Positions 1 to 53,904 of a DNA stretch of 53,904 nucleotides are shown here, piece after piece. Below the pieces are notes generated by a model, which saw only the letters and a list, made by a program, of their open reading frames with translations, was not told the origin of the DNA and searched no databases. The first letter of the stretch is position 1; each line of letters begins with the position of its first letter. Source of the DNA: an uncultured Opitutaceae bacterium (GTDB lineage Bacteria > Verrucomicrobiota > Verrucomicrobiia > Opitutales > Opitutaceae). The DNA lies in NCBI GenBank assembly GCA_903916755.1, contig CAIWXW010000182.1, positions 1-53,904 on the forward strand, in the 5' to 3' direction. Position numbers and translations under genes: made by a program.

Positions 1-2
1 CA

Positions 3-167
3 GACGGGGAGGAATACGACCTGGAAAGCGTGGCCCATGCGGAAGGCGCGATCGAGGCGGCCGCGGCCGCCGCGGGCTTCGCGCTGCGCACGCAGCGGGA
101 CGCCCGCGGCGATGCGGCGCTGGCCGCGCTCCGGCCGGGATGGAGCAGTACCTCGATCGGCCGATGA
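3..167 (+). CDS. C-terminal fragment of an unidentified protein (5' end outside window)
   Basis: An open frame enters from the left edge and stops at 165-167 (TGA) after about 54 codons. It reads DGEEYDLESVAHAEG, then an Ala-rich helix and an AGFALRTQRDARG segment. A helix followed by 'AGF' and an R-rich strand resembles the last part of a SAM-dependent methyltransferase fold, but the fragment is too short to assign. It is co-directional with the next gene and 193 bp upstream of it; I see nothing recognisable in 168-360. Confidence 0.45.
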   Translation, partial: DGEEYDLESVAHAEGAIEAAAAAAGFALRTQRDARGDAALAALRPGWSSTSIGR

Positions 168-360
168 TCCGGATGTGGTCCTGGACCGCCGGGCCCGGCG
201 ACCCGAGCGGGTAGCGGCAACCGGCAGCTGGTCTCGACGCATTTCTCCCGGCTCGATTTCCGGGCCGGTCTCTGGTTGGCTCCCGTCGCCCCGCGTTTTC
301 AACCCCGTCCCCAACCCCATGGACCTTCCCTCGCGTTCGGATCTCACCGCCTCGTCCGTC

Positions 361-1530
361 ATGAAACGACGGGATTTTGCCAAGCTGCTGGTCGGCGGCG
401 TGCTCGGCGCCGGCCTGGCCGCCAAGGGCGCCGCGGCGCCCGCTGCCGAGCCGGCCGCGCCCACGCCGCGGATCAACACCCTCCATCATGTCGGCGGCGA
501 CTACCACTGCGTCCTGGGCGACCACTGGGCGGAGAAGAAGAACTTCGAGTTTCACCAGCGCCAGGGCGTCACCTCCCTCAGCCCCAGCATGGACGCCGGC
601 GGCGATCTTTCCTCGGGCACGAGCCACCACGCCGCCCAGCCGCCCATCGAACCCTGGAATCTGGACCTGATGAAGCGCTGGAAGGACGCCTGTGACCACG
701 CCGGCATGCGGTGGGAGGGGATCCGGATGGATTCCCGCTACATCTACCTCAAGCCGGGCCCGGAGCGCGACCGCGCGGTCGATGTGATCATCGGCAACAT
801 CGAGAAGGCCTCGCAGGTCGGCGTGAAGCTCATCTCCCATCACTGGACGATGATCCCGATCCGCCGCAATACGAACACTCCGGGCCGGGGCGGCTCCCGG
901 TACCGCGGGTTCAAGCTCGAGCCGAACTGGCGGGACCTGCCGGTCGAGATGAACGGGGTCGTGGCCTACGACGACTACTGGGAGCGGATCACGAATTTCC
1001 TGACCAAGGTGATTCCGGCCTGCGAACGCCATGACGTGCGGATGGCGGCGCACCCCTACGACCCGCCGGGGCTGCCCCGCGGCTACCAGGGCGTCGACAA
1101 CTGGGACGCGGCGCCCAGCACCGTCCTCGAGTCGCTGCAGAAGTACGAGGCCGTCGTCGACAGCCACTACAACGGATTCCAGCTGTGCCTGGGGACCTGC
1201 GGCGAGGGCTGCCCGAACCCGCGGGAGGACATTCTGCCCATTGTCCGCTACCTGGCGGGGAAGGGGAAGATTCACCAGATCCACATGCGCAATGTCCGCG
1301 GCCGGCTGCATCACTTCGAGGAGGTCTACATCGACGAGGGCGACATGAACTTCATCGAGGTCGTGCGGATCCTGCGCGACGCGGGCTGGGCCGGCTCCTA
1401 TCTCCCCGACCACAATCCGGCGCACCCGGACGATCCCGGCAAGTACGAGGCCTTCTCCATGGCCTTCGGCTACATCAATTCCCTGATCCAGTCGGCTAAC
1501 CTTGAGGTCGCGGCGACGGCGGCGGGGTGA
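361..1530 (+). CDS. Tat-exported mannonate dehydratase (UxuA)-like TIM-barrel protein
   Basis: 389 residues. The N-terminus MKRRDFAKLLVGGVLGAG followed by an Ala-rich stretch is a twin-arginine signal, so the mature protein is probably periplasmic. This start was chosen over an in-frame ATG at 319 and a longer open frame from 37 because the Tat motif begins here. The body has UxuA-family hallmarks: a C-x3-C stretch near QLCLGTCGEG, then HQIHMRNV, then a FEEVYIDEGDMN strand and a final PDHNP, matching the metal-binding barrel ends of mannonate dehydratases. UxuA normally works in the cytoplasm on D-mannonate (to 2-keto-3-deoxygluconate) in glucuronate catabolism. Export is therefore unusual and the true substrate is uncertain. 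The next gene, an RG-I acetylesterase-like protein, points to pectin-derived sugars. Confidence 0.75.
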   Translation: MKRRDFAKLLVGGVLGAGLAAKGAAAPAAEPAAPTPRINTLHHVGGDYHCVLGDHWAEKKNFEFHQRQGVTSLSPSMDAGGDLSSGTSHHAAQPPIEPWNLDLMKRWKDACDHAGMRWEGIRMDSRYIYLKPGPERDRAVDVIIGNIEKASQVGVKLISHHWTMIPIRRNTNTPGRGGSRYRGFKLEPNWRDLPVEMNGVVAYDDYWERITNFLTKVIPACERHDVRMAAHPYDPPGLPRGYQGVDNWDAAPSTVLESLQKYEAVVDSHYNGFQLCLGTCGEGCPNPREDILPIVRYLAGKGKIHQIHMRNVRGRLHHFEEVYIDEGDMNFIEVVRILRDAGWAGSYLPDHNPAHPDDPGKYEAFSMAFGYINSLIQSANLEVAATAAG

Positions 1531-1627
1531 AGTTCCCAGCGGTTGCCCCGTCCGGACGGCGGAACGGTCCGACGCGGCGTGCCTTGCCGGCCGCGCGCCG
1601 GCTCGGCACCGTGACCGCTCTCCCCCT

Positions 1628-3007
1628 ATGAAACGGATCCCCTCCTGCCTACTCCTCCTATCGCTCGCGGCCGGCCCGCTGCTGGCAGCGGCCCCGGCCT
1701 CGCTGCAATACTCGTTCGGGTCATCCCCCCGTTCGGGTTTCCAGGCCGTCGCCCCGGACGTGCGCTATACTCCGGAACGGGGCTACGGCTTCGACCTCGG
1801 CTCCCAGGTGACGGCGGTGGAGCAGGCGGGCGCGGGCTTCGTGACCGGCCGCGACGGGCGGCCCTTCTTCTTCTCGGCCAAGCTCGCCCCGGGGGCCTAT
1901 CAGGTGACGGTGACCCTCGGTGATCCCGCGGCCCCCGCCACGACCACGGTCAAGACCGAGACCCGGCGGCTCATGCTGCAGGCGGTCCGGACGGAGGCGG
2001 GCCAGGCGGGACGCTTCACCTTCCTGGTGCACGTGCGGGTGCCGCAGTTGCCGGACGGCCGCGTCGTCCGGATGAAGACCCGGGAGAAGGCCCCCATCCT
2101 CTACGTGCAGTGGGATGACCAGACCCGCGTGCCATTCCTTGAGCTCGACTGGGACGAGAAGCTGACCTTCGAGTTCAGCGACCGCCATCCCGCGCTGCAG
2201 GCGATCGAGATCGCCCCGGCCGAGCATCCCCTGACGATCTACCTGATCGGCGACTCGACCATGACCGACCAGATGATGGAGCCGTGGGCCGCCTGGGGGC
2301 AGATGTTTCCCCGCTGGTTCGCTCCGCCGGTCCTGATCGCCAACTACGCCGAATGCGGCGAGACCGTGCTCGGATTTGCCGAGGAGCTCCGTTGGCCGAA
2401 GCTCCTGAGCGAAGTCCATCCCGGCGACTACATCCTGATGCAGTTTGGGATCAACGACCAGCGGCTGCCGCTCGAGACCTTCCGGAAGACCTTCCTCCAG
2501 TTCATCGCCGAAGCGCGGGCGCGCGGGGCGATCCCCGTCCTCGTCACCTCCCAGAACCAGAAGCGGCTGGGGCCCGACGGCAAGGCGGTCCCGACCCTCC
2601 GCGGCTATCCGGACGCCATGCGCGCCATCGCCCGCGACCAGCAGGTGCCCCTCATCGACCTCAACGCGATGAGCCTGACCCTGTACACCGCGCTCGGACC
2701 CGTGGGGCTGGCGAAGTTCTTCGTCGATGGCACGCACCAGAGCGACTACGGCGCCTACGAGCTGGCCAAGTGCGTCGTCCAGGGGGCGGTCGACGCCCGC
2801 CTGCCGTGGACCAAATATCTCGTGCCGGCGTGGCAGCCGTTCGATCCCGCGCATCCTGATGCGATCGCGGATTTCCAGCTGCCGGCGGATCCGCAACTGG
2901 ACCCCGCGCGACCGGGCGGACCGGGCGCGCCCGATGGCCGCGGGCCGATGGCCGGGGAGCTGACGCGCCGTCGGCCGGCCGCCCCGCCGGCTCCGCCCGC
3001 GCCCTGA
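1628..3007 (+). CDS. Exported rhamnogalacturonan acetylesterase-like SGNH esterase with N-terminal beta-sandwich
   Basis: 459 residues from ATG 1628, where a Sec signal peptide begins (MKRIPSC plus a Leu-rich core, cleavage after LLAAA). An open frame continues upstream but has no signal or homology. Residues about 25-200 look like the galactose-binding-like beta-sandwich often placed before RG acetylesterases. The SGNH hydrolase follows: GDST with nucleophile Ser210, GIND (Asn276) and the catalytic pair Asp367/His370 in DGTH, with the D-x2-H spacing of rhamnogalacturonan acetylesterase. It should remove acetyl groups from RG-I or xylan-type substrates outside the cytoplasm. The last about 40 residues are a Pro/Gly/Arg/Ala-rich low-complexity tail ending in PPAPPAP, of unknown role. 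The gene is convergent with rapA, 7 bp apart. Confidence 0.8.
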   Translation: MKRIPSCLLLLSLAAGPLLAAAPASLQYSFGSSPRSGFQAVAPDVRYTPERGYGFDLGSQVTAVEQAGAGFVTGRDGRPFFFSAKLAPGAYQVTVTLGDPAAPATTTVKTETRRLMLQAVRTEAGQAGRFTFLVHVRVPQLPDGRVVRMKTREKAPILYVQWDDQTRVPFLELDWDEKLTFEFSDRHPALQAIEIAPAEHPLTIYLIGDSTMTDQMMEPWAAWGQMFPRWFAPPVLIANYAECGETVLGFAEELRWPKLLSEVHPGDYILMQFGINDQRLPLETFRKTFLQFIAEARARGAIPVLVTSQNQKRLGPDGKAVPTLRGYPDAMRAIARDQQVPLIDLNAMSLTLYTALGPVGLAKFFVDGTHQSDYGAYELAKCVVQGAVDARLPWTKYLVPAWQPFDPAHPDAIADFQLPADPQLDPARPGGPGAPDGRGPMAGELTRRRPAAPPAPPAP

Positions 3008-3014
3008 AGCGCGG

Positions 3015-5870
3015 TCAGCCGAGCGAGACCGGCCCCTCCAGGACGAGCCGGAGCGCATCGAGCCGCAGGCGCGACTGCGCGATCGCCTCGCGGGTGCGCG
3101 CGAGCTGCGTCTCGGCCCAGGTGATTTCCTCGGGCCGCACGTGGGTGTTCACCTTGCGGAGGTCGACCAGCCGCTCGAGGTCGGCGGTGAGGGCCGCGGC
3201 GGCGCGCCCGTCCGCGGCGAGGCGGAGAACGGCGCCCCTGCCATCGGCCAGTTCGGCCGCGCGTTCGAGCATCCGCTTGAGCACCTCCGGCGTGAAGCCC
3301 GGGCGCTCGAGGAACCGCTGGATCGTGGCGTCCCCGACCTCCCGCGCGAAGATGGCCGGCTCCCAGCTCTCCGTCAGGTCGCGGCCGGCGAGGTCGAGCA
3401 CGACGCGGACCGGCTGCGGGGCGAGGAACTGGTCCACCTGCCAGCGCGAGTCGGCCACCGCCTCGAGGACGAACACCGCCTCGAGGAGCAGGTTGGGCTT
3501 GGGCCCCTTGAGGTAGCCGAAGGCGGTCGTGCCCGCCTTGGACTCGATCAGCAGGTCGATCGCGTCCTGCACCAGGGGATGGTCGGGCGAGACAAAGCGG
3601 ATGTCCTCGCGGACCAGTCCGCGGGCCCGGGCGAACGTGGCCAGCATGCCCTCGCGGGGAATCGACGGAAAGCTGGGCACGTAGGCATGGGAGGGGTCGA
3701 GGAAGACGTCGCCCGCCTCATGCTCCTTCACCCGGACCCCGAAGTGATCCAGCAGATCGCAGAGGAATAGCCGCAGGAAGGTGTCGGCGTCGGCCCCCCG
3801 GATCCGCTCGATCAGGCGCTGGGCGACTTCGCGGTTGAAGGAATTGAGCTCCAGCAGCCGGTCGCGGCCCTGCTTCATCTTGAGGGTGAGCGCCGCGCGG
3901 AAGGCGATCGTCTCCGCCAGAAACGCGGCGAGTCCCGCCGGGTCGGCCTCCACCCCGGCATTGCGCCCCCGGGCGAGCGCGAAGGCGAGGAGCCTGCCCT
4001 TGAACTGCTCCTGGTAGGCCTCCCCGCCGTGCAGCGGCGTCTCGAAGGCGTCGAGCCCCTGGTGGTACCATTCGAGGACGACCTCCGTGCTGCTGCCGGC
4101 GATGTAGGGGACATGGATCCGAATGGTCTCGGTCTGCCCGATGCGATCCAGCCGGCCGATCCGCTGCTCGAGCAGCCCGGGGTTGAGCGGCAGGTCGAAG
4201 AGCACGAGGTGGTGGGCGAACTGGAAGTTGCGGCCCTCGCTGCCGATCTCCGAACACAGGAGAATCTGCGCCCCGTCCGCCTCGCCGAACCAGGCGGCAT
4301 TGCGATCGCGCTGGACCAGCGGCAGATCCTCATGGAAGAGCGCGGTCTTGACGGCGACGCGGGCGAGGAGCGCGGCCTCGATCGCCAGCACCTTGCGCCG
4401 CGTCTTGCAGATCAAAAGGACCTTCGCCGGCCGCTTCGCCGCCAGGAAATCGGCGAGCCAGGCGATCCGGGGATCCTCCTTGAAGGCATAGCGCAGGTCG
4501 CCGTCCTGGCCGGTTTCCTCGGCCTCAAGTTCCCGGGCGATCCGGAGATCGAGGGTGGGGCCGGTGCCCGGCAGCGGCGCCGGCTGCAGCTTCCGCCGGG
4601 GGAACCCGGTCAGGCTGGCCCGGGTGTTCCGGAACATGACCCGCCCGGTCCCGTGCTGGTCGAGCAGCGTCTTCAGCAGGGCCTCGTGCGCCCCCGGGGT
4701 CCCGGCGGCGAGGGCCTGCAGGTGGCGATCCAGCCGCGAGGGATCCTGGGCAAAGATTTTTTCCAGGATCGCCCGGTCCTTCGGCTGGAGAGGCTTGCGG
4801 GCCAGGACCTTTTCCGCGATCGCCGTCACCCGCCCGAATTCCTCGGTCTCCTGCAGGAACCTCTCGTAGCTGTCGTAGCGGTGCGGATCGAGCAGCCGGA
4901 GCCGCGCGAAGTGTCCGGCCAGACCGAGTTGGGTCGGGGTCGCCGTCAGCAGCAGGAGGCCCGGGGTGCGGCGCGCGAGGGATTCGACCAGGGCGTAGCC
5001 GGGGCTGGCCGCCTCCGCGGTCCATTGCAGGTGATGGGCCTCGTCGACCACCGCCAGGTCCCAGCCGGCGGCGACCGCCTGCTCGCGCCGCGCCTCGTTG
5101 CCCGCCAGGAATCCGACGCTGGCCAGGACCAGCTGCGCGGCCAGGAAGGGATTCGACCCGGGATCGCTCTGCTCGCAGGCGAGGCAGCGCGCCTCGTCAT
5201 AGATCCCGAACCACAGGTTGAAACGCCGCAGGAGCTCGACGAACCACTGGTGCACAAGCGACTCCGGCACGAGGATCAGCACGCGCTTCACCTGGCCCAC
5301 CGCGAGCAGCCGCTGCAGGATCAGGCAGGCCTCGATCGTCTTGCCCAGCCCCACCTCGTCCGCCAAGAGAACGCGCGGCACGCCGCGGGCGGAGACCTCC
5401 CGGAGGATGTAGAACTGGTGCGGGATCAGGTCCACGCGGCCCCCGAGGAACCCGCGCAGGTCCGATTGCCGGAACCGCGCCTGGGCCTGGAGGGCCCGCA
5501 GCCGCAGCCCGAAGACCTGGCCCGGATCGACTTGTCCAGCCAGCAGCCGCTCCGGCGGCAGGCTGACGCTCGTCGTGTCAGAGATCTCATCCTCGCGGAT
5601 CCGCCGGCCCTGGCCGACATAGGTCAGGAGCCCGCCCTCCTCCTCGACCTTTTCGATTGCCACCCCGACGCCGTCGCGGGTCGTGGCGGTGTCGCCCGCC
5701 CGGAACTCGACCCGCTTCAGGACCGGGGTGTCCCGGGCATAGAGCCGCTGCTCGCCGGTCGCCGGAAAGCGGATCCCGATCCGCGTCCGGTCCAGGCTGA
5801 CCACGACGCCGAGACCGAGTTCCGGTTCCCGCTCGCTCACGCAACGCTGCCCGATGACGCCTGGAGACAT
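3015..5870 (-). CDS. rapA: RNA polymerase-associated SWI2/SNF2 ATPase RapA
   Basis: 951 residues. RapA (HepA) binds core RNA polymerase and uses ATP to recycle stalled or post-termination polymerase. The N-terminus contains GQRCVSEREPELGLG and TGEQRLYARD, closely matching the start of Escherichia coli RapA, which supports the ATG at 5870 over the in-frame ATG at 5879. Helicase motifs are intact: Walker A DEVGLGKT (about residues 171-178), a DEAH box (VVDEAHHL, about 275-281), LTATPTQ, and motif VI QRIGRLDRIGQ. Length is near the usual 968. It lies 53 bp downstream of the efflux outer-membrane gene on the same strand, so read-through from the TetR-controlled operon is possible; I see no terminator between them. 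Confidence 0.92.
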   Translation of the reverse strand: MSPGVIGQRCVSEREPELGLGVVVSLDRTRIGIRFPATGEQRLYARDTPVLKRVEFRAGDTATTRDGVGVAIEKVEEEGGLLTYVGQGRRIREDEISDTTSVSLPPERLLAGQVDPGQVFGLRLRALQAQARFRQSDLRGFLGGRVDLIPHQFYILREVSARGVPRVLLADEVGLGKTIEACLILQRLLAVGQVKRVLILVPESLVHQWFVELLRRFNLWFGIYDEARCLACEQSDPGSNPFLAAQLVLASVGFLAGNEARREQAVAAGWDLAVVDEAHHLQWTAEAASPGYALVESLARRTPGLLLLTATPTQLGLAGHFARLRLLDPHRYDSYERFLQETEEFGRVTAIAEKVLARKPLQPKDRAILEKIFAQDPSRLDRHLQALAAGTPGAHEALLKTLLDQHGTGRVMFRNTRASLTGFPRRKLQPAPLPGTGPTLDLRIARELEAEETGQDGDLRYAFKEDPRIAWLADFLAAKRPAKVLLICKTRRKVLAIEAALLARVAVKTALFHEDLPLVQRDRNAAWFGEADGAQILLCSEIGSEGRNFQFAHHLVLFDLPLNPGLLEQRIGRLDRIGQTETIRIHVPYIAGSSTEVVLEWYHQGLDAFETPLHGGEAYQEQFKGRLLAFALARGRNAGVEADPAGLAAFLAETIAFRAALTLKMKQGRDRLLELNSFNREVAQRLIERIRGADADTFLRLFLCDLLDHFGVRVKEHEAGDVFLDPSHAYVPSFPSIPREGMLATFARARGLVREDIRFVSPDHPLVQDAIDLLIESKAGTTAFGYLKGPKPNLLLEAVFVLEAVADSRWQVDQFLAPQPVRVVLDLAGRDLTESWEPAIFAREVGDATIQRFLERPGFTPEVLKRMLERAAELADGRGAVLRLAADGRAAAALTADLERLVDLRKVNTHVRPEEITWAETQLARTREAIAQSRLRLDALRLVLEGPVSLG

Positions 5871-5923
5871 AGACCCCATCAGGCCGGAAGCGGCGCCGCG
5901 TGGGAAGCGCTTTTACCTTGGGC

Positions 5924-7360
5924 TCACGGATTCGCAGCCACGGCCGTCCCGGCGAGGCTCCAGCCGCCGCCGAGGGCCTTGATCAGGGCGACGCTGGTGT
6001 TCAGGCGCTCGGCCTCCAATTGGGCGCTGGCGCGGGCGGCGGCCAGCGCCGTGCGCTGGGCGTCGACCACGTCGAGGTACGAAACATAGCCCGCCTTGTA
6101 GCGGGTCTGGGCCAGGTCGGCCGACCGCTGGGCGAAACGCACCGCACGGGCCTGGGCGTCCGCCTGGACGGCGAGGAGGCGCGTCGCGGTCAGGGCGTCC
6201 TGCACCTCCTGGAAGGCGACCAGGATCCGCTGGCGGAAGAGCGCCACGCTTTCGTCATAGGCGGCCCGGCTGCGCGCCAGGTTCGCGCGGTTGCGGCCGC
6301 CCTGGAAGATCGGAAGGTAAAGGCTGGGACCGACGGACCAGACCCGCGAATCGGCTTGGAACAGGTGGGTCGTGGCGGCGCTTTCGTAGCCGGCGCTGCC
6401 CGTCAATGAGATCGCCGGGAAGAACGCGGCCTTGGCCACGCCGATCCGCGCGTTGGCCGCGGCGAGGGTGCGCTCGGCCGCGGCGATGTCGGGACGGCGC
6501 TCCAGGAGATCGGACGGCAGGCCGGCGGGAATCGCCGGCGCGGTGACCGGCGCCGCCGTCGGCTCGAGGTCGAAGGTGCTGGCCGGTTCGCCGGCCAGCA
6601 CCGCCAGGGCATCCTGGAGCGCGGAGCGCCGGACGGCCTCGGCATCCGAGTCCGCCTGCGCCGTGGCCAGTTCGGTCTCGGCGCGGGAGGTGTCGAGTTC
6701 CGTGGCGGCGCCCCCGCGGCGCTGGGCGGAGGTGAGGTCCAGCTCGCGCTGGCGGAGTTCGACGGCGCTGCGCAGGATCGCGAGCTCGCGGTCGGCGCCG
6801 CGGAGCGAGAAATAGTCCGAGGCGACTTCGGCCGTCAGCGAGAGCCGGACGGACTCGAAGAGGGCGGCGCTCGCGTCGGCGTCGGCCCGCGCGCTTTCGT
6901 TCAGCCGGCGCACCCGCCCGAAGAGGTCCAATTCCCAGGAGGCGACCAGCGGCACGCTGAGGTCGGTCGCGGGCGACGCCGGAAAGGCGTTGGCGACCGT
7001 CGGCGAATACCGCGTCCGGCTGGCGCCCGGCTCGAGCGCGACCTGCGGCCAATAGGCGCTGCGCGCGAGCCCGGCGGCGGCCGCCGCCTGCTCGACGCGG
7101 GCGGCGGTCGCCCGGAGATCCTGGTTGGCGCCGAGGGCGCGGCCCTCCAGGTCGTTGAGCGCGGGGTCGCCGAACAGCCTCCACCATTCGCCGCGGGCCA
7201 GGGCGTCGGCCGGGGCCGCGGCCTTCCAGGTGCCGAGGTCGGGATTGTCGCGGTAGGCGGGCGGGACGGCGGTGGCGGGACGCTGGTAGTCGGGGCCGAC
7301 GCTGGGGAGCGCGGCGAACGCGCTCGCGCTGGAGAGGAGGAGCAGGAAGGGAAGCTTCAT
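5924..7360 (-). CDS. RND efflux outer-membrane factor, OprM/NodT family
   Basis: 478 residues, the third component of a tripartite efflux pump: a TolC-like outer-membrane/periplasmic channel. The N-terminus is a Sec signal (MKLPFLLLLSSASAFAALP) followed by VGPDYQRP, the classic NodT-family opening, and two OEP coiled-coil repeats (about 60-250 and 270-460) with YxDVVDAQR near the end. Family members usually carry a lipobox Cys directly before VGPDY. Here the position is Leu-Pro-Ser and there is no Cys near the N-terminus, so the protein is probably not lipidated. It is 28 bp downstream of the pump gene, last in the adaptor-pump-channel order. Confidence 0.9.
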   Translation of the reverse strand: MKLPFLLLLSSASAFAALPSVGPDYQRPATAVPPAYRDNPDLGTWKAAAPADALARGEWWRLFGDPALNDLEGRALGANQDLRATAARVEQAAAAAGLARSAYWPQVALEPGASRTRYSPTVANAFPASPATDLSVPLVASWELDLFGRVRRLNESARADADASAALFESVRLSLTAEVASDYFSLRGADRELAILRSAVELRQRELDLTSAQRRGGAATELDTSRAETELATAQADSDAEAVRRSALQDALAVLAGEPASTFDLEPTAAPVTAPAIPAGLPSDLLERRPDIAAAERTLAAANARIGVAKAAFFPAISLTGSAGYESAATTHLFQADSRVWSVGPSLYLPIFQGGRNRANLARSRAAYDESVALFRQRILVAFQEVQDALTATRLLAVQADAQARAVRFAQRSADLAQTRYKAGYVSYLDVVDAQRTALAAARASAQLEAERLNTSVALIKALGGGWSLAGTAVAANP

Positions 7361-7388
7361 GGCGGGAGGGCGGGAGCAGGGTGGTGGA

Positions 7389-10300
7389 TCAGGCGTTCTC
7401 GGGGAAACCCGCGAGGACGATGGCCGGCTTGGGCTGGCGGACGCCGAGCTTCTCCAGGACCACGTAGAAGACCGGGGTCAGGAAGAGGCTGAAGATCGTG
7501 ACACCGATCATCCCGGCGAAGACGGCGACGCCCATCGCGCGGCGCATCTCCGAACCGGCGCCGGTGCTGACGACCAGCGGAAAGACGCCCGCGATGAAGG
7601 CGATCGAGGTCATGAGGATGGGGCGGAGCCGCAGCCGGGTGGCGTCGAGCGCCGCCTGGACGATGGTCTCCCCCTCCTCGCGGCGCTTGACCGCGAACTC
7701 CACGATCAGGATGGCGTTCTTGGCCGCGAGGCCGATCAGGACGATCAGCCCGATCTGGGTGAAGACATTGTTCTCCCCGCGGGTCAGCCACAGGCCGAGC
7801 ATGGCGGAGAAGAGGGCGGTCGGGACGATGAGGATGACCGCGAAGGGCAGGCGGAAGCTCTCGTACTGCGCCGCCAGCACCAGGAAGACGAGCAGGATGC
7901 TGATCGGGAAGACGTAGACGCCCGTGTTGCCGGCGACGATCTTCTGGAAGGTGAGCTCGGTCCAGTCGAGAACCATGCCCTTCGGCAGGGTCTCGGCCGC
8001 GAGCTTCTCCATCTGCGCCTCGGCCTGGCCGGAGCTGTACCCGGGCGCGGCGCCGCCGTTCACATCGGCGGCCGGATAGCCGTTGTAGCGCATGACCCGG
8101 TCCGGCCCGTAGGTTTCCCTGACCCGCACGAGCGAGCCGAGCTGGACCAGGTCGCCGAGCTGGTTGCGCGTCTTCAGCCGGAGGATGTCCTCGGGCCGCT
8201 GCCGGAACTGCGCGTCGGCCTGGGCGACGACCTGGTAGGTGCGGCCCAGCCGGTTGAAGTCGTTCACGTAGAGCGAGCCCAGGTTGATCTGCATCGTGTC
8301 GAAGACGTTGCCGAGCGGGACGCCCATCACCTTGGCCTTCACGCGGTCGACCTGCACGTCCAGCTGCGGCGTGTTGATCGTGAAGCTGGAGAAGACCCCG
8401 GCCAGCCCGGGCGTCTCGTAGCTCTTGGCGATCAGGCCCTGGGTGGCCTTGTAGAGGGCGTCGAGGCCGTTGTCGCCGCGGTCCTCGACGTAGAGCTTGA
8501 ACCCGCCGATCGTGCCGAGGCCCTGGACGGGGGGCGGCGGGAAGATGGCAATGTAGGCGCCCTGGATCGCGGCGAATTCCTGCTGGAGGTCCTGCGCGAT
8601 GGCCGGGCCGGACAGCTCCTTGGATGTGCGCTCCTCGAAGGGCTTCAGCGTCACGAAGCAGATGCCGCTGTTGGAGGAGTTGGTGAAGCCGTTGATGGAC
8701 AGGCCGGGGAATTCCACGGCGTTGGCCACGCCGGGATGCTTGAGCGCGATCTCGCTCATCCGGCGGATGACCGCGTCGGTCCGGTCGAGGGAAGCGGCGT
8801 CCGGCAGCTGTGCGAAGGCGACGAGGTACTGCTTGTCCTGGGTGGGGATGAAGCCGGACGGCACGCTCTTGAAGAGGAGGCCGGTCGTGCCGAGGAGGCC
8901 GGCGTAGACCACCAGCGCGATCACGGCCAGGCGCAGCAGGCGCGCGACGCCGTTCGAATACTTCTGGGAGGCCCATTCGAAAAACCGGTTGAAGGGGCGG
9001 AAGAACCAGCCGAAGGCGCGGTCCATCGCCCGGGTCAGGCCATCCTTGGGCGCGTGGTGCTCCTTGAGCAGCAGGGCGCTCAGGGCGGGCGAGAGGGTGA
9101 GGGAGTTGAAGGCCGAGATGACGGTCGAGATCGCGATCGTGATCGCGAACTGCTTGTAGAACTGCCCGGTGAGGCCGCTGATGAAGGCGGTCGGGATGAA
9201 GACCGCGGAAAGGACGAGCGCCGTGGCCACGATCGGGCCGGTCACCTCGCGCATCGCCTGCTTGGTCGCCTCGACCGGCGTCTTGCCCAGGGCGATGTTC
9301 CGCTCGACGTTTTCAACCACGACGATCGCGTCGTCGACCACGATGCCGATCGCGAGCACCAGCCCGAAGAGCGACAGGGCGTTGATCGAGAAGCCGAGGG
9401 CGTGCATGGCGGCGAACGTGCCGACCAGCGAGACCGGCACCGCGACCAGCGGGATGATGGAGGCCCGCCAGGTCTGCAGGAAGAGGATGACGACCAGGAC
9501 GACCAGGACGATGGCCTCGAGCAGCGTGTGGACGACCTTCTCGATCGAGTTGCGGACGAAGATCGTCGGATCGTAGACGATGTCGTAGTCGAGCCCGGCC
9601 GGAAAGTTCTTCTTCAGGTCGACCATCGCCGCCCGCACCGCGTTGGAGGTGGCGATCGCGTTCGATCCCGGCAGCTGCAGGATCGGCAGCGCCACGGCGG
9701 CCTTGTTGTTGAGCAGCGAGCGCAGGGCGTAGTCCGAGGCGCCGAGCTCGATCCGGGCCACGTCGCGCAGCTGCACCTTCTCGCCGTTGGCGCCCACCTT
9801 GACGATGATCGCGCCGAACTCCTCCTCGGTGACGAGGCGGCCCTGCGTGTTGATCAGCAGCTCGGTGTCCACCGGATGGGAGGTCGGCTGCTTGCCGATC
9901 GAACCCGCCGCCACCTGGACGTTCTGCTCGCGGATCGCCGCGACCACGTCGGTGGCCGTGAGGCCCTTGGCCGCGACCTTGTTCGGGTCGAGCCAGACCC
10001 GCATGGCGTAGTCGCCGGAGCCGAAGATCGGCACCTCGCCGACGCCGGGGAGGCGCGCGAGCACGTCGTGGACCTGGAGCGTGCCGTAGTTGCGGACATA
10101 GACGTCGTCGTACCGGCCGTTCGGCGAGAAGAGGTGGACCACCATCAGGAGGTCGGGGGAGGTCTTGGTCGTGGTGATGCCGAGGCGGCGCACCTCCTCC
10201 GGCAGCTTGGCCTCGGTCTGGGCGACGCGGTTCTGCACCTGCACCTGGGCGTTATCGAGGTTGGTCCCGAGCTTGAAGGTGACGGTCAGAGTCATCACGC

Positions 10301-10562
10301 CGTCGCTCGTCGCCTGCGAGAACATGTAGAGGGAGTTCTCGACGCCGTTGATCGACTGCTCGAGCGGCGCAGCCACCGTCTCGGAGATGGTCTTGGGATT
10401 GGCGCCCGGGTAGACGGCCCGGACCACGACGGTCGGCGGCACGACCTCGGGGTATTCGCTGACGGGCAGCTGCGTCATCGAGATCAGCCCGACGAGGAAG
10501 ATGACGATGGAGATCACGCCCGCGAAGATCGGGCGCTTGATGAAGAAGTCGGAGAAGTTCAT
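7389..10562 (-). CDS. RND efflux pump inner-membrane transporter, HAE1 (AcrB/MexF) family
   Basis: 1057 residues, full length for the hydrophobe/amphiphile efflux-1 family. The protein starts MNFSDFFIKRPIFAGVISI (TM1), has the paired acidic residues of the proton relay in TM4 (GIVVDDAIVVVENVERN), two large periplasmic loops and the TM10-12 block ending near GMIGVTIFSLFLTPVFY. It should be a proton-driven trimeric exporter of drugs, bile-type or plant phenolic compounds. It lies between the adaptor gene (74 bp upstream) and the channel gene, and is probably controlled by the TetR regulator further upstream. Substrate cannot be read from sequence; overall similarity is to MexF/AcrB-like pumps. 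Confidence 0.93.
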   Translation of the reverse strand: MNFSDFFIKRPIFAGVISIVIFLVGLISMTQLPVSEYPEVVPPTVVVRAVYPGANPKTISETVAAPLEQSINGVENSLYMFSQATSDGVMTLTVTFKLGTNLDNAQVQVQNRVAQTEAKLPEEVRRLGITTTKTSPDLLMVVHLFSPNGRYDDVYVRNYGTLQVHDVLARLPGVGEVPIFGSGDYAMRVWLDPNKVAAKGLTATDVVAAIREQNVQVAAGSIGKQPTSHPVDTELLINTQGRLVTEEEFGAIIVKVGANGEKVQLRDVARIELGASDYALRSLLNNKAAVALPILQLPGSNAIATSNAVRAAMVDLKKNFPAGLDYDIVYDPTIFVRNSIEKVVHTLLEAIVLVVLVVILFLQTWRASIIPLVAVPVSLVGTFAAMHALGFSINALSLFGLVLAIGIVVDDAIVVVENVERNIALGKTPVEATKQAMREVTGPIVATALVLSAVFIPTAFISGLTGQFYKQFAITIAISTVISAFNSLTLSPALSALLLKEHHAPKDGLTRAMDRAFGWFFRPFNRFFEWASQKYSNGVARLLRLAVIALVVYAGLLGTTGLLFKSVPSGFIPTQDKQYLVAFAQLPDAASLDRTDAVIRRMSEIALKHPGVANAVEFPGLSINGFTNSSNSGICFVTLKPFEERTSKELSGPAIAQDLQQEFAAIQGAYIAIFPPPPVQGLGTIGGFKLYVEDRGDNGLDALYKATQGLIAKSYETPGLAGVFSSFTINTPQLDVQVDRVKAKVMGVPLGNVFDTMQINLGSLYVNDFNRLGRTYQVVAQADAQFRQRPEDILRLKTRNQLGDLVQLGSLVRVRETYGPDRVMRYNGYPAADVNGGAAPGYSSGQAEAQMEKLAAETLPKGMVLDWTELTFQKIVAGNTGVYVFPISILLVFLVLAAQYESFRLPFAVILIVPTALFSAMLGLWLTRGENNVFTQIGLIVLIGLAAKNAILIVEFAVKRREEGETIVQAALDATRLRLRPILMTSIAFIAGVFPLVVSTGAGSEMRRAMGVAVFAGMIGVTIFSLFLTPVFYVVLEKLGVRQPKPAIVLAGFPENA

Positions 10563-10636
10563 GGCGGAAAATGGCTAAAGCAGTGGCTCAATAGGCTGGG
10601 GGCCCAGGATGGAGGGCGGGCGGGTGGCGCCGGGGC

Positions 10637-11830
10637 TCAGGGCGTGGCCAGGGCCACGGTGGCGGAGGCGGGCGGCGCGCCGGCGGTGGCGACTGCGGGG
10701 TCGACCGCCATGCCGGGACGGACGTGCTGGAGCCCGTCGACGATGACGCGGTCGCCGGCGCGCAGGCCGCGGCGGACGATCCGCTTGCCCTCGTAGGTGC
10801 CGCCGAGCTGCACCGTGCGGTAGGAGGCGACGCGGTCGCTACCCACCACCAGGACGAACTTCTGGCTCTGGTCGGTCTCGACCGCGCGCTCGCTGATCAG
10901 CAGGGTCGGCTCCGAGGCGCCAATCGGCACCCGCACCCGGGCGAAGAGCCCGGGAATGAGCGCCTCGTCGGCGTTCGGAAAGACCATCCGCAGCGTGAGC
11001 GAACCGGTGGCGGGATTGAGGCGGTTGTCGCTCGACTCGATGAAGCCATGCCGCGGGTAGTCGGTCTCGTCGGCCAACTCGAGGTCGACCGGCACCCGGC
11101 CGGCGGCGCGGTGCTCGCGGGCGAACCGGTTGAAGGTGAGGAAGGTCGCCTCGTCCAGGTCCGCGTACACATAGGCGTCGCCGACCGAGACGATGGTGGT
11201 GAGCAGCGTGGCGTCGCCGGGCGAGCCGGACACCAGGTTGCCCTTGGTGATCAGCGCGCGGCCGATCCGGCCATCAATTGGCGAGCGCACCTGGGTGTGC
11301 TCAAGATCGAGCCGCGCCGTGGCGAGTTCGGCCTGGGCCTCGGCCGCGCGGGCGGTCCGCGCCTCCGCCTCCTCGCTTGAGATGGCGGTCGCCGCCAGGA
11401 GCTCATCGGCGCGCTTGGCCTCGCGCTCGGCCACCGCGGCCTTGGCGGAGGCGAGGTCGAACTGCGCCCGGTACCAGCGCGGGTCGATGGTGAAGAGCAG
11501 GTCGCCCGCCTTCACGAGCTGGCCGGCCTGGAAGTGGACCGAGTCGAGGTGGCCGGAGACGCGGGCGCGCAGCTCGACCGTCTCGACCGCATCGACGTGC
11601 CCGGTGATCTCATCGGAGTCGGTGACGAGTTTCTCCTCCACCGGGGCGACCGTGACCTTCGGCGCGGGCGGCGCGGCCGGGGCGGCGGACGACTCGGCGG
11701 CGGTCGCGCGGACCGTCGCATAGGTGATGATGCCAGCGGCCACCAGCGCGCCGGTCAGGAGCGTGGGCAGCAGGCGGAAGCGGCGCGGGGCCGGGGAGGA
11801 AGCGGAAGGCGTGGTGCGGTTGCGGAGCAT
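10637..11830 (-). CDS. RND efflux periplasmic adaptor (membrane fusion protein), MexE/AcrA family
   Basis: 397 residues. A single N-terminal membrane anchor or signal (RFRLLPTLLTGALVAAGIITYATV, about 17-40) has no lipobox. It is followed by an Ala/Pro linker, a first lipoyl half (VELRARVSGHLDSVHF), a helical hairpin (about 125-190, Ala/Glu/Arg-rich), the second lipoyl half (VRSPIDGRIGRALITKGN), a beta-barrel and the membrane-proximal domain ending RAGDRVIVDGLQHVRPG. It bridges the inner-membrane pump and the outer-membrane channel. First canonical gene of the efflux operon, preceded on the same strand by a 74-codon ORF at 11928-12152. Confidence 0.92.
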   Translation of the reverse strand: MLRNRTTPSASSPAPRRFRLLPTLLTGALVAAGIITYATVRATAAESSAAPAAPPAPKVTVAPVEEKLVTDSDEITGHVDAVETVELRARVSGHLDSVHFQAGQLVKAGDLLFTIDPRWYRAQFDLASAKAAVAEREAKRADELLAATAISSEEAEARTARAAEAQAELATARLDLEHTQVRSPIDGRIGRALITKGNLVSGSPGDATLLTTIVSVGDAYVYADLDEATFLTFNRFAREHRAAGRVPVDLELADETDYPRHGFIESSDNRLNPATGSLTLRMVFPNADEALIPGLFARVRVPIGASEPTLLISERAVETDQSQKFVLVVGSDRVASYRTVQLGGTYEGKRIVRRGLRAGDRVIVDGLQHVRPGMAVDPAVATAGAPPASATVALATP

Positions 11831-11927
11831 GGCGGCGGAATCAGGTTGAAGCGGGAGACGAAGGGAGGCGGAGGTTCAGGATTCGGAACTGTCGAAGGCG
11901 GTGAAGAGCGCGATGGTGGCGACGATG

Positions 11928-12152
11928 TTATTCGTGGTAGCGCGTGAGCGGCTCGGAGAGCCGGTCGAGCAGGTTCAGATCCCAAAGGGAGGAGAACGCG
12001 GGCTCGGCGAAAATGGCCGGCTTTACCGGCGACGCCGCGGCGGTTGCGGCCCGGCGCGATGCCGGAAAGGATGGGGAGCGGGCGGACCGACGAACGGCCA
12101 TGGTCGCGGGCGCGGTTCGCGGCGCGGTATTGAGTTCGAGCGTCTGGATCAT
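11928..12152 (-). CDS. Small leader ORF of the efflux operon, function unknown
   Basis: 74 codons from ATG 12152 (MIQTLELNTAPRTAPATMAV...), stop TAA at 11928. Composition is Ala/Arg/Ser/Pro-rich in the middle, with an acidic, hydrophobic C-terminus (SSLWDLNLLDRLSEPLTRYHE) that looks like an amphipathic helix. The start is supported by context: a putative TetR operator with a -10-like TAAACA inside it (12178-12183) lies 17 bp upstream, the same geometry seen in front of tetR. I recognise no family. It may be a real small protein or a translated leader for the adaptor gene, whose ATG is 97 bp downstream. Confidence 0.45.
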   Translation of the reverse strand: MIQTLELNTAPRTAPATMAVRRSARSPSFPASRRAATAAASPVKPAIFAEPAFSSLWDLNLLDRLSEPLTRYHE

Positions 12153-12169
12153 GACAAATGGGTCTTGAG

Positions 12170-12187
12170 TAGTTGACTGTTTAGCTA
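12170..12187. promoter_or_regulatory. Putative TetR operator and core promoter of the efflux operon
   Basis: Plus-strand TAGTTGACTGTTTAGCTA is an imperfect palindrome (TAGyTrA / TyArCTA arms). It matches 16 of 18 bases with the copy at 12891-12908. On the minus strand it contains TAAACA (12183-12178), a plausible -10 element, which would start transcription near 12171, about 19 nt before the ATG at 12152. Binding of TetR here would block the efflux operon. Confidence 0.65.
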
Positions 12188-12246
12188 GAATTGAGAGGGA
12201 AAAAAGGCGCACGATTCACGTGCGCGGGAGAGGGAGTGGGCGGCGT

Positions 12247-12876
12247 TTAGGCGGCGACGGGCTCGGGGGCGGATTTCAGGGCCTTGACCCGGAGGAGGCC
12301 GAGGGCCATCGCAGGCAATTGCCGAAGGATTTCAGGGTCGTTCATGATCCGCGCCTGGGTCACCAGGCCCTCGAGCAGGGCGAACAGCGCCATCGCTTCC
12401 TGGACCGGGTCGCAGGCCTCGATTACCCCTTGCGCCGCCGCCTCGCGAATCGCCGACTCGTAATAGCGGCGCTTGCGCGCAACGATGTCCCGGATGACGG
12501 CGCTGACGTCGACCTCCTGGGTGCTGACCTCAGAGCCCACGGACCACACCGGGCAGCCCAGCACCTTGCCGGTCCGCTGCTTGGTCTGCAGGTTGCACTG
12601 ATAGATCGCATCCAGGTGGTGGGTAAGGCGCTCAAGGGGCTCCACGGTCGAGGAAAAACAGCGGTCCAGTGACGGCTTCCACTCCTCATTCCAGAGCTTT
12701 TCGAGGGCTGCGACGGCCAGTTCGGCCTTCGACTTGAAAAAGTAGTAAAAGGAGCCCTTCTTCACCTCCGCCCGCTGGCAGATGTGGTCGATCGTGACGG
12801 ATCCGTAGCTCTCCTCCCACATGAGTTCGAGCGCGGCTTCCATCAGCCGTTGGTTTGCGTTGGAGGGTCTTCCCAT
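12247..12876 (-). CDS. TetR/AcrR-family repressor, likely local regulator of the efflux operon
   Basis: 209 residues. The N-terminal TetR DNA-binding domain is clear: RLMEAALELMWEESYGSVTIDHICQRAEVKKGSFYYFF, with the helix-turn-helix at about residues 25-46 and the typical KGSFYYFFKSK helix. The C-terminal part resembles the TetR_C ligand-binding domains of the AcrR/NemR type, with a WSVGSEVS segment and a single Cys in LGCPVW (about residue 108) that could sense an electrophile; this last idea is inference. The gene is upstream of and co-directional with the efflux genes, with its own operator copy 14 bp before its ATG, so autoregulation and control of the pump are expected. Confidence 0.88.
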   Translation of the reverse strand: MGRPSNANQRLMEAALELMWEESYGSVTIDHICQRAEVKKGSFYYFFKSKAELAVAALEKLWNEEWKPSLDRCFSSTVEPLERLTHHLDAIYQCNLQTKQRTGKVLGCPVWSVGSEVSTQEVDVSAVIRDIVARKRRYYESAIREAAAQGVIEACDPVQEAMALFALLEGLVTQARIMNDPEILRQLPAMALGLLRVKALKSAPEPVAA

Positions 12877-12890
12877 GACGCATCCAGAGG

Positions 12891-12908
12891 TAGTTGACTA
12901 TTTACCTA
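12891..12908. promoter_or_regulatory. Putative TetR operator and core promoter of tetR
   Basis: Plus-strand TAGTTGACTATTTACCTA differs from the 12170-12187 site at two positions. On the minus strand it contains TAAATA (12904-12899) as a -10-like hexamer, with GTGCAA 17 bp further upstream as a weak -35. The predicted transcript would begin around 12892, leaving a leader of about 16 nt before the tetR ATG at 12876. Confidence 0.65.
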
Positions 12909-12927
12909 GTGCAAGGGCTTTTTGCAC
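12909..12927 (-). terminator. Short hairpin with T-rich flank after the DTW gene (weak)
   Basis: GTGCAA (12909-12914) and TTGCAC (12922-12927) form a 6-bp stem with a 7-nt loop. On the minus strand a T7 tract (about 12934-12940) lies between the upstream gene's stop (12950) and this hairpin, so the order is not that of a standard intrinsic terminator. It also overlaps the likely tetR -35 region. Confidence 0.25.
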
Positions 12928-12949
12928 GATTTCCAAAAAAAGTGCGATT

Positions 12950-13657
12950 TTAGCCGAACATCCGGGTCCGCCGGGCGCCACTCCGGCCTTGCGGGGGCAC
13001 CCGCTCGGCGGCGGGGCTGTAGGCCCGGCGGCGGTAGCCGGGCCGCGACGGATCGGCGGCGCACTGCATCTGGAAGTCCTGCATCCGATGGAAGAGGTCC
13101 ACCAGCTGCGCGGGGTCGGAATACCGGTCGAGCCCCGAGCGCTCGAGCGCCAGCAGGGTCTCATGCGTCGCCTCCAGGGTGGACAGGCAGCTCTCGTGCG
13201 GCTGCTGCTTGATCAGGTAGCGGCTGCGGCTGGCGGGTGTGAACATGATTCGCGGCAGCCGCTGGAGCGATGGGCTTACGCGGAGCATTTTCCGGCCGAG
13301 GGTCCAGGTGGCATCGAGGAGAATGACGACCAGCTGGCGTCCGCCGAGGTCGGCGGGCGCCAGGTTGCCCTCGCTCAGGTTGAGGGCGGTTTTCCCCGGA
13401 TAGAGCAGGACGGGATGGAGGCGGGGATCGTGCAGGAGGGACTGCACCTCCTCGTGCCCGTCGAATTCCACGCCCACGTGGAGCTCGCTGGTGGAGAGGC
13501 AGAGATGCGTCAGCCGCCCGGTGGCCGCCTTCTCCTGCTTGTACTCCTTGGGATGCATCAGGAAGACGAAGCGCGTGGCGGTGGCCATCGGCCGGATCGA
13601 GGCGCACCAGCAGAGCGGCTTCGGCCAGAAACAACGGTAGCAGGTTTCGCGGCTCAC
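12950..13657 (-). CDS. tapT: DTW-domain tRNA-uridine aminocarboxypropyltransferase
   Basis: 235 residues from a GTG start. The DTW-domain family includes the enzymes that transfer the aminocarboxypropyl group of S-adenosylmethionine to uridine 47 of tRNA (acp3U). Family hallmarks are visible: an N-terminal cysteine cluster (Cys6, Cys9, Cys16, Cys18), a beta-strand leading to DATW at residues 115-118, and the downstream PRIMFTP/SRYLIKQQP segment that holds the substrate site. Length is normal. The last about 20 residues (RRAYSPAAERVPPQGRSG) are a basic tail of unknown role. It is a single gene, likely transcribed alone; the tetR promoter lies just downstream. Confidence 0.88.
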   Translation of the reverse strand: MSRETCYRCFWPKPLCWCASIRPMATATRFVFLMHPKEYKQEKAATGRLTHLCLSTSELHVGVEFDGHEEVQSLLHDPRLHPVLLYPGKTALNLSEGNLAPADLGGRQLVVILLDATWTLGRKMLRVSPSLQRLPRIMFTPASRSRYLIKQQPHESCLSTLEATHETLLALERSGLDRYSDPAQLVDLFHRMQDFQMQCAADPSRPGYRRRAYSPAAERVPPQGRSGARRTRMFG

Positions 13658-13895
13658 TCCGCAGGTTTACGCTCCTGACCGCCGGCCCGTCGAGGCAATC
13701 TGCCGTTCTTCGCCTGATTCGGGGCGCAGCCGCCGCGTTCTCTGCGGGTCATCCCCGAGATGATGCCCTCGAGGGGTTGCGCCGGATGCTGTAATCCGAA
13801 TTCGGGAGACGATCGGACGGCCCACCGGAAAAGTTTCCACGCCCGGAGTCCTGACCGGCGGGCCGGCGGGGCTGTGGCGCCCTCGGCCGGGCGGA

Positions 13896-15263
13896 CTAGA
13901 GGTCGGTGATCGGCTGGTACCGCGGCACCAGCGCCTTCATGATCATCCAGGCGATCAGGTAGCTCAGCGCGCAGACCAGGAACATGTAGAAATACGCCGT
14001 CTGCGGCGTGGCCAGGTAGGCGTCGGTTAGCCGGCCGGCCAGCTTCTGGATGACGACGCCGCCGATGCCGCCGGAGAAGGCCCCGATTCCGGTGACCGAG
14101 CCGATCGCCCGCTTCGGGAACATGTCGGAGACAGTGGTGAAGAGGTTGGCCGACCAGGCCTGGTGGGCGGCGGTCGCGATGCAGATCGTCATGACGGCCA
14201 GGGCGGCGGCCGCGTGGCCAAAGAGCTCCACATTCCCGAAGTATTGGGTGCTGAGAACGCTGAGCGGAAAGACGCTGATGATCAGCATCGAGAGCATCCG
14301 CGCCCGGTAGACGGGCAGGCCCTTCTTCATCAGGGTCATGGGGATCCGCCCGCCGTAGATGCTGCCGAAGATCGCGACCCCGTAGACGATGAAGGTCGGC
14401 AGCCGCAGCTGCTCGGTCGTCATCCCGAACTGCTTGCGCAGGTAGTCGGGCAGCCAGAAGAGGTAGAACCACCAGATTCCGTCCGTCATGAACTTGCCCA
14501 TGAAGAAGGCCCAGGTCTGCCGGTAGCCAAAGAGTTTCCAGAAGGCGACCTTGGGCCCGGCCGGGCCCACATCCGGCACCGGCTGCTCCTCGAGGTCGCT
14601 ATGGATGTAGGCGAACTCCGCCGGCGAAAGCCGGCGCTGGCGGCTGGGCGTGTCGTAGAGCCAGAACCAGAAGATCAGCCAGATGAAGCCGAGCAGCCCG
14701 GTGATGATGAAGGCCATCTTCCAGCCCAGCTGGGCGCCGAAGTGCACAAGGCACCAGGGGACGAGGAAGGCGGCGATCATGGCCCCGACGTTCGACCCGC
14801 TGTTGAAGATGCCGGTCGCGAGCGCGCGCTCGCGCTTCGGGAACCACTCGCTCACCGTCTTGATCGAGGCGGGGAAATTGCCGGCCTCGCCGATGCCGAA
14901 GGCGCTGCGGACGGCGATATGCATCGCCACCAGCCGGCCGACGAAGGCATTCAGGACGCCGAAGGTGGACCAGATGACGAGCGAGAGCGCCAGGCCCAGC
15001 TTGGTCCCGATCTTGTCGACCACCCAGCCGGCGCCGATCGTCATGCCCGCATAGAAGAAGGTGAAAAACGACGTCAGGTTGGAGAAATCGGTGTTGGTCC
15101 AGCCGAAGCCGCCCGTGGCGACCGGCGAGCAGAAGAATTCCTTCAGGTAGCTGATGACCTGCCGGTCCAGGTAGTTGACCGTGGTGGAAAACAGCAGGAG
15201 GCCGCAGATGATCCAGCGGTAGGAACCGCCGGCGGCGGGGGAGCGGGGGAAAGAGTCAGCCAT
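13896..15263 (-). CDS. MFS transporter, anion:cation symporter family, hexuronate (ExuT)-like
   Basis: 455 residues with 12 predicted membrane spans. It opens YRWIICGLLLFSTTVNYLDRQ, carrying the NYLDR motif in TM1 typical of hexuronate, galactonate and glucarate permeases. GIGEAGNFPASIKTVSEWFPKRERALATGIFNSG in TM4-5 is the family signature, and a cytoplasmic loop lies between TM6 and TM7. It should import hexuronates or related sugar acids by proton symport, a natural partner for the pectin enzymes in the window. No operon partners are adjacent; the next upstream gene is divergent, 256 bp away. The 238-bp stretch 13658-13895 downstream holds nothing I can identify. Confidence 0.88.
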   Translation of the reverse strand: MADSFPRSPAAGGSYRWIICGLLLFSTTVNYLDRQVISYLKEFFCSPVATGGFGWTNTDFSNLTSFFTFFYAGMTIGAGWVVDKIGTKLGLALSLVIWSTFGVLNAFVGRLVAMHIAVRSAFGIGEAGNFPASIKTVSEWFPKRERALATGIFNSGSNVGAMIAAFLVPWCLVHFGAQLGWKMAFIITGLLGFIWLIFWFWLYDTPSRQRRLSPAEFAYIHSDLEEQPVPDVGPAGPKVAFWKLFGYRQTWAFFMGKFMTDGIWWFYLFWLPDYLRKQFGMTTEQLRLPTFIVYGVAIFGSIYGGRIPMTLMKKGLPVYRARMLSMLIISVFPLSVLSTQYFGNVELFGHAAAALAVMTICIATAAHQAWSANLFTTVSDMFPKRAIGSVTGIGAFSGGIGGVVIQKLAGRLTDAYLATPQTAYFYMFLVCALSYLIAWMIMKALVPRYQPITDL

Positions 15264-15519
15264 GGTCGAGGCGAAGGGCGCGCAGGAGAAATGAAGGACG
15301 GGATGGTGAATGTCGCCCCTCCCGCGGCATGGCTCAAGCAGAATGGCCCGGACCGCGCGATGATGGTCGTGACCTGGCGGCGCGGCGGCGCTACATTGCC
15401 CCCATGTCCCCGCGCGATCTCCACCGGCTCCGGCTGCTGGTCCCGCGGATCGCCCGGCCCGGACCGTCGTTGGCCGCGGCTGCCGCCCGCCTCCCCGAAC
15501 TCCCGATCGAAATTACCCC

Positions 15520-16500
15520 ATGAATTCCCTCCTCCCGCGCTTCGCGCTCGCCTTGGCTGCCCTGCTGGCCGTCGCGCCGGCCCGCGCCGAACCGGTCGCC
15601 GCGCCGGCCCGCGTCCACGCCCTCAAGATCACCGTCCTTTCCACGATGCTGGCCGACGGCGATGAACTGGGCGAATGGGGCTTTTCCGCCCTGGTCGAGG
15701 CCGACGGGCACCGGATCCTCTTCGACACGGGCAATCATCCGACGGTCGTCCTGCAGAACGCCCGCTCGCTCGGCCTCGATCTCGCCACCGTGCCCGAGGT
15801 GATCCTCTCGCACAACCATTCCGATCATGTCGGAGGGCTGCTCACGCTGCGCCGCTCGGTCCTGGCGCGGACGCCCGCCGCGCTGGCGCGGACGCATGTC
15901 TCCGAGGGAATCTTCTACCGCCGCACGAGCTTCAATCCCGGCATCGAGGACAATCCGGCGCTGCTGCTCAGGCCCGAGTACGAGGCCACCGGCGGCGTGT
16001 TCGTGAATCACAACCGGCCCGTGCAGCTCTATCCCGGGATATGGCTGACCGGGCCGGTGCCGCGGACGTACCCCGAGCGCAACTGGAGCGGGTCCGGACG
16101 GGTGCTGACCCCCGCCGGCTGGCGCGAGGACGACGTGCCCGAGGACCAGGCGCTGGTTTTCGACACCGACCGCGGTCTGGTCGTGCTCTTTGGCTGCGGG
16201 CACGCCGGCATCATCAATACGCTGGAATACGCGCGCACCTTCCTCCGTCCGGCGCGCTTCCACGCCATCGTGGGCGGCGTGCACCTCTTCGCCGCCTCCG
16301 ACGCGACCCTCGACTGGACCGCCCGGAAGCTGCGGGATTTTGGGGTGGATAATCTTCTCGGCGCCCATTGCACCGGGCTGGAGCCGGTCTATCGGTTCCG
16401 GGCCGCCCTGGGCCTCGACCGCGCGCACGCGGTGGTCGCGGCGGTGGGAAGCTATTTCGAGCTCAACGAGGGCATCAATCCGCGGAATATCGCCCGCTAG
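15520..16500 (+). CDS. Exported metallo-beta-lactamase-fold hydrolase
   Basis: 326 residues with a Sec signal peptide (MNSLLPRFALALAALLAVAPARA). The metal site is present: SHNHSDHVGG gives His98, His100, Asp102 and His103, with later metal ligands likely His in FGCGHAGIIN and in GAHCTGLEP. The order and the GCGHAG-IVGGVH-HCTG pattern match the MBL proteins annotated as dihydropterin-aminobenzene phosphate synthase-like. Substrate is unknown, and an exported location argues against the archaeal methanopterin role. ATG 15520 overlaps by ATGA with a 39-codon frame starting at 15404, discussed as rejected. Divergent from the MFS gene. Confidence 0.82.
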   Translation: MNSLLPRFALALAALLAVAPARAEPVAAPARVHALKITVLSTMLADGDELGEWGFSALVEADGHRILFDTGNHPTVVLQNARSLGLDLATVPEVILSHNHSDHVGGLLTLRRSVLARTPAALARTHVSEGIFYRRTSFNPGIEDNPALLLRPEYEATGGVFVNHNRPVQLYPGIWLTGPVPRTYPERNWSGSGRVLTPAGWREDDVPEDQALVFDTDRGLVVLFGCGHAGIINTLEYARTFLRPARFHAIVGGVHLFAASDATLDWTARKLRDFGVDNLLGAHCTGLEPVYRFRAALGLDRAHAVVAAVGSYFELNEGINPRNIAR

Positions 16501-16549
16501 CGGCGGGCGGGCGCCGCCGGACGCACCTTGACGATTGGGGAGCAGCGGC

Positions 16550-16565
16550 GCACCGGGGCCGGTGC
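16550..16565. terminator. GC-rich hairpin between convergent genes (possible bidirectional terminator)
   Basis: GCACCGG and CCGGTGC flank a GG loop, between the stop of the MBL gene (16500) and the stop of the DUF4383 gene (16577). No T tract on either side, so function is uncertain. Confidence 0.3.
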
Positions 16566-16576
16566 TGCCGGACCGC

Positions 16577-16993
16577 TCAGGTCGTGAGCCCGTCGAACGG
16601 ATCAAACGAGGTCCGCTGGGTGCAGGTGATGCCGACGATCAGGGACAGGGCTCCGAGCACCAGGTTCACATAGGCGACCGATAGGTTCACGTTCAGCAGC
16701 CCAGCCACCAGGCCCTGGGTCGGGGGCGCGAACCACAGGACCGACACCAGGATGAGGAGGGAGCCCAGGAAGCAGAGGAAACCCCGCGCGTGGCTGCGGA
16801 ATCCGGCCCACAGGCCGACTAGGCCGAGCATGACATGGAGGGAGGCGTGCAGGGTATTGGTTGTAAGCAGGCCAAAAACCACCGGGCTGGCCAATCCCCA
16901 GCAGCCTTCGATCGCGAGCAGGAGACCGATCACCGCCGAGAAGCCGCGGGCCAGCGACCACGACGGGTTGAGGGAGGAAGACGCGTTTTGCAT
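16577..16993 (-). CDS. DUF4383-family four-helix membrane protein
   Basis: 138 residues from ATG 16993; an open frame continues 54 codons further upstream but is Pro/Gly/Ser-rich with no homology. Four hydrophobic helices are evident: ARGFSAVIGLLLAIEGCWGL, LHASLHVMLGLVGLWAGF, GFLCFLGSLLILVSVLWF and LSVAYVNLVLGALSLIVGI. The layout and the HxxxHxxLGxxGLWAG stretch in helix 2 match DUF4383, a family of small inner-membrane proteins of unknown function. No clear operon partner; convergent with the MBL gene. Confidence 0.7.
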   Translation of the reverse strand: MQNASSSLNPSWSLARGFSAVIGLLLAIEGCWGLASPVVFGLLTTNTLHASLHVMLGLVGLWAGFRSHARGFLCFLGSLLILVSVLWFAPPTQGLVAGLLNVNLSVAYVNLVLGALSLIVGITCTQRTSFDPFDGLTT

Positions 16994-17194
16994 CCCGCCA
17001 TAGTAGCAAGGGCGAAGCCTTTGTTCCGGCCCAGATTGGTTTCCCGGGCGACTCCGCGAGGCGGGCGAACGCGCTGGATTATGTGGCCCGAAACCAGGGG
17101 AAGGTCCGCTCCCGCCCGGCGACCGGTTCGACGCGCAAGACCCGGGCGTGGTCAAGCCAGGCCCGGGCCGGTCGCGGCGGAGGGAAAGGGCGGC

Positions 17195-17641
17195 TCAGTC
17201 GGCCCGCGCCTTGTCGTACGACGCCTTGAGGTGATCCCACGAGGCGACGACGTTCTGCTTGGCGCTGTCCCAGGTATCGGCGGTCGCCGTGCCGAGGGCG
17301 CTGACCTTGTCGTGGTAGTCAGCTTCGGAGCTCTTGAGCTCGTCCATGGCCGCCTTGCGGCTGGCGCTGGCCTGGGCGTCGGAATAGTTCGCGCGGAGTT
17401 TGGCGGTCTCGGCGTTGATCTGCGCCATCTGGGCCCGGGCGCTGGCGCTGAAGTCATCCTTCTTGTCGAAGGTGTACGACTTCACGTCGTGCCACGTGTC
17501 GACCACGGCGTCCTTGGAGTCCTGGTAGACGTCCTTGGCCTTGGCCGTGGTGGCGTCCTGATCCTGTTTGGAACAGGCGGTGAGAGAAAGGCCGGCGACG
17601 CAGGCGGCCAGCGAGATCAGGCGGAGGGTAGGGTTTTGCAT
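17195..17641 (-). CDS. Small lipoprotein with long helical (coiled-coil) body
   Basis: 148 residues. The signal peptide ends in a lipobox LTAC with acylated Cys23, so this should be a lipoprotein. The mature part is almost entirely charged helix: DATTAKAKDVYQDSKDAVVD, SARAQMAQINAETAKLRAN, SRKAAMDELKSSEADYH, with repeated 'W-D-x-x-K' units (DTWHDVKSY, DTWDSAKQN, ASWDHLKAS) spaced as in amphipathic repeat proteins. I do not recognise a named family; similar small helical lipoproteins or periplasmic proteins are often stress-induced. Divergent from the DsrE gene; the 251-bp gap 17642-17892 shows no clear feature. Confidence 0.75.
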   Translation of the reverse strand: MQNPTLRLISLAACVAGLSLTACSKQDQDATTAKAKDVYQDSKDAVVDTWHDVKSYTFDKKDDFSASARAQMAQINAETAKLRANYSDAQASASRKAAMDELKSSEADYHDKVSALGTATADTWDSAKQNVVASWDHLKASYDKARAD

Positions 17642-17892
17642 AAGACTGAGGGTGGGAGGGTGGGACGGAGCGGGACGGTATTTCCCCTGACAGCGGAATC
17701 AGGGACTGGAGCCGTTCACCCCGAAAATAAGGCCGCAGGTTTTGGGGAACCTGGGGCGATTTCCGGTCCGCCACCCGCTATGAGGATGCGCCGAAGCCCG
17801 CCCCCGCCCGCCATCGGCACGACCCAGAGCCGCAGGCTTTTCGCGGCGGGAATTGTTCGCCACGGCGCGCGCCCGGGCTTCAGGATGCCGGG

Positions 17893-18450
17893 ATGGTCAA
17901 GATCCTGCGCGCCTGCTTTCTTCTCGGTTGTGGCCGCCTGTTCGCCGCCGCGGCCTTTGCCGTCCCGCTCCCGCCGCCCGTCAAGCCCATCATTCCCGAA
18001 GCCTTCGGCTGGGTCGTGGTGCCGGGGGCGGCCATCAGCCCGGAAGCCACCCACACCTACAAGGCCATTTTCAGCGCGACTGATCCCGCCGCCCAGCCCG
18101 ACCAGCTGGTGCCCGCGGTCCTGATGGCGGGCACGGAGCTCAACGCCCTCGCCGCCAGCGGGCTGGCGCCGTCCCGCGCGGACTTCGTGATCGACTTCCA
18201 CGGGCCCGGGGCGGTGGACGCGCTCCTTGATAACGCGCACTACCAGGCCAAGTATCACCGGGACAATCCCAACCTCCCGGTTCTCGCCGAACTCAAGCAG
18301 GCCGGGGTGAAGCTGTACGTCTGCGCGCAGATGCTCCTGGCGACGAAGACGCCGTTCGACAGCCTGACGCCCGACGTCACGGTCGCCTCGGACGGGCTGG
18401 TGGTCCTGATGACCTTCCAGAATCGGGGCTACGCGCTGCTGCCCTTCTGA
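17893..18450 (+). CDS. Exported DsrE-family protein
   Basis: 185 residues. An N-terminal hydrophobic segment (MVKILRACFLLGCGRLFAAAAFA) is a likely Sec signal. The domain that follows has a Rossmann-like DsrE/DsrF arrangement: a strand, then FVIDFHGPGAVDALLDNAHYQ, a helix with LPVLAELKQAGVKLYVCAQMLL (the conserved Cys that bears sulfur in the family, about residue 141), and a final VVLMTFQNRGYALLPF. DsrE-fold proteins bind or transfer sulfur, but exported single-domain versions are of unknown function. The stop is 20 bp before the GH127-like gene, so the two may be co-transcribed. Confidence 0.75.
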   Translation: MVKILRACFLLGCGRLFAAAAFAVPLPPPVKPIIPEAFGWVVVPGAAISPEATHTYKAIFSATDPAAQPDQLVPAVLMAGTELNALAASGLAPSRADFVIDFHGPGAVDALLDNAHYQAKYHRDNPNLPVLAELKQAGVKLYVCAQMLLATKTPFDSLTPDVTVASDGLVVLMTFQNRGYALLPF

Positions 18451-18470
18451 TCACCCGTCCCGGCTGACCC

Positions 18471-20234
18471 ATGCCCTCGCATCGCAAACGCGGCGCTCCG
18501 GCCTCTCCGCCTGGCGGCGACCGGCCCCGCCGCTTCCGGCCGCGGGCCAGCCTTGTCTTCCTGGCGCTGGCCGTCCTCGCCGCCGGGTCGGCGGCCCGGG
18601 CCGTCCCGGACGACCTGGCCGCACGGATGCAGTTGAGCGCGGGGCAGCTGAGCCAGCCCGATTACGGAATCGAGGCGATCCTGGCGGGCCGCGTTGAACC
18701 CGACTGGCCGGGCGACGTGCCGGGGCGCCTGATCCTGGCCTGGACGGAATTGGCGGAGGCGACCGGCCACGCCCCGCCGCAGCTGGCGGCGCTGGTGAAC
18801 GGAATACCGGCGGCCCTCAACGCCGATGGCTATCTCGGGGCCGCGCTGGATCTGCGCGCCATCGATGAGCAGCAGCTCTCCGGCCATGGCTGGCTGATTT
18901 CCGGGCTCTGCCGCTACAGCGCCTACTCCGGCGATGCCCGGCCGCTGGCCTGGGTCCGCCGGATGATCGAGCAGCTGGCGCTGCCGCTGCGCGGGAGCTA
19001 TCGGCTGTATCCGCGCACACCCGACGATCGCAACCGCCTGGGCCAGGCCGGCGGCCGGCTCACCGGGCGGGTGCTCAATGGCTGGAAGCTCTCCACGGAC
19101 GTGGGCTGCTCGTATATTTTTCTCGAGGGCCTGGTCGCCGCCTACCGGGTCATGCCGTCGCCCGAACTGGGCCAGCTGATCGACGAGGCCGGCGCCGCAT
19201 TCCTGGCCACCGACGTCGTCGCCGTGCAGGCCCAGACGCATGCGTCGCTGTGCGCGGTCCGCAACCTGCTCCTCTACGAGGAGATGACGGGATTCCGGCA
19301 CGGCTGGCGGCCGCGGATCGAGGCCTTCTACCGCGTGTACCGCGCGCAGGCCATGACCGAGAACGAGGCCAACTGGAACTGGTTTGGCCGGCCGACCTGG
19401 ACCGAACCCTGCGCGATCGTCGACTCCTTCCTGCTGACGATGGAGTTGTGGCGCGTGACCCGCTCGCCCGGCTACCTCGAGGATGCGCACCGGATCTTCT
19501 ACAACGCCCTCGGCTACGGCCAGAAGACCGACGGGGGCTTCGGCTGCGATGCTTTCAATCGCGACGGCGGACTCGCGCTTTCCAACCGGCACTGGGACGT
19601 GCCGTGGTGCTGCAACATGCGGGGCGTCTGCGGTCTCGCCGGCGCCGCCGCGGCCCGGGCCGATTACGCGCCGGCCGCCGGCCGGCTCGCGCTGCCGTTT
19701 TATTCCGATGGCCGCATCCAGGCCGGCGGCTGGGCGCTGACCGAGACCACGGGCTGGCCCCTCCAGGGCACGGTGGAAGTCGAGGGCCGGCGGGACGGCT
19801 CCCCGGCCGCGGGCCTGCGCTCGGTCGCGTTCTTCGTGCCGACGGAATGCCCCTGGCCGGGCGTGCGGATCGAGCTCGATGGGCGGCCGGTTCACGGCGA
19901 ATGGTCAAACGGGTTCGTGACCATCGCGCTGCCGCCGGGCGCGGCGGCATTCACTCTGCGGGTCACGATGCCCTTGCCTCTGTCGGCCGCGCCGCCCCAC
20001 AACCGGGCCACGCCGGCGGACCTGGTGACGCTGCGCTACGGCTACCTCGTGCTCGGCACGCCCGACGGCCAGACGGTCGCCGGCCTGCGGGTCCAGGACC
20101 TGCGGCCGCTCGGCGATGGCCGCTTCGAGCTCGGCCGCGGGGGCATGGTGCTCGCGCCCCTGTGCGAGATGCCATTTTCCGGCGCGACCCGGGACGCGCC
20201 CTGGCGCGCGCAGGTGCTCTTCCGCGCGGAATGA
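18471..20234 (+). CDS. GH127-like (beta-L-arabinofuranosidase-type) exported protein
   Basis: 587 residues with a long basic N-terminus (RPRRFRPRASLVFLALAVLAAG) that looks like a Sec or Tat signal. The body is an alpha/alpha barrel followed by beta-sandwich strands. The cysteine/glutamate cluster that defines GH127 is visible: Glu312 and Cys314 in TEPCAI, and the vicinal Cys380-Cys381 in WDVPWCCNMRG. In Bifidobacterium HypBA1 the equivalent Glu338, Cys340, Cys417 and Cys418 bind zinc, with Cys417 as nucleophile. The YxEDAHRIFYNALG helix is also family-like. It probably removes L-arabinofuranose or a related sugar from pectin side chains. It is shorter than many GH127 members and divergent, so the exact GH family needs a profile search. 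Confidence 0.7.
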   Translation: MPSHRKRGAPASPPGGDRPRRFRPRASLVFLALAVLAAGSAARAVPDDLAARMQLSAGQLSQPDYGIEAILAGRVEPDWPGDVPGRLILAWTELAEATGHAPPQLAALVNGIPAALNADGYLGAALDLRAIDEQQLSGHGWLISGLCRYSAYSGDARPLAWVRRMIEQLALPLRGSYRLYPRTPDDRNRLGQAGGRLTGRVLNGWKLSTDVGCSYIFLEGLVAAYRVMPSPELGQLIDEAGAAFLATDVVAVQAQTHASLCAVRNLLLYEEMTGFRHGWRPRIEAFYRVYRAQAMTENEANWNWFGRPTWTEPCAIVDSFLLTMELWRVTRSPGYLEDAHRIFYNALGYGQKTDGGFGCDAFNRDGGLALSNRHWDVPWCCNMRGVCGLAGAAAARADYAPAAGRLALPFYSDGRIQAGGWALTETTGWPLQGTVEVEGRRDGSPAAGLRSVAFFVPTECPWPGVRIELDGRPVHGEWSNGFVTIALPPGAAAFTLRVTMPLPLSAAPPHNRATPADLVTLRYGYLVLGTPDGQTVAGLRVQDLRPLGDGRFELGRGGMVLAPLCEMPFSGATRDAPWRAQVLFRAE

Positions 20235-20244
20235 GCACCGGCCG

Positions 20245-21132
20245 TCACTCGATCTCTTCCACGGTCACGCCCGTTTCCAAAGTCTGGCCGCCGCCGCCGC
20301 TGAACAGCCCCTTCACCGGGCTGACGTCAAAATAATCGCGGCCGCGCGCCACCACGATGTGGCTGGTGCCCACAAAGCAGGCATTGGTCGGATCATAATC
20401 GATCCAGCCGGTCCCGGGGATGTACGCCGAGACCCAGGCGTGCGACGCGTCGGCGCCGACCAGGCGGGGCCGGCCGGGCGGCGGCTGGGTCAGGAGGTAG
20501 CCGCTGACATAGGCGGCCGGCAGGCCCAGCTGCCTCAGGCATGAGATCAGCAGATGGGCAAAGTCCTGGCAGACGCCGCGCCGCTCGGCGATGACGTCGG
20601 CGAGGGGGGTGGAGATCTGGGTCGCCTCGGGATCGAAGGTGAATTTCCGGCGGAAACTCGCGCCGGCGTGGGCGAGCCAGTCCATGACCGGGGCCGACGG
20701 CGCGAGCCCTTCGGCCAGTTCCGCCGCGAGGGCCCGGGCGGCCGGCAGGAGCGGCACCAGCGGCGAGGCGTGCATGAACTGCTCGAGGGTGAAATCCTCC
20801 TGTGCGACCGCCGCGGCCACCAGGTCCGGAATCACCGCCAGGGCCGGCGTGAGCCCCGGCATCGGCAGCACCGGCTCGTCGCGGCGGACAATGCTGCGGC
20901 TGGCGATCGTCAGCTCCGCGTGCGGCTCGCGCAGGGTGAACAGGTGCTGCTTGTTGCCGAAGTAGTCGACCCGCGAGGTCAGGTCGAGCGGGTGGGGCGC
21001 CACCTCGAGCTCGAAGGCGTCGCAGTGCTGGGCCGGCTCGTTCCGCGGCTGCAGGTGCAGCGCCTGCCAGGCGGCGCTCGCCGAGGTGGTGTGGGAATAG
21101 GCGGTCCGATGCGTGACGCGGTAGCGGGGCAT
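20245..21132 (-). CDS. Transglutaminase-like protein of the ATP-grasp/alpha-E cluster
   Basis: 295 residues from ATG 21132 (MPRYRVTHRTAYSHTT); the upstream in-frame extension overlaps the previous gene and lacks homology. The N-terminal bacterial transglutaminase-like domain (about 1-85) is followed by the cysteine-protease-fold core with catalytic Cys188 (RGVCQDFAHL), His231 (DASHAWVSAYIPG) and an Asp in GWIDYDPT (245 or 247). This family is found with circularly permuted ATP-grasp and alpha-E proteins in many bacteria, where a peptide-forming or peptide-cleaving system has been predicted. Third gene of the operon, 8 bp after the ATP-grasp gene. Confidence 0.87.
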   Translation of the reverse strand: MPRYRVTHRTAYSHTTSASAAWQALHLQPRNEPAQHCDAFELEVAPHPLDLTSRVDYFGNKQHLFTLREPHAELTIASRSIVRRDEPVLPMPGLTPALAVIPDLVAAAVAQEDFTLEQFMHASPLVPLLPAARALAAELAEGLAPSAPVMDWLAHAGASFRRKFTFDPEATQISTPLADVIAERRGVCQDFAHLLISCLRQLGLPAAYVSGYLLTQPPPGRPRLVGADASHAWVSAYIPGTGWIDYDPTNACFVGTSHIVVARGRDYFDVSPVKGLFSGGGGQTLETGVTVEEIE

Positions 21133-21140
21133 GCGGGGGG

Positions 21141-23648
21141 CTACGCGCCCAGGACGGTTTCCGGGAGATCGGAGTGGCTGAAGTAGATGTGGGTCAGCCG
21201 CGTGTTCAGGTCTGCGAGGATGGCCTCGGCGCCGGTCAGGAATTCCTGGGCCTGGCGCGGATCGGCCGCGAGGGCCCACGGCTCGATCAGCTTCACGCTG
21301 CTGACCAGCCGGAAGGCGGTGGCCCTCAGGGCGGGCACGGCGCGCGGGGCCACCTCATCCGGCAGCGCGGCGAGGTGCTCGGCGATCCGCTCCGCCTGGA
21401 AGCGCAGGCCCCGCGGATTTTCCGGCGCGGTGATCAGCCAGGCGAGGACCGAGGCCGGCTGGTAGACGCCGTGGTAGATGCTCCGGTAGATGAAGAGGCT
21501 GTCGGTGAAATGCAGGAAGGTCTGCAGGCGGAACTCGCTGGGCCGGGCCAGGAATTCCCCCGCGCGGGGCGTCGGCAGCAGGAGCTCGTCGGCCAGGAAG
21601 ACCAGATGGCGGGCGCGCTCGATCCGCCGCCCGAGCTTGAGGAAGCGCCAGCCGGTGTCGTGGGCGAGGGTCTCCGCGGTCAGCGCCTCGAGGTTGGCCA
21701 GGTGCTGCGCCAGCTCGGGCTCCCGCTGGGGCTGGCCCTTTTCCGCGATGGCGCGCAGGCGCCGCAGGACCCGCCAGAATTCCGGCGGCAGGTTGACCTT
21801 CACCTGGTCGAGGACGCGGATCAGCTGGCCGAGATTGGCCGCCAGGCTCCCGGGATGGTCGGGGTCACCCGCCTCGCGGCGGATTTGCGCCGCCAGTTCC
21901 GCCAGGCTGGCCTCCTCCTCCACCTCGCTGTGCTGGGCCGCGAGGAGGATGCGCAGCGAGTCCCGGGCCACGGCCGGATCCAGGGCGGCGATCTCGTTGC
22001 GCAGGAGCGGCTCCAGCCGGTCCAAGAGCCGCGCCATCTGGGCGGTGCGCTCGAGGTAGCGGCCGAGCCAGTAGAGATTGTCCGCCAAGCGGCTCGGCGT
22101 GCTGGCCGGCCGCTGGTAGCCGGCGTTCGGCTCGATCGGGGGCAGGGCCGGCAGGTCGGTGCTGGGCCGCGGCGCCGCCAGGATCCAGGTGTCCTTGGTC
22201 ACGCTGCCGCGCTGGAGGGAGACAATCGCGTCGGCCCCGGTGGGATCGAAGCGCGTCAGGCCGCCGGGCATGACCTGATAGTCGCCGTCGTGCCAGGCGA
22301 CAAAGAGCCGCATGATGAAGGGGACGGGGCGGAGGGCGCCGGCCGACCAGGCCGGCGTCGTGCCGAGGAGCACGCGCTCCTGGCCGCAGTACGCGCCCGG
22401 CCGCGCCCGGATGTCGGCCGCGAGCGCGTCGCGCGCGCGCGCGGTCATGAGGCCGCCATAGCGGGTGGCGACGGCGCCGCGCTCGCGGAAGGAGGGCTTG
22501 ATCACCAGGTCGGCCAGGTTGTCGAGCACGTACTTGCGCGCTGCCGGATGGCCGCACCACCAGGTGGCCACGCTGGGCAGCCGCAGGTCCTCGCCGAGGA
22601 CGGAACGGCAGAGGGGCTCGAGGAAGGCGAGCAGGCAGGCGCTCTCGAGGGCGGCGCCGCCCAGCTGGTTCGCGATCGCAACGCGGCCGCCATGGGCCGC
22701 GTGCACCAGGCCCGGGACGCCCAGGACCGAGCGCGCGTTGAGCTCGAGGGGATCGCAGAAGCTCGAATCGACCCGCCGCACCACCCCGTCAACCCGCTTG
22801 AGCCCGCCGACCGTGCGGAGGAAGACCTGCCGGTCGCGCATGGTGAGGTCGGCCCCCTCCACCAGCGGGTAGCCGAAGAAGCGCGCCAGGTAGGCGTGCT
22901 CGAAGTAGGTCTCGTTGGCCGGGCCGGGGGTCAGGAAGACGACCCGCGGATCCTCGCCCCAGGTGGGCGACGGGGCCAGCTGCCCGAGGGAGGAGCGGAA
23001 GTCGCGGAAGAACTTGTCGAGCCGCTCGACCGGCGCTCCCTGGAACGAGCGAGAGAGGGCCGAGCGGACGATCAGCCGGTTCTGCAGCGAGTAGCCCAGC
23101 CCGGAAGGCGCGTCCAGCCGGTCCTGGACGACCCACCACTGCCCGTCGGGCGAGCGCGCGATGTCGACCGCGTAATGGTGGAGGAAGACACCCTTGGCGT
23201 CGCCGAGCCCCATGCAGGGCCGCAGGAAATGCGGGTTGGCCATGGCCAGCTCGGCGGGCAGGACGCCCTTGCGCAGGAATTTCTGGGGGCCGTAGAGGTC
23301 CGTGAGCAGCGTGTTGTACAGCCGCGCCCGCTGGCGGAGCCCGTCGCTCAGGACCGCCCAGTCCTGGGCGCTGACCAATTGCGGCACCACGTCGAGCGGC
23401 CATGGCTTGGGCTCCGACCGGGCCCCGGCATAGACGTTCATGCTCACGTCCTGTTCCAGGACGGACCGGGCGCAGGCGTCGCTCGCGGTCCCGAGGGTGG
23501 CGGCGGGATCCGGCCCGAGCCCCCTCAGGAAATCCGCCCAGTGGGGACGCACCGCGCCGTTGGGCGCCCGGCACTCGTCATACCGGTCCGGCAGCCCCGC
23601 GTAGCCGGGGAGCAGGTCGTCGGAGGCGAGCAGCGGGGAAGAAGCCAT
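21141..23648 (-). CDS. Circularly permuted ATP-grasp / alpha-E domain fusion protein
   Basis: 835 residues. Residues about 1-480 match the circularly permuted ATP-grasp domains (formerly DUF404/DUF407): conserved blocks include VSMNVYAGARSEPKPWPLD, FLTPGPANETYFEHAYLARF, LVEGADL and KPSFRERGA. Residues about 520-830 are the all-helical alpha-E domain (formerly DUF403): LADNLYWLGRYLERTAQMARLLD, then DTGWRFLKLGRRIERARHLV. In many genomes the two are separate adjacent genes; here they are fused. ATP-grasp proteins ligate a carboxylate to an amine, so a peptide or amide bond is a likely product. It sits between the DUF2126 and transglutaminase genes. Biochemical role remains unproven. Confidence 0.88.
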   Translation of the reverse strand: MASSPLLASDDLLPGYAGLPDRYDECRAPNGAVRPHWADFLRGLGPDPAATLGTASDACARSVLEQDVSMNVYAGARSEPKPWPLDVVPQLVSAQDWAVLSDGLRQRARLYNTLLTDLYGPQKFLRKGVLPAELAMANPHFLRPCMGLGDAKGVFLHHYAVDIARSPDGQWWVVQDRLDAPSGLGYSLQNRLIVRSALSRSFQGAPVERLDKFFRDFRSSLGQLAPSPTWGEDPRVVFLTPGPANETYFEHAYLARFFGYPLVEGADLTMRDRQVFLRTVGGLKRVDGVVRRVDSSFCDPLELNARSVLGVPGLVHAAHGGRVAIANQLGGAALESACLLAFLEPLCRSVLGEDLRLPSVATWWCGHPAARKYVLDNLADLVIKPSFRERGAVATRYGGLMTARARDALAADIRARPGAYCGQERVLLGTTPAWSAGALRPVPFIMRLFVAWHDGDYQVMPGGLTRFDPTGADAIVSLQRGSVTKDTWILAAPRPSTDLPALPPIEPNAGYQRPASTPSRLADNLYWLGRYLERTAQMARLLDRLEPLLRNEIAALDPAVARDSLRILLAAQHSEVEEEASLAELAAQIRREAGDPDHPGSLAANLGQLIRVLDQVKVNLPPEFWRVLRRLRAIAEKGQPQREPELAQHLANLEALTAETLAHDTGWRFLKLGRRIERARHLVFLADELLLPTPRAGEFLARPSEFRLQTFLHFTDSLFIYRSIYHGVYQPASVLAWLITAPENPRGLRFQAERIAEHLAALPDEVAPRAVPALRATAFRLVSSVKLIEPWALAADPRQAQEFLTGAEAILADLNTRLTHIYFSHSDLPETVLGA

Positions 23649-23678
23649 CGGGTTTTGCGGTCCAGGGACCGCCTGACT

Positions 23679-26600
23679 TTACGGGATGGCGCTCTTGTCC
23701 GCAAGGCGCAGGTCCACCGTGTAGCGGTATTCCGGCTGGGGCGTCCCGACGGGCCGAGGCGTCATCTGGCCCGGCGTGTGCCCGTACGGAAAGAAGCGGG
23801 CGATCCGGCGGCTTTCCGCATCGTAGGAATTGACGGGCACCTTGGCATAGCTGCGGCCGCCGGGGTGCGAGACATGATAGGTGCAGCCGCCGATCGAGCG
23901 GCCATTCCAGGTGTCGACGAGGTCGAACACGAGCGGGCTATCCACGCCGATCGTCGGATGCAGGGCCGAGCTGGGCTTCCAGGCGCGGTAGCGCACGCCG
24001 GCCAGGTGCTCGCCCGCGGCTCCGGTGCCATGGAGCGGGATCAGGAAGCCATTGCAGGCGACCTGGTAGCGCTCGGGCGCGTGGCCGCTCAACTTGACCT
24101 GGAGCCGCTCGACCGAGGAGTCGACGTAGCGGACGGTGCCGCCGTCGTTTTCCGCGCCCATGACGTGCCAGGGCTCCAGGGCCTGGCGGAGCTCGAGCTC
24201 GATCTCGCGGCAGTGGACGCGGCCGTAGACCGGGAACCGGAATTCGAGGAAGGGGGCGAACCAGCTTTCGGCGAACGGGAAGCCCCATTCCTTGAGGTCG
24301 GCGACGATGTCGCCGATGTCCTCGCCGAGGAAGTGCGGGAGCATGAACCGGTCATGCAGCTCCGTGCCCCAGCGGGTCAGCCGCCGCGGGGCGTAGGGAT
24401 GATCCCAGAACCGCGCGACCAGGGCGCGGATCAGGAGCTGCTGGACGAGGCTCATCCGGGGATGCGGCGGCATCTCGAAGGCCCGGAACTCGAGGAGGCC
24501 GAGGCGGCCGGTCGCGCTGTCCGGCGAATAGAGCTTGTCGATGCAGAACTCCGCGCGATGGGTGTTGCCGGTGACGTCGATCAGGAGATTCCGGAAGATC
24601 CGGTCCACGAGCCAGGGCGGGCAGGAGCCCGGCTTGCCGCCCACCGCCTTCAGCTGACGGTCGAGCTCGGCGAAGGCGATCTCGAGCTCGTAGAGGCTGT
24701 CGTTGCGCGCCTCGTCGATCCGCGGGCTCTGGCTGGTCGGCCCGACGAAGAGGCCGCTGAAGAGATAGCTGAGCGAGGGGTGCTGGTGCCAGTAGGCCAG
24801 CAGGCTCTTGAGGAGATGCGGCCGGCGCAGGAGCGGGCTGTCCTCCGGCGTGGGGCCGCCGAGGACCACATGGTTGCCGCCACCGGTCCCGGCATGCCGG
24901 CCGTCGATCATGAACTTGTCGGCGCCGAGGCCGCATTCGCGCGCGGCCGCATAGAGCCATTCGGTCTTCTCGGACAGCTCGCGCCAGGTCGACGAGGGAT
25001 TGATGTTCACCTCGATGACGCCGGGGTCGGGCGTGATCTTGATGTTGTCGAGGAGCGCATTGTCCGGGGGCAGGTAGCCCTCGAGGATGATCTTCACGTG
25101 GAGCGCGGAGGCGACGGCCTCGACCGCCTCGAGGAGGGAGAGATAATCCTCCGCCTGGTCGGTCGGGGGGAGGAAGATGCTGATGTGGCCCGCGCGGGCC
25201 TCGACGCAGAGGGCGAGGCGGACCTCCGTTTCCGGCTTCGAGGGCCCCGGGCCCGGCTCGCGCCAGGGCTGGAGGGAGAGCGGGAGGCGCAGGCCCATCG
25301 GCGAATCACCCGGGATCAGGAACATCCGCCCCGCCACGAAGTACCAGGGCGACGTGATCCAGGCGCCGGCCGGGTCGCGGCGGATCGGCAGCACATAGCC
25401 GATGGGCGCATCGAGGCCCGTCTCGAGGATCGCCGCCAGCCTTTTTCGCTCCGCCTGGTCGTTGAAGCTCATCTCGCGCGGATCGTGGGTCGCCGGAATC
25501 CGGCGTTCCTTCCAGACATGGTAGAAGGCGTCCTCGTGGCCGGCGATCAGCCGCTCCGGCGGAAGTCCCAGCCGGGCGGCGAGCGCCTCGGCGAAGCGCT
25601 GGGCGTCCGCGGGCCCATGGGTCCCCGGAACCAGGGGATCGGCAAAGAGCAGCGCGTCCTTCCAGACCGGCTTCACGTCCTTCCGCCAGAAGCAGGCCAG
25701 GACCCAGCGGGGCAGCGGCTCGCCCGGATACCACTTGCCCTGGCCGTAGTGGATGAAGCCGCCCGAGGCGTACTCGGCGTAGACCTTCTCGAAGAGCTTG
25801 GCCGCGAGGGCGCGCTTGCGCGGGCCGAGGGCCGCGGTGTTCCATTCCGGCCCCTCCATGTCGTCGATCGCGACGAAGGTCGGCTCGCCGCCGACGGTCA
25901 GGCGCACGTCGCCCTCGGCCAGCGCCGCATCGACCTGCTCGCCGGTGGCGTCGATCGCGGCCCAGGTCTCGTCCGCATAGGGCAGCGTGACGCGGGGCGA
26001 TTCCAGGATTCGCCGCACGGTCATCGAGAAGTCGAAGACCGTCTGGCAGGGCTCGACGACGCCGCTGATGGGCGCGGCCCCGGAGGGCTCGGGCGAGCAG
26101 GCGAGGGGGATGTGGCCCTCCCCGGCCAGGAGCCCGGAGGTCGGGTCGAGCCCGATCCAGCCGGCGCCGGGAAGGTAGACCTCGCACCAGGCGTGCAGGT
26201 CCGTGAAATCCTGCGCCGCACCCGCCGGGCCTTCGACCGGCTTCACGTCGGGGCGCAGCTGGATCAGGTAGCCCGAGGCGAACCGGGCCGCGAGGCCGAT
26301 GTGCCGGAGGACCTGCACGAGCAGCCACGCGGAGTCGCGGCAGGAGCCGCTGGCGAGGGAGAGCGTTTCCTCGGGCGACTGGACGCCGTGCTCCAGGCGG
26401 ATCACGTAGCGGACCGCCTGGTTGACGCGCAGATTGAGGGCGACCAGGAAATCGATCGAGGCCCGGGGCGTCAGGTCGATGCTGGCCAGGAACGCGGCCA
26501 GGGACGGGGTCAGGGGATCCTTGCGCAGAAAGGGCGTCAGTTCGATGCCCAGCTTCGTCTCATAGAGGAAGGGCGCCTTTTCCGCCGTCGGATCGAGGAA

Positions 26601-26879
26601 GAAGTCGAACGGATTGAAGACCGTCATCTCCGCCACGAGGTCGACGTCGACCTGGAACACCTTGGTCGGCTTCGGAAACACCAGCCGGGCGCTGTAGTTG
26701 CCCTGCGGGTCCTGCTGCCAGTTGATGAAATGCTCCGCCGGCTCGACTTTGAGCGAGTAGCTCTGGATGGCCGTCCGGCAGTGGGGGGCCGGTTTCAGCC
26801 GCACCGTCTGCGGCCCCAGCATGATGGGGCGGTCGTAGGCGTAGGAGGTGCGGTGGTGAAGGGCGATATGAAGGGCCAT
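23679..26879 (-). CDS. Transglutaminase-like / DUF2126 fusion protein
   Basis: 1066 residues. An N-terminal transglutaminase-like half (about 1-290) has Cys180 (SGSCRDSAWLLVQVLRHIG), His229 (DLHAWCEVYLPGAG) and Asp245 (GLDPTSG). The C-terminal part (about 300-1066) is DUF2126, with conserved blocks VGGEPTFVAIDDMEGPEWN, GQGKWYPGEPLPRW, the HAGTGGGNHVVLGG loop and EFRAFEMPPHPRMSL. DUF2126 has been proposed to be related to the COOH-NH2 ligase/glutamine synthetase-like fold; its activity is unknown. First gene of a three-gene minus-strand operon (30 bp to the ATP-grasp gene). The 166-bp gap 26880-27045 holds the divergent promoters, not individually recognisable. Confidence 0.9.
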   Translation of the reverse strand: MALHIALHHRTSYAYDRPIMLGPQTVRLKPAPHCRTAIQSYSLKVEPAEHFINWQQDPQGNYSARLVFPKPTKVFQVDVDLVAEMTVFNPFDFFLDPTAEKAPFLYETKLGIELTPFLRKDPLTPSLAAFLASIDLTPRASIDFLVALNLRVNQAVRYVIRLEHGVQSPEETLSLASGSCRDSAWLLVQVLRHIGLAARFASGYLIQLRPDVKPVEGPAGAAQDFTDLHAWCEVYLPGAGWIGLDPTSGLLAGEGHIPLACSPEPSGAAPISGVVEPCQTVFDFSMTVRRILESPRVTLPYADETWAAIDATGEQVDAALAEGDVRLTVGGEPTFVAIDDMEGPEWNTAALGPRKRALAAKLFEKVYAEYASGGFIHYGQGKWYPGEPLPRWVLACFWRKDVKPVWKDALLFADPLVPGTHGPADAQRFAEALAARLGLPPERLIAGHEDAFYHVWKERRIPATHDPREMSFNDQAERKRLAAILETGLDAPIGYVLPIRRDPAGAWITSPWYFVAGRMFLIPGDSPMGLRLPLSLQPWREPGPGPSKPETEVRLALCVEARAGHISIFLPPTDQAEDYLSLLEAVEAVASALHVKIILEGYLPPDNALLDNIKITPDPGVIEVNINPSSTWRELSEKTEWLYAAARECGLGADKFMIDGRHAGTGGGNHVVLGGPTPEDSPLLRRPHLLKSLLAYWHQHPSLSYLFSGLFVGPTSQSPRIDEARNDSLYELEIAFAELDRQLKAVGGKPGSCPPWLVDRIFRNLLIDVTGNTHRAEFCIDKLYSPDSATGRLGLLEFRAFEMPPHPRMSLVQQLLIRALVARFWDHPYAPRRLTRWGTELHDRFMLPHFLGEDIGDIVADLKEWGFPFAESWFAPFLEFRFPVYGRVHCREIELELRQALEPWHVMGAENDGGTVRYVDSSVERLQVKLSGHAPERYQVACNGFLIPLHGTGAAGEHLAGVRYRAWKPSSALHPTIGVDSPLVFDLVDTWNGRSIGGCTYHVSHPGGRSYAKVPVNSYDAESRRIARFFPYGHTPGQMTPRPVGTPQPEYRYTVDLRLADKSAIP

Positions 26880-27045
26880 GGAGGGTGCTTTTTGCCGGGG
26901 CCGGCAGCGCGAGGGCTGTCCAACCGCAGGTTTCGGGCCGAACGGAGCGGCTCATCCCGGATTATGGAACCCGCGGGGATGGCGTCGAGCCCTCCCGGAG
27001 CGGTCGGACCACGATTGGCCGAGGTTCTGCTAGGGAAGCCCCATC

Positions 27046-27831
27046 GTGCCATCCCCTGCATCCTCGCTCGCCCTCATCCTGGGGGCCATGCCCTCCGAAA
27101 TCCGCCTGATCCAGGCCCAATTGCGGTCCGGCCAGTCCGGCACCCTGGCCGGCTTTCCCTACCAGCGGGGGCTCCTGCAGGGACGCCGCGTGGTGACCGC
27201 CGTGACCGGGGTGGGGGTCACGAACGGCGCGATGGTGGCCGCCCTCTTCATCCATCATTTTCATCCGGCCGAGGTGATCGTCACGGGCACCGGTTCTCGG
27301 TTCAATCCGCGGATCCGGACCGGGGACACGGTGATATCGACGAAGACCATCCATCACGCGGCGGGCAGCCTGACGGACCAAGGCATGGTCTATCGCAAGG
27401 TTCGCGGTCCCCTGCCCGGGCAGATGACCCACTGGGCCTATCCGCCGGACCCCCGCCTGCTCCGGCTGGCCAAGGCCGCCATCCCGGACTACGCGGCCGA
27501 GCCGGTGACCGTCGACGGGGAAACCTACACGCCGCGGGTCCTCCCCGGGGTGGTGACGGCCAGCGACCTCTTTGGCGTCTCGGACGCCAAGATCGCGGAC
27601 ATGCAGGCCAAGCTGAAGCCCGACATCATGGAGATGGAAAGCGCCGCCATCGCCCAGGTGTGCGCCCAGCTCGGGGTGCCGCAGATTGTTTTTCGAGCCG
27701 GCAGCAACCGCACGCAGTCGAACCCCGGGACGGCCTACCGGAAGCTCGGGCAGACCGCGGCGGCGGCGGCGGCGCGGTGGACGATCCATTTCGTGGGCGC
27801 GCTGGCGCGCGCGGGCCGGTCGCGGCCATGA
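27046..27831 (+). CDS. MTA/SAH nucleosidase-like phosphorylase-superfamily protein (variant active site)
   Basis: 261 residues from GTG 27046, which places LALILGAMPSEI where nucleosidases have their first strand; the ATG at 27088 would cut that strand off. The fold and landmarks of 5'-methylthioadenosine/S-adenosylhomocysteine nucleosidase are present: Glu18 (general acid region), VTGVGVTNGA, and Glu198 in MEMESAAIAQV. The residue that aligns with the catalytic Asp197 of the E. coli enzyme is Asn221 (FRAGSNRTQ instead of RAISD). It may thus be altered in chemistry, or belong to a subfamily with different substrates. Its stop overlaps the start of the NCS2 permease (ATGA, 27828-27831), suggesting translational coupling and purine salvage. 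Confidence 0.8.
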   Translation: MPSPASSLALILGAMPSEIRLIQAQLRSGQSGTLAGFPYQRGLLQGRRVVTAVTGVGVTNGAMVAALFIHHFHPAEVIVTGTGSRFNPRIRTGDTVISTKTIHHAAGSLTDQGMVYRKVRGPLPGQMTHWAYPPDPRLLRLAKAAIPDYAAEPVTVDGETYTPRVLPGVVTASDLFGVSDAKIADMQAKLKPDIMEMESAAIAQVCAQLGVPQIVFRAGSNRTQSNPGTAYRKLGQTAAAAAARWTIHFVGALARAGRSRP

Positions 27832-29456
27832 AGCTGTTCTCGCCCGGGGACGGAGAGGGATTCGTCGCGGCCTTCGTCAACAACCTGGTCCAGCTGCTGA
27901 TCCTGGCGCCCCTCTGCACCGCTGTCCTGGGATTTTCCCCGGCGCTGATCTACGGCCGGATCCTGCCGGGCGTCGCGATCTCCTTCCTGGTCGGCAATGG
28001 CTACTATGCCTGGCAGGCGCTGGTCCTGGCGCGAAGGGAGGGCCGCACGGACGTCTGCGCCCTGCCGTTCGGGATCTCCACGCCGGCGATCTTCGCCCAT
28101 ATCTTTCTGGTGATGCTGCCGGCGAAGCAGCTGGCGGTGGCGCAGGGGATGGCCGACCCCGAGCGCTTCGCCTGGCACGCGGGCCTGGTGGCCTGCTTCC
28201 TCGGCGGCGTGCTGGAATTCAGCTGCGCCTTTTTCGCGGCCCGGATCCGGCGGGTGACGCCGCAGGCCGCCATGCTGGCGACCCTGGCGGGGGTCGGCCT
28301 GGGGTTCCTCGGGCTCGCCTTCCTCTTCCAGGCGTTCGCCTCGCCGGTGACGGGATTGGTGACCCTGATCCTTGTTTTCATCGTGTTTTTCGGCCGGATG
28401 AAGCTCCGGGCGGGCATCCCCGCGACCGTGGCGGTGCTGGTGGTCGGCACCGCGCTGGCCTGGGCCACGGGCCTGGCGCCGGTCGGCGGTTGGCATGTCC
28501 GGCCCCTGGCCCAGCTGCACCTGTACGCGCCGCATCTCGTGCTGGGCGACCTGGGCCAGGCGTTCGCCGGCGGCCATATCGTGGCGTATCTCTCGGTCGT
28601 GATACCGATCGGGCTCCTCGGGGTCCTGGCCTCGCTGCAGAACATCGAATCGGCGGCCGCCGCGGGGGATGAATATCCCGTCCGGTCCAGCCTGGTCGTG
28701 AACGGCCTCGCCACCCTCGCCGCCGCCTGCTTCGGCTCGCCCTTTCCGACCTCGATCTACATCGGCCATCCCGCCTGGAAGAAGCTGGGCGCGCGGGCCG
28801 GTTACTCCGTCCTGAACGGGCTGGCCGTGACGGCGGTCTGCCTGACGGGGACGATGGCCGCGCTGACCTGGCTCATTCCGGCGGAGGCGGGCATCGCCAT
28901 CATCCTGTGGATCGGCGTCATCATCACCGCCCAGGCCTTCGAGGTCACGCCGCGGCGGCACCTGGTGGCGGTCGTGGTCGGGCTTTTCCCCGGATTGGCC
29001 GCGTGGACGATGCTGATGGTGAAGGCCACGCTCTCGGCGGCGGGCATGGGCCAGGCCGGCGGCCCCGTCCTCGGCGCCCCGCTGGTCCGGACCGCGCACG
29101 CCGCGGGCGCCTTCATCGGCGGCGGCTTCGCCCTCGAGCAGGGTTTTCTGTATTCGGCGATGATCTGGTCGGCGATGACCGTCTGCATCGTCGACCGCCA
29201 GTGGCTGCGGGCCGCCGCCTGGAGCGGCGTGGGCGCCGCCCTGTCCCTGGCCAGCCTGATGCACGCCTACACCCTGACCGGCCGGGACTCGGTGATTTCA
29301 TTTCCCCTGATGGATTGGCTGGGCGGGACCTGGCAGGCGGGACAGGCGCCCTTCCCGGCGGGCGGCGCGGCGCTGGGCTATGCGCTGGCGGCGGTCCTTT
29401 TTCTGCTGGTCCGGTTCTGGGCGGTTCCCCGCGCCGATGACGAATTGGCGGGGTAA
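27828..29456 (+). CDS. NCS2-family nucleobase permease
   Basis: 542 residues from ATG 27828. A much longer open frame exists upstream but is antisense to the three-gene cluster and is not coding. About 12-14 membrane spans are apparent. NCS2 hallmarks: FVNNLVQLLILAPLC near the start, LPFGISTPAIFAHIF, LQNIESAAAAGDEYPV (the acidic residue in the family substrate site region) and SPFPTSIYIGHPAWK. It should carry a purine or related base across the inner membrane. Coupling to the nucleosidase-like gene suggests the base that enzyme releases, probably adenine. Which NCS2 branch (xanthine/uracil or AzgA-like) I cannot settle by eye. Confidence 0.85.
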   Translation: MKLFSPGDGEGFVAAFVNNLVQLLILAPLCTAVLGFSPALIYGRILPGVAISFLVGNGYYAWQALVLARREGRTDVCALPFGISTPAIFAHIFLVMLPAKQLAVAQGMADPERFAWHAGLVACFLGGVLEFSCAFFAARIRRVTPQAAMLATLAGVGLGFLGLAFLFQAFASPVTGLVTLILVFIVFFGRMKLRAGIPATVAVLVVGTALAWATGLAPVGGWHVRPLAQLHLYAPHLVLGDLGQAFAGGHIVAYLSVVIPIGLLGVLASLQNIESAAAAGDEYPVRSSLVVNGLATLAAACFGSPFPTSIYIGHPAWKKLGARAGYSVLNGLAVTAVCLTGTMAALTWLIPAEAGIAIILWIGVIITAQAFEVTPRRHLVAVVVGLFPGLAAWTMLMVKATLSAAGMGQAGGPVLGAPLVRTAHAAGAFIGGGFALEQGFLYSAMIWSAMTVCIVDRQWLRAAAWSGVGAALSLASLMHAYTLTGRDSVISFPLMDWLGGTWQAGQAPFPAGGAALGYALAAVLFLLVRFWAVPRADDELAG

Positions 29457-29560
29457 GAAAATATACTCCGGAATTTTGACAGCCCACCGCCTTCGGGTGA
29501 GCTTGGCCGACGGCGCCGGCTCGCGGCGACCTCCCTCCTGTCCCTTACCTTCTTCAACTC

Positions 29561-30610
29561 ATGAGCACTCGCGCCTACGCCTGCCAATCCGCCACCTCCC
29601 CGGTGGCCCCTTTCTCCCTGGACCGCCGGGCCCTGCGCCCGAAGGACGTGCAGATGGACATCCTCTTCTGCGGGGTCTGCCACTCCGACCTGCACCAGGG
29701 GCGGAACGAATGGCATAACACGATCTATCCCTGCGTCCCGGGCCACGAGATCGTGGGCCGGGTGACCCAGGTCGGCCCGAAGGTGACGAAGCACAAGGTG
29801 GGCGACCTGGCCGCGGTCGGCTGCATGGTCGATTCCTGCCGTTCCTGTCCCAACTGCGCCGAGGGCCTCGAGCAGTACTGCAGCAATATGGCCACCTTCA
29901 CCTACAACGGCCAGGACCGCCACGGCGGCGGACTGACCTTTGGCGGCTACTCGGACAGCATCGTCGTCGACGAGGACTTCGTCCTGCGCGTGCCGGCCGG
30001 GCTGGATCCCGCGGGTGCCGCGCCGCTCCTCTGCGCCGGCATCACCACCTATTCCCCGCTGCGCCACTGGAAGGTCGGTCCGGGCCAGAAGGTCGGCGTC
30101 GTGGGCCTCGGCGGCCTGGGCCACATGGGCGTCAAGTTCGCCCACGCCTTCGGGGCCCATGTCGTCCTCTTCACGACCTCCCCGGGCAAGGTGGCCGACG
30201 GCAAGCGCCTCGGCGCGGACGAGGTCGTCATTTCCAAGAACGCGGACGAGATGAAGGCCCATGCCGGCAGCTTCGACTTCATCCTCGATTGCGTGTCCGC
30301 GGACCACGACATCAACGCCTACCTCTCGCTCCTGAAGCGCGACGGCACCCTGACCCTGGTCGGGGCCCCGGAGAATCCGATGCCGGTCGCCGCCTTCGCC
30401 CTCCTGATGGGCCGCCGGAGCTTTGCCGGCTCGGGCATCGGCGGCATCGCCGAGACCCAGGAGATGCTGGATTTTTGCGCCAAGCACCAGATCACGTGCG
30501 ACATCGAGATGATCAGGATGGATCAGGTCAACGAGGCCTGGGCCCGCCTGCTCAAGCAGGACGTGAAATACCGCTTCGTGATCGACATGGCGTCGCTGAA
30601 GAAGGGCTGA
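29561..30610 (+). CDS. Zinc-dependent NADP alcohol dehydrogenase, CAD/YahK-type
   Basis: 349 residues, normal length. Medium-chain dehydrogenase with catalytic-zinc motif CGVCHSDLHQGRNEW and GHEIVGRV, the structural-zinc cysteine cluster CRSCPNCAEGLEQYC, and the Rossmann motif GLGGLGHMGVKFAHAFG. The GVCHSDLHQ and TYNGQDRHGGGLTFGGYS blocks place it with cinnamyl alcohol dehydrogenase-like aldehyde reductases such as E. coli YahK. It probably reduces aldehydes (aromatic or small) with NADPH. No clear link to its purine-related neighbours; 104 bp after the permease, 66 bp before the NUP gene. Confidence 0.9.
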   Translation: MSTRAYACQSATSPVAPFSLDRRALRPKDVQMDILFCGVCHSDLHQGRNEWHNTIYPCVPGHEIVGRVTQVGPKVTKHKVGDLAAVGCMVDSCRSCPNCAEGLEQYCSNMATFTYNGQDRHGGGLTFGGYSDSIVVDEDFVLRVPAGLDPAGAAPLLCAGITTYSPLRHWKVGPGQKVGVVGLGGLGHMGVKFAHAFGAHVVLFTTSPGKVADGKRLGADEVVISKNADEMKAHAGSFDFILDCVSADHDINAYLSLLKRDGTLTLVGAPENPMPVAAFALLMGRRSFAGSGIGGIAETQEMLDFCAKHQITCDIEMIRMDQVNEAWARLLKQDVKYRFVIDMASLKKG

Positions 30611-30675
30611 GCGGCCGGGATCGGGCGCCAGCGGTGGGGGCGCGCCATGGCACAACCCGTGCTCAAGGTCGGGCG

Positions 30676-31785
30676 ATGTCCAACCCCGTAACCCGTCACT
30701 GGCGGAGAGGCCTTCTGGCTGCCGCGCTCTTATCTTCGGTCGCGGCCAGCCGCGCGGCGGAGCGAATTCCGATCAAGGTGATCGTCCTCTGCGGCTTCGA
30801 GGTGGGGGACGACACCGGCGACGCGCCGGGCGAGTTCCAGTTCTGGGCCGAGCGCGAGCACCTGACGGAGGTCACCACGGTGCCGGGCGCGCCCCATGTC
30901 CTGCGGCACAACGCGGAGGGGCTGTACGGCTCCGTCGGCGGGGACACGCGGGACCCCCAGATCACGCCGGTGCCGACCAGCGAGCTGATCATGGCCCTCT
31001 GCCTTGATCCGCGCTATGACCTGCGAAAGACCTACTGGCTGATCACCGGGATCGGCGGCATCGATCCCGCCTCCGGCCCGATCGGCAGCGCGGTCTGGTC
31101 GGAGAACGTGGTCGACGGCGACGCCGTGCGGGAAATCGACGAGCGGGAGCGGCCGGCCGACTGGCCCTACGGGCTTTTCGCCATCGGCACCCTGCGGCCG
31201 AACACGCTGCCGGCCCCGCAGACGAACGCGGGCGGGTGGGGCGGGGCGCCGCTGGCCTATTCGATGAACTATCCGCTCAACGCCGGTCTGGTGCGCTGGG
31301 CCTATCATGTCTCGCAGGGCGTCGTCATCCCGGACACGCCGGGCCTGCAGGCGTGGCGGGCCAAGTACACCGGGTTTCCCGAGGCGCAGGGGCCGCCGCG
31401 CGTGATGCTCGGCGACACGCTGGGCTCCGTCCGCTACTGGCACGGCGAAAAGCGCACCGAGTGGGCGCGCGACTGGGTGAAGCTCTGGACCCAGGGCAAG
31501 GGCACGTTTTCCACCACGGCCATGGAGCAGCAGGATTATCTCGGCACCCTGACGCGGATGGCGGCACAGGGCTTCGTGGATATCCACCGTGTCCTGCAGC
31601 TGCGCAACGCCAGCAACTACTGCATGCCCCCGCCCGGCCAGGGCGTGGAGACGACGATCGGGGATGAATCCGTCGGGACCCTGACGGCCTTCGAGGCGGG
31701 CTACCGGGCCGGATCGGCCGTGACCCACGAGCTTCTGCGCAACTGGTCCCGCTACGAGGATCACGTGCCCAGCGCCGCGCCCTGA
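30676..31785 (+). CDS. Exported 'purine nucleoside permease' (NUP) family protein
   Basis: 369 residues from ATG 30676, where a signal peptide begins (RRGLLAAALLSSVAASRAAE). The rest matches the NUP family (PF06516): IKVIVLCGFEVGDDTGDAPGEFQFW, WLITGIGGIDPASGPIGSAVWSENVVDGD, and DESVGTLTAFEAGYRAGSAVTHELLRNW. Beyond the signal there is no hydrophobic helix long enough to span a membrane, so it is not itself a permease. The TGIGGIDP and ETTIGDESVG segments look like the nucleoside phosphorylase fold, which suggests an exported nucleoside-cleaving or binding protein; this is inference. It fits with the upstream nucleosidase-like gene and NCS2 permease as a purine-scavenging set. Confidence 0.82.
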   Translation: MSNPVTRHWRRGLLAAALLSSVAASRAAERIPIKVIVLCGFEVGDDTGDAPGEFQFWAEREHLTEVTTVPGAPHVLRHNAEGLYGSVGGDTRDPQITPVPTSELIMALCLDPRYDLRKTYWLITGIGGIDPASGPIGSAVWSENVVDGDAVREIDERERPADWPYGLFAIGTLRPNTLPAPQTNAGGWGGAPLAYSMNYPLNAGLVRWAYHVSQGVVIPDTPGLQAWRAKYTGFPEAQGPPRVMLGDTLGSVRYWHGEKRTEWARDWVKLWTQGKGTFSTTAMEQQDYLGTLTRMAAQGFVDIHRVLQLRNASNYCMPPPGQGVETTIGDESVGTLTAFEAGYRAGSAVTHELLRNWSRYEDHVPSAAP

Positions 31786-31798
31786 GCGCGGCCGCCTC

Positions 31799-31819
31799 GG
31801 CGCGGGCCGGCGCCGCGCC
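31799..31819 (+). terminator. GC-only stem-loop after the NUP gene (weak)
   Basis: GGCGCGG and CCGCGCC form a 7-bp stem with a 7-nt loop 14 bp past the stop at 31785. There is no T tract, so a terminator role is only possible. Confidence 0.25.
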
Positions 31820-31916
31820 GGGGGATGGGCGTTGCCAACCGGGCCCGCGCTGCTAAGCGATCAGGTCCGCGCCCTCATTCCGGCCCCGGTCGGCCGGGAG
31901 GCAGGCGATCACCCCC

Positions 31917-33758
31917 ATGCCCCTGTCCGTCCTGCCCCGTTCGCCCGCCCCTGGGACGGCGAACGCGCGCCGCGGCTGGCCGGCGGCCGCTCTGGCCGGA
32001 TGCCTGGTCGCCGCCCTCGCCTGGATCTACGGCCCCGCGTTGCACGGCGGCCGGCTGTGGGACGACGCCCCGCAGATATTTCAGAACCAGGAGCTGCGCG
32101 CGCCGGCCGGGCTGGCCGCCGCGTGGGTCGCGCCGGCGGGGCCGGACTACCTGCCCGTCCTTGCAACGGTGGAGTGGCTGCAATGGCACGCCTGGGGCGA
32201 TCACGTGGCGGGCTACCACGCCGTCAGCGTCCTGCTGCACCTGGCGAGCGCCCTCCTGCTCTGGCGGCTGCTCGCGCGCCTCGGCGTGGACGGCGCGGAG
32301 TGGGCCGGCCTCCTGTTCGCGGTGCATCCCCTGGCGGTGGAGTCGGTGGCCTGGATGGCGGAACTCAAGAACACGCTGTCCCTGCCCTGGCTGCTCCTCT
32401 CGTTTCTCGCCTACGTGGACTTCGACGAGCACGGCCGGGGGGACGACTATGCCCGGTCGCTCGGCTGCTTCGTCGCGGCGTTCCTGAGCAAGGCGTCCGT
32501 GGCCGCGGCGCCGCTCGGCCTGCTGCTTTTCGCCTATGGGCGGCACGGCCGCATCCGCGGGCGCGATGTCCGGTATTGCCTGCCTTTCCTGGCGGTCTCG
32601 CTGGTCCTCGGGAGCGTGGCGGTGTGGTTCCAGGGCCACTATGCCCTCGACCGGGCCGGCGGGCTGTTTCCGTCCGGGACGGGCGCGCTGGCCGGGATCT
32701 TGGACCGGCTCGGCTTCTATGGCGCCAGGCTCCTCTGGCCCCATCCCCTCATGCCGGTTTATCCGGAATTCGGGGGCCGGCGCGCCACCCTCCTCGTAGT
32801 TGGGACGCTCGCGGTGCTCGGAGGGGCCGCCGCGGCGCTCTGGCGCCGCCGGCGCGATGCCCGGGCCCGCGGGCTCGCGGCCGGACTCGGTGTCCTGCTG
32901 CTCGCGCTCCTGCCGGTCCTCGGCTTGTTCCCGATGTCCTACCTGCGGGTCGCGCCCGTCGCGGATCACCTGGCCTACCTGGCGCTGGCGGCGGCCGCCG
33001 CGCTCACGGGCGCCGCGCTCGGCGCCCTGGCGCGGTCGGGCCGCGGTCGGGCCGGGGCCTGGATCTTGGGATTTGCCCTGGTCGCCGTGCTGGCGGCCGC
33101 GAGCCGCGGATATGCCCGCCAATTCCGGGACCCCGTGACGTTCTGGACCTACGCGGTCGCACACAACCCGTCGTCCTGGCTGGCGCAGGACAATCTGGGC
33201 TCGGCGCTGCTGGGCCGCGGAGACGTGGCCGCCGCCTTCCCACACCTGGAGATCGCCCGTCGCGAGAATCCCCGGGCCGCGGAAATTGCGGCCAATCTGG
33301 CGGACGCCTGCGGGCGGGCGGGGCGGAGCGCCGACGCCCTGGCCTGGGCGCGGGAAGCCGTGCGCCTGGAGCCGGATTTCTCGTCCGCCCAATACAATCT
33401 CGGCGTCGCGCTGCTGCATGCCGGGGAGGGGGAGGAGGGCGTGGCGGCGCTGCGGCGAGCCGCCCATCTCGAACCGGCCGCAGTGGAGATTCGCTATAAT
33501 TTGGGGACGGCGCTGGCGCAGCTCGGCCGCGGCCCGGAGGCCGTGGCGGAATTGACCGAGGCGGTGCGGCTCGATCCGCGGAATTTTCCCGCGCGGATGA
33601 ACCTGGGCACCGTTCTCGCGGGGCTGGGGCGGCTCGCGGCGGCCCGTTCGCAACTGGAAGCCGCCGTCGAACTCCGGCCCGACGATGCGGACGCCCGCGC
33701 CGAACTGACCGAAGTCCGGACCGCGCTGGGTCCAGGGACCGGCAAGGCCGGAGAGTAG
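31917..33758 (+). CDS. Membrane protein with GT-C-like N-terminus and TPR C-terminus (TMTC-like)
   Basis: 613 residues. The first about 400 residues hold roughly 9-11 membrane helices and a GT-C-like first loop with the DD pair in GRLWDDAPQIFQN. FAVHPLAVESVAWMAELKN is a segment shared with TMTC O-mannosyltransferases and their bacterial relatives. Residues about 415-600 are tetratricopeptide repeats (NPSSWLAQDNLGSALLGRGD, ARAEIAANLADACGRAGRSADAL-like, SSAQYNLGVALLHAGEGEEG, IRYNLGTALAQLGRGPEAVA, FPARMNLGTVLAGLGRLAAA). It is probably a polyprenyl-linked glycosyltransferase of envelope proteins, but bacterial members are mostly uncharacterised. Not in an evident operon. Confidence 0.8.
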   Translation: MPLSVLPRSPAPGTANARRGWPAAALAGCLVAALAWIYGPALHGGRLWDDAPQIFQNQELRAPAGLAAAWVAPAGPDYLPVLATVEWLQWHAWGDHVAGYHAVSVLLHLASALLLWRLLARLGVDGAEWAGLLFAVHPLAVESVAWMAELKNTLSLPWLLLSFLAYVDFDEHGRGDDYARSLGCFVAAFLSKASVAAAPLGLLLFAYGRHGRIRGRDVRYCLPFLAVSLVLGSVAVWFQGHYALDRAGGLFPSGTGALAGILDRLGFYGARLLWPHPLMPVYPEFGGRRATLLVVGTLAVLGGAAAALWRRRRDARARGLAAGLGVLLLALLPVLGLFPMSYLRVAPVADHLAYLALAAAAALTGAALGALARSGRGRAGAWILGFALVAVLAAASRGYARQFRDPVTFWTYAVAHNPSSWLAQDNLGSALLGRGDVAAAFPHLEIARRENPRAAEIAANLADACGRAGRSADALAWAREAVRLEPDFSSAQYNLGVALLHAGEGEEGVAALRRAAHLEPAAVEIRYNLGTALAQLGRGPEAVAELTEAVRLDPRNFPARMNLGTVLAGLGRLAAARSQLEAAVELRPDDADARAELTEVRTALGPGTGKAGE

Positions 33759-33793
33759 GCTGAAGGCCGCCGCCCGCCGCCGGGCGCGGCGCC

Positions 33794-33946
33794 TCAGCGG
33801 CGCCGGAATGCGCCGGTCAGCAGGAGGATGAGGCAGATCAGCAGCACCAGGCCCAGGCCGCCGCCGCCGTAGACGGGACCGCCGTAGTAAAAGCCGCCGC
33901 CGCCGAACAGGAGCAGGAGAACGATGATGAGGACGATGAGGTTCAT
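33794..33946 (-). CDS. Tiny Gly-rich double-hydrophobic membrane protein, DUF3309-like
   Basis: 50 residues: MNLIVLIIVLLLLFGGGG, a Tyr/Gly/Pro hinge (FYYGGPVYGGGG), then LGLVLLICLILLLTGAFRRR. Two hydrophobic helices joined by a Gly-rich turn with a basic C-terminus are typical of DUF3309-like small membrane proteins. ATG at 33946, TGA at 33794. It is convergent with the TPR gene, 35 bp away. Function unknown; relatives are common in proteobacterial and verrucomicrobial genomes. Confidence 0.7.
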   Translation of the reverse strand: MNLIVLIIVLLLLFGGGGFYYGGPVYGGGGLGLVLLICLILLLTGAFRRR

Positions 33947-34049
33947 AGGGATTTACGGTAGCCTGCGGATGGGGCGAGTTCCCTGTTTGCGGTGCTCAAG
34001 CCCCTCTTTCCTAATTATTTCCGCACGCGTCGGGCCGGGGAGGATCCTT

Positions 34050-34214
34050 TCACCGGAATTTATCCGCGCCGGTGTTGGTCCGCGTCCCGGGATTGTGCAT
34101 CGGATGGGTCTGCTCCTTGATCGGCTGGGGGTTTGCGGGGGCGATCGGCTTCTTCTTGGATTCGGGCGCGGCGCCGTGCGGGGGCTGATTGGCGGGTGGA
34201 ATGGAGGAGGACAT
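34050..34214 (-). CDS. Small disordered Pro-rich ORF (possible gene)
   Basis: 54 codons, ATG 34214 to TGA 34050: MSSSIPPANQPPHGAAPESK, a KKKPIAPANPQPIKEQ segment, then HPMHNPGTRTNTGADKFR. Composition (Pro, Asn, Gln, Lys) is less GC-biased than a random shadow frame here, which favours a real gene, but there is no homology I recognise. It lies in the 354-bp stretch 33947-34300, which otherwise shows nothing apart from the starts of its neighbours. Confidence 0.4.
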   Translation of the reverse strand: MSSSIPPANQPPHGAAPESKKKPIAPANPQPIKEQTHPMHNPGTRTNTGADKFR

Positions 34215-34300
34215 GATGCTAGAGACAGCGGAACCGCGGCGGCGTTGCCGGGCTTCGGTGGACGCCTTGACGTTCCTTTTGCCGCCGACAAGGTGGCCTC

Positions 34301-34573
34301 ATGGACCTGCCCGATGACGAACAGCTCTTCCTCCGTGAACTGGTGAAGACCTCCCGCCAGAAGATTCATGCGGTCTCCTGGGTCGACCGCGACGGCACGG
34401 CGCGGTCGACGACCCTCACCGCGGCGGAAGCCGCGCGTCTGAACGCGATTGGCCACCGGCTCGGCATCTCCAAGGGCGAGACGCTCCGGCGCGCCGCGCA
34501 TATTTCGGTCAAGCAGCCGCTGCCGGGAAAGCCGTCCGTCCCGGTGGCCTTGCCCGAGCTGCCCGCCTCCTGA
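34301..34573 (+). CDS. Small hypothetical protein with predicted helix-turn-helix-like helices
   Basis: 90 residues. It starts MDLPDDEQLFLRELVKTSRQ, followed by a short strand pair (HAVSWVDRDGTARSTTLT), then AAEAARLNAIGHRLGISKGETLRRAAHI, which resembles a ribbon/helix DNA-binding or anti-toxin-like element, and a Pro-rich end (PGKPSVPVALPELPAS). I do not recognise the family. It is divergent from the 54-codon ORF and convergent with cheB, 36 bp away. Codon use is like the surrounding genes. Confidence 0.55.
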   Translation: MDLPDDEQLFLRELVKTSRQKIHAVSWVDRDGTARSTTLTAAEAARLNAIGHRLGISKGETLRRAAHISVKQPLPGKPSVPVALPELPAS

Positions 34574-34608
34574 CCGGCCGGGTCTTCGCCCCGATCGGCC
34601 GGGAGTGC

Positions 34609-35178
34609 CTAGCGGCCGGCCGAACCGCGGCGGCCGGCCAGGTTGACCAGCGCCTGGGCGATCTGTTCGAGCGACAGGACCTGCGGGGCGGCGGTGGCCG
34701 CGATCGCCGCCGCCGGCATCCACCAGCCGGCGGCCGACTTGGGCTCCTGCACCAGCACGGTCCCCCCGCATTCCTGGATCCGCCGCGCCCCGCGGGCGCC
34801 GTCGGAGCCGGAGCCGGTGAGCACGACCGCGATCGCGCTGCGGCGCTTCCATTCCGCCGCCGAATCGAAGAGCACGTCGATCGAGGGCCGGGCGAAGTTC
34901 AGGGGCTCGTCGGTCGAAAGGGAGAAGACATCGCCGTCGATCAGGAGGTGGTAGTCCGCCGGACACAGGTAGACCCACCCGGGGCGGATGGGCTCCTTGT
35001 CCTCGGGTTCGCACACGGGCAGCGGGGAGCCCTGCTGCATGACCGGCAGCAGCAGCTCGCCGCTTTCCTTGTGGCGGTGCAGCACCAGCGCGATCGGCAG
35101 GGCGAACGACGTGGGCAGCAGGGAGAGCACCCGCTGCGCCGCCTCGCATCCGCCGAGCGATCCGCCGATCACGATCAT
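34609..35178 (-). CDS. cheB: CheB-type protein-glutamate methylesterase, stand-alone catalytic domain
   Basis: 189 residues, containing only the methylesterase domain with no receiver domain. Catalytic residues match CheB: Ser7 (IGGSLGG), His34 (LVLHRHK) and Asp126 (LTGSGSDGARG). It should remove methyl groups from, or deamidate, chemoreceptors or a related signalling target. Without the receiver it is not switched on by phosphorylation in the usual way. The start ATG overlaps the end of cheR (ATGA, 35175-35178), so the two are translationally coupled. No receptors, CheA or CheW are in the window; such cheR/cheB pairs beside hybrid kinases often belong to non-flagellar signalling. Confidence 0.88.
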   Translation of the reverse strand: MIVIGGSLGGCEAAQRVLSLLPTSFALPIALVLHRHKESGELLLPVMQQGSPLPVCEPEDKEPIRPGWVYLCPADYHLLIDGDVFSLSTDEPLNFARPSIDVLFDSAAEWKRRSAIAVVLTGSGSDGARGARRIQECGGTVLVQEPKSAAGWWMPAAAIAATAAPQVLSLEQIAQALVNLAGRRGSAGR

Positions 35179-36044
35179 TTGACCTTTCTAAAGATCCGCT
35201 CGCGGCCGTCGAGCGGATCATAGGCGGCCGCCCGGGCCGTGAAGAGGACGGTCTCGCTGCGGCCGAGCCCGAGATAGCCGTAGGTCACGAGGCTGTCGTA
35301 GAAGAGGCCGTGCGCCCGCTCCTGCAGCTCCTTCCGGAAATAGATCATCACGTTCCGGCACAGAATGACGTGAAATTCGTTAAACGAGGCGTCGGAGACC
35401 AGGTTGTGGGTGCCGAAGACGACCGAGTCGCGCAGCTCGCGGCGAAAGACGACGGACTCGCTGTCGGCGGTAAAGTAGTTGGGGAAGGGAACCTGGCCGC
35501 CGGCCAGCTGGTAGTTTCGGGAATACTCCTGCATGGCCGAGAGGGGGAAAATCCCGGCGCGCGCCTGGTCGAGGACGACCTCGCTGACATCGGTCGCGTA
35601 GATGCGCACGCGCTCGCGGAGGCCTTCCTCGCGCAGCAGGATTGCGAGCGAATACACCTCCTGGCCGGTCGAGCAGCCCGCGATCCAGATCCGGATGAAA
35701 GGATAGGTGCGGAGGACCGGGACGATCTTCTCCCGGAAGACGCGGAAGAAGCCGGGGTCCCGAAACATCGCGGTCGTGTGCACCGTCAGGGTGCGGACGA
35801 GGTCCGCGAGCAGCCGCGGGTCCGCCTTCAGCTGCTGGTGGAGCCCCGAGACCGAGCCCGCGCCCGCCTCGGTCACCGCCTGGGCGACCCGGCGGCGCAG
35901 CGAGGAGTACGCGTAGCCCCGGAAATCGAGCCCGGACCGGTCGTGCACCGTGTCGAGCAGCAGCCGGAGGTCATCCAGGTCGGGCTCGCCCGCGGCCGCG
36001 AGGGGCGGCGGCGGCCCGGGAGGGGTGGCGTCCCCGGCGGTCAT
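35175..36044 (-). CDS. cheR: CheR-type protein-glutamate O-methyltransferase
   Basis: 289 residues from ATG 36044. A Pro/Gly-rich leader (1-20) precedes the CheR N-terminal helical domain (about 25-90, [16 protein letters not shown]) and the SAM-binding Rossmann fold with [17 protein letters not shown] (about 119-135), [18 protein letters not shown] and [18 protein letters not shown]. The enzyme uses SAM to methylate glutamates of signalling receptors. ATG 36044 overlaps by four bases (ATGA) with the stop of the receiver-domain remnant upstream, so it was originally the downstream partner of a response-regulator or hybrid-kinase gene. That gene is now broken (see junction). Confidence 0.9.
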
Positions 36045-36190
36045 CGGTAGAGCCAGACTCGCAGGAGGGAGACGAGCTTTTCGATGTCGACGGGCTTGGT
36101 GATGTAGTCGGAGGCGCCCGCCTCGATCGAGCGCTCGCGGTCGCCCTTCATCGCCTTGGCGGTCACGGCGATGATCGCCAGCGAGGCCGC
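36041..36190 (-). pseudogene. 3' remnant of a response-regulator receiver domain (5' part lost)
   Basis: Minus-strand codons from about 36184 down to the stop at 36041 read [18 protein letters not shown], then [20 protein letters not shown] and LLRVWLYR. This is the last third of a CheY-like receiver: the conserved Thr strand (AVTA), the Lys of TKP and the final helix. The phosphorylated Asp and everything before it are missing. Upstream of about 36185 the same frame becomes the antisense of a kinase gene and loses all similarity. The stop overlaps the cheR start, so this was the end of a hybrid kinase or regulator in one operon with cheR-cheB. Confidence 0.8.
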
Positions 36191-37229
36191 GGAGAACCCC
36201 GCCTTTCCGGCGGAGGCGCGCTCCCAATTTCTCGCCATCCGCAAGAACGTGGAGCTGGAGGCCCGCCTGATCGACGATCTCCTTGACCTGACCCGCGTCA
36301 CGCACGGGAAGATGACGCTCGAGGTCGGGGCCCACGACCCGGAGCGGATCGTGCGGGACGCGATCTACACGGTGGGGCGGGAGATCGAGCAGAAGGGCAT
36401 CGAGCTGCGCCTGAACCTGGCGGGCGAGGCGCGCCTGGTGGCCGTCGACGACGTGCGACTGCAGCAGGTGTTCTGGAACCTGCTGAAGAACGCGGTCAAG
36501 TTCACCCCGGAAAAGGGCGTGATCACCGTGTCGGTCCGGGGGGGCCGGGCGGCGGGAAGCGTCGCCATCTCGATCGCGGACACAGGCATCGGCCTTTCCG
36601 GCCAGGAATTGGAGCATATCTTCGACGCCTTCACCCAGGGCGATCACGCCAGCCACGGCGCCCACCGCTTCGGCGGGCTGGGGCTGGGCCTCGCGATCTC
36701 GAAGAGCCTGGTCGAACTGCAGGGAGGCACGCTGACGGCCACGAGCGCGGGGCCGGGGCGCGGCGCCACCTTTACGGTCACCTTGCCGCTGAGTTTAGCG
36801 GCGGTCGCCGCGCGGCCCACGCCCCCGGTGGAGTTGTCCGGGCCGGCGGCGGCGCTCGCCGGCTCGGGACCGCCGCGCCGCAAGGTGCTCCTGGTGGAGG
36901 ACCACGAGGCCACCCGGACGGCCTTGGAGCGGCTGCTCCGGCGGCGGAGCTACGAGGTCACGTCAGCGGGTTCGCTGGCCGAGGCGCGCAGCCACACCGC
37001 GGCGCATGCCTTCGACTTCCTGATTTCCGACATCGGCCTGCCCGACGGGACCGGCTTCGACCTGATGCGCGAGATGCGGGCGCAGGGCGGCGTGCGTGGC
37101 ATCGCGCTGACCGGCTACGGGACGGAGGAGGACGTCAGCCGCAGCCACGAGGCGGGCTTTCTCGTTCACCTCACCAAGCCGATCCTGGTCCAGTCGCTCG
37201 ACAAGGCGCTGACCGAGCTGCACCGCTGA
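36156..37229 (+). pseudogene. 5'-truncated hybrid histidine kinase (HATPase + receiver; phospho-acceptor His missing)
   Basis: The open frame begins at ATG 36156 inside the antisense of the receiver remnant; kinase similarity starts near 36186 ([20 protein letters not shown], then [14 protein letters not shown]). That is the second HisKA helix. The first helix with the His phospho-acceptor (usually HELRTPL) and any sensor domain are gone. The HATPase domain is complete: NLLKNAVKFTP (N box), ADTGIGLSG (G1) and GGLGLGLAISKSL (G2). A C-terminal receiver follows (about residues 245-355; phospho-Asp in LISDIGLPDG, Lys in LTKP). As it stands it cannot autophosphorylate, so it is probably a gene fragment, or an assembly misjoin. 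Confidence 0.78.
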
Positions 37230-37288
37230 CCGGGCCGGGCCGGGCTAAACGGAGTTCCCTTTGCCGGGCCGCTGCGTCAGCTTGAGGC

Positions 37289-40276
37289 ATGCCCCACCTG
37301 CCCTTACCCCGTCCCTGGCTGTCGCTGGTCTGTGCCCTGCTGTGCGCCGGCGGGCCGCTGGCCGCGGCGCCCGTCCCGGTGGTCGAGCCCCTTGATTTTT
37401 CGAGCGCCGGCTATGGCGGCGGCGGCGTGCCGCTGCCAGCCGTGCCGGCGCGGTTCACCGTCGCGCCGAGCGGGGGGGACGACACGCGGCTGATCCAGGC
37501 CGCCCTCGATGCCGTGGCGCGGCTGCCGCTTGACACCGAGGGGTTTCGCGGGGCGGTGGCGCTTCAGGCGGGCACCTATCGGCTGGCGGGCCAGCTGCGG
37601 ATCGGGGCCTCCGGCCTTGTCCTGCGCGGCCACGATACGGTGCTGGAGGCGACGGGCCAGTCCCGGCGCACCCTCATCGAGGTGGGGGGCGCGGGCGAGC
37701 CCAAGCGGGGCAAGGCGGTCGCCGTCACCGCCGCGGTCACGCCGGCGGGCGCCACCACGCTCGCCCTGGCCAGCGTGGAAGGACTCGCCCCGGGCCAGCG
37801 CATCTCGGTCCACCGGCCCAGCACGAAGGAGTGGATCGCCGCCTTGGGCATGGACCATTTCGCGGGCAACTACGCGGATATGCGCCTCGACTGGATTCCC
37901 GGGTCGCGCGACGTGGTGTGGGAGCGGACGATCCGGGGCGTCGACCCGGCGGCCCGCACCATCACGCTGGATGCGCCGATCACGACGGCGCTCGAGGCCA
38001 GGTTTGGCGGGGCGCACATCCACCCGCTGTCCTGGCCGGGCCGGATCCGGCACGTGGGCATCGAGGGGCTGACCTGCGTGAGCGATTTCGACGCCGGGCG
38101 CCCCAACGATGAGGAGCATGCTTGGATCGCGATCGCGATCGACCGGGCGGAGGACGCCTGGGTCCGTAACGTCGTCGCCCGGCAGTTCGTTTCGGCCTGC
38201 GTCTGGGTGGGGCATGAGGCCCGTGCGGTCACGGTGCAGGATTGCGCCAACCTGGCGCCGGAGGCCGAATCCGGCTCCTGGCGCCGGCTCGGGTTTTACG
38301 TCGATGGGCAGCAGGTGCTGGTGCTGCGCTGCGCCACCGAGGACGGGCGGCACGATTTTGCGGCCGGCCTGTGCGCGGCGGGCCCCAACGTCTTTCTCGA
38401 TTGCCAGACGACCCGGGCGCAGGTCGACATCGGGCCCTTCGAAAGCTGGGCCAGCGGCGCCCTGTACGACCACCTGACGATCGGCGGGGCGGGCCTCGCA
38501 TTCCTGAACCTCGGCCCGAAGACCCAGGGCGCCGGCTGGACGTCGGCCAACAACGTGGTCTGGAACACGGCGGCGGCCAGCCTCTTCAAGGTGGAGGACG
38601 CTCCGGGCGCCCCCAACCGGATCGTGGTCAATCCGGCCATCCCCTCGCTCTACCGCTCGCAGCTCGCCGGCCGGGCCGGCGCCGCGGCGGTGGCCGCCCT
38701 GGCGCCGGTCGCGCTGCCGGCGGAGCCGGCCGGGCTGGCGGCGTTTGATCCGTCCGCGGTGCCCCCGCCGGTCGTCCGGGCCGCCCGGCCGCTGCGGCTC
38801 GAGCACGGCTATTTTGTGGTGGGCGGCCGGGCCCTGTTCGGCACTTCGATGAGCGCCGCCCTCTGGAAGGGCCAGCTCGTCCCCGGCCGGGAGAAGGAGA
38901 CGGGCACCAGCCCCACGCGCTGGGCCCCCGGGCGCAGCGGTCCGAGCCTGACCGAAGACCTGGATGCCCTCACCGACAAGATGGCGGCGCAGCAGGCCCC
39001 GATCTACTGGGCTTTCCCGGGCCTCTGGTATGACCGGCGCCGCGAGGAGCATCTGATCACCCGTCGCGAGGACGGCGACGCCTATGGCCCCTTCTTCGAG
39101 TCGCCCTGGCGGCGGACGGGGCGGGGCCTGGCCTGGGACGGGCTGAGCCAGTACGACCTGACCCAATACAATCCCTGGTATTTCTCGCGGCTCCGGGAAA
39201 TGGCGGACGACTGCGCGGCGAAGGGCCTGATCTTCGCCTGCCAGCTCTACTGCAACCACAACGTCGAGGAGGCCTCGGCCCACTTCGCGGAATACGCCTG
39301 GCGCACCGCCAACAACGTCAACGCGACCCGCTTCCCCGAGCCGCCGCCCTTTGAGAACGCGGCTCAGAACCGGATCCACATCGCGGACCAGTTCTATGAC
39401 ACGCACAACGCGCAGCTGCGCGACCTGCACGAGCGCTACATCCGGCACACGCTCGACGTCCTGGCGGACTCGCCGAACCTGCTCGTCACCCTGGGCTACC
39501 AGTTCGCGGGCCCGCTGCCGTTCCAGCAGTTCTTCATCGATACCGTGGCGGCCTGGGAGCGGGAGCATGGCCGGCACGTGCGGCTGGTTCTGCAGACGAG
39601 CAAGGCCGTGACGGACGCGATCCTGGCCGATCCCGCGCGGGCGGCTCTGGTCGACGTGATTGACACGCGCTACTGGCAATACCTCGTCGACGGAAAGCTC
39701 TTCGCGCCGGACGGCCTGGGCCTGCTGGCCTTCCGCGAGCTGCGGACGAACGCCTTCGGCCGCGACGCCGCCGTTCCGACGAAGGCCGAATACGTCTATC
39801 GCCAGGTCCGCGAATACCGCGACCGGTTTCCGGACAAGGCCGTCATCACCGGGCAGGGCGGCTTCGGGCCGATCCCGATTTTGATGGCCGGCGGGGCGTC
39901 CTTTGTTTCAGCCGAAGGCGAGGCGGCGCGCGACGGGACGAAGCGCGATGACGAAGCCTTTGTGCGATTTGTGGCCCGGAACCTCGCGGGTGACCTGCCG
40001 CGGATGAAGCCGATCGACGGCCTGGCAGCCGACGCCTGGTGCTTCGGCGAAGAAGGGCGGCGGTTGCTGGTGTATTCGCCGAGCGGCGAGGCGATCCAGC
40101 TCACGCGTGATCCGCATCTGGCCCAGGCGATCGCGCTCTGGTTCAACCCGCGCACGGGCCAGACCCAGCCGGCGCGGACCGCTGACGGCCTGAAATTCAC
40201 GAAGCCGTCCGGCGAGGCCTGGCTCCTGTGGCTCAACCGCAGCCTGCCGACACCGCCGCCGGTGGCGGCGCTTTAG
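37289..40276 (+). CDS. Exported two-domain protein: pectate-lyase-3-type beta-helix plus DUF6298-like TIM-barrel/GH140-like half
   Basis: 995 residues with a Sec signal (LSLVCALLCAGGPLAAAP). Residues about 30-470 start with the FTVAPSGGDDTRLIQAALDAV motif of pectate-lyase-3 type right-handed beta-helices and continue with coil repeats (VRNVVARQFVSACVWVG, VTVQDCANLAPE). Residues about 505-880 appear to be a TIM barrel with a family-like QAPIYWAFPGLWYDRRREEH and DLTQYNPWYFSRLREMADDC. The C-terminal about 90 residues (LLVYSPSGEAIQL, ALWFNPRTGQTQ) resemble the collagen-binding-like beta domain that ends GH140 enzymes. I place it near DUF6298 proteins, seen in polysaccharide loci. The likely target is rhamnogalacturonan, but activity is unknown. 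Confidence 0.7.
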   Translation: MPHLPLPRPWLSLVCALLCAGGPLAAAPVPVVEPLDFSSAGYGGGGVPLPAVPARFTVAPSGGDDTRLIQAALDAVARLPLDTEGFRGAVALQAGTYRLAGQLRIGASGLVLRGHDTVLEATGQSRRTLIEVGGAGEPKRGKAVAVTAAVTPAGATTLALASVEGLAPGQRISVHRPSTKEWIAALGMDHFAGNYADMRLDWIPGSRDVVWERTIRGVDPAARTITLDAPITTALEARFGGAHIHPLSWPGRIRHVGIEGLTCVSDFDAGRPNDEEHAWIAIAIDRAEDAWVRNVVARQFVSACVWVGHEARAVTVQDCANLAPEAESGSWRRLGFYVDGQQVLVLRCATEDGRHDFAAGLCAAGPNVFLDCQTTRAQVDIGPFESWASGALYDHLTIGGAGLAFLNLGPKTQGAGWTSANNVVWNTAAASLFKVEDAPGAPNRIVVNPAIPSLYRSQLAGRAGAAAVAALAPVALPAEPAGLAAFDPSAVPPPVVRAARPLRLEHGYFVVGGRALFGTSMSAALWKGQLVPGREKETGTSPTRWAPGRSGPSLTEDLDALTDKMAAQQAPIYWAFPGLWYDRRREEHLITRREDGDAYGPFFESPWRRTGRGLAWDGLSQYDLTQYNPWYFSRLREMADDCAAKGLIFACQLYCNHNVEEASAHFAEYAWRTANNVNATRFPEPPPFENAAQNRIHIADQFYDTHNAQLRDLHERYIRHTLDVLADSPNLLVTLGYQFAGPLPFQQFFIDTVAAWEREHGRHVRLVLQTSKAVTDAILADPARAALVDVIDTRYWQYLVDGKLFAPDGLGLLAFRELRTNAFGRDAAVPTKAEYVYRQVREYRDRFPDKAVITGQGGFGPIPILMAGGASFVSAEGEAARDGTKRDDEAFVRFVARNLAGDLPRMKPIDGLAADAWCFGEEGRRLLVYSPSGEAIQLTRDPHLAQAIALWFNPRTGQTQPARTADGLKFTKPSGEAWLLWLNRSLPTPPPVAAL

Positions 40277-40318
40277 GGGCACCGGTTCAGGAAATTCGGC
40301 GCCATTCAGATTCCGTCC

Positions 40319-40335
40319 GGAAGCCGCCGGCTTCC
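40319..40335. terminator. Hairpin between convergent genes (possible bidirectional terminator)
   Basis: GGAAGCC, loop GCC, GGCTTCC: a perfect 7-bp stem in the 64-bp space between the stops of the DUF6298-like gene (40276) and the small basic ORF (40341). No long T tract on either side. Confidence 0.4.
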
Positions 40336-40340
40336 CGCCC

Positions 40341-40463
40341 TTAGCCGTGCTTCTTGCGCCCCTTCAGGTTCAGATTCTTGACGTTGATCGTCTTGAAGAC
40401 CGAGCGTAGCGAGGCCTGCTTCTGGTCGGCCTTCCAGGTCTTCTTCGGTTTCGGCGTCATCAT
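40341..40463 (-). CDS. 40-residue very basic protein
   Basis: Starts ATG-ATG at 40463/40460 and ends TAA at 40341: MMTPKPKKTWKADQKQASLR, then SVFKTINVKNLNLKGRKKHG. About a third of residues are Lys/Arg. The absence of a signal peptide and the ordered-looking SVFKTINVKNLNL strand suggest a small nucleic-acid or ribosome-associated protein, but I recognise no named family. Codon use (AAG, CTG, GGC) and stop context look genuine. It lies between the DUF6298-like gene (convergent) and the amidohydrolase operon (same strand, 66 bp upstream of this ORF's 3' neighbour). Confidence 0.6.
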   Translation of the reverse strand: MMTPKPKKTWKADQKQASLRSVFKTINVKNLNLKGRKKHG

Positions 40464-40529
40464 CCCCTGATGCTGGCGCCCGGCGGCGTTTCGCTCAAGG
40501 CCGCAATTCGGAGCGGGGCCGGGCCGCGG

Positions 40530-41501
40530 TCAGGAGGGCTGGTTCGAAGCCCGCTTGACCCACTTGTAGGCCGCCACCGAATTCTTCCAGAAGTATTTCT
40601 CGGCGGCCGCGCGGGACTTGGTCGAGAAATACTCCCGCACCAGGGCCACCGTGTCCGGCACCTCGGAGACCCCGACGCAGTTTGGCCAGTCGCTGCCAAA
40701 CAGCACCCGGTCCTCCCCGAAGGTGCCCATCAGGCTGTCGAGTCGGTCGCGGTGCGCCGCGAGGCCCGGCGTGATCGGGCCGCCCGGGCGGAGCGGATGA
40801 ACGATTTCCGACAGCTTGGTGTAGATCTGGGCCCGGGGCGCGAGCTCCTTCAGGACCGCGTCGTACTCGGCCTGGTTGGCCGGGGTCGGGTCGAATGAGG
40901 GCAGGTGGTCGATTACGATCCGCAGGTCCGGCACCTGGTCGCTGATCTTGACCACGGCCTGAAGGAGATCGATTCGCGGATTGGCCGTGTCGAGCACCAG
41001 GTCGTGCTGGGCCAGGAGCTTCAGCCCGGCGATGAAGGTCGGGTTGTCCGCCTGGGTCGTGATGGCGTAGCCCCAGTTGTTGCCGTAGCGGATGCCGCGG
41101 AAGAGGGGGTTCTTGGCGTAGCGGCCCAGATAGTCGGCGAATTCCGGCTTCTCCGGCTGCAGATTGCCCACGGTGCCGACCATGATCGACTCCGGCTGGA
41201 TCGTCTCCAGCACCCAGAGGTTGTCCTCGACCCAGGGGCTCGCGTCGATTTCCAGGGCGCCGACGATCCCGAGGTCCCGGGCGAAGGTGGCGTACATCGC
41301 CGGCGACGCCACGCCGCCGGGAAACTGGCGGCCCCCCTTGTAGGGCGCCCCCTGCGGACGGGTGCCATCGAAGAGATGGATGTGGGTGTCGATGATCGGG
41401 ATGTCATCGCGGGCCGTCGCCGCGCGCAGGGCGCGGGGCAGGGCGGCCGCGGCGAGCACGCTGCCGAGGAACTGGCGGCGGGAGAAACTGCGTTCGATCA
41501 C
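40530..41501 (-). CDS. Tat-exported amidohydrolase-2 family protein (sugar lactonase type)
   Basis: 323 residues from GTG 41501; the nearest in-frame ATG lies far upstream inside the DapA-like gene. The Tat signal RSFSRRQFLGSVLAAAALP starts the protein. The PF04909 TIM barrel has DTHIHLFD (His40, His42), later IDHLPSF and the metal-site FGSDWPN near the C-terminus. PF04909 members include L-fuconolactonase, L-rhamnono-lactonase and galactarolactone isomerase, all opening or rearranging sugar lactones. It is the last gene of a three-gene operon (14 bp after the DapA-like gene) whose other enzymes handle sugar acids, so a lactonase or lactone isomerase role is likely. Export is unusual for this step. 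Confidence 0.82.
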   Translation of the reverse strand: MIERSFSRRQFLGSVLAAAALPRALRAATARDDIPIIDTHIHLFDGTRPQGAPYKGGRQFPGGVASPAMYATFARDLGIVGALEIDASPWVEDNLWVLETIQPESIMVGTVGNLQPEKPEFADYLGRYAKNPLFRGIRYGNNWGYAITTQADNPTFIAGLKLLAQHDLVLDTANPRIDLLQAVVKISDQVPDLRIVIDHLPSFDPTPANQAEYDAVLKELAPRAQIYTKLSEIVHPLRPGGPITPGLAAHRDRLDSLMGTFGEDRVLFGSDWPNCVGVSEVPDTVALVREYFSTKSRAAAEKYFWKNSVAAYKWVKRASNQPS

Positions 41502-41515
41502 TGTGGCGCGGCGGC

Positions 41516-42577
41516 TCAGGCCCGGAGGTAGGGCTTGAGATAGGTATCCAGCGCGGCGCGAACGCCGGCGTCGTCCAGCTTGATGCCGCGCGTGACCGGG
41601 CCGGCGGCGGCCGCGCTCATGGAGATGTTCTTGCGGAAGCGGGTGTCCTCCTTGAAGACGCCGCGGGCGATCATGATGCGGTTCTGGTCCGCCATGCCGA
41701 GGCTGTCGAAGGCGAGGATGTGGCCGAACATGACGAACGCCTCCTGGCGCCGATCCGCGTGCCACAGATCGTAGGCCTGCGCGTAGATGTCGGCGACACT
41801 CGGATAGGGGCAATGGCCGAGGACCCCGCGCTCCATCTCCGTGATCATGGTCTTGACGCCCTGGCCCGAGAAGACGACGAGCTCGTCGTTGGTCCGGCGG
41901 CGAAGCTCGCGGACGCGGTCCTGCGGGATGCCCGCCTCGTCCTTCACGTGCTTCATCGTCGGGATCGTTTTCGTCATCTCGACCAGCAGGTCGATGCTCA
42001 TGGTTCCGGTCGCCTGGGCAAACAGCGGCAGGTCGGTGAGGGCGCCCACCTGCTGATAGTAGGCGAGGAGCGCCTTCTCGTCTGTCACCTTGGCCGGCGG
42101 CAGCGATATGATCGCGTCGGCGCCGTTCTTGGCGGCGTGGGCGGCGTACCGGCCGACCTCGGCCATGTCCTTGCCCTGGACGCCGATCACGACGGCGGCG
42201 TTGCCGCCCTTGGCGGTGGAGATCAGGGCCTCCGCGCCCGCCATCCGCTCGTCCTCGCGCAGGGCCGCCCAGTTGCTGGCGAGCTGCGGCCACATCAGGC
42301 CATGGACGCCGCCGCGGTTGCAGAAGGTGATCTGCGCCGCCAGCGAATCGAGATCGAGCTTGTCGTCGGGGGTGAAGGGCGACCCGGCGATGGGAAACAG
42401 GCCCTTGAGCTCGCGCGGCTTCTGCCGGGGCACCGGCTGGGCCGCGGCGTCGCTCTGGGCCTTGGCGCCGCGGACGGCGAGGGCGAGGCCGAGGGCGCCG
42501 GTGCCGAGGGCCTGCAGGAACTGGCGGCGGGGCAGGACGGGGGAGGAAACGGAGGCGGGGACTTTGGTCATGGTCAT
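41516..42577 (-). CDS. Tat-exported DapA-superfamily lyase (sugar-acid aldolase/dehydratase type)
   Basis: 353 residues with a Tat signal (PRRQFLQALGTGALGLALAV, residues about 16-35, then cleavage near AKA-QS). The (beta/alpha)8 barrel has the Schiff-base Lys212 in MKHVKDEAG. The usual GTTGE loop is replaced by QLASN (98-102), and the usual YN-x-P motif by LPLFAQ (183-188), so the catalytic Tyr of dihydrodipicolinate synthase is missing. Members of this superfamily include KDG aldolase, 5-dehydro-4-deoxyglucarate dehydratase (KdgD) and KDF-type aldolases. By context it should act on the 2-keto-3-deoxy acid made by the enolase-superfamily gene next door (50 bp upstream). The changed motifs make the exact reaction uncertain. 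Confidence 0.8.
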   Translation of the reverse strand: MTMTKVPASVSSPVLPRRQFLQALGTGALGLALAVRGAKAQSDAAAQPVPRQKPRELKGLFPIAGSPFTPDDKLDLDSLAAQITFCNRGGVHGLMWPQLASNWAALREDERMAGAEALISTAKGGNAAVVIGVQGKDMAEVGRYAAHAAKNGADAIISLPPAKVTDEKALLAYYQQVGALTDLPLFAQATGTMSIDLLVEMTKTIPTMKHVKDEAGIPQDRVRELRRRTNDELVVFSGQGVKTMITEMERGVLGHCPYPSVADIYAQAYDLWHADRRQEAFVMFGHILAFDSLGMADQNRIMIARGVFKEDTRFRKNISMSAAAAGPVTRGIKLDDAGVRAALDTYLKPYLRA

Positions 42578-42627
42578 GGTTCTGGGTGCGCCGACCGGGG
42601 CCGGCGCGGGTTCAGGAAGAGGTGAGG

Positions 42628-43947
42628 TTAGCGGTCGATCCGGACCAGCATCTTGTCGAGGGCGTCGCGATTCAGGCTGACACCCAGGCCGGGGCCCTTC
42701 ATGGCCTCGACGTAGCCGTCCGCGTTGATCCGGAACTTCTCGTTGAGGTAGGGCCGGTCCGTCAGGGTCGGGGGATAGGGCATCTCGAACCAGAAGGTGT
42801 TCGGGAGCGCCAGTTCGAGCTGGAAGTGAACCGCGAGGTCGAAGCCGTTGCCCCAGTTGTGGGGGGTGCAGGGCATGCCGAAGGCGTCGGCCAGCTGGCC
42901 GACCCGGAAGCCGCCGCTGATGCCGCCGACATTGTCGGAGATCAGGCGGACGATATCGAGGGCGCCGCGGCGGATGTACTCGGCGTAGCCCTGGATGCTG
43001 TAGACGAATTCGCCCACCTCGATCGGGATGGTGAGCTTCTGCCGCAGCTCGATCAGGCCTTCGATGTCGCTGGTCGGGATCGGATCCTCGAAGGAGTAAT
43101 AGTTGTATTCTTCCAGCGCCCGGCCGACCCGGAGCGCCTCAAAGACGTTGTACTGCTGGACCGGATCGAACAGCAGGGTGAACTCCGGCCCGACGGCCTC
43201 GCGGACGGTCCTGATCTCCTCGATGTGACCGACATGCGCCGGGATCGGTCCGCCGCTCGGATGCTGGCCCGGGCCGGGGTGGATCTTGTAGCACTTGAAG
43301 CCCATCTTCTTGGCCTCGAGCGCCTGGGGCGCGAATTCCTCGAGGGTGGGCAGGTGCAGCGAGCTCCCGTAGGCCAGCATCCGCTCCTTGGTCCCGCCGA
43401 GCAGCTTGTAGATCGGGCGGTTGACCGCCTTGCCCACGATGTCCCACAGGCAGACGTCGATGATGGCCGCGTGATAGTTGGTCTCCTCGATGCTCCCCAG
43501 ATGAATCCCGTTCGGATAGCCGAAGCCGCCCACGAAGCCGCCGCTGCGGCCGAGCGCCCGGGTCGGGTGGACGCGGGCGTTCATCCCGGCCGTGAGCGAG
43601 GGGAGGAGGTCGACGACGCTCTTCCCGAGGCAGAGGCCCTTGGCGTATTCCAGCCACCCCGTCCCCGGGACGCGGTTGCCGATCGTATAGTTGCCCTCGA
43701 TTCCGCTCGCCGTGACGATGGAGACGATCTCGCCGCTTTCCGGGCTGTTGATCCGGCGCATGCTCGAGCCCAGATTGGTGACGTAGATCTTCACCTCCGT
43801 GATGGTGAGGTCGGGCAGGTCCCGCGGCTTGATGCCCACCGCCTCGGCCGCCAGGCGGGCCGGGCTGATGAGTCCGGAGGCGCCGACGAGCGCCCCCAGG
43901 GTCGAGGCGCCGAGGAAGTCACGGCGGGAGAATTGGCGATTGGTCAT
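42628..43947 (-). CDS. Tat-exported enolase-superfamily (mandelate racemase-type) sugar-acid dehydratase
   Basis: 439 residues from ATG 43947, where the Tat motif NRQFSRRDFLGASTLGA begins. N-terminal capping domain (about 45-180) plus the modified barrel with metal ligands Asp261 (LLFDPVQQY), Glu287 (SFEDPIP) and Glu313 (VGEFVYS). The base candidates are Lys221 (KCYKIHPGPG), Asp338 (RLISDN) and His363 (TPHNWGNG). This Lys plus His-Asp arrangement is that of mandelate racemase-group acid-sugar dehydratases and cycloisomerases. The first metal ligand is followed by PV instead of the usual AN. It is the first gene of the leftward operon, probably dehydrating an aldonate/aldarate, or isomerising a lactone as galactarolactone cycloisomerase does. 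Confidence 0.85.
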   Translation of the reverse strand: MTNRQFSRRDFLGASTLGALVGASGLISPARLAAEAVGIKPRDLPDLTITEVKIYVTNLGSSMRRINSPESGEIVSIVTASGIEGNYTIGNRVPGTGWLEYAKGLCLGKSVVDLLPSLTAGMNARVHPTRALGRSGGFVGGFGYPNGIHLGSIEETNYHAAIIDVCLWDIVGKAVNRPIYKLLGGTKERMLAYGSSLHLPTLEEFAPQALEAKKMGFKCYKIHPGPGQHPSGGPIPAHVGHIEEIRTVREAVGPEFTLLFDPVQQYNVFEALRVGRALEEYNYYSFEDPIPTSDIEGLIELRQKLTIPIEVGEFVYSIQGYAEYIRRGALDIVRLISDNVGGISGGFRVGQLADAFGMPCTPHNWGNGFDLAVHFQLELALPNTFWFEMPYPPTLTDRPYLNEKFRINADGYVEAMKGPGLGVSLNRDALDKMLVRIDR

Positions 43948-44266
43948 AGGGTAGGGGCGATGGAATTGAACATTAAGGTCTCGTGTCCGCTGGGGGTCCA
44001 CCGTGCGCCGGGCCGCGCCGCGCCGGCGCGATTCGCATTCACGGCGTGAACGCGGTCAGGACACTTTCGCAATGTGGGGCCCATTGGATGCAGTCTCGGT
44101 AAGAGCGGTATTCTGACGCACGGCGCAGGTCAAGGTACCATTGAAAATTAAAAAAATCTTCGCCCGCGCGACGGCGTCTTGTTCTTAGTTCTTGGGTTTG
44201 CCGGTGGGATCACTTTGCTCGTGGCGCCCTGCGTCCGTTCTGACCCGCCAGCCCCGAGTCGTTCCT
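43948..44266. promoter_or_regulatory. Divergent promoter region of the two sugar-acid operons
   Basis: 319 bp with no gene, between the start codons of the enolase-superfamily gene (minus) and the MFS gene (plus). It holds a conspicuous AT-rich patch (about 44141-44161, including TTGAAAATTAAAAAAATC) in otherwise GC-rich DNA and a GC-rich inverted repeat near 44016-44036 (CGCCGG ... CCGGCG). No clear -10/-35 pair or operator could be assigned. An in-frame ATG at 44192 could extend the MFS gene by 25 codons, but they are not membrane-like. Confidence 0.45.
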
Positions 44267-45577
44267 ATGCCCCCTGTTTCGCCTGCGACCGTTGATTCGT
44301 CTCCGCCCACCCGCGCCCGCCATTGGGTCGTCGTGTTCGCGGCCGCGCTGGCGGTCATCACCTACGTGGACCGGACCTGCATGTCGCAGGCCAAGGTCTC
44401 GATCGCGGCCGACCTGCACCTGAGCAGCGTCCAGATGGGCTATGTGTTCGCGGCCTTCACGTTCGCCTACTCGCTGTTCGAGATCCCGGGCGGCTGGCTG
44501 GGGGACCTGATCGGCCCGCGCAAGGTGCTGATGCGGGTGGTCCTGATCTGGTCCTTCTTCACCGCGGCGACCGGCCGGGTCTGGAATCTCCTCTCGCTCC
44601 TCGTGACGCAGTTTCTCTTCGGCGTGGGCGAGGCCGGCGCCTTCCCCAACCTGGCCAAGGCCTTCACCCAGTGGCTCCCGGTGCGCGAGCGGAACCGGGC
44701 GGTCAGCATCATGTGGCTGTGCACCCGCTGGGGCGGGGCGGTCACGCCGCTGGCGGTCGTCTGGGTGATCTCGCTGGTGGGCTGGCGCTGGGCCTTCGCC
44801 GTCTTCGCCATCCCCGGTCTGGTCTGGGCGGGCCTCTTCTACTTCTGGTTCCGCGACCACCCGCGCGACCATCCGGGCGTCAACGCGGCGGAACTCGCGC
44901 TGCTGAACGAGGGCCGGGCGCCGGCGACCCCGCGGCCGCGGGTGCCCTGGGCGCGGATCCTCCGCACCCGCACCGTCTGGCTCCTCTTCATCCAGTATTT
45001 CTGCTTCGGGTACGGCTGGTACTTCTACATCACCTGGCTGCCGACCTACGTGAAGGAGGCGCGCGGGCTCGACCTGCACAAGGGCGCCCTCCTGTCCGGC
45101 CTGCCGCTCTTCTTCGGCGGCTTTGCGTGCCTGCTCTCGGGCTGGCTGGCCGGCTGGCTGGTGCGGAGGGGCTGCCGCCTCGCGAACGTGCGCCGCGGGC
45201 TGGCCTATGTCGGCTATGGCGGCGCGGCCGCCATGCTGCTCCTGTCGCCCCGGGTGGACGACCCGGTCTGGGCGATGATCGCCATGGGGGTCGCCAGCTT
45301 CTTCCTCGATCTGACGCTGCCGGTCTGCTGGCGCACGGCGATGGACGTCGGCGGCAAGTACGCGGGCACGATCTCGGGCACCATGAACATGGCCGGCCAG
45401 CTGGGCGGCGCCCTCGGGCCCATCGTGGTCGGCTACATCCTCCAGTACATGAACCACAACTGGACGCTGACCTTTGCGATCTCCGCCGCGATCAACGTGG
45501 TCGGCGGGATCTGCTGGGTGTGGATCGATCCCGTTTCGCCGGTCGAGGCGATCGACGCCGCGCCGCTGGCCGCCTAG
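44267..45577 (+). CDS. MFS transporter, anion:cation symporter family (sugar-acid uptake)
   Basis: 436 residues, 12 spans. TM1 has AVITYVDRTCMSQAKVSIAAD, followed by FAYSLFEIPGGWLGD and FGVGEAGAFPNLAKAFTQWL, the signature of galactonate, hexuronate and glucarate permeases. The start at 44267 was chosen because the charged N-terminus and TM1 then have normal lengths. It is the first gene of a tight operon (14 bp to the PQQ dehydrogenase) and is divergent from the enolase-superfamily operon. It probably imports the sugar-acid product of the exported enzymes, or uronates released from pectin. Confidence 0.88.
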   Translation: MPPVSPATVDSSPPTRARHWVVVFAAALAVITYVDRTCMSQAKVSIAADLHLSSVQMGYVFAAFTFAYSLFEIPGGWLGDLIGPRKVLMRVVLIWSFFTAATGRVWNLLSLLVTQFLFGVGEAGAFPNLAKAFTQWLPVRERNRAVSIMWLCTRWGGAVTPLAVVWVISLVGWRWAFAVFAIPGLVWAGLFYFWFRDHPRDHPGVNAAELALLNEGRAPATPRPRVPWARILRTRTVWLLFIQYFCFGYGWYFYITWLPTYVKEARGLDLHKGALLSGLPLFFGGFACLLSGWLAGWLVRRGCRLANVRRGLAYVGYGGAAAMLLLSPRVDDPVWAMIAMGVASFFLDLTLPVCWRTAMDVGGKYAGTISGTMNMAGQLGGALGPIVVGYILQYMNHNWTLTFAISAAINVVGGICWVWIDPVSPVEAIDAAPLAA

Positions 45578-45591
45578 GACCCTTTCTTCCC

Positions 45592-47952
45592 ATGCCGCTC
45601 CGTCCTCCTGTATCGCGTGCAAACTCCTCCGGGCCGATCCGGGCGCTGCAAGGCGCCCTGGTCGCCGCGCTCGGCCTGGCCGCGGCCCGCGCCTCCGCGC
45701 AGGGCGGAGGCGGCCTGCCGCCGCCGCCCCGGCAATTCGCGGCCATCTGCGCCCTCTGCCATGGCAACGACGCCCGCGGCACCGACCGGGCGCCCTCGCT
45801 GATCGACAGTCCCCAGCTGCGCAGCCTCACGGAGGCCGACATCGGGCTGATCATCTCCAAGGGCAAGAACAAGATGCCCGCGTTCCCGCTGCCGGCGCCC
45901 GACATCGCGGAGCTCGCGCATTTCATCCACGGGCTCAATTCCACCGAGGCGCAGGGCGCGGTGGCGGGCGACCCGCGGGCGGGGGAGCGGATCTTCTTCG
46001 GCGCGGGCCAGTGCGCGACCTGCCACAGCGCGGGCGGCCGCGGCAGCGACCTGGGCCCCGACCTTTCCGATGTGGGCCGCCGGATGAAGGTCGCCGACCT
46101 GAGGCGGTCGCTGGCCGACCCGGGCGCGCGGATCACGCCGGGCTACGACCGCATGACGGTCACCTTGAACGACGGCACCACCCTGACGGGCTTCGCCCGC
46201 GGGGTCGGCAGCCACGATGTCGTGCTGCAGACCGACGACGGGAAGCTCCACGTCCTGACCGATTCCGATTACAGCGCGCGGACGATTGATCCGAAGCCGG
46301 CGATGCCGGCGTTTGCGGGCACGGCCGCCGAGCAGCGTGATCTTCTCGCCTACCTCAGCCGCCTCGCCGGGGTGGGGATCGGCCCGCGGACCGAAGCCCA
46401 GGAGCCCGTGGCCCCGGCGGCGATCGAGGCCGTGCTGCATCCCCGGCTGGGCGAGTGGCCGACCTACAACGGCCGGCTGGATGGCAACCGCCACAGTCCG
46501 CTCGACCAGATCAACCTGCAGAATGCCGCCCGGCTCCAGCTGCAATGGACCTATCCGATCCCGTTCGCCGGCCTGGAAACGACGCCCGTGGTGGTTGATG
46601 GGATCATGTACGTGACCGGCAACAACCAGGTCTACGCGCTCAGCGCCCGGACCGGCCGCGAGATCTGGAAGTACGAGCGGCCGAAGAGCGTGGGGGCGAA
46701 GATCTCCAGCGATGCCGCAATCGGCGTGAACCGCGGCGTCGCCGTCCTGGGCGACCGGATCTTCTACCTGACCGACGATGCCCGCCTGCTGGCGCTCGAC
46801 CGGCTGACCGGGGCGATCCGCTGGGAGGTTTATTCGTATAACAAGGGCGACCCGGGCTTCTACGGCGGCACGTCCGCGCCCCTGGTCATGGGCGACCTGG
46901 TCATCACCGGCGAGAGCGGCGGCGACAACGGCATCCGCGGCTTCGTGGCGGCGTTCAAGGCGACCACCGGCGAGCTCGTCTGGAAGCTGTGGACGATTCC
47001 CGAAGTGGGCCGGGCGGGCCCCGGCTCGGACACCTGGAAGGGCAACGCCCTGTCCGAGGGCGGCGGCGCCACCTGGCTCACCGGCAGCGCCGACGTCGCG
47101 GCGAACGTGCTCTATTGGTCGGTGGGCAATCCCCACCCGGATACCAATGGCGACGACCGCGCGGGCACCAATCTCTACACCAACAGCGACGTCGCGATCG
47201 ACTTCAAGACGGGCAAGATGCTGTGGTACTACCAGTACACCCCGCACGACCTGCACGACTGGGACGCCAACCAGCCGATCGTCCTGGTGGACGGCCCGTG
47301 GCGGGGCCGGGACCGCAAGCTCCTGCTCCACGCCAACCGCAACGGTTTCCTTTACGTCCTCGACCGCACGACCGGGACCCCCCTCCTCGCCACCCAGATG
47401 GTGAAAAAGATGACCTGGGCCAGCGGGATCGACCCGGCGACCTGGACGCCGCAATTGCTGCCGAATAACGAGACCACCCTGCAGGGCGTGCAAACGGGAC
47501 CGGCGGTGCGCGGGGCGACCAACTGGTATTCCACCGCGTACAGCCCGCTGACGCACCTGTACTACGTGATGACGGTGGAGGATTACACCCTCTACCGGAA
47601 AGCGGATGACGGGGGCTACGGCCGCTACAATAATCCCGGCGATCCGGCGCAGAAGATCCTCCGGGCCTTCGACATCGAGACCGGGAAGGTGGCCTGGCAG
47701 ATCGACCTGCCGGGCGCGGTTCAGCTCAACTACGCGGGCGTCATGTCCACGGCGGGTGGCGTGCTCTTCTTTGGCGAGAGCAGCGGCGCCTTCGCCGCGG
47801 TCGACGCGCGCACGGGCAAGTACCTCTGGCATTTCGAGACGAACCACCCGATGAAGGGCTCGCCGATGACGTACTTGGTGAACGGCCGCCAGTATGTCGC
47901 GATCGCCGCCGGCGCCAACATCCTGTCCTTCGCGCTGCCGGAGAATCCGTAG
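45592..47952 (+). CDS. PQQ-dependent dehydrogenase with two N-terminal cytochrome c domains
   Basis: 786 residues. After a signal peptide (ALVAALGLAAARASAQ) come two heme c sites: CALCH (Cys53, Cys56, His57) and CATCH (Cys141, Cys144, His145). The second lies in a Pirellula/Verrucomicrobium-type heme domain (DLGPDLSDVGRRMKVADLRR, LNDGTTLTGF). Residues about 285-786 are the eight-bladed PQQ propeller of type-I quinoprotein alcohol dehydrogenases: GNPHPDTNGDDRAGTNLYTNS and PHDLHDWDANQP, the latter with the catalytic Asp. The vicinal Cys pair typical of methanol/ethanol dehydrogenases is Ala375-Ala376 here. It should oxidise a sugar or alcohol in the periplasm and pass electrons through its own hemes. 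Second gene of the rightward operon. Confidence 0.88.
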   Translation: MPLRPPVSRANSSGPIRALQGALVAALGLAAARASAQGGGGLPPPPRQFAAICALCHGNDARGTDRAPSLIDSPQLRSLTEADIGLIISKGKNKMPAFPLPAPDIAELAHFIHGLNSTEAQGAVAGDPRAGERIFFGAGQCATCHSAGGRGSDLGPDLSDVGRRMKVADLRRSLADPGARITPGYDRMTVTLNDGTTLTGFARGVGSHDVVLQTDDGKLHVLTDSDYSARTIDPKPAMPAFAGTAAEQRDLLAYLSRLAGVGIGPRTEAQEPVAPAAIEAVLHPRLGEWPTYNGRLDGNRHSPLDQINLQNAARLQLQWTYPIPFAGLETTPVVVDGIMYVTGNNQVYALSARTGREIWKYERPKSVGAKISSDAAIGVNRGVAVLGDRIFYLTDDARLLALDRLTGAIRWEVYSYNKGDPGFYGGTSAPLVMGDLVITGESGGDNGIRGFVAAFKATTGELVWKLWTIPEVGRAGPGSDTWKGNALSEGGGATWLTGSADVAANVLYWSVGNPHPDTNGDDRAGTNLYTNSDVAIDFKTGKMLWYYQYTPHDLHDWDANQPIVLVDGPWRGRDRKLLLHANRNGFLYVLDRTTGTPLLATQMVKKMTWASGIDPATWTPQLLPNNETTLQGVQTGPAVRGATNWYSTAYSPLTHLYYVMTVEDYTLYRKADDGGYGRYNNPGDPAQKILRAFDIETGKVAWQIDLPGAVQLNYAGVMSTAGGVLFFGESSGAFAAVDARTGKYLWHFETNHPMKGSPMTYLVNGRQYVAIAAGANILSFALPENP

Positions 47953-47973
47953 GCCCCGAAGCCAACCCCACCG

Positions 47974-49506
47974 ATGACCCGCACCGACGACATTCCGCTG
48001 TCCCGCCGCGACTTCGTTCGCGCCGCTTCCCTTGCCGCCACGGCGGTTTCCACCGGGCTGGGCCTGCCCGCGGCGCAGGCCCAGACGGCCCCGTCGCCCG
48101 CCGGGCCGCCCCTGGTGGGATTCCAGGCGGAGGTCCCGTATATCATCGAGTACGGCATCGACCGGTTCCTCGATGACATCCAGGCGCGGGCCAGCGTGAA
48201 CACGCTCTTTCTCTTCAGCAGTCCCTTCGGGCCCGATGCCCAGGGCAACTTTGTGACCGCGCATCCGCAGTATTACAGCGACGTCGGCATGAAGGCCCAG
48301 GGGCTCGGCCCGCAGAGCCTCAACCTGCCGGACGCGATGGCGAAGATCACGGCGGCGACCCGCCGCCGGGGGATGAAGATCTATTCCTGGATGATCGAGG
48401 ACAACCGGCCCCCCCTGAAGATCAGGGGCATGGACCGCCTCTACGAGATCGACCTGCACGGGCGCCGGGTGGGGCCCCATCCGGGCGGTCCCTGTCTCAA
48501 CAATCCGTATTTCCGCAACCTGATCGCGGGCGCGGTCGAGGATTCCATCCGCTCCTACGACGTCGACGGGCTGCAGCGCGGCTCGGAGCGGCAGGGCCCG
48601 CTCAGCAACGCGCTTGGCGCCTGGCACCACGGCTCGACCAGCGATCCCGGCCGCACTTCCTGCTTCTGCGACTATTGCACGACCAAGGCCCGCGCCCGGG
48701 GCATCGATATCGTCCGGGTAAAGCAGGGGTTCATGGCCCTGGAGACCTATGTGCGGGCCGGCCGCGCCGGCCAGCGGCCCCGGGACGGCTACTACGTGGA
48801 ATTCTGGCGGCTCCTCCTGCGGCATCCCGAGCTGCTGACCTGGCAGACTTTCTGGTCCGACAGCATGCGGGAGATGCAGCGTGAGTTCTATGCCCAGGCC
48901 AAGGCGATCCGGCCGGGGCTGCCGGTCGGCTTCCACATCTGGCACAACACCGCCTTCAACCCCATCTTCCGGGCGGAGCAGGACTACCAGCCCTACACGG
49001 CCTACGCGGATTTCCTGAAGCCGGTGGTCTACGACAATCCGGCCGCCGAGCGGATGACCTCCTACGTCTATAGCGTGTCGCAAAACATCTATGGCGACCT
49101 GAGCCGCCAGCAGCTGCTGGATTTTGAGTACAGCGTCATGAATTTCAAGGAGGACACCTACGATCAGATCATCAACGAGCCGCGGGCGACCTATGAGGCC
49201 GACCTGCGCAGCCTGGGGATGAACGACACGCCGAAGGGAAGGTTCGGGCGGTTTTCGGCCGACTACGTCTATCGCGAGACCAAGCGGGCGGTGGATGCGG
49301 TCGCCGGTTCGAAGACCACCATCTGCGCGGGCGTGGGCATCGACGTGGTGGTCAAGAACAGCACCCCGGAGAGCGTCCGGGGCGCGGTGGAGGCGGTGTT
49401 CCGCGCCGGCGCCACCGGCCTGGTCCTGTCCACCAGCCACGCGGCCATGCGGCCGGAAAATCTGAGCGCCGTCGGGTCCACCCTGCGCGAACTCAAGCTC
49501 GCCTGA
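47974..49506 (+). CDS. Tat-exported TIM-barrel glycoside-hydrolase-like protein of unknown substrate
   Basis: 510 residues with a strong Tat signal (PLSRRDFVRAASLAATAVST). The barrel contains features of hypothetical glycosyl-hydrolase (GHL) families: RRRGMKIYSWMIED near strand 3, an acidic YDVDGLQRGSERQGPL segment (about 195-210), and a Cys230-x-Cys232-x2-Cys235 cluster (SCFCDYCTTKA) like the metal/structural cysteines of beta-galactosidase-type barrels. GATGLVLSTSHAAMRPENL ends the barrel. I cannot assign catalytic residues or a substrate. Its place in the PQQ operon (21 bp after the dehydrogenase, 22 bp before the cupin) suggests it acts on the same sugar. Confidence 0.72.
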   Translation: MTRTDDIPLSRRDFVRAASLAATAVSTGLGLPAAQAQTAPSPAGPPLVGFQAEVPYIIEYGIDRFLDDIQARASVNTLFLFSSPFGPDAQGNFVTAHPQYYSDVGMKAQGLGPQSLNLPDAMAKITAATRRRGMKIYSWMIEDNRPPLKIRGMDRLYEIDLHGRRVGPHPGGPCLNNPYFRNLIAGAVEDSIRSYDVDGLQRGSERQGPLSNALGAWHHGSTSDPGRTSCFCDYCTTKARARGIDIVRVKQGFMALETYVRAGRAGQRPRDGYYVEFWRLLLRHPELLTWQTFWSDSMREMQREFYAQAKAIRPGLPVGFHIWHNTAFNPIFRAEQDYQPYTAYADFLKPVVYDNPAAERMTSYVYSVSQNIYGDLSRQQLLDFEYSVMNFKEDTYDQIINEPRATYEADLRSLGMNDTPKGRFGRFSADYVYRETKRAVDAVAGSKTTICAGVGIDVVVKNSTPESVRGAVEAVFRAGATGLVLSTSHAAMRPENLSAVGSTLRELKLA

Positions 49507-49528
49507 TCGCCCTTTCGCCTTCCTCCCC

Positions 49529-49996
49529 ATGAAACCCCGCCGCTCCCTCCTCCTCCTCCTCCTCGCCCTCGCCGCCGCCCTCGTCCATCCCGCCCAGGCC
49601 GCGGACCGGCCGCCCCTTGGCCCGCCCCCGAAGGACGTGGTCTACTTCGACCATGAGAAGGTGGACGCCACCTTCGTCAAGGGCACCGCCCTCCTGCTCA
49701 ACAACGTTTACAAGGCTTACGCCGCCCGCCGCGACCATCCGGGTCCGGTCGAGATTCACCAAGTCGACACGGATCTCTTCTACGTCGTCGACGGCGCGGT
49801 GACCTTTGTGACGGGCGGGACCGCCGTGGATCCAAAGCCGATCGGACCGAACGAGATTCACGCCACGTCGATCACCGGCGGCACGCCCCATCACCTGACC
49901 AAGGGGGACGTGATCATCATCCCCAAGGGCGTCCCGCACCAGTTCACCGCGGTGGACAGCCCCTTCCGCTACCTCCTGATCAAAGTGAAGGAGTGA
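49529..49996 (+). CDS. Exported single-domain cupin
   Basis: 155 residues with a Sec signal (SLLLLLLALAAALVHPAQA). The double-psi beta-barrel motifs are EIHQVDTDLFYVVDGAVTFVTGG (cupin motif 1, His/Asp/Tyr region) and GDVIIIPKGVPHQF (motif 2, His of PHQF). Only about half of the classical metal-ligand pattern is visible. Small exported cupins beside sugar-oxidation genes could bind or isomerise sugars or lactones, but the reaction is not evident. Last gene of the rightward operon. Its final 17 bases overlap the end of the convergent pectinesterase-like gene. Confidence 0.8.
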   Translation: MKPRRSLLLLLLALAAALVHPAQAADRPPLGPPPKDVVYFDHEKVDATFVKGTALLLNNVYKAYAARRDHPGPVEIHQVDTDLFYVVDGAVTFVTGGTAVDPKPIGPNEIHATSITGGTPHHLTKGDVIIIPKGVPHQFTAVDSPFRYLLIKVKE

Positions 49997-52439
49997 GGCC
50001 CGGGCTGCTCCCGGCGCCGCCGGGAGCAGGGGACGGGCTAGGACGGGCCAGCCCGTGCGGGTAGGAGACCTCGATCCGGCTGTAGACATTGCTGCTGCCG
50101 CGGGGCCAGGCGACCCCGGCGCCGCCAAAGAGGTTGGGCACGATCGTGCCCTCGAGCTTGAGCGTCTCCTGGTCCGTGTCATTGGTCGCGCGGACCCGCA
50201 GGATCGTCCCGCTGACGGTCAGGAGCATCCGGGTGTTCGGCTTGAACACGCCGCTCAGCACCTGATGGCCGTCGAGCGGGGACCCGACGCCGTGGTCGAT
50301 GCGGTAGAGCTGGAACATGCATTGGGCGGCGGACTGCGTCGTGCGCCAGAAGCGCAGGGCGTAGCCGCTCTGCGTGCGGGGATCGTACGCGATGTAGATA
50401 TCCGCATGCAGATTCCGCGTGCCGGTGTCGGCGGGCGACCCCGGCACGGAAAACCCCGTGCCCTCGGTCTTCTCGGGGGTCATGGTCAGCCGGACCTGCA
50501 TGTCGTGGCACTGCGCGTCCTGCTGGAAGAGCAGGGACGCCGGGGTGGAGGGGCGGATGCCATAGCCATTCTCCAGGCCCGGGGCCGGCACAATCGTCCA
50601 GGTTCCCCGCACCGTCCACAGGCCATTCACGTAGGCGGGCGAGGGGTCGGGGACAAAATTCCTGAAATTGGGCGACTCGAGCAGCGAATCGAGATCCGTC
50701 GCGGCGACGGCCTGGGCGGAGACCGCGGCCAGCGCGGGTCCCGGGTCCGACAGGTTGTGCTTGGGGGCGACCGTGGCCTCGAGGTATTTGCCCACGTAAC
50801 CCGCCGTCAGCCGAATTTCCCGGGCCGGCTCGCCGGCCCGGCTGACCGCGATCGCCCGGGGGTTCGCGCCCGCCGCATCGTCGCAGAGGAACCAGGAGAC
50901 GAGGGACTGGTCCTGCTTCTGGCCCAGATCGAGCCGGTAGGAAACCTTGATCTTCCCGTGGAGCGGGGACTCCACCTGCGGTGGCTTCGTGAAGGCCGGC
51001 GGCGCGAGGTACCTGGGTTCGACGTAGACATATGCCGTCACGAAGGTGCCGTTCGACGCCGTGGCGTTGATCGGCACCCAGGCCGCGGCGGCGGTCGTGT
51101 TGGCGCCCCGGACCGCGAGCCGCCCGCCGGGGGAGGGGACCAGCTCGACCAGGTGCGACGGCGTCGACCACGTTATGCCCGGCGCCGGGCCGCGCGGGGG
51201 CATGACGGTTGCGGTCAAGGTGACGCCCGCCGCGCCGGTCCGGAGGGACGGGGATCCGCCCTTCAGGGCGATCCGGAATGGCAGGTCGCCCTGAAGGGCG
51301 GCCTCGTACCGGGCGCGCACGCCCGCCGGATCCCAGTTGTCGGGCGGCCCGCTGAGCGGCGCCCGCAGGAGGTTCCAAGGATTGTAGGCGAGGCGCTCCG
51401 CTTCGGACATCTCGCGCGAATAGGTGAACGCCGGCGGCCCGACCGTGGCGTCGGCGACCGCCGCCGCCCGTCCGTTTTCATCGTGGTTGTGGTAGGTGAG
51501 GGTGAGCTGGCTCGGCCGCGGCGCGGCGACGCCGCGCACCCAGGCGACGCGGCCGCGGGGCGAACTGTCGGGCAGGATGCAGTCGATGAGGACGTCCGGG
51601 CGCTCGGCGCTGCGGAACTCGGCCTTGTAGAGCTGCATGCCGCGCTCGGCCATGAACCGGCAGCGGATGAAGACAATGCCGGAGGCCGACATCACCCCCC
51701 GGCCGGTCGGGAAGACGAGCGTGCTGTCCTCCCAGACGCTGATCTGGCCGCCGCCCATCCAGTCGTCCGTCCCCTCGATGTAGACGTTCTTAAAATACGA
51801 TCGCGCCGTCCGCAGGAACAGGGTGTCGAGCCGCCCCAGGATGGCCACGTTCTCGTAGGTGTGCTTGTCGCCTTCGGGCAGGAGCGCCACGCCCTGGGTG
51901 ATGACGTCCGAGCGCTTTTTCAGGTTCTTGCGGGGGTCGCCGGGGTATTCGTAGTCTTCGTTGCAGTAATTGATGATGGTCAGGTTCCGGGCGGTGAAGC
52001 CGGTCGCATTGACCTCCAGGATGAAGGCGTCGTCGTCCGCGCCCTGCATCAGGCCCCGGTTGTCCGCCAGCACGACCGCGCGCCGGTTGTTGGTCAGGCC
52101 CAGGAGGGTGATATAGTCCTTGCTGATCAGGAGACTCGGACCGCGCGGGCCGCGGCCGGGGAGCGGGTAGACGTTCGGCCGGATGCCGATGACCGTGGGC
52201 CGGGCGGCCGTGCCGGCGGGAGCCGCGGCGCAGGCCGCCTGCAGGGTCTTGAACTGCTTCGCCGCCGGGTTGTCCTGCGCCAGATTGCCGTCGACCAGGT
52301 AGTCGTAGGTGAGCTTGGCCGGGTCGATCGAGCGGTCGATCGGCTCCTCGCTGCCGCGGACGTTGTCCTGCGCCCGCAAGGGGAGGGCGCCGGCGACCAC
52401 GGCAGCCAGGGCGAGCGCGAGCACAGGGGTGGTCTTCAT
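49980..52439 (-). CDS. Exported pectinesterase-like protein with long C-terminal extension
   Basis: 819 residues from ATG 52439, where a Sec signal begins (MKTTPVLALALAAVVAGALP). Residues about 35-320 form a right-handed beta-helix of pectin methylesterase type: FKTLQAACAAAP, GRLDTLFLRTARSYFKNVYI (Asp205 in the QDTL-like motif) and EGTDDWMGGG where plant and bacterial enzymes have DFIFG (catalytic Asp225 or 226). The LGRPW motif is not clear, so activity is plausible but unproven. About 380 further residues hold Ig-like segments (VTLTATVMPPRG, ITWSTPSHLVEL) and a laminin-G/concanavalin-like sandwich (NLHADIYIAYDPRTQSGYAL), perhaps for carbohydrate binding. The C-terminus is Pro/Ser/Gly-rich and overlaps the cupin gene's 3' end. 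Confidence 0.75.
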   Translation of the reverse strand: MKTTPVLALALAAVVAGALPLRAQDNVRGSEEPIDRSIDPAKLTYDYLVDGNLAQDNPAAKQFKTLQAACAAAPAGTAARPTVIGIRPNVYPLPGRGPRGPSLLISKDYITLLGLTNNRRAVVLADNRGLMQGADDDAFILEVNATGFTARNLTIINYCNEDYEYPGDPRKNLKKRSDVITQGVALLPEGDKHTYENVAILGRLDTLFLRTARSYFKNVYIEGTDDWMGGGQISVWEDSTLVFPTGRGVMSASGIVFIRCRFMAERGMQLYKAEFRSAERPDVLIDCILPDSSPRGRVAWVRGVAAPRPSQLTLTYHNHDENGRAAAVADATVGPPAFTYSREMSEAERLAYNPWNLLRAPLSGPPDNWDPAGVRARYEAALQGDLPFRIALKGGSPSLRTGAAGVTLTATVMPPRGPAPGITWSTPSHLVELVPSPGGRLAVRGANTTAAAAWVPINATASNGTFVTAYVYVEPRYLAPPAFTKPPQVESPLHGKIKVSYRLDLGQKQDQSLVSWFLCDDAAGANPRAIAVSRAGEPAREIRLTAGYVGKYLEATVAPKHNLSDPGPALAAVSAQAVAATDLDSLLESPNFRNFVPDPSPAYVNGLWTVRGTWTIVPAPGLENGYGIRPSTPASLLFQQDAQCHDMQVRLTMTPEKTEGTGFSVPGSPADTGTRNLHADIYIAYDPRTQSGYALRFWRTTQSAAQCMFQLYRIDHGVGSPLDGHQVLSGVFKPNTRMLLTVSGTILRVRATNDTDQETLKLEGTIVPNLFGGAGVAWPRGSSNVYSRIEVSYPHGLARPSPSPAPGGAGSSPGLTPSL
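50005..50029 (+). terminator. Strong stem-loop just after the cupin stop, inside the 3' end of the pectinesterase-like gene
   Basis: CTGCTCCCGGC, loop GCC, GCCGGGAGCAG: a perfect 11-bp stem starting 8 bp after the cupin stop (49996). There is no T tract on the plus strand. It is also coding for the Pro/Gly/Ala-rich C-terminus of the convergent protein. Confidence 0.45.
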
Positions 52440-52564
52440 GGGGTGCCCGACCTTCGGCCCGGGAAGCGAAACGGGCAATCCTAACTGCCGCCCGCCCGGG
52501 CGCGGCCGTGCGCGAGGGTCGCCGCTGACCCGCTCACGCATGCCCCGGTCGGGCGGCGGAACGC

Positions 52565-52596
52565 AAAAACCGCTGCCCCATTGCTGAGGCAGCGGT
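52565..52596 (-). terminator. Rho-independent terminator of the PL22 gene
   Basis: Read on the minus strand: ACCGCTGCC (52596-52588), a 10-nt loop, GGCAGCGGT (52577-52569), then TTTTT ending at 52565. A perfect 9-bp GC-rich stem followed by a T tract, 24 bp after the stop codon at 52620, is a textbook intrinsic terminator. Confidence 0.85.
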
Positions 52597-52619
52597 CGCG
52601 TTGCTTGGTGTGTGGTCCT

Positions 52620-53904
52620 TTACGGGGTCGCCGCTTTCGCGACTTCCACCGCAAATGCGTAGTCCGGCCCGAAGATGTTCGCCCGGAAGATCACGTACTT
52701 CTGGTCGGGGGTGAACATCGGATTCGGCTCGAGGCGGTAATTCTGGGCGCCATGGATGGCGGTCTTGGACATGTTGACCAGGCGCTCCACTTTGAGTGAC
52801 CCGCCGTCGATCAGGTTTGTTCCGAGCGTGTGGTCGTCCGGATTCGGGACCGGATGGCAGAGGACGATCCACGGGTTCCGGGCATTGCCGTCGCCGCAGA
52901 AGTCCGTCCCGTCGGGGGAGGTGTTGTGATGGATCGAGCCGGCCTCGGCGTCCTGGTGGTACCAGACGCGGGCGCCGGTCTTCAGGTTATAGCCCGAGAT
53001 GAAGCCCGATCCGGCCACCCGGCGCGGAAACTGGAGCTGGTACCAGAGGGTCTCGCCGTCGGCGCCCCACCATTCGTGGCCGGCGATCTCCATTTTCATG
53101 ATCCGCTTGTGGATGAGCTGGTTTTGCGTGCCGTCCGTCCGGATGGTCCAGATGCGGTCGACCTGCTGCCAGGAACCCTCGTGGCAGTACATGAGGAGGG
53201 TGGGATCGGCCGGAGAAAACTGGAAGTGGTTCAGCCAGTCGGGGCTGTGCTCGATCAGCTTGGTGATGGCGCCGGTCTGCAGGTTCACGGTGAACAGGGT
53301 GTTGGGCAGGTGCGCATTCAGGCGCAGGGCCATGTTGTCCTCCTTGTTCTCGGGTTCCCCGAGGTTCTTTGCGCCCATCTGATTCTGCTTGGTCATCCTG
53401 CCGCCATAGACGCCGGGGCCGATGACATCGCCTTCGATGTAGGAGCCCGCGCCGAGGGTTTCATCGGCGTTGATGGTCACGACGCTCGCCCGGCGGGGCA
53501 GATCAGTGATCTTGCGGATCTCGCCGGTGTCGATGTTGGCCGCCCAGAGCGAGAGGTGGAACGAGTCCTCGTTCTCCTTGGTGAAGTAGATGGTGGGGGT
53601 CTTGTGACCCACGACAATCGCGCGGGTGATGCCCTTGGCGAGCGGCCTGGCCTCGAACCCGTCGAGCTTGAGGACCATCAGATTGCCGTCGGAGGTGGTG
53701 TAGATCATCTCCTTGCCGTCCGGCGTGAAGGCATTGAAGTTGAAATAGAAGCTGTCGGAGCCGGGCTCGTTGGTGATCCGGAAGACCCGGTGTCCGGTGT
53801 CCGGGTCGACCCAGCTCTTTGGCGGCTCCTGGCCGGAATCGGGGCTCCCGCTGGCGGCTTGCGCGTGAGCGGAAGCCGGCCAGCTGGCGGCAAAGAGCAG
53901 GGCG
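52620..53904 (-). CDS. Oligogalacturonate lyase-like (PL22) beta-propeller protein, partial (5' end outside window)
   Basis: At least 427 residues in frame; the gene runs off the right edge. The edge codons (ALLFAASWPASAHAQA) are the end of a signal peptide, so only the first few residues are missing. The mature protein starts SWVDPDTGHRVFRITNEPGS, then FYFNFNAFTPDGKEMIYTT, typical of PL22 seven-bladed propellers, with further blade motifs (GHEWWGADGETLWYQ, HHNTSPDGTDFCGDG). In characterised PL22 enzymes a C-terminal Gln plus His-x-His set binds manganese. Here the corresponding stretch is QNYRLEPNPMFTPD, so those His are not conserved. PL22 enzymes cleave digalacturonate to uronates, normally in the cytoplasm; this one is exported. 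Confidence 0.82.
   Translation of the reverse strand, partial: ALLFAASWPASAHAQAASGSPDSGQEPPKSWVDPDTGHRVFRITNEPGSDSFYFNFNAFTPDGKEMIYTTSDGNLMVLKLDGFEARPLAKGITRAIVVGHKTPTIYFTKENEDSFHLSLWAANIDTGEIRKITDLPRRASVVTINADETLGAGSYIEGDVIGPGVYGGRMTKQNQMGAKNLGEPENKEDNMALRLNAHLPNTLFTVNLQTGAITKLIEHSPDWLNHFQFSPADPTLLMYCHEGSWQQVDRIWTIRTDGTQNQLIHKRIMKMEIAGHEWWGADGETLWYQLQFPRRVAGSGFISGYNLKTGARVWYHQDAEAGSIHHNTSPDGTDFCGDGNARNPWIVLCHPVPNPDDHTLGTNLIDGGSLKVERLVNMSKTAIHGAQNYRLEPNPMFTPDQKYVIFRANIFGPDYAFAVEVAKAATP

Follow-up and report, generated by a model that had tools for sequence, protein, structure and literature searches.

Predicted export of sugar-acid enzymes from a quinoprotein cassette in an uncultured Opitutaceae bacterium and its relatives

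Gene content of the locus

The window, meaning the whole stretch of 53,904 nucleotides analysed here from an uncultured Opitutaceae bacterium, carries seven intact genes at positions 40530-49996, arranged as two compact operons that diverge from a 319-bp gap:

40530..41501, minus strand: amidohydrolase-2, lactonase-type, GTG start, motif SRRQFLG (PF04909, 2.6e-30)
41516..42577, minus strand: DapA-like protein with a predicted L-2-keto-3-deoxyarabonate-dehydratase-type active site, motif PRRQFLQ (DHDPS, 2.4e-13)
42628..43947, minus strand: enolase-superfamily protein, mandelate-racemase type, motif SRRDFLG (MR_MLE_C, 7.9e-51)
43948..44266, no strand: intergenic stretch of 319 bp between the divergent operons (enolase start 43947, MFS start 44267)
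44267..45577, plus strand: MFS permease, nearest model a D-galactonate transporter (MFS_1, 9.1e-61)
45592..47952, plus strand: quinoprotein dehydrogenase with two N-terminal cytochrome c domains (PQQ propeller, 3.1e-85)
47974..49506, plus strand: Tat-type TIM barrel, probably glycoside-hydrolase-like (TIGR01409, 22.7; fold search)
49529..49996, plus strand: small cupin with a Sec-type N-terminus (Cupin_2, 4.9e-10)

This arrangement agrees with an earlier sequence-only reading of the locus, and the families it had assigned were recovered as Pfam matches for the amidohydrolase, the DapA-like protein, the enolase, the MFS permease, the quinoprotein with its two cytochrome c domains and the cupin. 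That reading had also placed a shared promoter region between the operons; the 319-bp spacing stands, but a simple scan of the stretch found no sigma-70-type promoter, and no intrinsic terminator.

Twin-arginine signals

N-termini were scored with two models of twin-arginine (Tat) signals, TIGR01409 (cut-off 16.7) and Pfam TAT_signal (cut-off 22.7). The enolase (25.0), the TIM protein (22.7) and the DapA-like protein (17.1) all exceeded the TIGR01409 cut-off, whereas the amidohydrolase was not listed by this model and reached 17.7 with TAT_signal; none of these four N-termini attained the Pfam cut-off. Of the three Tat candidates proposed earlier, two are thus backed by a curated model and the amidohydrolase misses it, though a relative with 82% identity (from genome G029) passes (20.3). 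The TIM protein is a fourth candidate, beyond those three. Four negative controls (the cupin, the quinoprotein, the MFS permease and the genome's own DapA) gave no Tat match in either library, and the genome encodes TatC (187.8 bits, above cut-off).

The twin arginine was kept in all 80 aligned DapA-like genes, a set comprising the window and 75 loci, mostly from Acidobacteriota and Opitutae; at one of these loci (L080) the N-terminus scored 15.3 with TIGR01409, slightly below the cut-off. An RR-type motif was present in one of 26 other DHDPS proteins of the relatives and in none of the seven DHDPS proteins adjoining the cassette, a count that excludes L068:4132-5265, which has a Tat-like motif and no DHDPS pattern. 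Among the aligned enolases the pair was kept in 23 of 24 rows, and among the amidohydrolases in 8 of 10, the remainder being gaps; among enolase matches below 40% identity the motif lay near the match start in only 3 of 16, many of these matches beginning inside the protein. A simple Tat regular expression proved both unspecific (also found in 61 of 431 other locus genes) and insensitive (68/80 DapA-like rows), and alignment and curated models were used instead. Export of the carbon-skeleton enzymes, as predicted from their Tat signals, is well supported; such signals had been named in advance as a test by the sequence-only reading.

Catalytic residues of the three carbon-skeleton enzymes

The glutamine in place of the aldolase tyrosine accompanied the twin arginine in 80/80 DapA-like genes, and the Schiff-base lysine and the K-x-E motif were each present in 79/80. 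The same residues (Lys, Gln for Tyr, Lys-x-Glu) are given for the active site of L-2-keto-3-deoxyarabonate dehydratase in PMC9795676, and they are shared with the enzyme of this kind from the Weimberg-type L-arabinose pathway of Azospirillum (7c0c), the best PDB match by profile. The best fold match was 7c0d (structure model pLDDT 93), its lead over N-acetylneuraminate lyase 5c55 being small (TM 0.78 vs 0.77). Both sequence and, by a slim margin, fold place L-2-keto-3-deoxyarabonate dehydratase closest to the DapA-like protein, whose active site is predicted to be of that kind. The DapA-like protein differs from the Azospirillum enzyme in its identity of only about 19%, in its Tat signal and in lacking a counterpart of Glu200, the second catalytic base, whose position varies across the DapA-like genes. 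The comparison with KdgD made in the sequence-only reading did not hold for this protein: it scored 34.3 bits with the KdgD model TIGR03249 (cut-off 373.95) and has Gln in place of the aldolase tyrosine, and on these scores and residues it was rejected both as KdgD and as an aldolase.

Enolase-superfamily members of the mandelate-racemase type use a lysine on strand 2, three metal-binding acids and an Asp-His dyad. Both K and H of the KxH motif, the D/E/E triad and the Asp were found in 24/24 enolase rows and the dyad His in 23/24. In the amidohydrolase, D38/H40/H42, H199, K229 and D271 were kept in nine of ten rows, the tenth being a gap. The catalytic residues of both proteins are intact, in line with the families proposed for them. 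Substrate classes were not assigned by the curated models: the enolase scored 140.5 bits as a gluconate/galactonate dehydratase (cut-off 750) and 116.3 bits as a talarate/galactarate dehydratase (cut-off 500), and the amidohydrolase 59.1 bits as an L-fucono-1,5-lactonase (NF052480, cut-off 400; its sole NCBIfam match at E 0.001). None of the cassette's enzymes reached the cut-off of any specific sugar-acid family in NCBIfam.

The quinoprotein

The window's quinoprotein has two cytochrome c domains with two CxxCH motifs, and two such motifs were present in 11 of 14 aligned quinoprotein rows, the window included. All 14 rows carry a D-x-D motif, aligned with XoxF 6dam and 6zcv; PMC11996626 describes this motif as the catalytic Asp plus an extra Asp two residues on, the lanthanide type. 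The neighbouring Cys-Cys pair present in five aligned PDB chains was absent from 14/14 rows. The best curated model for the quinoprotein domain was TIGR04528, 'acido-empty-quinoprotein group A' (460.7 bits), yet the score lies below its cut-off of 650 and the two N-terminal cytochrome domains fall outside the matched stretch. The methanol/ethanol-family PQQ dehydrogenase model TIGR03075 gave 415.6 bits (cut-off 480.05). PqqE was above cut-off in 0/57 genomes, as in 0/14 control genomes, and a PqqC search gave no match in the genomes or in the controls.

The earlier description as a PQQ dehydrogenase therefore stands for the propeller and the two cytochrome c domains, and is conditional for the cofactor, given the 'acido-empty' model and the PqqE result; genomes without PQQ synthesis may import it (PMC10875860). 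The same genome holds a second quinoprotein, which adjoins a GH28 protein and a Tat enolase without the KxH motif.

Distribution and conserved neighbourhood

At 36 of 76 loci an enolase match lay no more than 1.5 kb from the DapA-like gene, and widening the distance to 10 kb raised this to only 38; at 33 loci it was on the same strand within 500 bp. Within 10 kb, a quinoprotein was present at 14/76 and an amidohydrolase at 9/76 loci. Control loci had an enolase match in 2/26, a weak comparison with loci of about 3.5 kb from other genomes that is fair only at 1.5 kb. Because the cassette parts were detected by blastp on contigs that are often short, absences are soft.

A complete set of the four enzyme genes, each with at least 40% identity, occurred only in the window and at loci L055, L067 and L080, the amidohydrolase of L055 being split across two frames; L126 has all four at 25-31% identity, and in G029 the amidohydrolase is on a different contig from the other parts. 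L067 and L080, from another phylum, are collinear, with the amidohydrolase diverging from a DHDPS-BMC-quinoprotein-enolase-DapA-like series, and two phyla share the gene order quinoprotein-enolase-DapA-like (L067 and L080; L057). Conservation of the neighbourhood in relatives, named beforehand as a test, was found, with linkage kept across phyla. By sequence comparison, the predicted cassette is patchily spread across at least two phyla of uncultured soil and water bacteria. In a phylogenetic tree the window grouped with four Opitutae sequences inside a wider clade that includes both phyla; with midpoint rooting only, this is no proof of transfer. Near cassette loci there were also aldo/keto reductases whose N-termini look Tat-like.

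Permease, TIM-barrel protein and cupin

The MFS permease scored 249 bits with the D-galactonate transporter model TIGR00893, below its cut-off of 395. The TIM protein had no Pfam or NCBIfam match at E 0.001; Foldseek with its structure model (pLDDT 71) gave Cwp19, GH42 and PgaB as best matches (TM about 0.5). The protein is probably a glycoside-hydrolase-type barrel and not a pathway step, although it had been counted as an exported pathway member; as a sugar-acid enzyme it was set aside on these fold matches, with a model of only pLDDT 71. It shares an operon with the quinoprotein, but gave no blastp match among 77 related loci and was not retained as a core part (matches in 7/57 genomes). 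The cupin, which has a hydrophobic N-terminus, was likewise dropped as a core part, being found at only 3/76 loci. Cupins of 48-53% identity adjoin the quinoprotein in L085 and L092, and one of 43% occurs in L084.

A proposed periplasmic route and its alternatives

We give about an even chance to the proposal that the cassette oxidises and dehydrates one sugar in the periplasm, in the order quinoprotein, amidohydrolase, enolase, DapA-like protein. The quinoprotein would oxidise an aldose at C1 and pass electrons through its own two cytochrome c domains to the respiratory chain; the Tat-exported amidohydrolase would open the lactone; the Tat-exported enolase-superfamily enzyme would convert the sugar acid by dehydration into a 2-keto-3-deoxy acid; and the DapA-like Schiff-base enzyme, likewise exported by Tat and resembling L-2-keto-3-deoxyarabonate dehydratase, would remove a second water. 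The permease, of the galactonate-transporter kind, may import the product or an intermediate. Export signals, conserved linkage, conserved catalytic residues and the type of active site in the DapA-like protein are computational observations; we infer that the four enzymes share one substrate and act in this order and that the quinoprotein carries PQQ, as well as the nature of the sugar and of the imported product. A complete periplasmic pathway with import of the end product only, as the sequence-only reading had it, would go a step further. The fullest version, which we hold tentatively and consider rather less probable, moves every step of a non-phosphorylating sugar oxidation (oxidation at C1, opening of the lactone and both dehydrations) outside the cytoplasm, with a lanthanide-type quinoprotein that starts it using scavenged PQQ, import of only a keto-acid or semialdehyde, and dissemination among Acidobacteriota, Verrucomicrobiota and a few further phyla; that its known hosts are uncultured would explain why such a pathway has escaped notice.

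There may instead be no single linear pathway, the proteins being separate periplasmic accessory enzymes for different acids and lactones from pectin-like polysaccharides, made neighbours through co-induction. Sub-sets do stand alone, with 38/76 loci lacking a detectable enolase and 62/76 a quinoprotein within 10 kb, and both the second quinoprotein beside a Tat enolase without KxH and a GH28 protein, and the nearby Tat-like aldo/keto reductases, would fit such a collection; the close same-strand enolase at 33 loci and the gene order shared by two phyla argue against it, and we consider it possible but improbable. Somewhat less probable still is a quinoprotein that lacks PQQ and does not start the route, so that the enolase and the DapA-like protein would only dehydrate, before import, aldonates or lactones already outside the cell. 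The name of the TIGR04528 group, the lost Cys-Cys pair and the absence of PqqE above cut-off from all 57 genomes point that way, but the TIGR04528 score is below cut-off, the catalytic Asp and D-x-D persist in every row and two haem motifs in 11/14, and PQQ may be imported where its synthesis is lacking (PMC10875860).

A cytoplasmic location of the three enzymes, with chance twin-arginine stretches and an ordinary non-phosphorylating pathway, is very improbable. It could draw on the amidohydrolase, which falls short with either Tat model, and on the failure of all four N-termini at the Pfam cut-off; chance motifs were weighed against the negative and DHDPS controls, and the contrast of 80/80 DapA-like genes with 1/26 and 0/7 DHDPS proteins, together with the enolase and DapA-like N-termini that pass TIGR01409, speaks against it.

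Comparison with known systems

In Agrobacterium, hexuronates are oxidised in the cytoplasm by an NAD-dependent route of uronate dehydrogenase, galactarolactone isomerase, galactarolactone cycloisomerase and KdgD. Three of its four steps share a superfamily with the proposed periplasmic route (amidohydrolase, enolase superfamily, DHDPS/NAL), whereas the cassette's oxidising enzyme is a quinoprotein, its other enzymes carry predicted Tat signals, and its DapA-like protein neither reaches the KdgD cut-off nor has the tyrosine of the aldolases. To our knowledge, sugar-acid enzymes of the enolase superfamily and the DHDPS family are generally cytoplasmic. Pseudomonas (PedE/PedH) and Gluconobacter oxidise sugars and alcohols in the periplasm by PQQ dehydrogenases, and these systems share with the cassette an exported quinoprotein with cytochromes. 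In known PQQ systems oxidation is periplasmic and dehydration follows inside the cell, whereas the cassette's dehydratases also bear export signals. Among the matches listed in a search of the open-access literature (titles and abstract openings), none dealt with a DapA/enolase pair being exported or with a dehydratase pathway in the periplasm. If the proposed route is real, some uncultured soil bacteria would obtain electrons for respiration and process sugars ahead of their import, with no phosphorylation, one quinoprotein of these lineages would have a function, and lanthanide-linked sugar metabolism would have a testable case.

Genome context and candidate substrate

The sugar may derive from plant cell-wall or algal polysaccharide degraded by nearby enzymes. 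Galacturonate was dropped as a proven substrate despite the pectin genes beside the cassette: the genome encodes UxaC, next to whose gene lie a UxaE-like gene and one for an HpcH/HpaI aldolase, so that galacturonate need not be the substrate. Pectinesterase and oligogalacturonate-lyase families are encoded within the window, and polysaccharide genes lie near relatives' cassettes, among them a PcRGLX-type protein with GH88 (L041), two alpha-L-fucosidases (L040) and GH28 (L044 and L080).

Gene order and genomic setting

All seven genes that the sequence-only reading had placed at 40530-49996 were found as described: an amidohydrolase, a DapA-like protein and an enolase-superfamily protein on the reverse strand, and an MFS permease, a quinoprotein with two cytochrome c domains, a TIM barrel and a cupin on the forward strand. 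The divergent operons start 319 bp apart, as it had stated, and their coordinates give internal gaps of 14 to 50 bp. The window is the whole of contig C182 in a draft genome (3.35 Mb, 227 contigs, 93% complete); comparison of the DapA-like protein gives four sequences from Opitutae as its closest named kin. Polysaccharide-breakdown genes flank the cassette:

37289-40276, DUF6298-domain protein, 995 residues (family match; signal-like start and beta-helix-like N-terminal part from reading the sequence)
49980-52442, pectinesterase-family protein (30.9 bits against a cut-off of 27)
start lost at the contig end, oligogalacturonate-lyase-family protein (54.8 bits against a cut-off of 30)

To the extent that sequence evidence allows, the conserved cassette with its exported sugar-acid dehydratases holds up, and among the titles and abstract starts listed in searches of the open-access literature none reported one. 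The best reading is a linear periplasmic pathway, in which sugar oxidation, lactone opening and two dehydrations would take place outside the cytoplasm and the MFS permease would import a product or an intermediate; we put its chances at about even.

Distribution of the cassette

Scanning genome contigs with DapA-like barrel patterns yielded 77 loci (73 labelled MAG, two more peat-soil MAG, L060 and L071, one uncultured planctomycete, L130, and one, L123, without such a label; n = 77), in part shared with an earlier genome search (L054 is locus L039-L040 of genome G029, L055 is L041 of G035, L088 is L042 and L114 is L045). By record labels they are chiefly Acidobacteriota and Verrucomicrobiota, with two Pseudomonadota and one each of Bacteroidota, Actinomycetota and planctomycetes. 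The DapA-like alignment has 81 rows: one for the window, and 80 that come from 75 loci of the 77. The split gene of L119 takes up two rows, which leaves 80 genes.

The expected conservation of neighbourhood was borne out: of 76 loci, 36 have an enolase match no more than 1.5 kb from the DapA-like gene, and 33 have one on the same strand no more than 500 bp away. At 40% identity or more, DapA-like protein, enolase and quinoprotein occur together in 6/77 loci, and all four enzymes, amidohydrolase included, in 3/77 (L055, L067, L080) plus the window; the Bacteroidota locus L126 has all four at 25-31%. DapA-like matches of at least 45% identity were confined to G000, G029 and G035 among 57 genomes (own included), with none in 12 same-genus genomes, so the cassette is patchy.

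Predicted export

Evidence for Tat export comes from curated models, not from a regular expression. Of the Tat signals proposed for three enzymes, those of the DapA-like protein and enolase stood, since both, like the TIM barrel, passed the TIGR01409 (NCBIfam) cut-off (three of four N-termini tested); the amidohydrolase fell under it, though a relative with 82% identity passes. The stricter Pfam TAT_signal cut-off was reached by none of the four. Four control proteins (cupin, quinoprotein, MFS permease and the genome's own DapA) gave no Tat match in either model library. Both arginines align in 80/80 DapA-like genes, and within the same superfamily a Tat-like motif occurred in 1/26 other DHDPS proteins of relatives (L013) and 0/7 encoded beside the cassette. 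Because the scan patterns sat in the barrel, they did not select for an export signal, with the caveat that the query alignment was made of Tat-bearing proteins.

Aldo/keto reductases, usually a cytoplasmic family, also occur near the cassette with Tat-like N-termini (L041:7000-8130 and L056:634-1722, both with a Pfam match; L056:11962-13107, same cluster); the motif is present in 5/5 genes of this cluster.

Active sites

Every DapA-like gene (80/80) has Gln at the aldolase Tyr position, and 79/80 keep the Schiff-base Lys and a Glu two residues on, the sole exception for both being the broken L119 gene. In the ordinary DapA of this genome, Tyr occupies the Gln position and Lys is followed directly by Glu. 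According to PMC9795676, L-2-keto-3-deoxyarabonate dehydratase features Lys171, Glu173 and Gln143, Glu173 not being conserved in other DHDPS/NAL enzymes. This dehydratase was clearly first in a profile search (2e-28) and first in a fold search with a pLDDT 93 model (6.3e-17), N-acetylneuraminate lyase lying just behind (1.9e-16). Its second base, Glu200, lacks a fixed counterpart in the alignment; the DapA-like enzyme may therefore act on another substrate or complete the reaction in a different way. Unlike the DapA-like proteins, seven cytosolic-type DHDPS neighbours keep the aldolase pattern, GSTGE plus YNIP.

The enolase KxH, metal acids and dyad are kept in 23-24 of 24 rows (the window and 23 of 32 matches at ≥40% identity), and the amidohydrolase Asp/His/His, His, Lys, Asp set in 9 of 10, the gap row presumably stemming from two halves of a split L055 gene.

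The quinoprotein

All 14 rows (the window and the 13 of 15 matches with frames >550 residues) contain D-x-D, and 11 of the 14 carry two haem motifs. PMC11996626 treats D-x-D as a lanthanide sign and reports that membrane glucose dehydrogenase of the E. coli type has the motif too; it is thus a lanthanide hint, not proof. Several observations speak against a simple PQQ reading: the Cys-Cys pair is absent from all 14 rows, though present in the five PDB chains aligned; the best model is TIGR04528, 'acido-empty-quinoprotein group A', itself under cut-off; the TIGR03075 cut-off was not reached; and PqqE exceeded its cut-off in 0/57 genomes, as it did in none of 14 control genomes. Uptake of outside PQQ, mentioned as an option for soil bacteria in PMC10875860, would reconcile these observations.

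A second quinoprotein (69% identity) lies in the same genome on contig C6 (L044:2799-8953). Its neighbours are a GH28 protein and an enolase-superfamily protein of Tat type that lacks KxH.

Possible substrates

Pectin genes adjoin the cassette, but galacturonate is not singled out. The genome carries UxaC, UxaE-like and HpcH/HpaI aldolase genes, which speak for a cytosolic galacturonate route. We consider L-fucose, L-rhamnose, D-galactose and L-arabinose just as likely as galacturonate. Elsewhere, PcRGLX-type (which we take to be PL26) and GH88 genes lie in L041, two alpha-L-fucosidases in L040, and GH28 in L044 and L080. Such surroundings suggest plant or algal polysaccharides as the source. 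Among 96 other neighbour proteins scanned at 25 loci with enolase at ≥40% identity, the commonest families were DHDPS (7), BMC (6) and GFO_IDH_MocA (5), with GH28 (2), GH88 (2) and UxaC (1) also present (listing of 25 out of 113 families). Model scores lean to aldonates, the top names (L-fuconolactonase, gluconate/galactonate dehydratase, D-galactonate transporter) each scoring far under cut-off.

Other neighbouring genes

In two phyla the exported cassette repeatedly has beside it a DHDPS gene of aldolase type that lacks an export signal, with a BMC-domain (microcompartment shell) gene after it; the window's own genome gave no BMC family match.

L067:4618-6248, DHDPS then BMC gene
L080:4179-5959, DHDPS then BMC gene
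L054:4870-6551, DHDPS then BMC gene
L056:3701-5403, DHDPS then BMC gene
L069:8243-9948, DHDPS then BMC gene
L075:2956-4646, DHDPS then BMC gene

A beta-propeller-like protein of ~440 residues (cluster 1) occurs in 12 loci, among them L085:1595-2908, L092:8685-9974, L054:14097-15458 and L057:4468-5799. The one member scanned had no Pfam match over cut-off; the gene adjoins the Tat DapA-like gene in four of five loci viewed, L094 being the exception. The TIM barrel (47974-49506) belongs to a Tat-exported family with a CFCxxC motif, which has six matching places in its own genome, including three consecutive genes in L149; one further copy adjoins a PL22-like gene in L152.
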